Positions 1 to 64,000 of a DNA stretch of 64,000 bases are shown here, in pieces (within the stretch, counting starts at the first letter, position 1; each line of letters opens with the position of its first letter). The position numbers and the translations under genes are program-made. This DNA is from Xiphophorus maculatus (lineage: Eukaryota; Chordata; Actinopteri; Cyprinodontiformes; Poeciliidae): the NCBI RefSeq assembly GCF_002775205.1, contig NC_036453.1, positions 14,879,594-14,943,593 of the forward strand. The letters are read 5' to 3'. The notes under the pieces are model-generated. The model searched no databases, was not told where the DNA came from, and was given only the letters and a program-made list of their open reading frames with translations.

Positions 1-221
1 TTTAGATGTGCCACAGGTACAAAACACTGGAATGAAATGGCTTAATTACCTCCTCCTTGTGTAGATCAGTTCTCCAGAGCCTTGCTAATGACCTAATTAT
101 TCAGGTGTGGTGCAGCAGAGGCACATCTAAAAACTGCAGGACACCGGCCCTTGAGGACTGGAGTTTGAGACCCCTGGTCAAGACAGACTCATCAATTTTA
201 AGTACAATTATCCGAAACTGT
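1..221. repeat. Dispersed fish repeat, MITE/SINE-like fragment
   Basis: This stretch ends in the phrase 'aaaactgcaggacaccggcc' followed by a 'ttgaggactggagtttgag' stretch. A related phrase recurs near 32,960-33,000, between two exons of the PABIR-like gene. I recognise this as a common teleost dispersed repeat but cannot name the family. I see no open frame with gene character. Confidence 0.45.
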
Positions 222-779
222 TACCGTATTTTCCGCACTATAAGGTGCACCGCATTATAAGGCGTATAGAATAGACGCTATAGTAGAGGCTGGGGTTATG
301 TTATGCATCCATTAGATGGAACTGCGCTAAAGGGAATGTCAACAAAATAGTCAGATAGGTCAGTCAAACTTTATTAATAGATTACAAACCAGCGTTCTGA
401 AAACTCCGTTCATTCCCAAAATGAACAGCTGTTGCTTCCTCCACTTCCGCACCATTGATTCGTTCATGTTAAATTCTCTCGCTGCTGCTCTATTCCCGTG
501 TTCTACTGCTTGACTGATCGCCTTGAGCTTAAACTCTGCGTCGTAAGCGCGTCTCTTAATAGGAGCCATTTTGGGGTCTTTACACAAAACCCAGCATGCA
601 CCGCTGGCTTCTTCTTCTACGGGGGAAAATGAAGTTGGCGGCTGCTTACCGTAGTTGCGAGACCTGTTGTGGCTCAATATTGGTCCATATATAAGGCGCA
701 CCGGATTGTAAGGCGCACTGTCGGCTTTTGAGAAAATTGAAAGTTTTTAGGTGCGCCTTATAGTGCGGAAAATACGGTA
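222..779 (-). mobile_element. Pogo/Tc1-like DNA transposon derivative with only a DNA-binding domain
   Basis: Both ends carry the inverted repeat ccgtattttccgcactataa, flanked by TA on each side (222-223 and 778-779), which fits Tc1/mariner/pogo-type insertion. The 558-bp element holds one minus-strand frame (about 360-701). Its inner part, from the methionine before PIKRRAYDAEFKLKAIS to the end of KWRKQQ, looks like the N-terminal helix-turn-helix (Brinker/CENP-B type) of pogo-family transposases. No DDE catalytic domain follows, so it is a non-autonomous internal-deletion copy. Family name is inferred from TA duplication and helix-turn-helix type. Confidence 0.7.
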
Positions 780-799
780 ATTTAACTGTTTAAATTTAA

Positions 800-2070
800 C
801 TGTTTTAAATATTGAAACACCTAATGGGTTTCAATACTTGGGAATCAATGTTACTACAGATGCTTCTCAATTGTACAAAGCAAATTATGGGAAGCTATTG
901 GATCAAATTCAAAAAGATTTAGAAAGATGGGAAATTTTACCGCTATCCTTTTTTGGAAGGATTGAAACAGTCGAAATTAATATTCTCCCCATATTGCTGT
1001 ATTTGTTTATGTCCCTTCCTATTTGGATTCTAACAGCAAGTTCTAATAAAATGCAAAAAAAGATTTCTACCTTTATTTGGCAGAAAAGAAAGGCCAGAAT
1101 AAAATTTACACAGCTGGCCGGTGGTAAGCCTTATGGAGGTCTTAAATTACCACATTTAAAACTGTACTATTGGGCACACTATTGTGTGGATGGTTAATAC
1201 AGAATAAAGAAACAACATGGTTGACACTGGCACAAAGCTTATGTCCTAAATTTTCATTGCAGGCCCTTGCACTTTGTTCAATTGAAATCTGGAACAAGTA
1301 CAAAATCACAAACATGTGGATGAAAAGTACACAAAAGATTTTAAGCATGATTAGAAAAAGTATCAAAGCTCCTCAATCTATATCCAGAGCCTTGAAAATT
1401 TTGAATCTAATAGATTTTTTACCAGGGCAACATGATTCAGGGTTTCGAGTCTGGCAAAATAAGAATAAAATTTTTATTGATGACTTGTTTGAAGGGGAGA
1501 TCTTGAAATTATTTGGTCAAATTTAAGAGAAGTATGGGTTGACTTCATATGACTTTTACAGATTTTTGCAGTTGAGAGGTTACTTGATGTCCCATATGGA
1601 ATGGTCTCTTCTTAAATCACAACCTACTGATTTAGAAATGTTCTTCATAAAGGTCACTAAAGAAAAGATTCTGTGATAAAACTGTGTCAAATCTATATAA
1701 ATGTTTACAGTCATGTATGCTAGGGGGAGGGCTCCTGGAATAAAGGAAAAGTGGGAACTATAAATGAATGTTGTGACTGATGATCAAGAATGGGAGCTAA
1801 TGTGTGAAAATGGACATAAACTGACTAACAGCCCAACAAAGAAAGAAATTTGTTGGAAAGTAACATTAGATATTATGTTAATACATGGTATTATTTCAAA
1901 ATTTGTTAAGGCTTAAACAAATTTGTGCTGGAGACAATGTGGACTAGTTGGAGATCACACTCTTTCGGGATTGCTCAATGATTAAAACACTCTGGGAAGG
2001 AAGTAGAGAGGAAATTTCAAGTTGCTATGCTGCTGAGTTCTGCCTGAAGTGGAAACTTTAGGATTTGTTA
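800..2070 (+). mobile_element. L1-clade LINE remnant (3' part of ORF2)
   Basis: Translated pieces between 838 and about 2,050 match the region after the reverse transcriptase core in L1/Tx1-type ORF2. These include ITVxxSQLYKANYxxLLxQIxxDLxxW-like sequence, then LPLSFFGRIETVEINILP, FIWQKRKARIKF and GGLKLPHLKLYYWA. The frame shifts near 1,165-1,195, where a second frame continues, and there are further breaks after 1,526, so it is a dead 5'- and 3'-truncated copy. It ends about 10 bp short of a predicted host exon (2082-2168), so it lies in an intron of that minus-strand gene. Confidence 0.8.
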
Positions 2071-2081
2071 GTTTTTCTCAC

Positions 2082-4269
2082 CCGCAGAGCTGCAGAGGAA
2101 CCAATTAGAGATGACTCCTTCTGCTTGGTCTTCTTTCTCTTGGCCTTCATTGAAGTGCCTGAATCCATCTGAAAAAAAAAAACTCTGCTTACCTCTTAAC
2201 TAAACTTCTCAGACTAAAGCAGACATTATGTCCTATAACATGGAGAAGTCGAGCCTAGTAAAGTTAATGAACCCTACCTCAGGCTGGGGGTTCGGCTGCC
2301 TCTTCCGCTTCAAAGGTCTGCCAGGACTCTGCACGTTTTTTCCACCTGCTGCTCCAGCGGATCTCCGCTCTGAAATATGGAGAAAAAGGTTTTTTCATTC
2401 TTGTTGCCTTTTCATTTATTGTGAGATCTGTTAAACAAAAACCAAAGAACTAAGTTTCACTGATCAGATCGGATGTTATCTATATAAAACTGTAAAGTTT
2501 AGGAAGCCACAAATGCTGTACAGCATAAATCAAATTTCAGTTATCCATAGTATAAAAATAAAAAGCACAATAAAATCTTGACATGAAGGTCTGGGAGAAA
2601 ATAAAACTGTTTTGAGGTCCACCAGGATGTCCTTAGCACCAAGAGCTAATATCAAGGTCTCTGTCTCATTTGGGTTTAAAACCGGAAAGCTGCTGGAAAT
2701 CCAGTAACTGATCTGATACGAGATCAGACAGCCTATCCAGCTGTTAGGAGGTCACCTGCCGTCAGATCTCATCTGCACAGATGTGATTAGACAGAGACAT
2801 CAGGAAAAGTCTAAGTAATGGCAGCCAAAGAAAGAATGTACAAATGAATTAAAGATGGTGCCAGGACTGAGCCTTGTGCAGAGTCCAAGAAGAATTTGTT
2901 TGTCTTGATGCAGAATATCTTATTGGATTGATAACCATTCCAATGCAGAGCCAGAAATATATAAATCAAATCTCATCCAAAAAATATACATATTCCACCA
3001 TACAAGTTCCTATATTAAAATTAGAATCTGCTCTGGGAACTTTCACTTCTTGAGTCTTTCTGAAAGAAATTAGACACACACACAAAAAAAGATCACTGAA
3101 TCCAGAGTGGATTCAGAAAATTGAGTCCTGATAATGACACTGAAATTAAATTAATTTCCACATAGCATCAACATGTTTGATTCCCTTATTTACATCTGCA
3201 TCCTTATTGTCATTTATTGTCATGTGATTTATTGTCATGGCTTCTCCATGTCGGCCATTTTACTGCATCACCTGTTTGATGTTAATGTGATATTCAGTTG
3301 TAACCTGTTCACAATGTCTGGCTGCTTGGATAAACTTCCTTAATCCGGAGAAACAATTAACATTAATGAGATAGAAAAACTAACCAGAGGAGCAGAGCCT
3401 GCTGCTGGCAGAGCTCTGACTCTCTGAGGATCAATAAAGCTCCTCCTCTCTACTCCTAAAATTTTCTCACATTAGGAGCACCTTTAGGCCTGAGATGCTT
3501 TATGAGTAACATTCATCTTACCAGGAGCTACGTTTAGACTCAGGATTCTTTAAAAATATGAATTATGAGAAAAGTATTGGTCATCTGAAGTTAACAAAGC
3601 ATATTGTGATAAAACACTGACAATAGCACTAAATAATACTATGGAATTATTTTTGTTCTTATGTATAATATTGTTGAAATACGATGACCAAGTATCATTA
3701 TCTGCTTTTTTATATGAAGCCTAAAGTTTTAAAAATATTCTCCTTAAACAACCGGACCTGAGCTCTTCCAGACGCTCTGCTAGATTTATTTCACCATGCA
3801 TCATACTGCTATGCTATAACCGATACAGGGTATACGGTTCTTATTTTTTACTTAGTGAGGTAAAATCCATGTTTTTCTGATTCTGGGTTTCCAGTGTAAC
3901 AACTGAACATAGAGTAACCTCTTTACCAGAAAGTCCAGAGCAGAATAAGCTTTTTTTGAACTCACTGTTTTTTGTATGTTGTTGGTTTAGAGCTTCTAGT
4001 TTCTCAAGTATGGGCTGAATGAGGTCCTGGATCTTACGGTCCTTTCTAGGGATATCATCCATTGCCTTGCTGATTACATTGATTGACATGTCCAGTCCGT
4101 AGCGCTGGATGATGAATTCAGGCATTTTCGTTCTGAATTTTATATCCTTCTTTTTCCCTGGGATCTTATCCAAATGCAGAAAGAGTCTCTCAAAATCGTC
4201 TTCGGTTAGTTCATCCAGAATTGAGCTCAGATTCAATCTCCATTGGTTTTCAAGATCCTTCTTGGTCAT
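2082..4269 (-). CDS. Third PYRIN-domain gene segment (PYD exon plus two basic linker exons; 3' end off the window)
   Basis: Three exons join in frame: 3966-4269 (PYD), 2278-2369 and 2082-2168, all with AG acceptors and GT donors, giving 161 codons with no stop. The first exon encodes a PYRIN (DAPIN) death-fold, roughly residues 10-95. Helix 1-2 pattern is LSSILDELTEDDFERLFLHL, followed by the IQRYG and MDDIPRKDRK region seen in the other two copies. The next two exons are Lys/Arg-rich and nuclear-signal-like (PLKRKRQ, KAKRKKTKQK). The last donor is in phase 0, so more exons lie left of position 1. The PYD exon starts with ATG directly at its acceptor and accepts phase 0. It could therefore be a first coding exon, or be spliced onto the linker of the copy at 6368-7591. 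Role: probably death-fold oligomerisation in innate signalling (family inference). Confidence 0.65.
2370..3965. other. Intron of the third PYD gene, no gene seen
   Basis: AT-rich intronic sequence. I found no exon with splice sites and coding character on either strand and no recognisable element end. The 2,600-2,960 part looks like degraded repeat DNA that I cannot assign. Confidence 0.4.
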
Positions 4270-4719
4270 CTAAACACAGACATCAGAAAACGACGACCAG
4301 TGACCAAAGGAAAATTAAGTGATTCCCCAGTTTGTACTCATCTATCAAGTCAATTCTGTTCTTTTATATATTGGCAATTTAGACCACGTTGTTTCAAAGC
4401 ACATTACAAAAAAATAATATTTTAATCATAAAGACAGATTCCAAGCCAGTTCTGTACATTTCAGTTGATTGTTATCAGTGCATAACGTTTAGTTTTTTAT
4501 TCAAATTATCTAAGCAGTTTCTATCTAAGGAAACTCAGCAGACTTATAGCATTCACAACAGTAGAGAGGAAAAACTCCCCTTAGACAGGAAGAAATTTTA
4601 CTGCCAAAATCCAAGAGCACACATTTTCAATTTATATGGAGGACTTCATCTCTTTACTCTCAAAACATCTACTTTCTTCCAAATATTCTCTATTTTCCTT
4701 TTTTTGGCCAAAATTGGAA

Positions 4720-5730
4720 TTGGCAGATCAGGCTTTTTAAAGATTCATAATCTTTAAAAAGATTATCCAATCTTTTGTGATTGGTCAAAACATTGCTATT
4801 GCTGCACCCCTATAATTATTTGAAAATGAATCGTATTTGCATACTGTGGAGCCAGAGTAACTGACTGAGCTGTAATTTTTTATGTTCTACATAAGAAATT
4901 ACTACTAGTATTCATTAGTAATCTAGTTTAAATACTAGTAACATTTTCCCTGTTGTTGTCGACTTTACATGAAGAAATCTTTATCTCCAACATCCGTTTT
5001 CACACTGGAAAATAAGTAAGTAGACTTTATCATTCACACTATAAAACATAACTGAACAAAACTTAATTTTTCTATGCTCAGCATAAAGGACATAAAAAAT
5101 AATGTAACTAGATGTAAAGCAGTCCATGAATAAGGATATTAAAAGGTAATAAAAGGTATTTACATCCTCTCATATTTTAAAATAAAAACTTATCAATAAC
5201 TAGCTATGTCTGTCAGGATCTGTTCCTTATCTGTGTTTATTTTGAGTTTCTGTGTCTCTGAGTCTCCGTGTTGTCCTGTCTCCCCTTGATTGTTCCCAGG
5301 TGTTTCTTGTCTCCTTGATTGCCCTCTGTGTATTTAACCCTACCTGTGTTCTTTGTTCCTCGTCGTGTTTGTCTAGTCTGTGTGTGTCACCAGTTGTGAG
5401 TATTTGCCCTGCGCTCCTTTGTGCTGCCTGGTCTTTTGGACTTTGATTTTCATTAAACTACCTAATTCATCTCGACCTGGGTCTGTTGCCTCTGCCTCAC
5501 CACCAAATCATGACAATATCACCTGATATGAAATGCTGTGATACATTTTTCAGTCGCATTGCACAGTTAACTTTATTAGCTAACTAATAAAGTTATTAGT
5601 TAACTAATAATGTTATTATTAACTTTATCGTATTATTAAAACAGACCACAAATTTTCTCATTTGCAATTCTGTTTTTTTAAATGAGAAAAGATTTAGTTC
5701 AGAGCAAGACAAGCATTTGTCAGAAACTGT
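4720..5730. repeat. Duplicated intron segment, copy 1 (pairs with 10050-10725)
   Basis: The order of shared phrases is the same in both places: attatttgaaaat, a gagagtaactgactgagctg phrase, tatttacatcctctcatat, then tctcatttgcaattct and gagcaagaca. The similarity stops just after 5,730 and 10,725. Copy 1 sits 0.45 kb upstream of its PYD exon, and copy 2 sits in intron 1 of the truncated PYD gene. This implies that the PYD exon at 3966-4269 arrived with a piece of upstream intron. Copy 1 contains an extra 309-bp element (5207-5515). Confidence 0.75.
5207..5515. mobile_element. Non-autonomous element with matching empty site in the paralogous segment
   Basis: The sequence from gtctgtcagg to aatcatgaca is missing from the paralogous segment at about 10,550, where the flanks read straight through (ctat then atcac). 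Filled and empty sites fit a 2-bp AT duplication. The body (with repeated cc-ttgattg and a tttaaccctacctgtgttc core) is a widespread teleost repeat type. The ends are short imperfect inverted repeats (tgtca/tgaca). Superfamily not assigned. Confidence 0.65.
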
Positions 5731-6049
5731 AGAGTACTCACTATTTAGACCAATATTATACTTCTTAGATAATTTTTTGATTATTATGCAGAGAGACTCC
5801 TATTATTGCAACACAGAAAATGAATTAGAACAAACTTAGAATCCAAAAAAAAATTCTTCCAGAACAGGAACACTTAGTTTTTACTACTTAGAAACTGTGG
5901 AGTGCTCATTACTTTAACAAATTTAGAGCACACTTAGAAAGTCCAGAGGATACTTATTTATACTTATCTAGCAACCCTGAATAACAGTATCTAGTTTATT
6001 TACTTTGGATCAACATTATTGGCTTTTTCTTCTTTTGCTCTTTCCTTTG

Positions 6050-6560
6050 TTTGTATTTCATTTTAATTCATTTAAAGCACTTTGAATTGCCTTGTTGCTG
6101 AAAATGTGATATATAAATAAAATTACCGTACCTATTGATGGTTCCTCAGTTGTTGGCTGAATGTTTTTATGACTTATTTTTGTGTTTTTATTATGTAAAG
6201 CACTTTGAGCTACCTTGTTGCTGAAATGTGCTATGCAAATAACTTTAATGATTAACTGATAAAAACGTGTTGCAGTATCTGAGATCATAAAGAAATTGTT
6301 GGATAATGAGTCTAAAACAGACTAAATTACGCCGGTGTGTAGGACTGTTGGTTACTGTGATGGTTACCTTCTCAGACTGAGAACTTCCTGGATCGTCTGT
6401 AGAAGAAGAAGAAGAGTCAGGGAGTTTCTGCTCTGAAGAGCTGATCTTCAATATAATGAAGATACACAATATAATGTTTGTGTAATCTTTCATGTTTTCA
6501 TCTCGTCAAGCAGTTTGAATTTCCTTGTTGCTGAAATGTTCAGTATAAATAAACTTGCCT
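6050..6560. repeat. LINE-type 3' tails (three short copies)
   Basis: The phrase 'agcactttgaattgccttg' with ttgctgaaatgtg and a TATAAATAAA-like end occurs at about 6,068-6,125, 6,195-6,245 and 6,505-6,556. It recurs at about 18,240-18,298. This is the usual 3' tail of several fish LINE/SINE families. The 6,505 and 18,240 copies are paralogous through the segmental duplication, and the first two are separate insertions. Confidence 0.5.
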
Positions 6561-7640
6561 AATAAACATTAAATTGCTCAGTGTGAGTAAAAACTCACCA
6601 GTTTTAACATCATCGTCATCATCATCACTCTCAGTCTTCTTCTTCTTCTTCTTTAACTCTGTTAAACACAGACATCAACATGAGTTAATCTGGTTCTGAT
6701 CCGTAAACAGACCCAGAACTGAGATCAATCTAGCTGCAGGTTTTTCACCAGCAGCAAAGCACATTTTGAGAAATGAATCAGTGATTCAACTTCACTTTCT
6801 ACCCAGCAGGGGGAGCTCTAAGATCAGCAGGAAATGTTCATTGTTCTTAAAGGAGCAATTTTAAACCCATTTAAAGGGACAGTTCAGGTTTTTCACCAAC
6901 CGGATGGAGACTCCTGCTGCTCCTTTGACTCTGGTCCAGGTTTCCTCTTCTTTCCTGTAAAACAGTTTAAACAGTCAAAGCTGTTGAATTATAGTTTCAT
7001 TCATAAACATCTTCATCACTGCTCTATGAACTCATGCTGTCATTATTTCTGGATCTTTGTCTTTATTATCAGCTCTGAACTTTGGTCTGAAACCAAAGCA
7101 GGGTCTGAATGCAGAACATCCTGAACCCAGAAGTTAGGAGGAACCTTGGTTTTAACTTTGGACTGATAGATTCATTAGGACGGTTCAGTGACGGATTAAA
7201 TGTGCATTACAAACACCCAACCAACAGCAGACCACCAGAACAATCCTGACCCGCCTCCTCAGGGTCTGTTCTGGACCCTGCATGTTGAGCAGAACCTGAA
7301 ACCGATCCAGCAGCATAAACTCACTTGGTTTCTCCACAAATGGACGCAGCAGGTTCTGAATTGGAGAATCGTTTCTCGGTATCTTATTCATGATCCTCCT
7401 GATTTCAGCGATGGACTTCTTCTCTCCATAATGCTCAATGATGGTCTGAGCCGTATGTTTTCTGGGTTTCCTATTCTTCGCATTTTTAGGGATTTTCTTC
7501 AGATATCGCAGCATCTCTTGGTACTGTGATCTGCTGAGAAGCTCTATGATCCTGCTCAGGGCGCTCTTCCATTCTCGGCTTTCACACATTTCTGAGACAA
7601 AGAGAGATTTACACCACTGTTAACACCAACAAATTCATCT
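6319..7640. repeat. Segmental duplication, copy A (pairs with 17469-19340)
   Basis: Near-identical sequence over the linker exons, the intron and the PYD exon in both places. Differences include a 33-bp insertion in A at about 7,015-7,050, and about 170 bp plus a third linker exon present only in B (17664-17723). The left boundary, agactaaattacgccggtgt, is sharp in both copies. Confidence 0.85.
6368..7591 (-). CDS. Truncated PYRIN-domain paralogue (PYD plus acidic linker, OB exons missing)
   Basis: Exons 7325-7591 (start codon 7587-7589, preceded by ctcag|aa), 6599-6658 and 6368-6396 join in frame to 118 codons. Residues 1-90 are a PYRIN domain closely similar to that of the complete gene at 15143-19299 (same MCES start, RIIE.L helix, QTI.EHYGE.KSIAEIRRIM helix). 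The linker encodes a Lys run followed by TESDDDDDDVKT and DPGSSQSEK. No OB-fold exon follows. Similarity to the complete gene stops at about 6,319, in the intron after the last linker exon. No stop codon is reached, so the transcript must read on. The next compatible exon downstream is the phase-0 PYD exon at 4269, which would give a double-PYD protein. Otherwise this is a truncated decoy or pseudogene. A non-coding leader exon lies at 11171-11227. Confidence 0.65.
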
Positions 7641-8078
7641 GAATGATATTTTCATAATAGGTTTATCCTAAAATTCAGAACACTGATAAAGATCAAATAC
7701 ATAATTATGATCCAAATCCAAAACAAAGAGCTGATGGTTACATGTTAGACAACAGGAGGAGATCCACTGGATAAAACTGACGTATGAAACCAACACATGG
7801 CGTTTACATGAGCAGTGTGCCAGTACATCGGGTCTGGTTTATGTTTGCCTATACAGTCATGAAGACATGGAAAATAGTTCCGAATAAAATAATTATACCG
7901 AACTATTTTTGGTATAAATAGTTTATAGACCTAGAACTGCAGGTCTACTTACAAAGTGATGTCATCAGGTGACTCAGAACCATCCAATCACTGAATAGAT
8001 AAATGTGTGGATAAGCCAAAACTTTCTCCAGCTGAATAGAAACTGAAATTTTAATTTGTGGACCTAAAGAGGAACAAT

Positions 8079-9302
8079 TAGGCCTGTCGCATAAATGATA
8101 AATCAATTAATCGTACAATAAATTAAAACTATCGACGTCATTTTAATTATCGGCATTATTGTCTCTTCCAGCCTTTTTCTCTTTCTGTTAATGACACTGA
8201 ATTAAAAAAAGGCTCAACTCCGGTGCTCTCCACTGATCCTCCCTTTCTCATTTCCTTAGTGTAAAGCCCAGCGCACAGGACACGATCTTAGAGCTGTCGG
8301 CCGATTGTCGGCCCATTTTCAAAACCTGACAGACCACACATTAGCCGACAGAAATCCTAGGTATAACGGTTCGATCGGGTTCGGTCCTGCCCTGTGGTGT
8401 CCAACAATGGGCACAAAATAATGGCTACAAGTCCAGTAAACTAATTTTAAAACCAGGCATTAATCAATGCTTTACTACCATCTACCTGCAATGCATGTGG
8501 CTAGTGTCAGCGTAAAGTCCTGACTGAATGAAAATCATTAGAACCTATTTACGCCACGTTAACGAAGAACAGCTGAAAAGTTACCGGGTTTATCAACTGC
8601 GGTAGCAATTTCGCTCCAACTCCTCCCCTTGTCATTTCTATATTCTTTGCATGTTGAATAAACATTAATGTTGTTTCCACATATCATCTCCCAGGTTGCT
8701 GTATCAGCTGTTTGGGATTCCCCTCTGTAATTTCCCCTCAGAAAGCATAGAGGAGAATCCCCACTTTCTGATTGGCTACCTGTCACATTCAACAGGTGTA
8801 GTTAACTCTCCCAGTCGGAAAACCCCTGAGTTGGATCAGTAACACACCACACAATCTTAGAAAGACCAACGTTCTAAGATTGTCGTAAGGGGAAAAATAG
8901 GAGCAAAAAATCAGGTAGTCGATGTGCCCATTTTCTCTATTTAAATCTAATTATTACTGAAGGGCAACATAATATACAGACTTCATAATCTGCCCTCTTT
9001 TGGTTGAATGCAGTATTTATTTCCACTTTGGCTTTATGTTTAGTTTTTTTTCCAGTACATTTTTTGTTAATGGAGACTGAGAATCCATTTTATTTTTGTT
9101 TTTGGTTGTTTTGTTTATCAGTTCAAGTGTTAAATATTCTTTTGAAAATAAAGTGTATCTATCTTTAGCAGGAAATCGCATGGATTATTACGTCATTTCC
9201 ATTAAATCAGTGTAAAAAGGTCTTCAAACAATATTATCGTTTATCGCAATAATTTTTGAGACAATTAATCGTTCAGCAAAATTTGTTATCGTGACAGGCC
9301 TA
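8079..9302. mobile_element. Non-autonomous hAT element, 1.2 kb, with 8-bp target duplication
   Basis: The element starts taggcctgtcgc and ends cgtgacaggccta, an inverted pair. The flanks are ggaacaat (8071-8078) and cgaacaat (9303-9310), a 7-of-8 match, as expected for hAT. Just inside both ends are AT-rich tracts with aatcaattaatcg and caattaatcg. No transposase frame remains. An internal block (about 8,262-8,890), starting gcccagcgcacaggacacg and containing an 11-bp-arm hairpin at 8851-8883, may be a second nested element. It lies in intron 1 of the truncated PYD gene. A diverged relative is at about 23617-24000. Confidence 0.8.
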
Positions 9303-9384
9303 CGAACAATCTAGAGTTATAGATCTAGAGTTTGCTTCTGTTTTTCCAGCTGGAAACTAGAGATCAGGCTGACCTCTGAACTCT

Positions 9385-10025
9385 GACCTGACCCTTCAGA
9401 GCCACATAAAGACGGTTTCAAGGTGGGCCTTCTATCAGCTGAAAAACATTTGCAGGATCAGATGATTAATGTCTCAGCATCAGAGAAATGCCAGGCGTTT
9501 CTCTGCAGTGGCATTGATTACTGCAGCAGCGTCTTCACATCTGACTAACTAATCAATGGTCCAGCTGCAGCTGAACCAGAACTCTGCTGCTGGAGTTCTG
9601 ACTAAAACCAGGAAGATAGAGCACATCACCCGGTTCTGCAGTCCTTCACTGAGAGAAGAGACTTTAAATAGAATAGAATAGAATTCAACTTTATTGTCAT
9701 TGCACTGTCACAAGTACAAGCAACAAGATGTAGTTTGCATCTATCCAGAAGTGCTCTACGAGATATAAATATTTATTTACAGATGTACAAGACTATGTAT
9801 GTATGGACTATAGGGGGTTATAGCAAAGAGATATAGATACTGTGTATAAATATAAATATCCTGCTGGTAGTTTAGAAATCATTGAACTGATTAAAGATGG
9901 ATTAAAAATGCTGGATCAACCTGCAGGTTCTGGTTCTGCTCTGCATCCAGAAACAAAATGGAGAAGCAGCATTCAGCTTCTATGCACCACAAATCTGGAA
10001 CAAACTTACGGAAAACAGAAAATCG
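9385..10025 (+). mobile_element. LINE remnant (L2/Rex1-like ORF2 C-terminal part) interrupted by another repeat
   Basis: Plus-strand frames give AFYQLKNICRIR near 9,425-9,460, then QLEQNSA-like and LTKTRKIEHIT text near 9,560-9,630, and finally a WRSSIQLLCTTNLEQTYGK segment near 9,958-10,018. This is the order of motifs in the C-terminal part of L2/Rex1-type ORF2. Between them, about 9,662-9,890 is a separate repeat starting attcaactttattgtcattg. The copy is dead, with many stops. Confidence 0.6.
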
Positions 10026-10049
10026 GTTTTTATTACTTTATTGCTATAT

Positions 10050-10725
10050 TTAGCAACATTCAGACCAAAATAATCGGTGTTGGCCAAAATCAGAATCAGC
10101 AGGTCACGGTTTTTAAAGATTGGTTATCAGTGATTGGTCAGAAAATTGCAACAGTGCAGCATCATGATTATTTGAAAATTAATTGTATTTTCATATTGTG
10201 GAGTGAGAGTAACTGACTGAGCTGCATTTCTTATATATTATATAACAGTCAGTAATCTAGTTTAAATATTCTTAAAATTTTCCCTGTTGTTGTTGATTTC
10301 TCCATGTTGGAAACCAAACATGGAATAATCTTTATCTCCTACATCCAGTTTCACACACTAGAAAACACATAAGCATTATTATTCACACTATAAAACTTGG
10401 CTGAACAAAATTTAATTTCTCTATGCTCAGCATAAAAGAAAATAAAATCATGTAAACTAGATGCAAAACAGTCCATGAATAAGGATATTAAAAGGTAACG
10501 AAAGGTATTTACATCCTCTCATATTTAAAATAAAAACTAATCAATAATTATCTATATCACTTGATATGAAATGCTTAAAGTTGTCATACATTTTCCAGTC
10601 ACATTGCACAGACCCAACTTATTACAAATTTGAGAAATTATTAAAATAGATCACAAATTTTCTCATTTGCAATTCTCTTTTTTTTTAATGAGAAAAGGTT
10701 TAGTTCAGAGCAAGACATCAATCAA
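10050..10725. repeat. Duplicated intron segment, copy 2 (pairs with 4720-5730)
   Basis: See the copy-1 entry for shared phrases. This copy preserves the empty site of the 309-bp element at about 10,552-10,556. Confidence 0.75.
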
Positions 10726-11170
10726 TTACTAAAAACCAATGAACTACATGTGTTCACTGTCAGTTGAAAAAATGAACGACTAGAATAAATATTCGTGATG
10801 ACAGATAAAAACTGGACCGGATGGATCCAGGAATGGATCAAATTATTTACCTGAAAGGTAAATAGAACCGACAGGAACCATATCCTCCTTCAGTTTAGTA
10901 AAAACTGTCTGTTATCCACCATAAAGATAAGCTAAATATGATTTTACATGACCTTTAACCTTAACTTGTTAAACTTGACTGTAAATAACCAATGGACCTT
11001 TAGCCATTAGCTAGCCAGCTGCAGCTAATACAGTTAGCTTCAACACAAACCAGAGTACTTAGCGGATCTATAGTTCTAGGTCTGCTGCTATACAATCAAT
11101 TTTACAGCATTAATGTATTAAAACATGTAATGTTTTCAGAAATTAGCACAGAACAGCAGCTGCTACTCAC

Positions 11171-11227
11171 CGAACCACCTTGTTGACCTGGCAGGTCGTT
11201 TCCTCCGGGGAAAGTTTGATGAGTTCT
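11171..11227 (-). other. Predicted 5' untranslated exon of the truncated PYD gene
   Basis: On the minus strand the sequence after TTTAAACAG runs to ...GGTTCG followed by the donor GTGAGTAGC. The same arrangement occurs at 21126-21176 in the complete gene. The 5' limit is uncertain, because the upstream AG may simply lie inside a longer first exon. Confidence 0.45.
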
Positions 11228-11989
11228 CTGTTTAAAAAAGGAAAACTGTTCTTGTTTGTTGGAAAGAACCTGATTTAAGCTTCAATATTCGCCCTGTATG
11301 CTGAAACTGTACATTTAAAACACCGCTAAAACGTCAAAGTTGTTAAAAAGATTGCTTTCGATTTCTCCTGCTTTCCTTTTTCACCGTATTTCATTGAGAG
11401 AAGAGGCTCGTTTGGCGCCACAAGTCACAGCCATCGATGATTTATGGCAAGCCATTTTAACATAAACTTGGTTTTGCCGTCATTACATTCCAGATGTAAA
11501 AACTGAACAATTTGTGTCATAAAACACTAATTGTTTTATGACTAGACGTTTTAGCGATTTAAGATATCTCTAATTACATTCTGACTAGTCAAAAATGACG
11601 TCAGATTTACCATTGAGTTGTATGGAGACTTCAATTCAAGGTATCTACAATGAATTAGTGACTCATTAGTGATTAATTACAATTATCTTGAATTGTAATT
11701 TTGACTATACTAAAACAACAGAATTTATAAATACAATGTTTGGTTTAGGTTTCTATCCGTTAATCCTAAGACTTACACGAATAACTAAAGACGGTGTGTC
11801 ACTGATTGATCATATTTTTTTTATAAATAAGTTCAATGTGTAAACAAAAAGTGGATTGTTGGTCACTGATATAGTAGCTGCTCATTTGCCAGTGTTCACT
11901 ATGTTGGATATTAGTAATCAGTTAAATATGTCAGACGAAACTGAATTTATGTTAAAACGGCTTGCCACATGTGAACCAGCCTCTTCTCG

Positions 11990-12040
11990 GGGTTTGCGTA
12001 AACGTCACCTCCGCCATATTGGAGAGGGAAGAGTTCTCGT
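11990..12040 (-). promoter_or_regulatory. Conserved promoter motif of the truncated PYD copy (CRE-like plus YY1-like)
   Basis: Plus strand acgtcacctccgccatattg (12002-12021) matches 19 of 20 bases with 21406-21425 upstream of the complete gene. On the minus strand it reads CAATATGGCGG-AGGTGACGT, joining a YY1-like ATGGCGG with a CRE-like TGACGT core. In this copy about 0.5 kb of unrelated DNA separates the motif from the leader exon. Confidence 0.5.
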
Positions 12041-12088
12041 GGCGGAACTATTATTACAAGTAAAAGTTAGCATTTTCAGAATCATAAG

Positions 12089-13392
12089 CAGTGTTGTATA
12101 AAGTACTGAAATCTCAGAGTCAAGTAAAAGTACAAGTACCTCTCCAAAATATGACTTTGGTAAAAGTCGAAGTCACTGACTGAAATGTTACTTGAGTTAA
12201 AGTCTTAAAGTATCTGAAACTTCTTGTACTTAAGTATGGAAATTGCTGTAAAAATGGATGTACTCAAGTAATGTAATGAAAAGTATAAGTAAAAAGTAAA
12301 ACAAAGCAAATGCAGGTTGAATGACTTTTTTTTATATTTTGGTAAACTTGTCAAATACACTTAAAATAATGTACACAACCAAGTGCAGGCAAAATTAAAC
12401 CTGCTAATAGATATACCTGCAGGCATCATTTAGTTAAGAAAATTAGGTGCTTTACCTATAGCACAAGGTTAACTTGACCTGCTTTACAACTGAACCAGCT
12501 TCTTAGTAAACCCTCCAGGACAGAAAATACAAAGTTTTTGTAAGCCTTAAGTTTTCCCTTCAAGTAAGGTCAGTGCTGAAAATGAGAAAAATAAATAGTA
12601 CAGAAAATGCGGCCAACATGAAGAAAAAGAGCTGTTACGATTACTCTACTTCACAAATCAGTGAATCAGTCAATAGGTGGTGCACACAACTGGTCATTAT
12701 GCAAAAAAAAAAAAAAAAACCCAGAAAACTTTGGAGCGGGTGGGGGGGGGGTGCTGCCCACTGACGCGGCTCAGGGATTACGTGACACGCAGCGCCGTGC
12801 GCAGTGCCCTACAATGCACTGTAAGCTATGTAATGTGTTTTGAGGCAATTGACCAAAATCCCGGACAATTTTTAAATTGCCCCCGGACATCTTTTTAGGT
12901 CTGAAAAGTAGGACATGTCCGGGAAAAAGAGGACGTCTGGTCACCCTATCACCAGCTGGTGGTTCCCCTGGAGCCGTGTCCGACGTAGTTGCAGTCGTTG
13001 TGGTCTCCGTCTCCTCCTCCTTGCGGCTGTTCCTGATTGCGAGACTTGCTTTGTGTTTAATGGGAGAAGCGAAACAGGTGTATCCTATTGGAGGTGATGA
13101 ACACGCCCAGGCAAGCAGGATACGGACTTTGTTCGGTAGCCTACTTGCTGCTTGCTAATCAGTAGGTGGGATCAAAACACTTTGTTTCTCTCTCTCTCGC
13201 TTTTTTGTAACGAGTAACTAAACCACACATTGAAAATGTATCGGAGTAAAAGTACGCAATTAAGTTCGGAAATATAGTGAAGTAAAAGTGAAAGTCATCA
13301 AAAATTTTCATACTCCAGGAAAGTATGAAGTACTCCAAAATATACTTAAGTAAAGTAGTGAAGTATTTTTACTTCGTTACTATACAACACTG
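12089..13392. mobile_element. Non-autonomous hAT element, 1.3 kb, perfect 8-bp target duplication
   Basis: It begins cagtgttgtataaagtact and ends with an acttcgttactatacaacactg-type inverted counterpart. It is flanked by perfect ATCATAAG copies at 12081-12088 and 13393-13400. Subterminal DNA is packed with aagtaaaagta-type repeats on both sides, as in the many short hAT derivatives of fish. No transposase frame is visible. Internal features include a poly-A run and poly-G run at about 12,700-12,750. A block at about 12,840-12,950 (cccggacat / ggacatgtccgggaaa) looks like the end of another nested repeat. The element sits about 50 bp upstream of the truncated copy's promoter motif. Confidence 0.9.
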
Positions 13393-13689
13393 ATCATAAG
13401 ACAGAATCCTCCTATTTAAATCGTATTTATAGAAACAAAAGTGAACATGACTTGATTTGTATTGTATTAGTATGATAAATTGTCACTGTTCTTTTCAAAA
13501 GAAAAGTTTACATGCTCAGTATTTACATTTTTATTGGCAGATGATTGTAATAACATATCGATACAAAAAAAATTGGGAGAAAATCCCTATTAAATATATA
13601 ACTGGGTGTAATTTCATTCTTCATTTATTCCAGATGGATATAAATAGTTCTAAAGGATTTAATTCGATGTGAATCAAACATTGACATGT

Positions 13690-14330
13690 CAAAAGGTGAT
13701 TTATTCCTGATTTTTTCCCCAGGAAACAAATGGATTTGCAAATTGGACTGAATTTGCCTTTTACTGAATTACACTATGTAACAATTTACATCACACAGTA
13801 GCATTATAGTCTTACAGTAAACTGACGTGTAATGTTTTGAGTGTTCTTATTTATTTCAGATTTGTTTCTAATTGCTAAACACTGTTGGTATTCTAGTGAC
13901 TGGACCAGGGATCATTTAGCCAGGCAGGAAGTGGAGGACGGAGGAAATAAGAGGAAGTGTGACGTTTGGGGATTGTTGGATTTTACTAACATGGCTGTTG
14001 AACATGATGTTTAGTTTCAGCCTGAAGATATTTGATCAGCCAGCCTGATCTCCACTGGTCCATGAGTAAATGGTTGAACTCAATTATTTTCATTATTGCT
14101 GCTAATTTTTTAGCTGTAAATTTGAATATTCTTGGACTTTATGTTCCAGCAATAACTTTTTTTTTTTTTTTTTACCAGAGTTGTTGTTGGGTAATATCTG
14201 TTTCTATTTAGTCAAAGGAACTTTGAGATGCTGAGTTTTTATAAATGTTCCTTTACACCACAAACATTACCTAGTGGAAAACCCAAAAATGCTGCCAAAC
14301 AAATGTTTTAAGAGAAGTTGGAGAATCTTC
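13690..14330. repeat. Segmental duplication, copy A distal end (pairs with 21760-22240 and 23120-23335)
   Basis: Shared order: tttgcaaat...gacTGAATTTGCCTTTTACTGA-like text, then aagaggaagtgtga and gttttgactaacatgg-like phrases, then gcctgaagat-tttgatcagcca. Next, in copy A directly but in copy B only about 870 bp later, come attattgctgctca/attattgctgctaa and tttagtcaaaggaact. The missing 870 bp in copy A correspond to the last exon and 3' UTR of rnasek. Confidence 0.65.
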
Positions 14331-15142
14331 TATTACAGCTACATCAGGAGAAGCCATGATGATCACACCTGGCTAGTGATCGCAATCTATCGGTCAGCCC
14401 AGCGAGAAATATTGTGACGTTCAAACATCGCGAGATCTCATACGACAAAACTGTATTCAAGCTTAGTTATGTTTAGTAATATTAAATACAAGTAAAACAT
14501 ATGGTGCCATAAAACTACTCCTGTGACATTAAAAAAAACAAAACATTACTTTAGTAAAAGTAATTAGTAAATACTCCTCTTCACACAGGTGTTCTCTAAT
14601 TGTTGCAGACCATCTCTGAGTCTGGACCTGATTATTAGCACGACCTCTTCTGTCTTTAGTTTCCCTGTTAAAGTGTCTGACTCCAGAGGAATCCTCCAGA
14701 CTTGTAGAACATCAGCAGGTTCTCAGGACGACAGATTTCCACCCCGATAGCTTGAACAGACGACCAGCAGTGCAGGTAAAACACCCGGTTCTGCTGCTGG
14801 TTCCCAGTCGGCTGGAATGTAACCTGACTTGTGTTTGAGCCTTCAGAGAGCTGAGCAGGAAGTAGAGAGGAGCCAAAATAAAAAAGCGACTCCAGCAGGT
14901 TTTAATGTCTCATAATTTTTATTCCAACCTGAGCATTTTAGTTTTGGGAACCACTGAGACTTCATAGTTCTCAGGAACAAATGCCACAGATTTATCAAAC
15001 ATGAACGTCTTCATAAGGACTCAACAGATTTAGGCTAAAACAGAGCACAAAGCAGATTATAACAAATTACGCTGCATGATTCTGAAGCATTTCATTCTTT
15101 AATAAATAAAAGCTTGTAAGTTAAAAGCTGTTTCTGGTAAAT
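14330..15142 (-). other. Boundary and 3' UTR of the PYD-OB gene
   Basis: On the minus strand the UTR runs from the stop at 15143 to a canonical AATAAA (plus-strand TTTATT at 14918-14923). From 14,330 to about 14,900 I see no gene. A plus-strand gene is not supported here. Confidence 0.5.
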
Positions 15143-18100
15143 TTACATTTCTTTTGCAGCTTTCAGATCTTGGATCTGGTTTCCTTTTATTTCTGCTTCA
15201 GCTGAAAACGGGGTTTTCTGCAGAAGTCTTCCTTCCATGTTGCCATCTAGTTTGACACCAAAAGCTTTAGCCAGAAGACGGGAAGAAGCAATGAAGGTGC
15301 TCAGCTGGTCGTTGATCATCACGTCCAGCTTAAACTGCAACCCGTCATCTTTTCTGATCCCTATAATCTGCATGGAGACATTCTGGACAGCGGCAGCTTG
15401 GACCTGGACAGAAACGGGTAAACAGGACAGTTGGATCTTAATGAGGCCCATCAAAGAAATGTGAAACCTGTAAACCGACATTCAGCCAAACATCTGAATT
15501 ATTTGAATGAAAATGTGTGAAAACATTCAGATTCGTGATGTGACTCAATTGAGACAACTATTTTTGGATATGCTGCTACATTATCGAAACGGTTATGTCT
15601 GTTTGTTTGAATGGATGCACATAATCCGAAAATATATACAAATTCACAAGTTAACAATCAAACTATGATTCCCTTGATATAGGCAGTGCTTTAAGAGGAA
15701 AACAGTGCCACTATTCTCTTTAATGTCATACAAATACGGGACAAAAATGAGGGTAATATTTTTATATAGATCTATAAATCTATGGATATGTAGTTTTATT
15801 GGACAGAAATTACAAAAATAAAAATAAGAACAAAGTGAGTGCTATATCAAATTCACATGAGTCGAATCCAAAGTGTCATGGAGCCACTTTCATTAGCTTC
15901 AAACCTCGTGGCGTTCCGACAAAACAAAGACGGAAACTAGAAGCTCATTGAAAACATGAAGAAGTGATGACAGACTACAGGGTTCAGTGAACACAATCTG
16001 TAAAATATATTTCTTGTAAGTATTAGGCCAGACCTCGTTGTGTTTTTGGCTTTTGGCTGGATAGAAATTCATCTAATGGCTTTCACTCAGTTATATTTAA
16101 AAGTAACTTTTTGGAAAACATATACTTTTAAGAGTAGTTTTACTGCATTGTACTTTTTAATTTTGCTTGAAAAATATTACTATGAACTACTGCTGCTCTT
16201 ATTTGAGTAAACTTTCTGGGTACTCTACCCACGGTGAGTAACTTCATTAAATGAAGGAAGGTTGTTGCTTGTGCATGCAGAGCTGCAGGGCAGCATTTTG
16301 ACGGGAAAACGTCCCTGTACTCTGAGGGGTAAAAAAAAAGAGCTTGGTACTTTGTTCTGGAGCGTACCGGCCTACTTAAAGAATGAACGTAGAAATCCTA
16401 TATATGAAAAATGGCTCATGTTACCTCAGTCTCTGTTTTGCATTCTGCTAGACATTTCCAGTGGTCTGAATAACGGCAGCAAAACGAGATAATAACCGGT
16501 ACCTTATAAATTCTGGTGAAGTCGGTGGAGTTCAGAGACACCGTCTCATAGTAACGGTTGGTCGTTAGGTTGGTCACTCTGACCGAATCTCCGACGGACG
16601 TTCCTCTCAGCTGCTCGGTGTCTTTGCGCCACAGTGTGATCCAGATGGAACCGGTTTCATCTTCAAGTTGGAACTTGCGTATATTTACTTTGGTCCTTTT
16701 TCTCTCCTGTTTGACCTGAGCTACTGAGCTGATCTGAGGACCACAGAGTGATTAAACCAGCATTGGAAATAATCCAACATTTTCAGAATAGTATATATAA
16801 AAACACAGACAGCCACAAATCTCTTGTGCTGAACATGTTTCAGCAGAAATCACTTACCCCAGTCACAGTCCCTTCAACACTCACTGCTGTTCTCTCCTTA
16901 AAGGACTGGATCTCCTCGATGGAGCAAACTGGTCTCTGGTTGTAAATCAACATCTGAGCCTCCAGCTCCAGAGTGTTGGGCACTTTAATCCCATTAGTCT
17001 TTGAGAATTGGTCAATTGTGAAAACCTTCATCACCATTTCATCATTGACTCTTTCCACCTTAACATTTTTGAAAAGGTAAAGTTGCCCCTCTTCAAATTT
17101 CTGAAATAGCTCTGTTCCATAAACCATGACTTTGATGCAGTCGGTCTCATCAGCAACTCCAAGGTAGAAGAAGCAATTCTTCTTCTTCTTCTTGTTTTCA
17201 TACGTACGCAGAGCAGATTTCTGAACAACCTTTCCAAATACAGGTTTTCCATTGGTGTCTCCACTTTCCTTCAGCAGCTTGATGCTCTGTCTCTGGAAAC
17301 AAGTTCAGAGAAATGATAGAAATTCACAAAGCAAATGTTTCAAAACAGGAGAAAAAATGTATGTTTGTAGTAATAACTAGAAGTTTCCAACTTACCCATG
17401 GAGGGATCTCTACTTTCTGGAAAATGAACAGAGTTAATAATTAATTGGTCATATATTATATATATACAGACTAAATTACGCCGGTGTGTAGGACTGTTGG
17501 TTACTGTGATGGTTACCTTCTCAGACTGAGGACTTCCTGGATCGTCTGTAGAAGAAGAAGAAGAGTCAGGGAGTTTCTGCTCTGATCTTTAGTTTTATAA
17601 ACAGACTTTGTTTGACCTGATTCTGTCTGTATTTACTCTGTGAAGTTGGTTCATTAAACTCACCAGCTTGAGTTTCATCATCTGAAGAATCTGAATCGGA
17701 CACAATGTTGTTCTTCTCAAACCCTGTTAAACATGAAGGGCAGCGGATCATCAGCAGGTCAGATTATAATTATTATTATTTTAGTGGTAGATCAGGTGAG
17801 ATCTGAGCTCAGGAGGTGTTCTCAGACAGCAGCTAACTCCAGACCACACCCACTTCACCTGAGGAACTAAATAAACATTGACCCAGGGAAAGACAGGCGT
17901 CGTCACAATGAACTCTGTCCTGAACCTTCAGAAACACATAGAGACAGTTACAACGTCGGCCTTCTATCACCTGAACAATATTTCCAGGATTAAAGAGCTA
18001 ATGTCCCAACAAGATCTAGAGAAACTCATCTTTGACCTGAATGTAGCTTAGGCCCCGCCCCCTATCTTATTTCTGCCCTGGGTCTTTACTGCCCCCTCGA

Positions 18101-19299
18101 CTGGCTCCTCTCAGTAGGACGCACGCTCTACCGAGTTCCTCCTGGATCAAAATACTAAAATATGACGGTAATGTCCAACACTGCTTTCCTTTATTTTGTC
18201 ACTACAATATAATGTTTGTGTAATCTTTCATGTTTTCATCTCGTCAAGCAGTTTGAATTTCCTTGTTGCTGAATTGTTCAGTATAAATAAACTTGCCTAA
18301 TAAACATTAAATTGCTCAGTGTGAGTAAAAACTTACCAGTTTTAACATCATCATCATCACTCTCAGTCTTCTTCTTCTTTAACTCTGTTAAACACAGAGA
18401 TCAACATGAGTTAATCTGGTTCTGATCCGTAAACAGACCCAGAACTGAGATCAATCTAGCTGCAGGTTTTTCACCAGCAGCAAAGCACATTTTGAGAAAT
18501 GAATCAGTGATTCAGCTTCACTTTCTACCCAGCAGGGGGAGCTCTAAGATCAGCAGGAAATGTTCATTGTTCTTAAAGGAGCAATTTTAAACCCATTTAA
18601 AGGGACAGTTCAGGTTTTTCACCAACCGGATGGAGACTCCTGCTGCTCCTTTGACTCTGGTCCAGGTTTCCTCTTCTTTCCTGTAAAACAGTTTAAACAG
18701 TCAAAGCTGTTGAATTATAGTTTCATTCATAAACATCTTCATTATTTCTGGATCTTTGTCTTTATTATCAGCTCTGAACTTTGGTCTGAAACCAAAGCAG
18801 GGTCTGAATGCAGAACATCCTGAACCCAGAAGTTAGGAGGAACCTTGGTTTTAACTTTGGACTGATAGATTCATTAGGACGGTTCAGTGACGGATTAAAG
18901 GTGCATTACAAACACCCAACCAACAGCAGACCACCAGCAGACCATCAGAACAATCCTGACCCGCCTCCTCAGGGTCTGTTCTGGACCCTGCATGTTGAGC
19001 AGAACCTGAAACCGATCCAGCAGCATAAACTCACCTGGTTTCTCCACAAACGGACGCAGCAGCTTCTGAACTTTCTCATCTTTTCTCGGTATCTTATCCA
19101 TGATCCTCCTGATTTCAGCGATGGACTTCTCCTCTCCATAATGCTCAAGGATGGTCTGAGCCATATGTTCTCTGTGTGTGTCATGCTTCACACTTTTAGG
19201 AATTTTCTCCAGTTTGTCCAGCATCCTTTGGTACTGCTGTTCGCTGAGCTCCTCTATGATCCTGCTCAGGGCGCTCTTCCAGTCTGAGCTTTCACACAT
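15143..19299 (-). CDS. PYRIN plus tandem OB-fold protein (PYHIN/AIM2-like architecture)
   Basis: Eight coding exons on the minus strand: 19035-19301 (ATG 19297-19299), 18337-18384, 17664-17723, 17517-17545, 17396-17416, 16858-17292, 16503-16733 and 15143-15403. They sum to 1350 nt, 449 aa plus stop. All have GT-AG borders and matching phases. Residues 1-90 form a PYRIN domain (RIIEELSEQQYQRMLDKL, then EKSIAEIRRIMDKIP). About 90-140 is a Lys-run and Asp/Ser-rich linker. About 141-285 looks like one OB fold (CIKVMVYGTELFQKF core, KKKKKN loop). About 286-362 looks like a second, RPA-like OB fold (QLEDETGSIWITLW, VGDSVRVTNL, VSLNSTDFTRI). The last 87 residues may be a third barrel. By family knowledge, PYD would nucleate ASC-type assemblies and OB folds would bind nucleic acid. 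Function is inferred. The leader exon is at 21126-21176 and polyA at 14918. Confidence 0.85.
15404..16502. other. Last intron of the PYD-OB gene
   Basis: About 1.1 kb of AT-rich intron. No coding exon, RNA gene or element termini were recognised. Confidence 0.5.
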
Positions 19300-19340
19300 T
19301 TCTGAGACAAAGAGAGATTTACTCCACTGTTAACACCAAC
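17469..19340. repeat. Segmental duplication, copy B (pairs with 6319-7640)
   Basis: Partner of the copy-A block. It also holds a LINE fragment at about 17,925-18,040 that copy A lacks, together with exon 17664-17723. Confidence 0.85.
17925..18045 (+). mobile_element. Short LINE fragment (L2/Rex1-like ORF2)
   Basis: One plus-strand frame reads LQKHIETVTTSAFYHLNNIS then RIKELMSQQDLEKLI. This is the conserved stretch (SAFFHLRNIARIR..LSQ.DAEKLI) after the reverse transcriptase of L2/Rex1-type LINEs. Only about 120 bp are recognisable. Confidence 0.65.
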
Positions 19341-19344
19341 AAAT

Positions 19345-21125
19345 TCATCTGAATCATTTATCAGGATTTTTTTTCACAATGTTATCACGCAGATATTGAC
19401 AAAAAAATAACGGAGAATGAACTAGTTGGCTGTTATGTTTCTAATGTAGGTGGTGCCCAGCTTGGTAATTTTGATATAAAATACCAATTTTATTATTAAT
19501 AATTCTCCTTAATTATAATTAATAGCCAAAACCAGCATGTTTATTTATACTGCACCAATTGGCAACATGTCACCTTAAAGCATTTTACAAATCAATTCAA
19601 TGCAACATACATCCATTCCTGTTTGATCGTAACTATCAAACAATACAGTCAAGTTCAGCTTATTATCCAAATTGGCTAAAACATTTTCAGTCATTGTGTT
19701 CTTCACTTACAGCATTTCATTTTTCTAGAGTGGATGCTGCACTTAAATAAAGCAAAGAGGTCTTATCTGGGTGATTTGGAAGCTGTTCTTGCAGAGCAGG
19801 CCAGCCTGTACCGGCACTTGTACGATCTCTCTGTGTGGGCTGATTTTTGGACAACACTGGCCCAATGCATATGCCACATCTCACATTTGAGCCAAATAGC
19901 GTCTTTAATGCTTCAGGTCCCAAGACGATCTCTTATGTATCATTGAAAAATAGAAGTGCCTGCGTACATTGTCATCAAACCAAAATGTAGTTTTTAAATG
20001 GTTGTGTATTTACAAGGTTAGAGAAGACATTTTGGACAATACACAATGTCACTTTTTGTTGGACAATGCACATTGTCCAACTCACTTTTTGTTGGACAAT
20101 GCACATTGTCCAACTCACTTTTTGTTGGACAATGCACATTGTCCAACTCACTTTTTGTTGGACAATGCCAATATAGCTCAGTAATGCCTGACTAAAGTTT
20201 TTCACAAACACTGTAACTGAAATAAATGTGGATGTTCAGAGGAGACCCCAGGCTGGTTGCCATGTTTAAGGCACGGTAGTGGTTCAGTCATGAACCAGTA
20301 CAGAAATCCTTCAACTCAACGGCTGAATGATAAAATGTGGTCCAGGTTGAGTGTTCAAACAAAACAAAGAACAAAGAGACCCAATCTAGCAGACTACTCA
20401 AGCTGCACTTTATGTAAAAAACCCATCTAACAGTTTCTCTTCCAGCTTTTTATTAAGAATGTTTCATATTTTTAATGTTGTTCTCTACGGGTGCTATTCT
20501 CTTCTTCAGTGTTTTTCGTGTGCATTCTGAGCCGGTGTCTCAATAAAAATGTTATGTTTTCATGATGATAATGATTCTTGATTTGTGAACAAATATCAAC
20601 TTTCACCATGACAATAATAACAATACATTTTATTTACGTAGAGGTTATAAAGAATTGCTATTTTTAAAATTCAGAGCAGTTTTATGTTGCAGCTTTCGTC
20701 CTGAAAAAATAACAACTGGAGTAAATGATCCAATTCATGAACAGAGATAGAATCTGAAACTGGATGGATCCCAGAAATGGACCTAATTATTCACCTGAGA
20801 GGTAAACAGAACCTGCAGAAAACTGAACTTCTGCTAAATATTACTGTCTGTTATTCACCTTAAAAACACAGATACACAGATAATCTCTTTAAGGTTTAAT
20901 TTAAACTTCACTGTAAATCCCTAACCAAGGGGTTGTTAGCAATTAGCTAACCACCAGCAGCTAATAAATACGAGTTAAAGTTTGAACACAATTTGAATTA
21001 GCGATTCAAATCTCCTTTTGTTTCCTTTTGACTCTGCGCTTGTTCAGGTACAGTAAATTATATTAACTAAATGTTGCAAAACATGCAATGGTTTCAGAAA
21101 TTAGCCCAAAACTGAAGCTACTCAC
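19345..21125. other. Intron 1 of the PYD-OB gene
   Basis: AT-rich intron holding the palindromic tandem array. A block at about 20,710-20,920 is paralogous to 10,780-10,960. No exon was recognised. Confidence 0.5.
20032..20168. repeat. Tandem 33-bp repeat made of near-palindromes
   Basis: Units start at 20032 (degenerate, 27 bp), 20059, 20092 and 20125 (33 bp each, identical by eye), and a partial unit starts at 20158. Each full unit holds two 10-bp arms, ttggacaatg and cattgtccaa, around a 2-bp centre, followed by ctcactttttg. The array is open in frames on both strands, but the frames are products of the repeat. Confidence 0.9.
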
Positions 21126-21176
21126 CGAACACCGTTTTCTCCAGTAGAAGCTGCCCAGCAGTAAAACTGAGTTCTG
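21126..21176 (-). other. Predicted 5' untranslated exon of the PYD-OB gene
   Basis: The minus strand shows TTTAACAG before CAGAACTCAG... and ends ...GGTGTTCG with the donor GTGAGTAGC, parallel to 11171-11227. It may be the 3' part of a longer first exon. Confidence 0.45.
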
Positions 21177-21359
21177 CTGTTAAAGGAGGAAAAATGTTCC
21201 TTTCTGTTAGAAAGAAGCTGATTTAAGCTTCAATGTTGGCCCAATGTTCTCACATAAATCACTACTCACACGGTGATTTAAAGCCTCGGTGAAATGCGCA
21301 GTGAAAGGAATTCCCGACGGAATATCCTGCTTTCTTTTTGTCCGCCTTTGAACGGGAAA

Positions 21360-21435
21360 GTCTTGCCGCCAAAGCCGAGAATTTCCCATGAGCTGTTGCG
21401 CTAGTACGTCACCGCCGCCATATTGCTGAGGGAGG
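21360..21435 (-). promoter_or_regulatory. Predicted promoter of the PYD-OB gene
   Basis: Contains the 20-bp motif at 21406-21425 shared with 12002-12021 (minus strand: YY1-like ATGGCGGC plus TGACGT). Just downstream is an E2F-like TTTGGCGGCAAG and TTTCCCG stretch at about 21,350-21,375. Copy A has a TTGGCGCC in the equivalent place (about 11,413). This is motif reading only. Confidence 0.45.
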
Positions 21436-22624
21436 AGCCCTTCAGAATCATAACAAAGTCGTTTTATGTAAATCCTATTAAAAATGAATGGATTACTGCT
21501 TGAATCCTAAGGTAAAACAAAGAAAACGTAAAGAAACAAACTGAAAATGAACCAAATGTCGGTTCTCATTTAAAAAAACAACTTTTATCCACTGTTTAAT
21601 AAAGAAATATATTCATTAATAAATGTTTATTGTTGCATATTTTAACACATTGGCCCATCGACACTGTAAAAACAGGCCTAGTTATGTTTTTCCATCTATT
21701 CCAAGTGGATACAAATAATTAATGATAATTTTATTTGATTAGAGCCAAACAATGAAAGGTTTATTTCAAAAGGTGGTTTACTCCCCAGAGTTTCATCTCA
21801 TAGAACACATGTATTTGCAAATAGGACAGAATTTGCCTTTTACTGAGTTACACTGACTGCGTAATAATTTACATCACAGTAGCAATAAAGTTTTACAGTA
21901 ATTAGATTAACTTTTTCTTGTGTGTGTTCTTAGTTATTCCAGATTTGTTTTTTTATTGTTGTGCTTTGTTTACCCACAGTAGCTTCAGGACTATAAAAGT
22001 CCAGGTTTGTCCTGAAGCTATAATCGATTCAGCTCTGTTATAATTGTGTAGCTGCTGCCGGTAGCTTCAGGACCACCAGCAGCAGCCTGGGCAGCACATG
22101 GCAGCAGGAAGTGCAGTGGGTAAGAAAGAGGAAGTGTGATGGTTGGGGACCGTTGGGTTTTACTAACATGGATGTTACTTAGACATTCAGTTTCAGCCTG
22201 AAGATGTTTGATCAGCCAACCTGAGCTCCATTTGCTCACCAACATGTTGGTTTATTTTAGCTGAAGAACGAGAACAAAAGCCCGGATTTAATCACATTCA
22301 CACTTTATTGTAAAGGAGCATCCAGCAGAACGGGTTGAACACATTTTCATCACCACCAGCTACACAGATGAGGAAGAGGAGGAGGAGGAGGAGGAAGAGG
22401 AGCAGGCCTCCTCCTCCTGGTTGGTCAGTGGGACAAATATCTGGGAATGGTTTGGAGGAACGACGCAACATTTCATCCAACAACAACAAACATCAACAGT
22501 AAACACGATTCAGAATAAATTATCCAGACTCCGCCCCCTCGCTTGATCCAGGACCAAATCAGACTGCAGGTCGGGTGGTGAACCATCACCAGGGGTCAGA
22601 GGTCAAGCCCTGCCGTGGCTCCCT

Positions 22625-25214
22625 TTATGTCACCATGTACTCCTGGCGCTTGTTGAGCCGCACCTGGCAGAGCGAGATGGCGCCCACCGCCACGTAGACG
22701 GCGGCGGCGATGAAGCAGTTGATGCCCACCTGGCGGTACAGAGCGTAGATCCTCTGAGGCGGCTGCGTACTGCGGGACAGAGCGCACAGCGGTTAGCCGG
22801 CGTTCTGGTTCTGGTCCCAGCCTGACTCGGCTGACCGACCCAAACCAGACACGACCTGAACCCAGGCCAGATGTTTGTAAAGTTACAGCCAAAAATGAAC
22901 AGCCATAATTTGGGTTATTTAGCCTGTTTTCAGCCATATTTTCACCAAATTATTCATTAATTTAAGAATGCTACAGTTTCAAACTCAACATTTTTCTTCA
23001 AACTCAGTATTTAGTTTGATAATTACATGTTTAGTTTCAAACTAAAGGAATGAGATGAATGTTCTCTTATTTCAGAAAATATAAGAGAAAATTCATCTAT
23101 TATACGAGTTATTATTGAGTTACATGCAATGATAACTCCGATTATTGCTGCTCATTGTTTAGATGCAACTTCAAACCTTCATGGTCTTTAGTTTAACTTT
23201 TTTTTCCAGCAGAACCAACAGAACTTTTTTTACCAGAGTTGCTGTTGGATCATATCTGTTTTCATTTAGTCAAAGGAACTTGGAGATGTTCACTTTTCAT
23301 AAATATGATCCTTTGCACCACAAAGATTATTAAAATGATATATTTTTCTTATGGTTTTTAATTGTGGATAAAGCAGAAAACTTCATGCTGTTCTAGTTCT
23401 GATCCGATTTGATGTTCAGTCCAAGAACCAAAGAGCAGAAAAACTAATCCAGACGTTTAGTCACAACGAGCTTTGAGAGAGTTAAGTTTGAGATCCAGAT
23501 CCATGTTTACCTTCCACTAAACCTTCTGCTTTACTCCAGAGTCTGTTTTAAACTGAACCTGAGGGGATTTCAGACGTTGGTTTTAACCCTCAGATCAGAC
23601 CTGGCTTTATCTGGACAAGGCCTGTCACAATTAATCAATCAATTAATCAATAATCAATTCATGGCATGATAAACTTAAATGACCCCCATGATTTCCATCC
23701 TGATTAATATTCATTTGTTTACAGAGACTGTCATCTGTTTTCTTCATGGTTTCTGTTGTGAGTGGTTTTTATTTCAGTTTCATTTACCGTTTTTGGCGTC
23801 ATTTTTGGTTTTGGATATTTAAAACGTCTCACAGTTCCAGTGACAAGAATTTGTTACAAAATTAAAGTTTATTGGTATCTAAGAGAGCAAACCTGAATTA
23901 TTATACCATTATCATTAGATGACCTGAAAATGGTCTCCAAACAACAACATTATCGTTTATTGCAATAATTACTGGGATGGGTTGCCATGGTGACAGGCTG
24001 ATTCAGGACTAAACATCCAAAACCGTCTTGCGTTTCATGGACTCACTCAGCCCGGATGTCGTCTTCGGTGAACGGGACGTCCTCGATCAGAACCGCCGAG
24101 TTGGCGCTGAAGAAAATCCCCAACATGGCCTGGAAGACGAGAGCAGAGGCTCAACATGAGGCGCGGGGGCGCAGCGGGGACGCTCAGACCAACACAGTGG
24201 GGCATAAAATCAGGTGGAAGGAGATGGGTTTACAGTTTACAGTTAAAACTGTTTTTATGACGTATTCATCCCTTTTAATACGAAACCCCCAAATAAAATC
24301 CAGAAAAATCTATGGCATTTAATGCTAGTAATAAGAACTTATCTGTGAAGATCTACATGGAAAATGTTGTGAGCAAATTCAATCTAACACTGACACATGG
24401 CAGTGGCAGCATCATGCCGTTGGAAGGTTCCGTTTCCAGGACGACCACCTGAATATCCAGCCACAGATATTACGGCATGATTTATATCAAAACAGATTTA
24501 TGGGTCAGAAAGAATGGCCTGGTCAAATTCCAGAGTGGAGAAAAACCCCAGACCACCTGCAGCCAGTAGGAGCTTAGGCTCTGTGGAGGGGCTGAGTGCA
24601 GAGGCACACCGCACTATTCAGATTTCATTAGCAAAAAAACCACATTAAATATTTATCCTTCTTCAGAGTTAAACACCATTTTGTGTTGACTTGTGAGGTG
24701 TGAAATTGTGGCTAAAATCGGACTTCCTGCTATGGAGAATCACATGAGGGTCACGTGACTCTGCCATGGAGGAACCAGTCAGAACAGACCGGAGATCAGT
24801 GAACCAGTCCCGGTTAAAGACCATCATCCACCCCGGCCTAAACATCACCAGCACCGGGTGACCCCTCCGGTTAACCTCCCATCCCGTTAATTAGACGCAG
24901 ACAGATCCGCAGCCACAGTACATTCAGTTCAACTGCCTGGGATCCGACTATCTGCTGACTCTCACACAGGAATTATCCTGAGCCATTATTTGATCTGTAT
25001 ATGGTTCCATAGCGTCTCAGAAATAAATCAAATCATAAAATATCAACCTTTCACATTTTGTGTCAAATGTAAATCAGAATGATCCATTTAACAGCATTCT
25101 ATCCAGGAAGTAGTCGGCTCCCATTTGGCTTCTTACCAGCATGATGACCCCCCAGATGCTGATCACCATCCCGCAGGCGGCCATCTTCGGCCCGCAGAAC
25201 AGAAGCGACGGCAT
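22625..25214 (-). CDS. rnasek: Ribonuclease kappa
   Basis: Three exons on the minus strand: 25137-25214, 24047-24129 and 22625-22769, 306 nt, 101 aa plus stop. The sequence follows vertebrate RNASEK closely: [20 protein letters not shown] start, [57 protein letters not shown] end. RNASEK is about 100 residues with two membrane helices (here about residues 12-35 and 65-88). It is known as an endoribonuclease and a V-ATPase-associated protein needed for endocytic uptake. The 3' UTR ends near the AATAAA signal (plus TTTATT 22304-22309). The start codon is 480 bp from that of bacc1 on the other strand. Intron 2 contains hAT-related DNA and the end of the PYD-locus duplication. Confidence 0.95.
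23617..24000. mobile_element. Diverged hAT element related to the one at 8079-9302
   Basis: Left end aaggcctgtcacaattaatc and right end ccatggtgacaggctg form an inverted pair like those at 8079 and 9302. Just inside the right end, cattatcgtttattgcaata matches the same position in the other copy. About 0.38 kb, in rnasek intron 2. No clear target duplication. Confidence 0.55.
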
Positions 25215-25694
25215 GTCGGCGTTCACCAACCAATCAATCAATTAATCAAATCTTATTTTTCCGTTTGATTATCTGAACAGATCAGAAACGATCCATTGAA
25301 GGACAGAGCGCCGCAGTCAGCTGATCCTTAGCGCTCGGCTTTACTCGGAAGCACTCGGAGCTCCGCCTCTTCCTCTGAAACGGACCAATAGTATTGAAGT
25401 GGTAAAATCGCGCAGTGTTCGCCACATCCTGTCTGGTTGCCATTGTTGTTCTGGATCTTTATGTTTTTCCTAAATATGTATTTTTTGATGTAAATGCAGC
25501 AGCATCGATTCCTCCTATTGGCTGCGAGGCTGCGAAGCTCCGGGACTCCGCCGCCGTTTGAAATTAAACACAGTGAGGCTTAAATGGAGCCGACGGGCCG
25601 CTAGCAGCAGGCTAACTGAAGCTAACTGCGGCTAACTATTGTGTTAGCTTTGTTTTTGTTGTGATTTCGTTCAAACAAACACATACTTCCTAAA
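25215..25694. promoter_or_regulatory. Bidirectional promoter of rnasek and bacc1
   Basis: The 480 bp between the two divergent start codons are GC-richer than their surroundings. They carry CCAAT boxes on opposite strands: ccaat at 25385-25389 and attgg at 25517-25521. No TATA box was recognised, as expected for housekeeping genes. Confidence 0.6.
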
Positions 25695-28665
25695 ATGACG
25701 TCAGCCTCTGCTAAGGTAAGCTGTCTCCTGTTTTCACCTGTCCGAACCTTTAATATTCTCAGTGTCCGAACCTTTTAAAGAGCTAATCTCTCAGCTGCGC
25801 ACCGAATCTCATTCAGATACTTGGCAATTATATATTTTTGGCTTTAACACTAAAAAAGATTGGAGAGGATAAATAGTTATTTTACGAAACAAATCATCAG
25901 AGTCTGTAGATGAAATCGGCTCACATTAACATTATGTATGAGTTAAATATTAAAGAAATAAATCCCCAGTGTTGTTGCTGCTTTTGCTCCATTCAATTCA
26001 GTTTTTATACCAAAGTAAACAAATAAGTCATGTTTCAGTGTTTTTTGTTTTTTTAATAACTAACATAAACTCCATTCCTAACCACACTTTCACTACCTAA
26101 TAGTATAGGTAACACTATCAGTGTTAGTGGATTGTTTAGTTACTAGCAGTCATCAGGGAACTTCTGAAAGGGGCTGAATACTTCTACGAATACTTCAGTT
26201 TTTCAGTTTTTTTAGTTGTAAATTGTTTCGAATGGTGACTATATTTTCTTCTGCTTCACAGCAGTATAGCACTTTGTGTTCACATTAAACTCCAGTGAAA
26301 CATATTTATGTTTGTGGTTGTAATGTGACCTTAATATAGAAAAGTTCAAGTGGTATACATACTTTTGCAAGCCACTGCACACGTGACAAATGTAACAACT
26401 GGATTGAGTGATTTAAAAAATGATGATGTTGATGACCGAGTATGATGATGAAGAGTTGGATGTTTTCTCTGCAGGTTGGGGAAATCTTTTCTGCAGCTGG
26501 AGCAGCTTTCACCAAGCTGGGCGAGCTGACCATGCAGCTCCACCCGGTGTCCGACTCCAGCCCTGCAGGGTGAGCCTCACCCTCACACCTTCACATCGTC
26601 ACAGCTTAACCGACATGACGGCTCACGCTCAGCTCTGTCTGACATGAATCCGTCCTGCTGGCCTTTAAAACGAGTCAGATCTCTGAAATAATCAGGAAAC
26701 TGTCCGTTCCTCTGTCTCTGTACACAATCACAGCAAACAGCAGCGATTTAAAGTAGTTATGGAAAGTAAATCTGTAGTTCTGCATCCTGCCATGTATCAG
26801 ACCTGTTTCCATCAGCTTGTTTCAGTTCAGGCTTCATGGTGGTTTTTAAATCAGTTTGAAGTGGAGCTGAAGTGTAACGAGGAGCGATCCCTGTGGAACT
26901 CCAGAGAGGCCTCTAACTTCCGGTCTGAGTCCAACAGCTGACGTAGTCTGATCCGGTTCTGGAGGCAGCTCCTCCACAGCGCCGCGGGTCGGTTCTGTAC
27001 CGGCAGGACAAACTGAAGTGACGCTGTGTTCGTCCTCAGAGCCAAATGGACGGAGACGGAGATCGAGATGCTGCGCCTGGCCGTGCGTCGCTTCGGAGAC
27101 GACCTCAACAACATCAGCACCGTGATCAAAGAGCGCACTGTGTAAGTGTTAAAGGAGCCACAGCAGGTTCCCCTGGGCGTCCAGCAGGGGGCGCATGCAC
27201 CGTCGTCATGGTGACCTCTCAACCGTGACAGCAGCAGCTTTATAAATGCTACACCAACATGATATTTAGCTAAAGCTAGCGCTACACCAGCAAAGTATTT
27301 AGTTGAAGCTAATGCTATATGAAGATGACATTAAGCAGGAGCTAATTGTAAAGCACTAACATGGCAACTTTAGCCATGTCGGTGCCCACCACGTGTCAGT
27401 GATGCGTTACATCAAAGCTCTACAGTTGTTGAGTTTTGCTAATTCTGTTGTTGATTTTGTCTTATTAACCAAAACCATCAAGAACATCAGTAGGTTTTAA
27501 ACTGTTTACTGTGCAGCAATGCATTCTGGGTAAAGAGTAAACATTGGCTGCACCACATCACATGTGAAGATGGTGAGGAGAGGAAATGGGAAAGCTGTGT
27601 CTTCAAAATAAGAGCATGAATATTAACGCCTGACTGTATTGAACTGAAAGTTTCCGAAACAGCCAATTAAATCAGCGCTTTAGAATTTGTCCAGACAACT
27701 TGATTTAGGGGAAGCTAACTGCGCTAAGCGTTTTCAAAGTTAGCAAAAATGCTAAGCGAAAGATTAGCTTTGCTATTAGCATTAGCTGCTTTCCCACTGC
27801 TGCTGAAGCCTCTTTGAGCTGCTGGTCAGGTCCCAGCTGACGTGTACAGAGACAGACCAGAACCAGAACCTGAACCGACAGGTCCAGAACAGATCCCTGC
27901 TGTATAGGACGATGTCATCATTAGGTTGATGTCGTCACGTGTCTGAAGGCCTTCAGTCTTCCTCTTTTCTTGATGTCATGTTTTTTTCTTCTTCGTGGAG
28001 TCCTGATGACCTCTTGACCTCTGTGTCCCATCTCCAGCTTGTCTCTGTGAGGTAGAAGCTGATTGGCTGATCTTCTTCTTCTTCTTCTGCAGCGCTCAGA
28101 TAAAGAGCACAGTGAAGAGGAAGCTGTACGAGGACAGCAGAGTCCCCATCGCCACCGAATCACCCAAGAAAACCGTGAAGAAGGCTGCGGTTGCCATGGC
28201 GCCAGCCCCCGTCCCTGCGGCCCCCGCCATGATCACCGTGCCGACTTCGCAGGTTGTCGTGGCGACGGGGATGCAGAACAGCCCGTCGTTAGTCCCGCCC
28301 ATTAAAAAGCAGAAGACAGCAGGTGAGAGAGGAGCGAGGCTGAACGTTCTTCATCATCCCCCTCCTCTTCCTCATCACCCTCCTCTTCCTCCTGCAGACG
28401 TCACGCTCAGCGCTCTGAATGACTCGGACGTGAACAGCGACCTGGTGGACATCGAAGGTCTCGGCGACGGCTCGTCCAACAAAAAGCTGAACTTTGACCA
28501 GGGTGGGTAGACATTGCTGTTTGGTTCTGACCCATTTAACCAGAACCAGGAGGGTCTGTAGCTGCAGCCGGTCTAACAGTTCTCTCCTGTTCCCCCCCAG
28601 AGAGCCTGAACCTGGACTCCAGCCTCATCATGAACTCCAGTGACCTTCCTCTGCTGTCACGCTGA
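25695..28665 (+). CDS. bacc1: BPTF-associated chromatin complex component 1 (BAP18, C17orf49 homologue)
   Basis: Six coding exons: 25695-25715, 26475-26569, 27040-27141, 28093-28322, 28398-28502 and 28601-28665. Total 618 nt, 205 aa plus stop, phases all consistent. The start [19 protein letters not shown], the [20 protein letters not shown] segment and the SANT-like region ([20 protein letters not shown], then IKERTVAQIK, about residues 42-85) match human BAP18. So do [17 protein letters not shown] and VDIEGLG-KKLNFDQ near the end. BAP18 is a chromatin reader subunit of MLL1/NURF-type complexes and acts in the nucleus. The middle part (about 95-145) is Ala/Pro-rich and less conserved. A polyA signal AATAAA is at 28821-28826. 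Confidence 0.95.
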
Positions 28666-29480
28666 CCTCTGTGCTGAAGCTCCGCCCCCTCCTCTCCCTA
28701 CAGGCCTTTATTTTGAAAGGACAGTGGATTCAGTTTTACTGTAGAGGAGGCTGCAGGTTATTTAATCCCTGACCAGAACCAGACTGACCCATTGGATTCT
28801 GGGTCTGATCATCTGATGTTAATAAACAGCTGTTGGTTCTGGGTCAAACATCTGTCGTCTTCTTCTCCTTCTCCTAACATGGAGGACCATCCAGAACATC
28901 TGGACATCTTCCAGATGTTTCACATTCTGGGGGCTTTGGTTGTTTTATTTGGAAATATGTAAATAATAAAAGCTTCATTAATGCAGGAGAAAATAATTTT
29001 ATATGTACTGTTGAGACCAGAAGTTTACATATACCCAACCTTTTTTTCTAACCAAACTCAAATCAAAGTTCAAATCTCTCACATATTCTCTCTCCAGCTC
29101 ATGAAAAACAATCTGAAAAGTTCTGTTGATTCTGACCCAAAACATAAGAAGTGTGGTTCTGGTTTAACTTCAGACAGGTATATGTAAACGTCTGGCCAGT
29201 GGTGACACTGCTAACTGAAAGTTAGCTGTGCTAACCCTAAAGCAGTAATCAGAAATGCTAGTTACGCTAGCGCTAATCCAACACGGTATTTAGCAGAAGC
29301 TACACACAGAGATTTTATTCAACGGATAGTTTACAAACAGCCAATAAATTAACGTTAAGAATTAATTTAGGGGAAGCTAACTGTGCTAAATGTTTTCAAA
29401 GTTAGCAATACCATTAAGCTAACAACTAGCTTCAGAAGAAATCATGAGTAGAGAGCGTTGTTCTGTTTGATGGAACAGAC

Positions 29481-31370
29481 TTTATTTCACTGGCAGCTTT
29501 TATAAACAATATATATCATGATATTTATCGGGTCGGTTCTCCACGGCGGAACCGGGCCGGGAATGGATCAGAAAAATACGTCGTCTCCTTTGAGCTCAAA
29601 GAAAAGCAGAAATATTTACAGTGAAATCAGGACTGATGTGCTTTTAGTTCCCTTTATCTCCCCGCTTCAAACCCAGACCGAACCAGAACCAGAACTCACT
29701 TCTACAATTCAAACTGGTTCAAGAAAAGTCAGCCGGGATTCCTCCAGGTTCTCCACGGTTCTGATCCGGAACATCAGAACCAGCTGAATTAAACAGGATC
29801 TGATGAACCCGGTCTGGTTCTGATCGCGGAACATCTGAACATTTGGTCTCCCAGAGTCAAACTTAATACTGAATCGGGTTCTTCTGTCTTTGCTACAGCG
29901 GTTCTGATCCAACTGAAACCAGAACCTGAAATCGGGTCAGGACTTTCCAGAATCCCACTTCGATTATTTTTGGCTTAGAAAGCTTCTGCAAAGCAGAAGT
30001 TCTGGTCCGGTTCTCCTGCGTTACACTTGGAGCCAGTTAGAGAACCGGTTCTTCTTAATGGGTCCATCAGAACCAGTCCTTCATGGGTCTATCAGAACCA
30101 GGATGGAGGGGAAATGTGCAAATAAGAGAAAACCACAGAAAGTCCAGTTAAAGCTACGGGTCGGTTCTGTTTCACTCCAGAACCCGCCCAGCTAATCAGA
30201 ACCATGTTCTCTGATTGGAGATTGGACTCTGAAACGGAAACAGAACCAGAAATAAATCAGAACCAGAATCAAGCAGCAAAAACAGAATCAAAACGGTTCT
30301 GCTGCTCCGGCTCGGTTCTGATCTTCACAGGAAAATAAAGACATGAGAGAAACGGAGGTCCAGTCCGCAGAACCGGACCGGGTCAGGCACAGCGATGGAT
30401 GAAGTAGAAAACTGTACAACTGTCAAAGTGCAGAAGCTGGAAGCAGAAGAAGAACCGGACCTGGTTCTGGACAGACAGAACCTGGTCGGGTCAGGTAAGC
30501 AGCGGCGCCACCTGCTGGCCGCTGCGGCTCATAAATCATCAGGATGACGGTGATGACGATGATGATGATGATGTGCAAATATCGCATGGTGTCGGGTGTT
30601 CTGGGAGATCAGAACCGGTTCTGGTTCAGAGCGGCGAGGTTCCACCAGACGTCCCCGTTGTCATGGGAACAGGAAGTCCAGCTCCAGCAGCCTGGGTGGG
30701 GTCAAAGGTCACATGGAGTCCAGAGTGGCAGACGTCTGAGCAGGTCCAGTCCGATGTCAAAGGTCAGAGCGGACAGAACAGAACCCTGCGAAGTTCGGTG
30801 GTGTGATCATGGTTTGGCACCGGACCGGGTCACCAACAGAACCAGGACCCAGACAGAACGGCCTAGTCAATGTCTGGTTCGTCAGAGGACTGAGCAGAAC
30901 TGTCTGGGTTGGACCAGAACTCCTGGAAACGGAACTGAGCAGAACGTCGTCATGGAAACGGGATTAATGCAGCAGAACCAGAACCACTTTTTAATACAAG
31001 ATGTTTGATTAACACAGAGACCGGTTCTGTCCCGGTTGTGACCCAGAATGGCTCTGGAGCTGAGACGGAGTTGTGTCTATCAGAACCTGTGAGTTCTGGT
31101 CTGGTGCCTCCAGTGCCTGGGTCATTCTGGGTCAAAGGTCAGGAGCAGACCTGTTCCGGGTCGGTCCGGGCCCTGACAGCGCCGTGGGGACGTGTTTCCT
31201 CCTGGGGACACATCCAGCGTGACCCCTGACCCCATTCCTCCGTCCCCAGCCAGGAGGTGGAGTGGCCAGCAGGGGGAGCCGCTGAGCACGTCTGCAGGAA
31301 GTGGCTTACAGTGATGCTGGCAGCTGATTGGACAGAAACCAGGTGGTGGTGATGCGCTGGGGGTGGGGCT
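29481..31370 (-). other. Long 3' UTR of the PABIR-like gene
   Basis: Runs from the stop at 31371 to a minus-strand AATAAA (plus TTTATT 29481-29486). It is dense in cagaacc/ggttctg words and has a short (gat)n at about 30,545-30,570. No separate gene is supported, although several unrelated frames are open. Confidence 0.55.
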
Positions 31371-34067
31371 CTAGGGGTGCTGGTGAGGGGAGAAGGTAGG
31401 GGGTGGGGACAGGGTCAGTGGGCGGGGCTGGGGGCCGACACCCCCTACAGGCGGAGCGTCCACCGTTGCCTGGGAGACGCTGCGGAGGACGGAGAGGACG
31501 ATGAGTTCAGGACTGATTGATCTCATCTGAGCGTCTGCGCTGAGCCTCACCTGACGGTGTAGCTGCTGCCACGGTGGGCAGGGTCTGTTACCCCGGCAAC
31601 AAACAGCTTCTTCGGTGGCCCGTCCGAATCAACACCACCTGTAAAACAGAAGCCAGTTAGCGAGCCGGTCCAGATTCTGGTCCTGGAGGCATCTGGACTG
31701 GAACGGTGCTACCTTTCCTCTTCAGGGGCGTCAGCAGCGGCCATCTTACGGCACCGGCGGGTCTGATGGAGCCGGCGGGTCTGTGGGTCAAACACACACA
31801 AAAAAGAAATCAGAGTAGCGCCTCACACTGGAGATCCAGACAAAACCAGATCAGAACCTGAATCTCCGGGTCGGGCTGGGCGACGAGTTGGGTGTGACGC
31901 CGCTGTCCTGAGACGGAAACCACTGCAGGACACACAATGGATCAGAGTGTAATCTGGATTATCAGACTCTGTTTAAACACTTTAACCCCTCAATATTCAT
32001 GAATCCTGATCATCTAAACCACATATGAATCCTAATCTAAATTAATCTGATATAGTCTAATCTAGATTAAATCCAGGTAGGTTCAATCATGTAATTTGAT
32101 CCAGATTAACCTAGATCATAATCCCAGATTAAAACCTTGAATCGGTTTGAGTTTCTCTGAACAGAATCGATCTTCTCTAACCCGAAACCAGTTTACCTGA
32201 TCAGTGAAACAGAGAGAGTAAATCTGGATCAAGATTGGGACTCAGTGTAAACCCTGGAGCTTCTTTGGGTAAAATGAGCAAACCACCTGACAGGAAACGG
32301 CTTCTTCCTTCAAAATAAGAGCGGAGGAACTCACCGTGGAGGCGTGGTCCTCCCACAGGCTGCCTGGAGGCGCTGGAACAAGACTGGAAGCACTGGGAGG
32401 CAGAAGCAGAGCAGCGGTGAGTCCCTGAAAGGTCAGAGATCACAGCTTGCAGGTCAAAGGTCACGGCCGGCAGGCTGAGCGATACCTGAGTCTGTGGACG
32501 TTCCCTCGGAGCATGGTCTCCATGTTCTCCTCCTGTTTCAAACACAAAGTCCACTCAGTCAGTCCCTCAGAGAGGATCATGGGAAACCCGGTGAACTTTG
32601 ACCCCGACCCTGACTCACCGGCCTCTTGTGGTCCAGTCTGTCCCCACTCAGGGAGAACGGAGACAAGGGGACGACCTGAGGGCATGTGACACAGAGGACA
32701 TTAGACTGGGAAATGTTCACTGCACCAAAGGGAAAATTGACTGGATTTAACCTCCTCTGGTTCAGCCTGCTGCCACCTAGTGGCCGCGTAACGTAGTTGT
32801 TCCAGACCAGAGGTGGGCCGGCGTCCTGCAACCTTTACATGAGTCTCTACTTCAACACACCCGAGTCAAATAATGAGGTCATCAGCAGGACTCTGGAGAA
32901 CCTGACTGCTCTTAGGAGGTGATTCAACAATTTGATTGAAGCGTGTTGAACCTGAGACACATCTAGGAGTTGCAGGACACCAGCCCACGAGGACCTGGAT
33001 TGCCCACCCCTACTCCAGACTCTCAGGTCCGGTTGAGGTCCAGGCTTTCTGGCCTGACTGTTCAGAGGTGTTACCGTCGTAACCCACCTGCGAGGGGTTG
33101 ATGGACACGCTGCTGCGCCGGTACCGAGCCGAGGACACGGGGCTGAAGACGGTCATCCCGTCACTGAGAGACACAGGAAACAAAACTGGAGACTCACTGG
33201 TCAACTCCAAACATTGGATACATCCGACATGAATAATAAACTAATATTTATATTGATTTATATGTTGAAGGGTGGAAAGGGAAAAACGGATCCATTATCG
33301 AACGATCCCCCACAGCCAATAGTTTGACCAAATATGGTCCAGTTTGACCCAAATGAGTATAAATTTGTTCTTGAAGCTGGAAAACAACATTTGTTCCCAC
33401 TGCTGCTAAAACAAAAGTCATAATAATATTTTTAACATTTATTTTAATATGCAGAAAGGAAAGAAAATCTGATTAATTTTAATTAATTGGACAGAATAAT
33501 CTGAAGTTTTTGCCGTTCTGGTCTTTTGTTTAAATCTGTTTTTATAAAGGCTAAAGATACAATATGAGGACTGATGGAGCAAATATCTAGACAAAATGTT
33601 CTTCATGTTCTCAACTTTTTCATTTTTACTTATATAGTGCCAATTCACATCTTGAGCGACCTTACATTCAATCAGACAAACTGATACTAGTTATTAAACA
33701 GTACAGTAAAATCAGTTAATTATTATTTGAAGTAAAAGTTTCTAATAAAACCCAATAGATTGACTCAAGTTGTCGACTTGAAGCATTCACTCCTGAACGA
33801 TAACGTAAAATGAAATTTCTTTTTTGTTTTCAGGAGCATGTTTTTAATTTTAATACATTTATGGAGTTAAAATAATCACAGATAATCTTATTTTATCCAT
33901 CATAAAATATGACAACCAAAATCTGCTTTCCCAAAAGACAAACATAAAACAGTAACTTTAAAATTAAAACATTTTATACCAAATTAGAGATTGAAGATTT
34001 TAAAATTTTACGGGATTTGCTGCTTCCGGTGTGGCTGCAGTACCACTCACCTGACGTTGGTAATCAT
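31371..34067 (-). CDS. PABIR/FAM122-like protein (putative PP2A-B55 inhibitor family)
   Basis: Nine coding exons on the minus strand: 34051-34067, 33088-33163, 32619-32675, 32486-32532, 32335-32392, 31858-31907, 31713-31780, 31551-31638 and 31371-31479. Total 570 nt, 189 aa plus stop, all GT-AG and in phase. Recognisable blocks in order are ARYRRSSVSINPS, LSPFSLSGDRLDHKRPEENM, GSLWEDHAS, NSSPSPTRRF, PLLTPLKRK and PPKKLFVAG. These follow the layout of PABIR1-3/FAM122: RRNS box, the helical S.RL..IKQEE motif that contacts B55, a SWEE motif, SPSPTR, the PLKRK nuclear signal, and a PKRFF-like motif. PABIR proteins are nuclear PP2A-B55 inhibitors active in the G2/M control circuit. Assignment rests on motif order recalled from the family, not on a search. 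The short first exon and the acceptor at 32392/32393 (chosen by phase) are the least certain points. Confidence 0.6.
32830..33015. repeat. Dispersed fish repeat in an intron
   Basis: It ends with gttgcaggacaccagcccac and a gaggacctggattgcccacc phrase, related to the repeat at 1-221. It lies between two exons of the PABIR-like gene. Confidence 0.5.
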
Positions 34068-34069
34068 GG

Positions 34070-36170
34070 GGGCGCTGTTTGATCTACGTAGTGCCCCGCC
34101 TCCTGCGCCTGCGCATTGGTCCACTTCCATCCGTTCCATCCCTCGACGCGCAGGCCCAGAGGTGGCGGCGTGGTAAGCCGCCCTCCGACGCTCCTACGGC
34201 GGGTGAGGGCTATACTGTAGCCCGGTGGAAGCCCGACCTGCAGGCCTCGGAGGCAGCAGAGTCAGAGCCGCCGCGTCAGCGGACACAACGCCGGAGCTTC
34301 GCCCGCTTTACCGCATTTTCCACCGCAAAAACCGTCCGGATCTGAACGGGGATACGGACTGGAGCGACATTTATCCCCTCAAAACCGATCCAGCTGCTCC
34401 TCAGTAGAAACGGAAAAACACCGAACCGAAGTAAAATATTTAAACACGAAAGATTAGTTTCGGTCCCCGGATAAAGTTCACCTCCGACGGCCCGTTTGCT
34501 CCCCGCAGGGACTCTTTAAACCCGCCCGGGACTTTCAGGATTAGCTGTTCAGCTAACTTGTTTTTGCAGTAAAACCTCCAACCACAGACCCAAATTCTGT
34601 TAAACAGCTGTCCAAACCTGCCGAACCGGAACTGGTTCTCCAGAACACGGAGAGAAGGGTCTTCAGATTTGCCTCAGACACGGAGTGGACCCCCCCCGAA
34701 GAGCCCAAAAAACAGAAAAATAACAGTTTGGAAGATTTTTTACAACATATAGTCCTTCACCAAATACAGGTAGTTGTGGAAGTGGAGAAACAGCGCCGCT
34801 CTGTGGCTGCTGGCGGAACTGCAGCTGCGATAAGCATCAGGAGCTGCTGGTTTAGTTTTATGGCAAACAGTTTCTGTCCAAGTCCAGCTCTCTGTCAGGA
34901 TAATGATAATTAAAAAACGAAATGATTAATAAAAATCTAGAGAAACTAAGTGACTCAAGAGTGAATTTATTCACAGGTTATATTTAAACTAAATCATTTT
35001 TATCACTTCTTCAGATCACATTTCCTGTAAATCTCCATAAATCAGGCAGAAGTTGTTAAAGAATAGAAAAGTGTGTATTGCTTTATCCAGCATCTGCTGG
35101 ATCCGCGTCAGAACAATCTCCATGACAACGTGTATTTATATAATAAACCTGAAGTTGATTGTGGAGAGATTTTTATCAGAACCAAACGTCAACAAACAAG
35201 CAGTGAGCTGGTGACAGAAATGCTGCTGCAGCTGAGCCTGCATGAGGTTCGGAACCGGAGCCGGGAGTTTCAGGCTCGGCCCAGCAGTGAGATTCTGCTG
35301 AAGCAGGAACGTCTCCGGGTCCCTGAACGCATCACCGTCCATCTGCGCCCAGCCGTCAGTGAATCTGTGAAACTCGACACGGGGTCCGGTAACGCTTCGC
35401 CGCCTGGGCGGAACCAGAACCCGGATCCAGTAAACCCTCCCAGCGATCCTCCAGGTTCTGCTGCGTTCTGTTGGGCTCGGTACCGGGTCTAGTCCAGTCA
35501 GCCTCTGGACAGAAAATAAAACAGTTTATTTTCTGTTGAGTTCTGGAATAGTTCTGGACCTGTTCTGCGACCCGTTTCCTCCAAACCAGATGAATTTAAT
35601 TTAATTAAGTTTAATTTAATTTAATTTAATTTAATTTAATTTAATTTAATCAGTAATATTCCTGTAAATGCGTCACAATCAGAAAACATTCTCAATTAGT
35701 GCCGCTAAAAACAAAGAGGGTTAAATTCATAAATTGTGTCAATAAATGCAAAAAGATGAATCAATACAAAACAATAATAAACATAAGATAAAGAAGCTAC
35801 AACACAATTATCATAAGAAGTAACTAAAACTAAATTAATTCATTTAGATGGTGAAACAAGTAATTATTTCATTATTCAAAATGTTGACAGATCCGATTTG
35901 TTTTTTAAATAGATTAGAAAAAAAATAGAGGTGCTCCAGTTTAAAAAAAATAAATAAATTTGTTATTAAAAATCAAAGTTAATCTTATTAATTTTATGAA
36001 GTTGTCATGTTAAACAAACGTAAATAAATACAGTTTAATCCGGTTCTAGCGCTGTGCTGCTCAGCAGTCATTAACATGGAGGAACAGCCCTCATCACGAT
36101 GCTGCCACTCCCCACCAGCTGCTGAGTGGGAATAATAACTGATTATTTCCTGTGTTTTCCTCTGAAGCTG
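34070..36170. other. Gene-poor stretch between the PABIR-like and SCHIP1-like genes
   Basis: The first 400 bp (34,070-34,470) are GC-rich and probably the PABIR-like promoter. The remainder holds a (tttaa)n tract at about 35,594-35,652 and AT-rich DNA. No gene was recognised. Confidence 0.5.
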
Positions 36171-36178
36171 CAGTCAGG

Positions 36179-36448
36179 TCTCTCTCTCTGCGCCTCTTCC
36201 TCCTCCTGCAGGATGTCTGTGGGCGGAGGCCTGAGGAAGAGGAGGAGGAAGAGGAGGCTCCAGCCTTCCTCCAGGCCCGCTCCCACAACTCTTCAAGCAA
36301 ACTTTCCTCCAATGTTTCCGTGAGACAAAAACTGCGACGCTTCGCGTGGCGCGGGAGCAAAGACACGCAGCGGGTCCCCGCGGGGCTGCGGGGCCCGCGG
36401 AGGGACGGCGGCATGTGGAGGAGATCCGCAGCCGCCTGGATGTGACTC
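36179..36448 (+). other. Possible 5' exon of the SCHIP1-like gene
   Basis: A strong pyrimidine tract ends in CTGCAG near 36,210, and a GTGGGT donor follows at about 36,454. The exon-like DNA is GC-rich. One frame through the donor matches the phase of the next exon, but it lacks an ATG and is closed by a stop near its start. I treat it as untranslated. Confidence 0.35.
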
Positions 36449-36587
36449 CGAGGTGGGTCAGAGCTCCGGAGCTTCCCCCGCTGCTGGTAAACAACATGCG
36501 GCCGAGGAGAGGCGACCGGAGGCGGGGGGAGAGGAGCGACACACCCCGCTGGATCTGGAGGGTTCAACCCGATAGATTACTACAGCT

Positions 36588-36645
36588 TAGATTAGATTAG
36601 ATTAGATTAGATTTGAATAGATTTGAATAGATTAGATAGGTAGAT
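36588..36645. repeat. (TTAGA)n microsatellite
   Basis: A run of attag/gatta pentamers passing into gaatagattt variants. Intronic. Confidence 0.85.
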
Positions 36646-36719
36646 ATTTTAAAAGTTTAGTTCATAATAATGTAATTAAATCTGTTGGTTGAGCTTCTGA
36701 TTGGTTGGTTTCCAGGAGG

Positions 36720-36885
36720 ATGGAGGGAGGAACAGAGCCAGCAGAGGAGGAGAAGGAGAAGGATCCTAATCACATCCCAGTGGAACACCAGGAGTTTCCC
36801 ATCATGCACTGGGAGGAGCTGAGCCAGCGGATCGCTGAGCTGGAGAAGCAGGAGCAGGAGAGGAGGGAGAAGGTAAGGAAGGTCA

Positions 36886-36947
<62 letters not shown>

Positions 36948-37903
36948 GGAGTCTGTTTGCTGAGGACTACATTTCCCATGATGCCCAGCAGTTAGAGCAG
37001 GGACATGGTAATCTTATTTCGGTTCTGTTCGGTTCTTGTTGGTCCGGTTTCAGGAGGTTCTGCACCTCCTAGCAGAACTTTTCCTGGTCCATCATTTCAG
37101 AACCAGCCATCAGAACCGAAGAGTGTGTTTCTGGAGTTTGGGTCGGACTGAAGGTTCTGGTTCTGTGTCTCCAGAGGAGGACGGGTCTGAGGACGGAGAA
37201 CGTCTGGGAGGAAGAGGAGGAAGACGGCAGGAGGGGACGAGTCGCCGTCTCCACGTCACGGTAAAAATAATAACAGAACTTTTCTCCTGAAAAGTTCTTT
37301 TAGATTCTGTTTAATCTTCATCTGAGTGATGAAGATTAAACAGAACCAGACAGAACCTCTGGTCCTTTTCCCTGTCCCTGAATCCATCGCTTTCTAGCCC
37401 CGTCCCTCACTGTCCCGGCCAATCAGATCCTCTGTATTCAGTGACTCTGCGGGTCGATGACCTCCTGACGGATCTAAGCAGCAGAAAGCTGGACTTCCTC
37501 TCTGTTGACCTCTGACCTCTGACCTGTGTTCCAGGCTGAACCACCGGAACCTGCAGCTCTGCTTCATTAACAACAGCGACAGCGAGGATGATGATGAGGA
37601 GGAAGGAGCTGAGAGGAAGGTTCATTATCATCATCATCATGATTAATCTGACCTTTGACCTGTGCCACATCTCCAGAATACCAAAGTTATGTTTGCTTTG
37701 CAGTTTGCTGACCTCTGACCTTCCGGGCCCCTCAGGTTCCCATGGGAGCAGGACACAATGGTTGCCATGGCAGCGGGTTGAAACAGGAAGTGGCAGCAGC
37801 TCTGAGAGCGCTGAGAGACGATCTGCTGGCTGAGCAGAGGCAGCAGGAGGTAACAACCGGTCCGGAACCAACCGGGTCAGAACCAGAGGCACAGCTGCTC
37901 ACC

Positions 37904-37934
<31 letters not shown>

Positions 37935-38640
37935 TGTATGTGTGTGTGTGTCAGAGCCAGGCCAGCTGCAGTGGTGTCGCCCAGCGGAAACATCTGGAGC
38001 ACAGAGAGCTGCAGGATCTGAGCGAGACGCAGCTGATCGGCCTGCGGGGGGCGCTGCAGCAGGAGGTCCACGGTGAGAACCCGGTCAGAGCTGGAGGAAA
38101 ACCGGGTCAGGACCAGGTCAGAAAAAGTTCTGATCCGGTTCCCTCATCTGGTGTAAATCTCAAGATAACCTCTCAGTTCCAGCAGGAAGTTAAATTGATA
38201 AAAATATATTTTCTTACAGATTTATTGATCCGCCTCCATGTTTGTTTTGAGATAATCAGACATCCTCCTCCCTGACCTGCTGAAATGAACCAAAAACAAC
38301 CAATCAGAGCTGGGAGGCGGGGCTTAGCGCTGTCCAGTACTGATGGTGGAGAACTTACTGTTTATGCACCATTAGCAATGGCTATGCTAGCTGCAGGTAG
38401 CAGAGAGAGATAGTGACTGAGAGCGCTAACAGATTTCAGCTCCAGTTGGTTACCATGACGACACCTGTTGTCTCTAAGCTAGGCATGTGGCATTCAATGA
38501 ACCAGTAGAAAAACAGAAATCACAGCTCTGATGTTTCCCTTCCAGCGCTGAGCGCAGAGCTGGTGGCCCAACTGCTGGTCCGGGACCAGCTGAGGACCAA
38601 GCAGGACGCCATGCTGCTGGACGTCCAGGACCTGACCTGA
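36720..38640 (+). CDS. Schwannomin-interacting protein 1-like (SCHIP1 family)
   Basis: Six exons: 36716-36872 (ATG 36720), 37175-37260, 37535-37619, 37736-37849, 37955-38072 and 38546-38640. Total 651 nt, 216 aa plus stop, phases consistent. The MHWEELSQRIAELEKQEQER block matches the MDWEALEKHLAGLQ region of SCHIP1. RNLQLCFINNSDSEDD matches LQICFVNDSGSDKD. The C-terminal coiled coil (LSETQLIGLRGALQQEV, then LVAQLLVRDQLRTKQDAMLL, DVQDLT) matches the SCHIP1 leucine-zipper end. SCHIP1 binds merlin/NF2 and ankyrin at axonal nodes. It is shorter than SCHIP1 and lacks the FFDDGPGIYTS segment. The 36179-36448 stretch has an acceptor and donor and may be an upstream non-coding or alternative first exon. 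PolyA AATAAA is at about 39006. Confidence 0.8.
36884..36948. repeat. (CAT)n microsatellite, about 21 units
   Basis: Pure cat triplets about 12 bp after the donor of the first coding exon of the SCHIP1-like gene. Open frames here (poly-Ser, poly-Asp) are repeat artefacts. Confidence 0.95.
37900..37953. repeat. (GT)n microsatellite abutting a 3' splice site
   Basis: A gtgtgtgt tract with two tat interruptions runs directly into tcag, the acceptor of exon 37955-38072 of the SCHIP1-like gene. Confidence 0.9.
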
Positions 38641-41577
38641 CTCCAGAACCAGAACCGGGCCGAGCTGCTGTCGGGTCAGGACGCTGCTCTCCGTCCCGGG
38701 GAAAACCAACGGACCAAGGTCCAAAAGAACCACCTGGAAGGGCTGGACGGAACCAGAACCTGGTCATAACGGATCTCCGGTTGTGCTCAGCGGGTTCTGG
38801 AGAACCGCTGATCGACCCAGACCGGAACTCAATCAGTTTGATTAGAAATGAATCAATAAGTTTATTTAACTCAGTGTTTATTTCTGATCAGATTCAGGTT
38901 AAAGTTTAATATTAAACTATATTCATGTTTCTATTTTATGTTCATGAAATCTGACAAACATGAAAAACTGAGGAAAGTTTCACTGTGACTTTATTAAATA
39001 TAATGAATAAATAATAACAAACTGTTTAAAGCTGTATTAAATATATTTGGAGGAAAATGAGATTCTGACCCGGTTCTGCTCATTTCATCTGGAGGTTCTA
39101 ACACCGACCCGCGTCTCAGGTTCTGTCTGGTTCTGATTGTCTCTGAACCAAGTACAATGGAAACCCGATCAGAACCAGCAGGACCGGGTTCACTTCAGAT
39201 CGGATAACAGATGGACAGTCTGAACAGTTCTGGATTCAGTCAGAAGAAACGAGTAAAATGATGCTATTCCGGGCCAGAAGAACCAAGCAGAACCAGACAG
39301 AACCTATGATTCTGAACGGATCAGATCATTTTAATGGTATCTTGGTTCTGTTCGGTTCTTGTTGGTCCAGTTTCAGGAGGTTCTGGACCTCCTAGTAGAA
39401 CTTTGTTGGTCCGTCGTTTCAGAACCAGCCATTGGAACCGAGGCCCGGTTTGTGCTGCAACTGCTGCTCTGATAACAATCACCAGGAGGCGTTCAGGGAG
39501 GCTGGGATCATTCAGCGCCGCCGGATCACAGCTGATGATGATGATGATGGAGGGGCGGGAGGAGGCGGGGCCTGAGGAAGAGGAGGAGCTGCTGCTGCTG
39601 TGGTGATGAAGGTGAGGAGAAGCAGAGAGGCGAAGGCAGCGAAGGTGAGCTGAGTTTCCTTCTTTCTAACGGAAAGTTCTGGTTCTGATTTACGGATCAG
39701 AACCAGAACCATAAATCATGTCTGTGTTGATCACAGTGATGAAGATTAAAGTTGTTCCAGAAGATCTTCATCAGGAACATCACAGAATAATCTGAGGAGG
39801 AGGATGATGATGATGGTGACCTGAAACTTCAAAGATAAAACATGATCAGGACTACAGCTACTCTTCCTCATCTTCCTTCTCCTCTTCCTCCTCCTCTTCG
39901 TCTTCTTCCTCCTCCTCTTCCTCTTCTTCCTCCTCCTCTTCCTCTGCAGTCTGTGGATTTGGTTTCGTTCTGGCTCATTAATAATTTAGACATGATGAAG
40001 GTGATGAAGGTCAGACCCAAATCTGAGGAGGAGGAGCGAGGCTGAGAAAATCTGAAGCTGAATTTAAACAAAGTTTGATCAGCAATAATATTAATAATCA
40101 TCAGCCAAACGGAACGTGGGGCGTTCAGGAACCGTCGTTAGTCGTCACATGCAGTGAGCTGCTCTTTATATTGTCGCCAAGCAGAAATAAATTATTAAAA
40201 CGTTAAATATTGAAAGAGCTGGTCGGTCGGGCGCTACATGAAATGACAAAGCAAGCCGCTAGAAGGAAAAACAGACACAAAAAGACAACCTTTACATTAA
40301 CCAAATCATATGAAATTATACAAAAAAATCTGTTAAAAGATCAACTTGTTGATTCATCAGGGCCACACAAAATCACTCCAGGGGCCACAGAAGGCCCCCG
40401 GACCACTCTTCTGACACCCTGGTCTAGAGTAATGCGCCCCCTGGTGGAATTGTCCTGAACTGTGAGGATCATCATCAGAGCTGCTGAAGTTACAGGTTTC
40501 CTAAAACGTCATAAATCACCTGAAAAATCAGTTGCTCTCTCAAATTCCTTAATTCATCTCATTCATCTCTAAGTGAATATCTGTCAGAATGAGCTGCTCC
40601 CGTTCGCTGGGTTCAAACTGCTGAGCCATGCTGTCAGGGTAACAGAGACTCTGTAGGAATCTGAAGTATTTAAAAATAATAATTGTTTCAATGGAAAGAT
40701 TCACATTTACACGTTTACTGTGATATGGTGACAGACTGGGTGATTGTGATAAAGAAAGAAAACTGCAAAAAAAGAGAAACTAAAGTAGAAACGGGAACAG
40801 AAGACAGGAGAACATGCAGCTCTACAGGAATTACAGTTTTCCTAAACGTCCTGACGTTCTCGCAGCTGGGAATCAAACTGTGATCCAGTTTGATTTGGAT
40901 CACATCATCCACATCATTGCATATCCATCATCCAGCTGCTGTGATGTCATCACACACTATATCCATGGCAACCTGAAGGCTCACCATTTGTCGACTTAAA
41001 GCTTCACCTTTGGTTGGAGAAAGTCCGGACTCACCAGTTCAGGAAAATATATAAATATGGTTGTTATGGCAACTTGTTCAAGCAGTTTGGACGTTCAGTC
41101 TTCTGCTCAATTGATGTTCAGGATGAGTGAGCAGAAGCCCGTACAGTACACTGTGATGACATGAGCAGAGAATCAGTTCCACGGCGACTCAAAGGAATTT
41201 GAGATTTGTTCACAGAAATGAGAAACTGCCTGGTTGATACAATTATTGGCAGACTGAACAGGAAGTCTAGAGAATTTCAACCTGATCTGAGAAATGCACC
41301 AAAGCTGTGAGGGCTTTCTGCCCGTCAGCGTTTAACCTGATTCTGGACTGGTTCTGGATGTAACCCTGACCCAGACGCTCCAGCAGCTGGAACCGACCTG
41401 CTGAACGGGGAGGAGAAGCTTCCGGAAAACTGCGTTAATCATTCAGGAGCTAATGGAGCGAGACGCAGCCTTCATCAGCAGAACACGGCGGCAGGACGCA
41501 CAACAAGCTGCAACCACTAATGAGGCTGTTTCTGTGTCCAACAGGTCTGGATCGGTCCGCCACCAGGTACCGACAGA
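38641..41577. other. Intergenic region between SCHIP1-like and P2Y genes
   Basis: Holds the probable 3' UTR of the SCHIP1-like gene (to about 39,030) and ctgctgctg and gatgatgat runs (39,530-39,605). It also has a (ctcctcttc)n tract (39,865-39,950) and a dispersed repeat at about 40,205-40,430 (gggccacacaaaatcactcc, ggcccccggaccactctt). An exon-like piece at 39,484-39,600 could not be tied to any gene. Confidence 0.5.
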
Positions 41578-41594
41578 TAGACAGATAGATAGGC

Positions 41595-41629
<35 letters not shown>

Positions 41630-41633
41630 TAGA
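41578..41633. repeat. (CAGA)n microsatellite
   Basis: Tandem cagacaga with gata variants at each end, 60 bp upstream of the P2Y start codon. Confidence 0.9.
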
Positions 41634-41693
41634 TGTGTGCTACAATGCCAGTGGATTCAGATCTGGTTGACCTTTAACCCTCAGAGGTTCGTG

Positions 41694-44600
41694 ATGGGTC
41701 TGGACCGGGTCTCCAGCACCACTCCACGCATCAACTACCTGGCTGCGGCGAGCCTCAACACTTCCACCCTCTCTGCCTCCTCCACCTCCTCCACCCTGCC
41801 TCCGTCTTCTTGCAGCATCGATGAATCCTACAAGTACGTCTTCCTGCCCGTTTGCTACTCCCTGACCTTCCTGTTCAGCCTGGTGCTGAACTCGGTGGTT
41901 CTGGTGCGGTCGTGCCGGCCCCATGGTGGCGGCGGCGGCGGCGGTGGGCGGCGTTGGAACACCTCCCTGATCTACATGGTGAACCTGGCCACCACAGACC
42001 TGATGTACGGCCTGTCGCTGCCCTTCCTGGTGGCGAGCTACGTGCTGAGGGACCACTGGGTGTTCGGGGACTTCATGTGCCGCCTCGTACGATTCCTTTT
42101 CTACTTCAACCTCTACTGCTCCATCTTCTTCCTCACCTGCATCTCTGTGCACAGGTAAGATGCTCTACCTCATGAAGCTGTGGGTTCCAGTCAGGGGCGA
42201 AACCGTTTTCTGATGTGAATGCAGACACATTTCAGCCCCCATGTGCCTCTGCTACTGATCTTATCATTAAACATGCACAAACAAATGTGAAGTACAGAAA
42301 TGTCGACTAGAAGTAATTTTTCAACCACGACTGTGGCGCCCTTCTAGTGCAGCGCCCCTAAGCATAGCATATTTAGCATTCCCACTTTTTGCACCACTGG
42401 TTCCAGTCAATAAAACCAAAATTCAGGAGAACCTTTTAATTGGAAACATTGAAAATTTAATTGGAAACATTGAAAGTTCCTTTAATGCCTTGAAGTATTT
42501 CTGTTTCTCTCTGAATTATTCCTACTCATTCAGGTGATTTAACAAGCTCCGCCCCTTCCTCCCAGGAAGGTACACCTGCCCATGTTCTTGGACAGTTTGT
42601 GTAAATTCTTGGTATTGTTAATTTTTGATGATTTTTACCTTTGAACTGTAAGTCACTAGTGGACAGTAGCTGTGAAACGTCTGAGGGTGTATGGCCCTCT
42701 GAGCCAATCAGAGGCCTTGAAGACAAGGAACCTCTGAGCCAATCAGAAGCCTTGAAGACACGGGAACCTCTGAGCCAATCAGAGGCCTTGAAGACAAGGA
42801 ACCTCTGAGCCAATCAGAGGCCTTGAAGACAAGGAACCTCTGAGCCAATCAGAAGCCTTGAAGACACGGGAACCTCTGAGCCAATCAGAAGCCTTGAAGA
42901 CAGGGGAACCTTTGAGCCAATCAGAAGCCTTGAAGACAGGGGAACCTCTGAGCCAATCAGAAGCCTTGAAGACAGGGGAACCTTAGCCCATTTTACCAGC
43001 TGAGTTTAGTATTAAAGTGGAAAAACTGCTGAACAACCTGAACTCATTTCCTGAAGGATTCTAGAAAGCTGCGTGAAAAATACTCTGGATGTGTTTTCTT
43101 TTCTTTTTTGAAAATCTTCCGACTTGAGGAACCCTTTGTTATTTGTTGGGTTCTGGTCTTCTGGGTCAGTTCAGTCAACAGCGTGTTGCTGGTCAGCCAC
43201 TGACTCCCTGTGGATTTCCTTTCACTGTGATTTTCCAAAGAGTTTTCCTCCGTTGGAAGCTTAATGACGGTTTAGTCACACGCCGTTAACTCTGACAGTG
43301 TGTGACCCCGTTGGACGGACCATTGGGTCAATGAGCCCAGGTCTGTCAGTAGAACTGCTGCCAGTCAGTTTTAATGAAAGAAGCTGGAAATCTTGCTGAA
43401 AATCTAGAAAATGTTTGTTCTGCAGTATTTGTTTGGTTTCCATCCATATTAATTATCATCCATCCATTACGAAGAAGTTAGACAACAGAAAACATAAAAC
43501 TCTGCAGTAAACTGGAAGGTATTAAAAGTATAACCTTAGGTTGTATTGCCTGTTAGTTTATTTTTACAGTACTGATCACTTCCTGAAGTTCTGAAGAGTC
43601 CAACTGTCTCTGGTTGGACTCTTCAGAACGTCTGCCTCGTCCTCGTCCTGTTTATGAGGTTCGTGGACAGATTATAAGGCGTAGTTATGGAGTCGTTTGC
43701 TTTTATTCACATGATGAGGTCCTGCCTGTAGTTATGGTGGTTACAATGTTTAGATCTGGTCCCATAACTGGTAAGAGGTGGAATACTGTGGACCTTCACC
43801 TAGTCACAGATTGTTGAGGTACCAATTGGCTGCAGCCAAAGTGCTTCTGCAGCAGTACCAGACAGTTTTTGTTGTTTGGATTAATGCATATTAAGGTATA
43901 CCTGGTGTTTAAACTGTTAAAATAGGCAGTTGCAAGCATTTTTAGAGACGGTTTGGAGCATTCATGGATTTCAGATGTTTACAGGAAGTTATGGTCCTTA
44001 TTTCCCACAAACACCAGATTGCACTTCTTTCCCTACAGGCCATGTTGAGTCTCTGCAAACAGCTGAGGAGTTCCAGTATCCTGGTGTTTTTTACTTGTAG
44101 AGAAGCAGGACAGAGCGAGAGATGAATAAACACATCGACATTTAAGACCTTGATGATTTCTGATAGTGTGTGGTGTGGACAGATTATAAGGTGTAGTTAT
44201 GGAGTGTCTGTTGGGCTTTACAGGCAGGTACTGGAGCACCTGAAGGTCAGCAGACATGAAAAATATCTCATAGAAACATCAGAAACCACTTATTGGAGTT
44301 TAATGGGGTCACATTGATGGGCCTAAGTAGAGTTGGGGGGTTCTGTCTTGGTTTGGTATAAACAGACGTTGCAGTGGTCCATTGCTGAAACTGTTCATTA
44401 CTTGAGAGCAGATTAAAGAGTATTCGTCTGTCATCATCAGTAAGTCCCTGATGGAGTTAGAATGAGGTTATGTAAGCCAATATTGATGTGTCTACAGGTA
44501 CCTGGGGATCTGCCATCCAATGAGGACCATCACTCTGGAAAGCAAGCGGGTGGTGAAGGCGACCTGCGCCTCGGTGTGGGTGGTGGTCTTCGTTCTCACC

Positions 44601-45395
44601 TGTCCTATCTTCAGGTTTGCCCAGACAGGAGACGTTACTAGAAGAGGTTCTGGAGCAGTTGGACCTGAGGGGACGAGGTTTGGAGACAACAGGACTGAGG
44701 AGAAGTATGTGAACTGTTGGGATGATGCAGTCGATAAGGACTTTCCTGAATATGTCCCATACGGCATTGTCCTTCACCTGCTGGGCTTCTTTGTCCCCTT
44801 CGTCATCATCGCTTGGTGCTACTCTCAGGTGGTCCGGACAATATTTCAGAGCCTGCGGTCTCCACCCAGTTCAATAGAGGGCGGCGATGACACAGCAGCT
44901 GGGGACGGAGCAGTTGAAGGAGGTCGAGATCGGGACAGAACTTCAGTCTCCATCTCTGGATCACAGTACTCCCACTACATCCGGAGGCGGCGCAAATCCA
45001 TTAAAACCATCGTAACCATCACGCTGCTGTTTGCGCTCTGCTTCCTGCCCTTCCATGTGACCCGGACGTTGTTCCTGCTCCTGCGGCGGGGGCAGCTCGG
45101 CGGCTGCAATGCAATGAAGGCCGTCTCCATCTGCTACAAGGTCACCAGGCCTCTGGCCTCCTGCAACGCCTGGCTCAACGCCCTACTCTACTTCCTGACA
45201 GGAGACAAAGGAGCCCCCTGCTGCTGGCCAGCGGAACGAACAGTGCACCAGGACAGAAGAAATGGCTCCCTCTGGTGGCCATTAACAATACTTAGGAAGG
45301 AAGGAGGCGGAGAGGACGAGCAGGAGGCGGCCGAGAAGGTAGCAAGGGAGCTGCAGATGGAGAATGAATCCAAGTCTTCACGGATCATCTTCTAG
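41694..45395 (+). CDS. P2Y-type nucleotide receptor (P2RY2/4/6-like GPCR)
   Basis: Two exons, 41694-42154 and 44498-45395, give 452 aa plus stop. Seven helices can be traced. TM1 is near VCYSLTFLFSLVLNSVVLV and TM2 holds MVNLATTDLMYGLSLP. TM3 ends in CISVH-RYLGICHP with the intron splitting the Arg codon of HRY. TM5 is PYGIVLHLLGFFVPFVIIAW. TM6 has the P2Y HxxR motif in CFLPFHVTRT, and TM7 has YKVTRPLAS, typical of P2RY2/4/6. These residues bind nucleotide phosphates in the family, which couples to Gq. Oddities: eight consecutive Gly codons in the first intracellular loop, a long acidic third loop (about residues 275-315), and LNALLYF where P2Y receptors have LDPVLYF. The start was chosen as the first in-frame ATG. 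It could also be a P2RY3-like fish receptor. Confidence 0.85.
42694..42981. repeat. Minisatellite, 8 units of 35-36 bp, each with a CCAAT box
   Basis: Each unit contains gagccaatcaga followed by ggccttgaagaca or agccttgaagaca and a short purine spacer. It lies in the single P2Y intron. The AGCCAATCAG core fits the NF-Y consensus in all eight units (one unit has a t before the core). Confidence 0.9.
43588..43629. repeat. Perfect inverted repeat, 17-bp arms
   Basis: The arms gttctgaagagtccaac (43588-43604) and its exact reverse complement (43613-43629) flank an 8-nt loop. Intronic in the P2Y gene. Confidence 0.9.
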
Positions 45396-47261
45396 GACCT
45401 TTTCATCTTCAAAGACGATCCGTGCTCATCTTCATCGTCGTTGAAGATGAGCAACTTTTTGCTCAACCCGTTGACACGTTGCCCTGAACCTCCTCAGTGA
45501 CTCCTGAGTGTTGATCCGATACAACTTTATCAACAGACTAAGTTTCAGCCGTCTGGTGATGAAGATTTACAGCCATGTTTCTCTCCAGAGCCGTTTCTTC
45601 TGGTCCAAAAACACCAGAATCAAAGGGCTGGGTTTTACTGGCAGAGGAGTACTGCAGAGTCCTGTTGGTGACCCAGTTCTTTGGTTCTGGTGTGATGAAG
45701 CAGAGACAGGATCTGGAAACGGGTCCCGGGGTCTTCCTCTACAGAAATGAAGAGGAGCTGTTGTGTTTAACAGCTTCCATTGATCATAAGTTACCTGAAC
45801 ATGTCCCATGAAGCATTACTCCAGGCAGGAAGCTGGTGAGATCATGGATTGGACTTTCATTGCTCTAGAAGATGCATCTGATAGACCTGTCAACTTCCAC
45901 AAGTTTGTCTTCACCAATGTCAGATTAGGATTGGGAGACTGGGATTAAAGGTGGATTACAAACATTTTAACCCAACCTTGCTTCAGAAGCTGTGAGTGAG
46001 CCACTCTCAGTCGGACAGTCTGTAGTTCTGGTCGGACCAGTGGTGGTTCTAGTGTTCCTGCTTTTAAAATGTTTTTTAATCTCAGGTCGTTTCTCCTTCC
46101 GGACCTCATTAGTTTGGATGTTTTGATGTTTTTGTGTCAGAATTAAAGTGTTTGTGACTCCAGCTGTTGTCCATCCTTCATGGTACCAAGAAGATCCGTT
46201 TTCTCACACGGCTCAACACCAAACCTCCTTTAAGAACTTTAGATGTGTTTTCACTGAAACCTGAACCACATGGTAACAAACAGCCAATCATGGACGTTCT
46301 CCAGGTTTCTGGAGAACATCTTGCTGGCAGGAAGAGTTTAGCTGTTATTAGTTTATTCATTTATTATCAATCTGCCATTAATCATTATTCAATATTAGTA
46401 AATGAACATTAATTCACTTTGAATTAATGTTCATTTATTGTGAGTTAAAAGTTGCAATTTGAAGCTGATAGTGAAATAAAAATAAAACAATCATTAGATA
46501 ACATATAAAATAAACTCATCTGCACGACCAATTTTACAGAATAAACTTTATTTATGCCATCAATACAGATTAATGGAAATCATTTTATATAGTGATGATA
46601 ATGATGTAAAACTGAGATAATTATGAAGATAATCAGTGTTCAAAGTGCAACATGAGTGAGAGTGTTTTTCACAGTGGAGGCTGCGGCCCCATGTTGGGCC
46701 ACCGGGAGGCGCTAGTTGGCCTCAGAAATATAGATCCAAGATTGAATCTTAAACATAAGAAACTTTTAATTATAATTTTTTAGATGATAAAAAATTATGA
46801 TCTAATCTGTTTTAAAATCATAATTCTAAAAGTTCTTAAAACATTATTAAAATTGTATTTGTCATGCTCATCTCACTGATTCGTTAAGGTGCTTTGCTGC
46901 TTAAGCTAGCATAGCAGCAAAATGGAAAAGTTTCTAACCAGAAACAAACTGAAGGAACGGTCCAGCAGCTGGTTCCTTCAGGAAACTCCTGCAGAGAAAC
47001 CCTAATAACCTAATAATTTATGATACATTAATGTAGTAATTATTGAATAGTGAGTAAAAGTGAGAAAAACATTCTGCAGGTTGATGTTTCTCGACATGTT
47101 TTGGGTTTCTGTTTGGGGGGCCATGGTATGGTAAGGTCTGGGAACTCCAGAGCTAAAGAACCACAGGGGTAGTTCCAGGTCATGACCAGCAGATGACGCC
47201 AGAATTGCAGACAAGCTAGAGAGGTTCTCCGGGTCTCAGTAGAATCTGCTGGACCTCTTGA
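45396..47261. other. Convergent 3' ends of the P2Y gene and the FMO gene
   Basis: P2Y 3' UTR probably ends near ATTAAA at 46142-46147. FMO 3' UTR on the other strand ends near AATAAA (plus TTTATT 46547-46552). Between them is a strong hairpin at 46399-46437 (18-bp arms, 3-nt loop). No other gene was seen. Confidence 0.5.
46399..46437. terminator. Long hairpin between two convergent genes
   Basis: Arms 46399-46416 and 46420-46437 are exact reverse complements with a 3-nt loop. AT-rich. It lies between the two polyA signals. A role in 3' end formation is only a guess, and it could be the remains of a MITE. Confidence 0.4.
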
Positions 47262-49699
47262 TCAGCTGATCTGCTCCCACCGGGTGGCGCTCACCAGCCT
47301 GTAGTTGAACTCCCGGTAGTTTTCTGGGTGAACCTGTCTCTGCCTCCAGACCTCCTCATAGAGGCTGCGAACTGCCGGCTGGAGAGGCGGGAAGCCGGCG
47401 GAACCGGCCAGAGTGTCGCAGTATTCCCATTGGTCCTGGTCCAACTTCAGCAAGTGGTGGTGCTGGACCCCGGCCTCCAGTTTCCTCTGGTGCTCCCTCC
47501 GCACCACTTCCTCCATCTGCTCCTGAGGCGGCACGGTGACCGACCCATCCAGCACCGCCAGGGCAAACTGGACCTGAGGAGACCAGAACCATCTGAGACC
47601 GCTCCCCAAGGTTCTTCACCGGCGGATGCTGCAGCTCACCTGGCAGTCGAAGTTGGGGAAGGGGCAGATGATTTTACAGATGCCAATGAAGATCAGTGAA
47701 GGGAAGGCGGGAGGCATCATGTAGCGGTACAGAGGGGATACCACATGGTTCTGGATCTCTAGACCCAGCCGGGCCGGGTCCAGGAACGGGTAGCTGAAGT
47801 TGTACCCAGTGCAGAAAATCAGAACGTCGGCCTGACATACGGAGCCGTCCTGAGGGAAACATTTGAACCACTCAGAGGGAGGTTTCACCTCAACATGAAA
47901 CATTCTGAGGTTCTGGAACCAGAACCGGAACCAAAGTGGTTGGTTCTGCAGGATGGGCTCACTTGGAGGCGGATGGTTCCGTCGTCCTGGACCGCCACCA
48001 CGCAGCTCGCCTGCTGGATCCCGGGAGGAAGAGGAACGGTCAGCGGAGGGTTCCGGTGACTCAGAGTCACCTGCAGAGAAAACACTTTCTCATTCATTGA
48101 TTTGGGCTCTGATGTCATCGGAGGACATGGTTAGTTCTGGAGAAGCCCCGAGTTAAAAATGGTTCATAGTTTTAATTAACTCTGATGGTACCTTGGCTCC
48201 AGCCTTGACCAGCTCAATGGAAATGTCCAGTCCGGAAGCTTTAGCTCCCAGAACCACCACCGTCTGACCCGAGAATGGCTCGGCGAAGCGGTACGAGTGA
48301 CTGTGGAGAACCGTTCCTGAAGACACACAGCGTTTATCAAAAGTCTTTACTCTGTGTGACCTGCTGCCATCCCTGACTCAGAGAAACACGGTACCTTTAA
48401 AGTTCTGTATCCCCGGGATGTTTGGGATGTGAGGGTCCGAGTAATGCCTGAGGACACAGACATTAAACCTTTGAGGCATAAGATTGGAGCAACAGTGACC
48501 CCCGGTGGCAGGAGGCAGAATAACATTCTGTTTTTAAGCCGTACAAGGAATTACAGGAACCATCAGGTCTCCCTGAAATTTTGTGGTTAGAAAATGATAA
48601 GTTGAAGCTTTCCACCAACACAACATTTAGCGGAAGCTAATGCTAAATTATTAAACCAACACAGTATTTAGCAAAGGCTAATGCTAAGTGATAAATTCGA
48701 TTGTGTTGATACCCACAATGTGTCATTAGGAGGAGAGTAGAAACCGAAGCGATCGTCAATGTCAGTGACCCTTATCAGGTGCAGAATCAAGGATCGTGTT
48801 AGAGACTCATGTCATGTTGATGGCCTCTATGGCGACCTCTATTGCCCAGCGCCTCCTTCGCATGATGGCTTGAGGCAAATTCACGACGACAGTCCAAAGA
48901 GCTCAACGTTACACTGGATCAGCCAGAGAGACCCAGCAGAAGCAACAGAGGTGAGCCAATACTCTGACTGGGTTTGTTGAAGCTAACAGAGTTTATAGCC
49001 AATATGAAAACATGCTTCATCTTTTTACTTCATTATCATGCCATATGATACCATGGTAGCAACCCGCTACGCACCCTGAACAGATGAACACTGCATCAAA
49101 TGTCTCCGTTTTCTGATGACCCGTTGAGTCTAATGATGTCACTTCCCATGTGATCTTGCTCTCCCCGTTCTCTGCTGTCGTGGAAACAGGCGTAACGTTT
49201 TCCACGGCTGTGTCAAACTGGTGATGGAGGATAAATCGGTTATCTTGACTGGGACGGTTACTGGACTCCGGGATCAGTGGGAAGACTCACCCGGATGTGA
49301 GGCCGGATCCGGAAGTTCTCACAGTACCTCTCCAGGTACCGCTGGACCTCCTGGTGGGACAGGAAGCTGCTCAGCTCAGGATCAAAGGGGTAGTCAGGGA
49401 ACATCATCACCTCTTTGGGCAGGTTGGTTCTGTTTGAAAACCAGAACTGGGTCACAACTCATGAGGAGTCAGCTGCTGGCAGACAGGTGACCTTACCTGA
49501 GGTCCCTGTACATACTGCTGAGCACTGGTCTCCCGTTGGGGTATGTCCCGATTCGCTCCTCGTAGCACCAGGTCCCGCCCACATTCCCACTGACCTCAAA
49601 CACCACTGGGGGGGCAAAGCTGGCGGGGCGGGTCAGGATGTGGCGAGCCGCACAGAGTCCGGCTGCTCCCGCTCCAACCACCGCTACCCGCTGCAGCAT
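47262..49699 (-). CDS. Flavin-containing monooxygenase, GS-OX-like type
   Basis: Eight coding exons on the minus strand: 49497-49699, 49291-49429, 49075-49217, 48395-48447, 48192-48316, 47963-48070, 47640-47849 and 47262-47573. Total 1293 nt, 430 aa plus stop, all in phase. The N-terminus has the FAD-binding GxGxxG (VAVVGAGAAGLCAARH). EVSGNVGGTW is the typical E-x7-G-G-x-W segment. HYSDPHIPNIPGI precedes the NADPH site, which reads VVVLGAKASGLDISIEL. IFCTGYNFSYPFL is the FATGY-like motif. At 430 residues, without the C-terminal membrane helix of FMO1-5, it fits the shorter GS-OX-like branch found in fish. Expected reaction: NADPH- and oxygen-dependent S- or N-oxygenation, substrate unknown. 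The 5' UTR continues to 49726 and a leader exon at about 50780-50880. Confidence 0.9.
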
Positions 49700-49889
49700 C
49701 CTCTGGTTCCGGTCCAGAGGTCCTACCTGGACAGAAACATTCCCACATTAAAGATCCGGGACGGGTCCACAACACCTCCGTCGCCATGGAGACTTATTCT
49801 GGGATGTTATCCTGCTTCAGGATTGTCTTTGATCCTCACAGGTTCAAATATGTACATACAGCCCCGCTGATTATTGCTTATATCCAGTG

Positions 49890-50215
49890 GTGGGCACTGC
49901 TAACCAAAATGCTAGCTGTGCTAGCTCTAAAGCACTAATCACAAACATTAGTTCTGCTAATGCTAAATGGCTTAACCAGCATATTTAGCATAAGCTAATG
50001 CGCCAAATCAGCATATTTAGTATAAGCTAATACTAGAGCATTAAGTCAGCATGATGTTTTGTGTAAGCTAACGCTAACATGCTATACCAGCATGATAATT
50101 CGTCTAAGCTAATGCTAAGACACTACGACAACATAATGTTTAGTGTAAGCTAAGGCTAATACTAAACCGCTATACCAACATGATATTTAGCGGAAGCTAA
50201 CACATCAGGGGTGGA
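49890..50215. repeat. GCTAAT-rich dispersed repeat
   Basis: Degenerate tandem of 'caacatgatatttagcggaa' followed by gctaatgctaa. Similar arrays occur at about 27,240-27,360, 29,200-29,430, 48,600-48,700 and 55,020-55,370. Family not known to me. Confidence 0.6.
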
Positions 50216-50779
50216 GAGTGAAGTTTTTCTTTTGGATTGTTGTTGTACAAGAATGTTTATTTAAAAAATATAATAAATAAGGTTATTTTATTTGGAATGG
50301 AAAAATGTGACATTATTGATACAGAACTTTTATTTGTTAACTTTTTTATTACTCAACAGGACATCGGTTGGTTTCATAACCGCACTCAACTGACTGGACC
50401 CAGTTTGGACTTTGTCCTCGGGAAGACAAGACCGATGACACCACAGGGTCACTGATTCACAGAACCGATCAACTTTAATGCACAGAACACGAATCAGCAG
50501 AAAAACAGAACCAGAACATCTAAAAACAGAATCAAAGCTGCGCCAAAATCTGCCCAAAGACAACAGGAGGATAATGCCAACTTCGCACCCCATAAGCGAA
50601 CCCTCCAAACTTTGTAACTAGCCTGTAGCCATCCTGTAGCTAGCCTGATAACAGTGATGCGCTAAGCGCTTTAAAGTATCTATAGTCGGTGATCAGAATC
50701 ATGTTGATCAGTAATGATCGATAAAATCATCCGGTACCGAGTTTAATGTCTGGCTTGGTTCCGCTGCTGCTCTACTTAC

Positions 50780-50880
50780 CTGAAGACGGAAGGCGCGTTT
50801 CTACAGGGACGCGATTCACTTCACAACACCGGAAGGTAGATAACGGAAGCTGGAGTGTTACAGAGAGAATGGTTCCCCGC
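50780..50880 (-). other. Predicted leader exon of the FMO gene
   Basis: The minus strand ends ...CTTCCGTCTTCAG followed by the donor GTAAGTAGAG. An acceptor CTGTCCAG lies at 49727, so the leader splices 27 bases upstream of the start codon. ETS-like cttccg words occur here. The upstream limit is not fixed. Confidence 0.5.
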
Positions 50881-51429
50881 GTTCAAGAAGTAACAGAGAA
50901 ACTTCCGGTCTGAACCCTTCACAATAAAGGTCCAATAAAACACATTTACTGTTATTGATCATATTTCAAAAAGACATTTTACTTTATTGTTTTTCACATT
51001 TTAAATTATGTTTTGAATGTTAAGGGATATAATAAATTCTTTCCTTTTATGTGGGCCAAAATGAAGTCATAAACGTATGTTTGTTCCTTTTGTAATAACT
51101 CATTCAGCTTCACTCTGAAGATATTTGGATGATCTGAGTTATGAAAATACTTTATTTCTGTTCGGGATGATAAAGTCTTAAACTGAATCTCTGTTCTCAT
51201 CAGACAGAGCTGAGCGTTGGTCTGACCGCGTTTCCAGCGCTGCAGCATCTCCAGGAAACAAACCGAACCCAAACATTTTATTAGAAAAGAAGAAGAAAGG
51301 CCACAGAAACATGAAGTAAACACAAACTGCTGCAGCAGGCCAGGAAACCTTCAGCTTGCTGCAGCTCTGTCCCAGTCAAGTCTCCAGCCGGTTCTGACCC
51401 GGTCAGCGTCCGTCCACAGACGATGTCCG

Positions 51430-53050
51430 TCATTTGGCGGAGGCGTTGCCGTGCTGCGGCGGCTGCTGCGGCGCCTGCTGCTGCTCGGCCAGCGCCTGCT
51501 GCAGCCGCGTGCGTTTCCTGGAGTAATGCTGCCAGTGCAGCAGCTGCTGCTCATCGATGAACTTGGCGCACTGAGCGTTGACCAGCTCCTTCCTGAAGTG
51601 TTCGTACTGCAGCAGCTCCAGCATGTGGAGGCAGTGAGGGTACCTGCAGGGGGAGGGGGAAGTGAACACCTGGACCATCCACTGAGAGAAGAAGAAAAAC
51701 TACAGAAACTAGAAGAACTACACCAACTAAGTGAAGAACTAGAAGAATCACTAGATAAAGAACACAAATAGAACAATACCTAGATGTTGAAGATCTAGAG
51801 GAGGAAGAATTAAGTAAAGTAGAACTAGAGGAAGAAGACTTGTATGAATCCATCAGAGTCCATAAACCTCTATCAGGGTCGGACGGGGTTCAGGTTTAGG
51901 TTCTACCCTCTGACCCAAACCGGGTCATCCAGAACCTCTCTGGATGATTCCTTCACTAGAATCCGGATCCGGCCTAATTCTGGTTCTCCAGAACCAACAT
52001 TTAAACTCAGAATCTGAACTGTTTCAGTAGAACTGCTGATTGAATTGGATCTAAAACCTGAACAGGTCTGAAGAACCTTCCTAGAGTTCTGACCCGGTTT
52101 GGATCGGAGGTCATGGTTCCACTGTGAAGCGAGTTCTGATGAATCAACCGGACCCAGGTCAGAGGTTCTGGTGGGGGGCTTACTTGAGGAACTTGGCATA
52201 TTCGGGTTCCTTCCAGTACAGGAGATACTTGAGGTAGTTGATGAAGGGTCGGTCTCTCAGGAACCCTCTCTGGGCCAGAACTGCAACACAAACACAAGAA
52301 CCCGGTCAGCCGCAGACGGACGGGTTCTAAAGCAGAACCGGCTCCACAAACCCCCACGCTCTCTGTGTTATGTGGCTCCAGTTAGTTCTGAACAGAACCC
52401 ACCCGGTTCTGACTTAGAAAGGATCCAGCACTGACTAAAGGTTACTACAGGTCAGTCTGGTGAAACCCAAACGGTTCTGACTGGGATTCTGCAGGAACTG
52501 GAACTCATCCAGATCATATAAAAAGTTTTTGATTCTCTTCCAGATGAACCAGTTTGGGTTTGGTTCAGGTTCTGCTCAGAATAAACCAGTATTTTGGTTA
52601 AACAGGTGAAATGTTCCTTTATTGTTCCACTTGTGGACTGAAACCGGGTCACTTACAGTTCAGGTAGTTCGGGTTGGCCAGACACTGGACGAACTCCAGT
52701 TCGGACTGGAACCGGTTCTTAGCCTGGTCGTCTGGAGGACAGAACAGAACAGAACCTGACCCAGCAGCAACAACCAGTAAATTATCTATTTAACCGTCAG
52801 ATCCAGCTCTCTCCACCAGACTCCGTTTAAAAAAAATCATTTTAAGGCTTTTTTATTTTTATTCCACATAAAACTCTTCTAGCTAACTAAAAACACTGAA
52901 TAATAAAACTTTACAGGATTCCTTAACCACCGGCGCAACATATTTTACCCTTTCATTGTTTTTAATAATGATGAAATGATCTAAACAATTAGCTTCTTAG
53001 CCTGCTCTCACAACGGAAGATAACAACAACGTCCACTAACCAGTTTCCAT
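51430..53050 (-). CDS. med31: Mediator complex subunit 31
   Basis: Four exons on the minus strand: 53041-53050, 52657-52731, 52187-52280 and 51430-51643. Total 393 nt, 130 aa plus stop. The protein is nearly that of human MED31 (131 aa). It contains ELEFVQCLANPNYLN, FLAQRGFLRDRPFINYLKYL, LYWKEPEYAKFLKYP, HCLHMLELLQYEHFRKELVN and AQCAKFIDEQQLLHWQHYSR, then a Gln-rich tail QQQAPQQPPQ. MED31 (Soh1) is a small, highly conserved subunit of the Mediator middle module that contacts MED7, bridging activators and RNA polymerase II. The first exon codes only MET plus one base, with a GTTAGT donor, and was fixed by phase and by the human protein. PolyA AATAAA (plus TTTATT 50983-50988). Confidence 0.95.
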
Positions 53051-53993
53051 GGCAACACGGATTCTCTGACCAGGTTACGGAAATAAAAAATGTAGTCTGA
53101 CCAAAAAGCTGGCAAATAGAGACTTTGATACTCAGAGTTGATCTTTGTTGGGGTTAGCTGTCCGCCATCAAACATTCATCGATATAACCGTCGTGTCTCC
53201 ACGACTTTTTATTTCAGTTTACGGCTGGTGTTGTTCGGTGTCTGGGCACCAGATGGAGACATTTAACAGCCACAGAGAGCCGAACTGGGATGAGGTCAAA
53301 TTGACCCGTTTTAAAGTTTAAACAATTTTTAAAAATAGTTGGAAGTATTTTGTTTTCATGATTTTTTTTTCTAATTGTCTTAATAGGTGCAAAAATGTTT
53401 TGGAGGAAATTTTTGGTTTCCGACACTACTGCATGATTAAACACTCCCCGACCCACGAACATTATTGCTGTACCTCAGAAACGAACATGACAGGAGGGTT
53501 AAAGAACTTTCAGAACAATCATTTAATAACATAAATGCTATTACTGACTGTTGTCTCAGTCAGTAATTTTTTATGAAAAGTAATAAAATATTATGGCCAC
53601 CTACCTAATGATGTGTTTGTCCCACTTTTCCTGCCCCGACCCATCGAGAAATTGATTCCTTCAGACCCCTGAAGGTGTTCTGTGGTATCAGGTATTAAGA
53701 TGTTTGGAGCACATCCTTGAAAAGTTTAAAATCAACTTGTGAAAGTATAAGAATTATAGAAAACAACATGTCTAACTACCAAACTGAAATAGTTTTCAGC
53801 CAATGATACATGCTGTGTCATCGGCTGAATAACCTAGAAGACATTCAGTCTTAACCAATGCTGAGCAGAGATTAGCAGCTGTATGATTTTTTATATTCTT
53901 CAACTAGATTATTATAAAACGCGGTCTGTGGATGTTCTGAACGCTGTTTGGATGAAACAACAACATGACAAACAAAGAGTGAATTTTATCACG
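53051..53993. other. med31 promoter side and intergenic DNA
   Basis: The first 150 bp are the likely med31 promoter. About 53,220-53,480 looks like degraded DNA-transposon sequence (ggtcaaattgacccg palindrome). No gene was recognised. Confidence 0.4.
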
Positions 53994-55676
53994 TTTATTT
54001 ACAGATGAATTTTTTTCACATATAAAACTGTTGGCAACATGACGATAGAAAACTCTGCAAATTACATACATGTACAGTATGTACATAATAAAGTATCTAT
54101 AAATATTTATATGTACTAACACAGAGCAGCTCCAGTGCAGAGTTCATCAACTGCATTAAATCTGAGTTTCTTCTGTTTACTGACTGAAAATTAAAAAATA
54201 GAAAACCCCCAAAACAAAGAAACACTTAAACCCAATTAAACCTCTTCCTCACACTTGTCATTGTTACCATGGTAACATCTGGTTTGGTTTGCTTCTGCAG
54301 TGAAAAACTTGCACTAACACCCACCAAGATGTTGGTGGGAAACATGATGCTTTGTGGGGCTTTTAGGAAATCTACCAGGAAGTGACAAAGGTTTGTGATT
54401 TAATGAAGGAGGAACTCATGTCCTGTTTGGACGTTAATCAGAACCATTTGAGCTAACAGAACCCGATTCTGTTAGCTCTGTTCTGCTAGTCCTTTTATTG
54501 GGTCTTTTCATGTTTTTTTCATCTTTCTTCAGTTAACAACTCCAAATGAAATTTAAATTCCTGGTTGAACTGGTTTGATTCTCTATTTCCGTATGTAAAC
54601 TGGATCTGTGTGTACAAACATTCAGCCATGCTGATGAAAGTCTGTGTAATCCCTGTATAATCCAGTGTAATCTGGCACGTTTGGACCTTCCCATCAGGAA
54701 GAGACTAATTTCCCTGCTGACTGCAGTTCCACCTCACAACTGTTGACCAATGAGATCTGCTCCATTTGCTCCATGACCCTAAATGTCCAAACTACCTCAG
54801 ACTGAGAGCCTTCATCAGATGGTGATGATGGTGAGAAAACAAATGATCTGAGCCTCCATGTAGCTTCATGAAACTCCATGCTGTAGAGACAAATCTGAAA
54901 CCATTTTTCACCCAGCGGGGACTACTTCCTTATATCAGGAGGCTTTATCCATTCAGAAACTAGCTACTGATCTGATTAATGATAGGCTGGCAGCGGTATC
55001 TGAGCAACCAACACTGGTTAATGAAAAGGAGACTGCTAGCGTTAGCTTTTTAGAAGCTGGTGACTAGCATGTTTAGGCTGGTCATCTAGCCTACTACTTC
55101 CTCTGCTGTCTATTAGCACAGTTTGGCTAGAATTAGCTTTGGAGAAGCTAGCATTAGCCTTAAATAGGCAAACAGCTAGCATACAAAGACTGGTCAACCC
55201 TTTCTTACATTTTTATATATTTTATCTAGAAAACTGTTGGCATATAATATCCAACCTATTGAATGCTAATGCTAGGCTATTCAATTCTAACACCAGCCTA
55301 TCCGTACCAATGGACAGCAAAGACAGAAATCAATCTAACTGGTGACCAATCCCTCCAAAGCTAACACTAGTGAGTAGCTTCCTTCTTATTTGCCAGTGCT
55401 GGTTGCTCAGTTGCTGGACCTGGTTGCTTGGTGCCAGCCTGTCATTATTCAGCAGTTGGATTCAGATCGGATGCAGCCTCCTGCGATAAGGAAGCTTTCA
55501 CCGCACAGTATTCTGAACCCCTCCACTCTGCCGTACTTAAACAACCATTAGACAAGGAAAAGTCCTGAATTCCCTCTGAACCGTGTAGATGAAGTAAAGC
55601 TGGGAGCGGTTTTCAGAGAACTCTGTGTTTAGAGGCTCAGGACTGGAGGATCCCGGCTGGCAGGAGGTTGTGGGTT
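53994..55676 (-). other. 3' UTR of the SLC13 gene
   Basis: From the stop at 55677 to a minus-strand AATAAA (plus TTTATT 53994-53999), 1.7 kb. It contains a GCTAAT-rich repeat at about 55,020-55,370. No separate gene seen. Confidence 0.55.
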
Positions 55677-58600
55677 CTACACCGGGGAAGTGATGTTGGC
55701 CCACAAGGGGTAAGAGTCCAGGGAAAACAGGACGCGCCCCCAGCTGTTGATGGCCAGAGTGATGCAGCCGATCCCGATGATGTTCATCACCACGCCGGTT
55801 TTAGCCTGTGCAGCACAACAGCAGGTTATCATTGTGGATCTTCCTTTTCTTTCACAGACATGGGGTGGGGGGTGGGGGCGCACTCACCATGTCAGACACT
55901 TTGAGGAAGCCGGAGGAGAAGACGATGGCGTTGGGGGGCGTGGCCACGGGCAGCATGAAGGCGAAGGAGGCGCTGAGTGTGCAGGGTATCATGACGTACA
56001 GCGGGTTCAGGCTGATGGACTGGGACTGGACCAGAACACAAAACAAAACCTGCTTTTACTCTGCGCCGACCACAACCAGCTGTTGGCATCATGCTTAGAC
56101 CTGCAACTGTTACCATGGAGGCAAGGATGGGCAGGAAGAGCGTTGCCGTGGCAACATTGCTAGCACACTCCGTGAAGGTGGCGATGAGGAGGCAGAGGAT
56201 GATGGCGATGGCCCACGGCGGGATGGAGTGCAGCGGCGTCATCTGAGCACCGAGCCAGCGGGAAAGACCGGACACCTGTAAACACGGAAACAGACTTGAT
56301 TCCTCCCAGAAGCCTCGCTGTTCTGGAAAGTGATTAGACTACAAAATGATGAGGTCATGACTCAGGAATTTAAACTGCAGTGTATCTCTGCCTGGTCACT
56401 GAATTTCCTCTGGAATGTAACTCCAAATCTTTTGTGGAAAAGTCAAGTTCACCTCGCTGCCTTTAGCCAGAGCGAAGCCGCCCCCCAGCAGGAGGACGAT
56501 GTTCCAGGGCATCTTGTCATGGGTCACCTGCCAGGTGAGCAGCGGCGAGGCGGGGCCTCGGGACAGCTGGCTCTCTGATTGGAGGAGAAACAGCTCTAAC
56601 TGCGTGTGAATCCCAGGAAGTGTATGCTGAGCGAGTTTTACCGGAGTTGGAGCGCCGCCAGAAGCAGAGGCAGCGCGGCGGCTCGGAGGGAAGGACGAAC
56701 AACAAGATGGCGACGAACAACGAGACGGTGGCGTCGGTGACGAACCTGCGGAGACGCACAGAACCGGACTGAACTCACAGAACCCTACAGAACCAGACTG
56801 AACCAAGCAAACACACACAGCTTGTAGTCAATCTGCTGCAGATTTTGACACACACAGAACCCAGCAGAACCGGGCTTTTGTCAATGTGGGAAATGTCTCT
56901 GATCTCCTGATCAGCTGCAGTCTGAACTTCATGGACCCAACATGCTGGGTTTGTGAATGGCCCAACTGTTTGCACACACTCAGCGACCCGGTCCATACCG
57001 GGACATGTCCACACCGTCTCCACGTGGCAGCGTCTCTCCATTTGACCCCTGACCTCTACAAGGCTTCCATTCTTTCTTTTTTTTACCCCTCCAGGGGGTC
57101 TTTTGTGGGCTCTAGTGTCCCTTATATGACAGTGGGCTGACAGGAAATGGGGAAGAAGAGGGGGGAAGAGATGCGGCAAATATCGTCGGGTCCGGGAGTT
57201 GAACCCGCGACGGCCGTGTCGAGGACTCAAGGCCTCCAAATACGGGTCGCGCTAACCGCTACGCCACCAGGGCACGCCCAGGCTTCCATTCTTGAATAAA
57301 AGGTCTCAGTTCAGCTCATTGACATGACTGGAATCCGGAGCCGCCCTGGTTCTGGTCGGGTTTTACTAGATATAAAACACTAGATATCAGTGTTGGTGAG
57401 GTAGGAACAATATTAGCAGAACATCAGGATCCAGAACTTGTAAAATATATCACTGCATAGTTCTCATGTGATGTCACACTGCAAGGAACTTTGTGGCTGC
57501 CATCTTGGTTATGCTAATTACCAAGCTAGTTACGGTTTCCGTAACTAGCTGTCATGGTAGTTGCTGTGGAGTTGCTATGGAAACAATGAACGAGCCACAA
57601 GCTTAGAACTAGCTCTCGCCTTTTTCCTATCCTATTTATGAACAATGTAAGTAATTACAACTATTACTCAACGACAGTTTTTGAGTTCTCTACTTTCTCT
57701 TAGTCTCAAACCCATGGTCCATCTGCTCTTTGCGCTGCACTTGCCTACCTAGATGGCGGTTCAGTGGTTCGGATCACTTCCGGTTCAAACTTGTGTGACT
57801 TCTGCATTACTGCACTCCAAATGCTCCTTTCGCATGTGAATATTTTGCACACTAATGTTGAGATGATGATACAGTCATGAGAAATGGAAACTGGATCAGG
57901 GGTTGTTCAGATTCAGATTCTTTCCAGATTCAGATTTTCCTGTGACCTAATGTTTGACCTTTAACCCCAGAACCACTGAGCAGTTGGAATGAATTTGATG
58001 TTATTGTGGTTCCGCAGCAGGTTGGGGTGATACCAGACATCTGGACTCACGGCTGGCGGATAACCTGGTTAGTGATCTGAGCTCTGAACATCTGAACCAA
58101 TCAGACGACTCCTTGTCTCTGAGCAGAACGATGTCAGGAGTGGACATGCAGGACCCTGCTGCTGTTTCCTCAGCTGAAGGTCACAGCAGGTCCAGCAGAG
58201 GGGGAATCTGACCCGTCTGTTTGTACGACCTGCAGCTGAACGGTTCTGATCCGACGGACCCTGCTGGGTCCCACTGCTGGGTCCCACCGCTGGGCATCGG
58301 CTCCGACTTACAGGAATTTCCCCAATATCTTCCAGTTCTGCTCAGAGTTGCTCAACAAACCTTCCCACCAGGTAGACCAATAAGATGCTGGCCCCTGAGC
58401 GTGTCATACAATCTGTGCAGTTAAATGAGACAAAAGTTGGAAAAGTTCCCGGGTGTGAAGACTTTTGTTCTACATCAAACAGTGAGATTTAAAGACTTCA
58501 CACTGCAGGTTTTCAGAGTTCTGGAGTTTAGACCCTGGACCTGTCCGGGTTTAGCACTTTCTGTCCTCTGTAATGTTATTCTTCTCCAAAGCTTCTTTTA

Positions 58601-61600
58601 GATGTTTTTTAAAAATTTTTATCAGGGTCTTTGCTGTGTCCTCTGATGTTGTTGGACAATTTGGACAGTTTGTGGACTTTGTCCTCTGACAGTTTGTTTG
58701 CATCATGTCCTGCTGCCTCACGTTTGACCCTGACCTGGGGAGACATTGTGAGCTTTAAAGCTGTAGGATGTCCTCCTCTCATCGGCCTTCATTTTCTGGT
58801 ATTTGGCCTTTTTGCTTCTGATATTTGGCTGAACTGAAGGAATCTTAGATCTGGCAGCTGAAACTAGAACAACTTATTTTTAAATTCAACAGTCCAAGTC
58901 CAGTGTCTCCTAGTTGTCTCCTGGTTGTCTCTAAGGTCCTGGTGGTCCATCCTTTCACTGAGGAATATTTCTTTTACAGTAATGCTCAGTTTAATGTTTC
59001 ATGTCGGACTTTGTGTCCTACTGAAGTGCATAAAATTGGCCTTTGATCTGCAGTCAGCCGAGCCGTGCAGGTGATCTAAGCCAGTCCAGCGTCACGGGTC
59101 AAAGTCGGTGGTTGAAACCTCGGACACGTTTCCCGTGTTTGTTCTGCACCTCTGGTTCCTGTTTGTTCAGGACGCTTTTGGCCTGAGGCGAGATCAGTTT
59201 GGATTCATTCATTCCACTGACCTTTATTCATGTTTTACACTTTATGGACCCTAGAGAACACTAGTGGACCCTAGTGGGCACTAGCTTAGCCCAGTGAACA
59301 CCGACCTGTAGAGCTTTGCCTCAATGGACTGTAGACTAGGAGGTGTGAAGAAGACCTTATGGAGACGGTTTACTAATCAGATGTAAGCTAAAGGATCATG
59401 CTAGGCTCGGTTCTGTTTGCAGGACTCATGCATCTAGAACTCCGTCCACGTTGCTTTAGAAATGAGCCATGCATTTCCACTTTGAACAGGATCCAGACTG
59501 AAAGATCTTTGGGATTTCAACCCAGGACCAGTTTGATACAAAGCCCTAAGTTTAGCTAATGCTCCACTATAAACCATCTTCACTTGACTCAACTCCACAA
59601 CTACTCACTCTGCTTTGGCGTTGAAGACGTGGGTGGCCCAGCCGTCCATGAAGCGAGGGTCCCTTGTGAACCACAGCACCACCATGAGGACGAAGAGTGC
59701 CAGGACGCTGATCTCGCCGTAACTCATGGGTCCCAGCCGCCTGTGCTCCTCCCTGAGTGCGTCGTACGCGGCCTTCTCCTTGTGGGACTGGGCCGAGCCG
59801 CAGCCCCAGGTCTTCTTCAGGCTGCAGAGGAAACAACAGAACGAGTTCAGGGGTCTGCGGCCAAGACGAGCCTTCTGTCTCTGCTGTGGAGGAGAGACTA
59901 ACTTCCAGCCGATGAAGAGGAACTGCAACCAGAACCAGGCGAGCGTCAGCATCATCAACATGGTGGGGAAGGCAAACACGAACCATGACGCAAAGTTGAT
60001 CACATCGCCGTTCTGAGGAAACAGTCTGCAAAGAAGACAGAAATCAGACAATCAGCTGCTGGGAAAATTAAACTGCCTTAATGTGGAGATCCCAGTGGAG
60101 TCCGTTCCCTGAAAGAACTTTGACTGATCCTCCATCTGTGGCTTTTGGGTCAGCAGGTTCTGCTTCAGCTTATTAAAGCTACCGAATGACTAGTGATGGA
60201 AAACTGGAGCTAGTTGTGTATCTAACTAGCAGCTGGTCAATACAGCTGCAACACCTGGACTAAAACCTCTGGTTCTGGTCAGGTCTGAGGTTGGGTTTAG
60301 TGTCGGTTCTTACTGGCTCATCTGTCCGATCAGAACCAGGTTGGGCCCGGTTCCTGTCAGGGTGGCGATGCCTCCGATGCTGGCAGCGTAGCATACAGAA
60401 AGAAGAAGACCTTTGCTCATCCTCTTCTTCTCCTCATCTTCATCACTCAGCTCCTCCAGCTCCAGCTGATGTGCAGCGTGGCTGGTCTCCACCGTCAGAA
60501 CCACTGAGCACAAAGAGTCCGACATTATAAACGTTTCTCATGGCTCCTTGTTTTACCTGCTACAGCAACATGATCACCAAAAGAATCGGCTCCTTTATGT
60601 GTAAGTCCTCTGATATAGAAAGTATTCACTGGTTGGTCTGTTTCAAAGGCTTTAAAACCGGCAGAGGTCACGACCTTCTGCTCTGGATAAACTCCCATTG
60701 ATGACAAAGATTACTTTCTCCATTTAACTCATCTTGTGAGAATGTAAGGAGACTTTGTTTAAAACCTTATTGTTGGGATTCAGTCTATCTTTAGTGGTGG
60801 TGCTCCTCAAGCTTTGAGGTTTTTGGAAAAAATACGAGAAAACACCTGATATTTAAAAGTGGGACAATAGTTGCTACTCAAGGGTGTGATATTTTCAGGG
60901 TAATGACATGTATGAAGACGATGAACCTCTCTCACACAGCAGATAGTCATGGAGTGCCACAGGGCTCTGTATCTGCACCACGTCTATCCATACGCTGATG
61001 GTACTCTGTTTGATTTACCGTTAAATCCTGATGAATCCAGACAGTTAGGAGTTAATTTTCTCCTTTTAAAACAGACAAGGCAGAATTTGTTACTTTTGGG
61101 CAGAAGCATTTACAACCCAGCCGCAGGGAATTAACCTGACCTTCAGCATTAACGTGAAGAGCCTTGGTGTCACTTTGACCAGTTCAGTAATGATCTGTTT
61201 CAGTCTTTCCTCTTTATAAAGTACCTCAACTTTGAATCTGTGCTAAGAGATGAAATGACTTGATTTGAAATGAATTTGATCACTTTGTTTATAGAGAACC
61301 TTTCAGTGCAGCAGCCGGTGAAGGGAACCATCCTGGCCCTGGTACCCATGCACTCATAACTGTTCAAACTCACCTGGACTGCTGGTGTCTGATGGAGTCT
61401 TGTCCTGGGGTGTTGGTTTGATAACCTCCTGATTGGCTATCGGATGCCCAGATATCACCTCCTGCTTAGGTGCCTTGGTGTCTTCTGGGCTGATGACTTC
61501 CTCTGATGGACTATGATTAGTTGATAGGTTGAGATCTAGAAATGAATTGATCACATCAGTTGAAATATGAACTGACTGGAAAATCCAGGAGGCCGGGACA

Positions 61601-62363
61601 GGCTGCGATGCCAGAATCAGTCGGATGGACTGTGCTGTACCTTTGTTTGGGATGTTTGGGTCAGCCATTTCCTCGATGCTGATGGTCTTCTGCTGATACT
61701 CCTGCTGCACAGACACAGTCCTGCTCTGGATCTTCACCATCTCCACGGCAGCGCCAACATTTTTCCTATTGCCAAGGAGCTGATCGAGGACGGCCTGTAC
61801 GATGGGGACCATCATGGCGGTTGTGGCTGTGTTGCTGATCCACATCGACAGGAAGGCCGTCACCCCCATGAACCCCAGCATCAATCTGAAGAAATGGAGG
61901 AAAATGGGTTTTACCCATACAGAAACATTAATTGCTAATGTTGCTAGCGTTAATATTAAACAGGTGATCTTTGACCCAAAAGCCCCCCTCAGACACCCTT
62001 GAACCTCGAGACTCACAGGGCAGGCCGGACTCCGACCAGCAGCAGAACTCTGAGTGCGATCCGTTTGTGGAGGTTCCAGTGCTCCACAGCCACGGCCACC
62101 ATCAGCCCCCCCACAAACAGCATGTTGGTGTCCTTCAGGTACTGCATGCACACCTAAGTTCACATCGTACAGGTGAGACGACAACAACACGGACACTGCA
62201 GAGCTTCAGGGGTGTGGAGTGTGTCCACTCTTACGTCTCTGGACTCCATGATGCCAAGCGCTGGGAACAGGATGGTGGGCAGCAGTGCCGTCACTGCCAG
62301 CGGTAGAACCTCCGTGCACCAATACACCGCCATGAGGGCGATGACATACGCACAGGCTGCTTC
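55677..62363 (-). CDS. slc13a5: SLC13 sodium/dicarboxylate-citrate cotransporter (5' exon off the window)
   Basis: Twelve exons on the minus strand: 62235-62363, 62017-62153, 61641-61885, 61374-61535, 60314-60503, 59903-60025, 59609-59821, 56642-56745, 56453-56574, 56114-56275, 55888-56019 and 55677-55805. Total 1848 nt, 615 codons plus stop, all in phase. The first helix exon (about 37 aa) is beyond position 64000 or not recognised. Family landmarks: [14 protein letters not shown], the first sodium-site SNT loop in [35 protein letters not shown], the second site in [16 protein letters not shown], and [19 protein letters not shown]. Role: sodium-coupled uptake of citrate or succinate at the plasma membrane. 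med31 next door supports slc13a5 (17p13 synteny), but several segments ([20 protein letters not shown]) also resemble SLC13A2/A3. An Asp/Glu/Pro-rich cytosolic loop makes it longer than usual. Confidence 0.85.
56746..59608. other. Large SLC13 intron
   Basis: Contains the SINE at 57075-57279. The rest (57,300-59,600) shows only scattered cagaacc words. No exon was recognised. Confidence 0.5.
57075..57279 (-). mobile_element. tRNA-derived SINE with 14-bp target duplication
   Basis: On the minus strand the head reads GCCCTGGTGGCGTAGCGGTT then AGCGC (A box) and further on GGGTTCAACTCCCGG (B box), the split polymerase III promoter. A family-specific body and an A-rich tail (plus-strand tttctttttttt) follow. 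The direct repeat aggcttccattctt flanks it at 57061-57074 and 57280-57293. Inserted in the SLC13 intron antisense-neutral (same strand as the gene). Confidence 0.85.
60890..61200 (+). mobile_element. LINE reverse transcriptase fragment (L2/Rex1-like)
   Basis: Plus strand frames give HGVPQGSV near 60,947-60,972 and a degenerate YADDT (tacgctgatggtact) near 60,991. They continue with an EFVTFGQK and NVKSLGVTL-like stretch near 61,085-61,180. This is the palm region order of L2/Rex1-type reverse transcriptases, in several broken frames. It lies in an SLC13 intron. Confidence 0.6.
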
Positions 62364-64000
62364 CTGCACACAGAGACAGCTGGGACTTCAGTATTCCAGT
62401 GTTCATCAGAGGCTGGGACAAACAGAACCAGCTGATGTACAGAAATAGAAACTCCATTCAATCCAAACATACAGACAGATTCAACATCAATTGCATCCCA
62501 GATTCTGGTTATCAAAATGCTTCTCTACTAGAGAGCCTTTAACTGGTTCTGACCCAGTCTGCCCCGGCCCGATTCGTCTCCGTTAGCAGATCTTGCGCCG
62601 TTCTTTCCCGGTTTGTGGAATCACCTCAGGGAGGTACGAGCTGGACCTGGTGAGGTGTGGCGCACAGGTGATTAGACTGACAGAAGACGGCATTCATTGA
62701 CTGGCCTGTGCATTTACGTCAACAACATCTGAATCACTGTTTACGCAATGAGGCCATAGCAGCTGGTGAAATGGAGAGCTGCAAACAAATGATTCCAACC
62801 TGGTCCAACCTTGAGGTCCAAATGTTTAATCAACTGTGGCAGAAGATCTCAGAAAGCGTCAACTAGACAGAGCAACTAGCAAGGAACAACTCTACCTGGA
62901 GATTTTGGAGAAACTGTTTCCTGGTGGTAGACAAACTAGATGACATCATTGATCGTTGACCACAGCTCCTACGTGGCCCGCAACGTTTTCACGCCCACAT
63001 AGTGAGGAACACACTGCCAATGGACACGGATCCAACCTGGGAGAACCGGACCAGACGTCAACCAGCCAGTGGGAATCTATGGAGAACAGTTTGATGGTGA
63101 TGGTGTTGTCAAGTCCAGCAGAGTGGATTGAGTTGTTGCCTTGCAGCAATCCCTCCTCCTGAGCCTCATTCAGTTCATTCATCTAGTTTTGTGTTTGCTT
63201 TAAACTTGACTTCAGTATTTTTTTAGTCTCTGTGGTGTTGATTTGTTCATCCTCAATGATTTCACATCAGTTCCCAAGTTTGTGCTCAGGTTAATTCCCA
63301 AACAAAATCCCTGAAGAGAGCAGTAAGGTTTTCTCTGTCGGGATGAATTTTGGATGAATTTTGTTTTGTGACATTAAGTCTGAATCATGTTGGGATTTTT
63401 TCCGTTTTGTGCGGAAATGCACGGCTGCAGTCGGAAACTTGAGGGAAAGACATGCATGACGATGAGGTGAAATGAGGTGTGAAGCTTTGGAGTTGCAGAC
63501 TCAGTCCAAACACACCTTCACTGCTTTCATTAACCTTTACTCACACAGAGGACCAGCATGGAACCGTTCAGAACCAGCTGGCCTGGAGCTGCACAGACAA
63601 ACAGGCAGCTGAAATAAAGCAGAGATGGATTCAAATGTTCCTTAAATTAATCTGAGTCATCACCCAGTAATCTGTAGGTTATGTTCCTGATAGAAAAACG
63701 TTTCTTGTCTCTATTCTGACCTAAACTCCGCTTTTTTCTCATCAGTGGTGCTCCACCTAAGACAGAGTGTGCCCCAGTTACTGCCACCTAGTGGCTATGC
63801 TGGGTATCTGTGGTTGTTCTTACTTCTCTCCTGAGTATAGATGTCATTCTCGGTTATTTTATGATGTCGGAAGTATGATCCCCCATTTCCCAGAAGATGT
63901 GGTGATCCAGCCTTGTCTCTGCCCATTGAACTTCTGTCTGGTCCAACACTCATAATGTGGTCCTCCTCCTTCTCTAACAGATCATAATCTGACTAAACTT
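62364..64000. other. SLC13 first intron, right edge of window
   Basis: No exon matching the expected SLC13 first coding exon (about 37 residues ending before EAACAYV) was found on the minus strand. No other gene is supported. Some plus-strand frames are open but show no family features. Confidence 0.45.

Follow-up and report, generated by a model that had tools for sequence, protein, structure and literature searches.

In a 64,000-nucleotide stretch of the Xiphophorus maculatus genome (the window), we found a gene, gene A, whose predicted protein carries a PYRIN-like domain (PYD), a charged linker, two consecutive OB domains (OB1 and OB2) and an 86-residue C-terminal tail, in that order. The sequence and predicted fold of OB1 support a HIN-like identity, and profile comparisons place OB2 nearer to RPA70 than to HIN. 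We hypothesize, with a probability of about 0.55 for the joint reading, that gene A encodes a PYRIN-domain receptor whose HIN-like tandem OB module came from the DBD-A/DBD-B pair of an RPA70-type protein and which would act in the manner of AIM2 and IFI16.

Gene A lies on the minus strand, and its nine coding exons, from 19299 to 15143, join in frame to encode 467 residues (Table 1); by splice-site reading, all eight introns of this model have GT-AG boundaries. The first-pass annotation had described eight exons and 449 residues; the in-frame, multi-exon gene stands, while the exon count and the length differ in our model. Two alternative donors follow OB1, at 16867 and 16858, both in frame, and the latter (GTAAGT) was taken for the model. 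Many alternative joins between the linker exons also stay in frame, and the nine-exon version is our best model. The motifs quoted earlier are all present, KKKKKN in OB1 and QLEDETGSIWITLW and VGDSVRVTNL in OB2. The exon structure is open throughout, and gene A is presumably transcribed.

Table 1 Exons of gene A, copy A' and gene B (positions in the window unless marked L009)
Feature	Position	Strand	Basis or remark
Gene A coding exon 1, PYRIN-like domain, aa 1-88, ATG at 19299	19035..19299	-	PYRIN is the top Pfam family
Gene A coding exon 2, linker, basic GKKRKP	18627..18680	-	exon model
Gene A coding exon 3, linker, KKKK and acidic run	18337..18384	-	exon model
Gene A coding exon 4, linker, acidic	17664..17723	-	exon model
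Gene A coding exon 5, linker	17517..17545	-	exon model
Gene A coding exon 6, linker (KVEIPPW)	17396..17416	-	exon model
Gene A coding exon 7, HIN-like OB1 (KKKKKN loop), interdomain linker, probable first OB2 strand	16858..17292	-	Pfam HIN, PDB profile matches, AF2 model
Gene A coding exon 8, OB2, RPA/SSB-like (LEDETGSIWITLW, VGDSVRVTNL)	16503..16733	-	profile scores
Gene A coding exon 9, 86-aa C-terminal part and stop codon	15143..15403	-	related sequence in gene B and mobile copies
Gene A candidate 5' non-coding exon, donor GTGAGT at 21126	21126..21435	-	sequence only; plausible
Copy A' (truncated tandem copy) PYD exon	7325..7589	-	71-72% identical to gene A exon 1
Copy A' linker exon	6901..6954	-	identical to gene A exon 2
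Copy A' two further linker exons	near 6600-6659 and 6368-6396	-	read by eye
Gene B PYD exon	3966..4269	-	
Gene B linker exon (PLKRKRQP)	2278..2369	-	
Gene B linker exon	2082..2168	-	
Gene B OB1, OB2 and tail exons, left of the window	L009:6278-6691, 5307-5540, 4606-4862		

The profile search and the structure prediction that had been proposed as checks both pointed to HIN for OB1. The OB1 exon scored 26.3 bits against Pfam HIN (E 7e-6), above the curated cut-off of 22.7, and the AF2 model of OB1 resembled the HIN OB fold, with HIN domains in nine of the ten top Foldseek matches. In a search of the PDB with an OB1 profile, HIN chains made up the first ten matches, and human RPA70 appeared at E 0.07. 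When the best candidates from a HIN profile search of the 704-Mb genome were scored, gene A ranked first and was accompanied by 12 mobile copies of the module. The Pfam HIN score depended on the span and on the copy: 21.1 bits for the whole gene A protein and 22.1 for its OB and tail part, both against 22.7, and among the relatives 29.3 for a mobile copy and 18.6 for gene B. In VIA, the RPA70 and SSB rows came close behind HIN, and VIA alone cannot separate HIN from RPA. By splice-site reading, the HIN-type module falls on two exons, one for OB1 and one for OB2, in gene A, gene B and mobile copy L020.

The earlier view that the second OB lies nearer to RPA was borne out. OB2 scored 39.3 bits against a general OB family (cut-off 27) and is RPA/SSB-like, and a profile of the whole OB region found Ustilago RPA70 as its first match. 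The OB1-OB2 pair is collinear with a fragment of the fish's own RPA1 that covers DBD-A and the start of DBD-B (21% identity), and a search of that fragment for HIN gave no match. For DBD-C of RPA70 (Pfam Rep_fac-A_C), gene A reached only 13.5 bits against 28.5, and this match was placed on OB2. That gene A is RPA1 itself was rejected, given the RPA-like loci with REPA_OB_2 elsewhere and the RPA1 fragment without a HIN match.

The first-pass annotation had offered either distant kinship with PYHIN or a separate fusion of a PYD to RPA-like OB folds, a description that the HIN-like OB1, the RPA-like OB2 and the collinearity with RPA70 support. Of these two origins, we regard common descent with mammalian PYHIN as the likelier, in which OB1 would already have turned HIN-like while OB2 stayed nearer to RPA. 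A parallel invention is a serious but less likely competitor. Here, some line of fish would have put one of its PYDs in front of an OB pair taken from RPA70 without any link to the mammalian event, and OB1 would have come to resemble HIN by convergence, starting from a similar RPA70 ancestor; such a protein may still sense nucleic acid, and PYHIN would stay mammalian. It is favored by the collinearity with RPA1, by the RPA/SSB character of OB2, by the weak relationship of the PYD to those already known and by the lack of reports of PYHIN outside mammals in the partial literature covered. Against it, OB1 is nearer in sequence to HIN than to RPA70, the fish's RPA1 fragment does not match HIN, and the PYD recurs as partner, as does the arrangement with a single exon each for OB1 and OB2.

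Residues 1 to 88 of gene A may adopt a PYD fold. The earlier claim of an N-terminal PYRIN domain held in that PYRIN is the best Pfam family for all three paralogous PYD exons, but not at the curated cut-off, since the scores of 18.9 to 20.1 bits fall below 22.9 (gene A exon 1, 20.0 bits, E 8e-4). A PYD profile searched against the PDB found the NLRP4 PYD first (E 8e-5), with the remaining PYDs at E 0.9 or worse, and the gene A PYD was absent from the 41 matches of the PYRIN profile in the same genome at E 1e-3. The AF2 model of this domain was of low confidence (pLDDT 52), and a Foldseek search with it returned no PYD and no match better than E 4.6. A genome search with the gene A-type PYD exon gave three matches, all within this cluster.

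By analogy with AIM2 and IFI16, the basic OB1-OB2 module would bind nucleic acid, this binding would cluster the gene A protein, and the clustered PYD would recruit a PYD adaptor such as ASC. We think it less likely that the protein binds nucleic acid without signaling via ASC, the PYD serving other homotypic contacts or regulation, as in a nuclear restriction factor or with copies that consist of the PYD alone, A' for example, acting as decoys. Basic linker stretches in genes A and B, which might be nuclear signals, and a weak PYD that is strongly changed between A and A' would suit such a role; the layout of gene A, however, fits receptors, and PYDs generally act through PYD-PYD assembly.

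Two paralogs accompany gene A in the cluster. Gene B is a diverged neighbor of 461 residues with the same layout and exon order, and for the truncated copy A' no OB exons were found when they were sought after its linker exons. That the PYD and OB exons are two separate genes joined by an annotation artefact is highly improbable because gene B repeats the layout: the joining is read here from genomic sequence, and order, strand and compatible exon phases are repeated in the diverged paralogs A and B, and the genome matches to this PYD type all sit in the cluster. Between the PYDs of A and A', we counted 37.3 nonsynonymous differences over 212 sites and 4.7 synonymous differences over 52 sites, and positive selection was not significant (Fisher p 0.21). 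Since the synonymous sites are more diverged than the introns, exchange between the paralogs is as likely as positive selection. Over the 299 codons of OB1, OB2 and the tail, dN/dS between genes A and B was 0.39 (NG86) or 0.51 (YN00), and these three parts together are under overall constraint; by part, the tail alone gave 0.81 to 1.09, and OB2 alone was saturated. The tail, which had been proposed as a possible third OB, had no Pfam match; both gene B and the mobile copies contain related sequences. To the right of the cluster, one GPCR gene, one FMO-like gene and one sodium/sulphate-type transporter gene were recognized among ten ORFs scanned. The mammalian PYHIN locus sits between SPTA1 and CADM3.

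The mobile copies carry the linker, OB1, OB2 and the tail on a DNA transposon, and no PYD was found at any of the four sites examined. At somewhat less than even odds, we propose a wider scenario: PYHIN-type DNA sensing would predate mammals, ray-finned fish would keep a PYD-OB-OB receptor whose HIN-like OB1 and RPA-like OB2 show the rise of HIN from RPA70, and a fish transposon would have captured the half that binds DNA, which, lacking a PYD, could serve as a decoy in the manner of p202. A viral origin is unsupported, as no relative was confirmed among 92 pattern matches in IMG/VR and a BFVD fold search gave no match at E 0.001 or better.

For PYHIN, HIN and AIM2 we drew on excerpts of published work (PMC3458909, PMC9978379, PMC13253634, PMC13076529, PMC7905024, PMC9334734), in which the origin of AIM2-like receptors and PYHIN is placed in mammals or therians, AIM2 is described as absent from teleosts, and the HIN domain is said to be barely similar in sequence to other domains that bind DNA (PMC3458909). 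Among the literature matches listed, which comprised titles and the beginnings of abstracts with thin coverage of subscription journals, there was no fish HIN or PYHIN gene. If our reading is true, a fish gene that combines a PYD with one HIN-like and one RPA-like OB domain would move the origin of PYHIN back or show a parallel assembly. It would make the step from RPA70 to HIN testable, and gene A would become a candidate for the receptor through which fish inflammasomes detect DNA.

Compared with known systems, gene A resembles the PYHIN proteins (AIM2, IFI16, MNDA, IFIX and mouse p204) in its N-terminal PYD-like domain, charged linker and C-terminal tandem OB folds, in an OB1 that scores as HIN, and in an OB module on two exons, a boundary known here from the fish side only; the mammalian HIN domain is likewise coded by two exons, according to the excerpt of PMC3458909. 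It differs from them in occurring in a fish, in an OB2 nearer to RPA, in the extra 86-residue tail and in a PYD under the Pfam cut-off. With RPA70 (RPA1), it shares an OB pair collinear with DBD-A/DBD-B, whereas gene A has a PYD and linker ahead of the pair and an OB1 that matches HIN, which the RPA1 fragment does not. A PYD-type domain is also common to the NLR, ASC and caspase proteins of teleosts, but these carry NACHT, CARD or caspase parts, which gene A lacks, and gene A has the OB module instead. The mobile copies resemble mouse p202, described in the excerpt of PMC3458909 as a PYD-less HIN protein that antagonizes the AIM2 pathway, in having the OB module without a PYD, and differ from it in riding a DNA transposon.

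The best model built from open reading frames and splice sites places gene A, the PYRIN and OB-fold gene under study, on the minus strand of the window (C11:14879594-14943593 of the 704-Mb, 101-contig genome searched), with nine coding exons that join in frame to 467 aa and eight introns, all GT-AG. The first-pass annotation had proposed eight exons and 449 aa, a close approximation that differs from the present model in both counts. Its assignment of the sequence to a teleost agrees with the gene content. Confidence is lowest for the linker because its exons could be joined in many other ways that also keep the frame open. We put the probability that the gene and its layout (PYRIN-like domain (PYD), linker, OB1, OB2, tail) are real at about 0.9. 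Upstream of coding exon 1, a tandem unit of ~33 bases including the palindrome TTGGACAATGCACATTGTCCAA was seen by eye at 20050-20175, in about three full copies and one partial copy. At 781-1526 (+), ORFs resemble, by eye, a LINE reverse-transcriptase remnant; the first of the pair had no Pfam match.

Features of the window, with the mobile copies and one carrier element
Feature	Location	Strand	Remark
Gene A coding exon 1	19035-19299	-	PYD
Gene A coding exon 2	18627-18680	-	linker
Gene A coding exon 3	18337-18384	-	linker
Gene A coding exon 4	17664-17723	-	linker
Gene A coding exon 5	17517-17545	-	linker
Gene A coding exon 6	17396-17416	-	linker
Gene A coding exon 7	16858-17292	-	OB1
Gene A coding exon 8	16503-16733	-	OB2
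Gene A coding exon 9	15143-15403	-	86-aa C-terminal part
Copy A' PYD exon	7325-7589	-	linker exons present
Gene B PYD exon	3966-4269	-	gene runs on left of window
Rhodopsin-type GPCR	41589-45395		right of cluster
FMO-like	47616-48089		right of cluster
Sodium/sulphate-type transporter pieces	56396-62205		right of cluster
Mobile copies L014-L025	C7, C24, C57, C6, C10, C17, C22, C23, C12		
C10 element	about 21388347-21404180		about 15.8 kb; inverted ends about 1.5 kb, 99.7% identical

Two further PYD exons, belonging to the truncated tandem copy A' and the diverged paralog gene B, lie on the same strand about 12 and 15 kb along, and a genome search with the PYD (E ≤ 0.1) gave three matches, none of them outside this cluster. 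PYRIN-profile matches numbered 41 genome-wide, with clusters at C3:12.83-12.90 Mb and C24:14.175-14.189 Mb. Gene B can be modelled in full at 461 aa, its domains in the order seen in gene A (identity 41% in OB1, 48% in OB2 and 46% in the tail). As point estimates, dN/dS between the two was 0.39 (NG86) or 0.51 (YN00) over the 299 codons of OB1, OB2 and tail, 0.36 or 0.60 for OB1 alone, and 0.81 or 1.09 for the tail alone, with synonymous sites saturated in OB2 alone; these values indicate constraint on the region as a whole, not on the tail by itself. The 86-aa tail, which had no Pfam match, is common to gene A, gene B (L009:4606-4862) and the 12 mobile copies. No OB exon of copy A' was found within the window. 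Its PYD exon is an island of divergence from gene A (83.8% identity), the two introns that follow being 99.7% (38 gap columns in intron 1) and 99.2% identical, with no difference in coding exon 2.

A distant relationship of OB1 to the mammalian HIN domain is well supported. Against Pfam, the OB1 exon scored 26.3 bits for HIN (E 7e-6), above the 22.7-bit cut-off, and no other family did better than E 0.008. The whole protein fell just under it (21.1 bits) and exceeded the respective cut-offs for tRNA_anti-codon (37.5) and CDC24_OB3 (35.4), the best stretch lying on OB2. HIN scores were 29.3 for mobile copy L020 and, in gene B, 20.7 (OB1) and 18.6 (OB region), where REPA_OB_2 scored 35.5. Searching the genome with HIN (14 candidates scored) gave 13 matches up to E 10, 12 of them marked above cut-off: gene A came first (25.1 bits, E 0.005), followed by the 12 mobile copies, and gene B was absent. 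In a single-protein PDB search with gene A, the first match was the Ifi204 HIN domain (E 0.0014). Of the 23 PDB matches (E ≤ 10) to a three-sequence OB1 profile, the first ten were all mammalian HIN domains (E 4.6e-8, a sum over three weak Ifi204 stretches, to 0.0021; the best single stretches were in IFI16, i-E 1e-4), followed by an RPA-related protein (0.01) and human RPA70 (0.068).

When the profile comprised OB1, OB2 and tail, Ustilago RPA70 came first (E 6e-10), spanning both OB folds; Sulfolobus SSB matched on OB2, and HIN chains appeared from 5e-5. The fish's own RPA1, represented by a fragment that covers DBD-A and the beginning of DBD-B and whose exons were joined by eye, aligned collinearly with the gene A OB pair (21% identity, E 8e-7); with a threshold of E 10, this fragment had no match to HIN. 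From these sequence comparisons, we read the module as an OB pair derived from RPA70, with a resemblance to HIN in OB1 that is absent from RPA1. We consider it more probable than not, and unproven, that the whole PYD-OB arrangement shares descent with PYHIN. Because the PYD and full-HIN tests were undecided, we file gene A as a PYHIN-like variant, not a proven PYHIN member.

The available text of Cridland et al. 2012 (PMC3458909) describes HIN as encoded by two exons, with scant sequence likeness to other DNA-binding domains and no trace outside mammals, zebrafish being among the genomes searched. PYHIN absence outside mammals is restated in the accessible part of a 2021 review (PMC7905024), and an excerpt of a 2026 paper (PMC13253634) places the origin in therian mammals, its survey said to cover mammals, birds, reptiles and fishes. 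No report of a fish HIN gene was found among the literature matches listed.

A DNA transposon has captured the linker, OB1, OB2 and tail exons of a related gene. The OB1 exon had 14 genome matches: gene A, gene B and 12 copies on nine contigs (70-72% identity), two apiece and in opposite orientation on C7, C24 and C57. Eleven of the 3.4-kb loci, compared with L020 as reference, were 98.5-99.8% identical to it. In 11/12 copies, all three exons (OB1, OB2 and tail) run full length with neither gaps nor stops; in L019, the OB2 match lacks its first two bases and is read out of frame. Of the nine contigs, four were examined (C10, C22, C7 and C12), and in each of them long inverted repeats flank the copy, C22 resembling a 118-base piece of the C10 element's end only weakly. 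This piece had at least 47 genome matches (best 40 of 128 candidates scored), and several of these matches form opposed pairs at places where a gene copy was not found (e.g., C4 and C18). The captured segment starts about 28 bases ahead of coding exon 2; a search for a PYD at the four examined sites was negative (best weak match E 0.079). Homology between A' and the element stops at window position 6344, where that between the element and gene A breaks (position 21324 of the C10 stretch); the element may have taken away the OB half of A'.

Together with the layout, the basic OB1-OB2 part (pI 9.4) and the charged linker make gene A most similar to an AIM2/IFI16-type receptor and, by analogy, it probably works as one. 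The predicted protein would hold nucleic acid through its OB pair and then cluster, and its PYD would recruit ASC via PYD-PYD contact. RPA binds ssDNA, and a pair in which OB1 resembles HIN and OB2 resembles RPA does not fix the ligand. Mammalian HIN domains (AIM2, p202) bind dsDNA, according to the available text of PMC3458909. The predicted product of the mobile copies, HIN-like and lacking a PYD, would recall p202, a PYD-less HIN protein.
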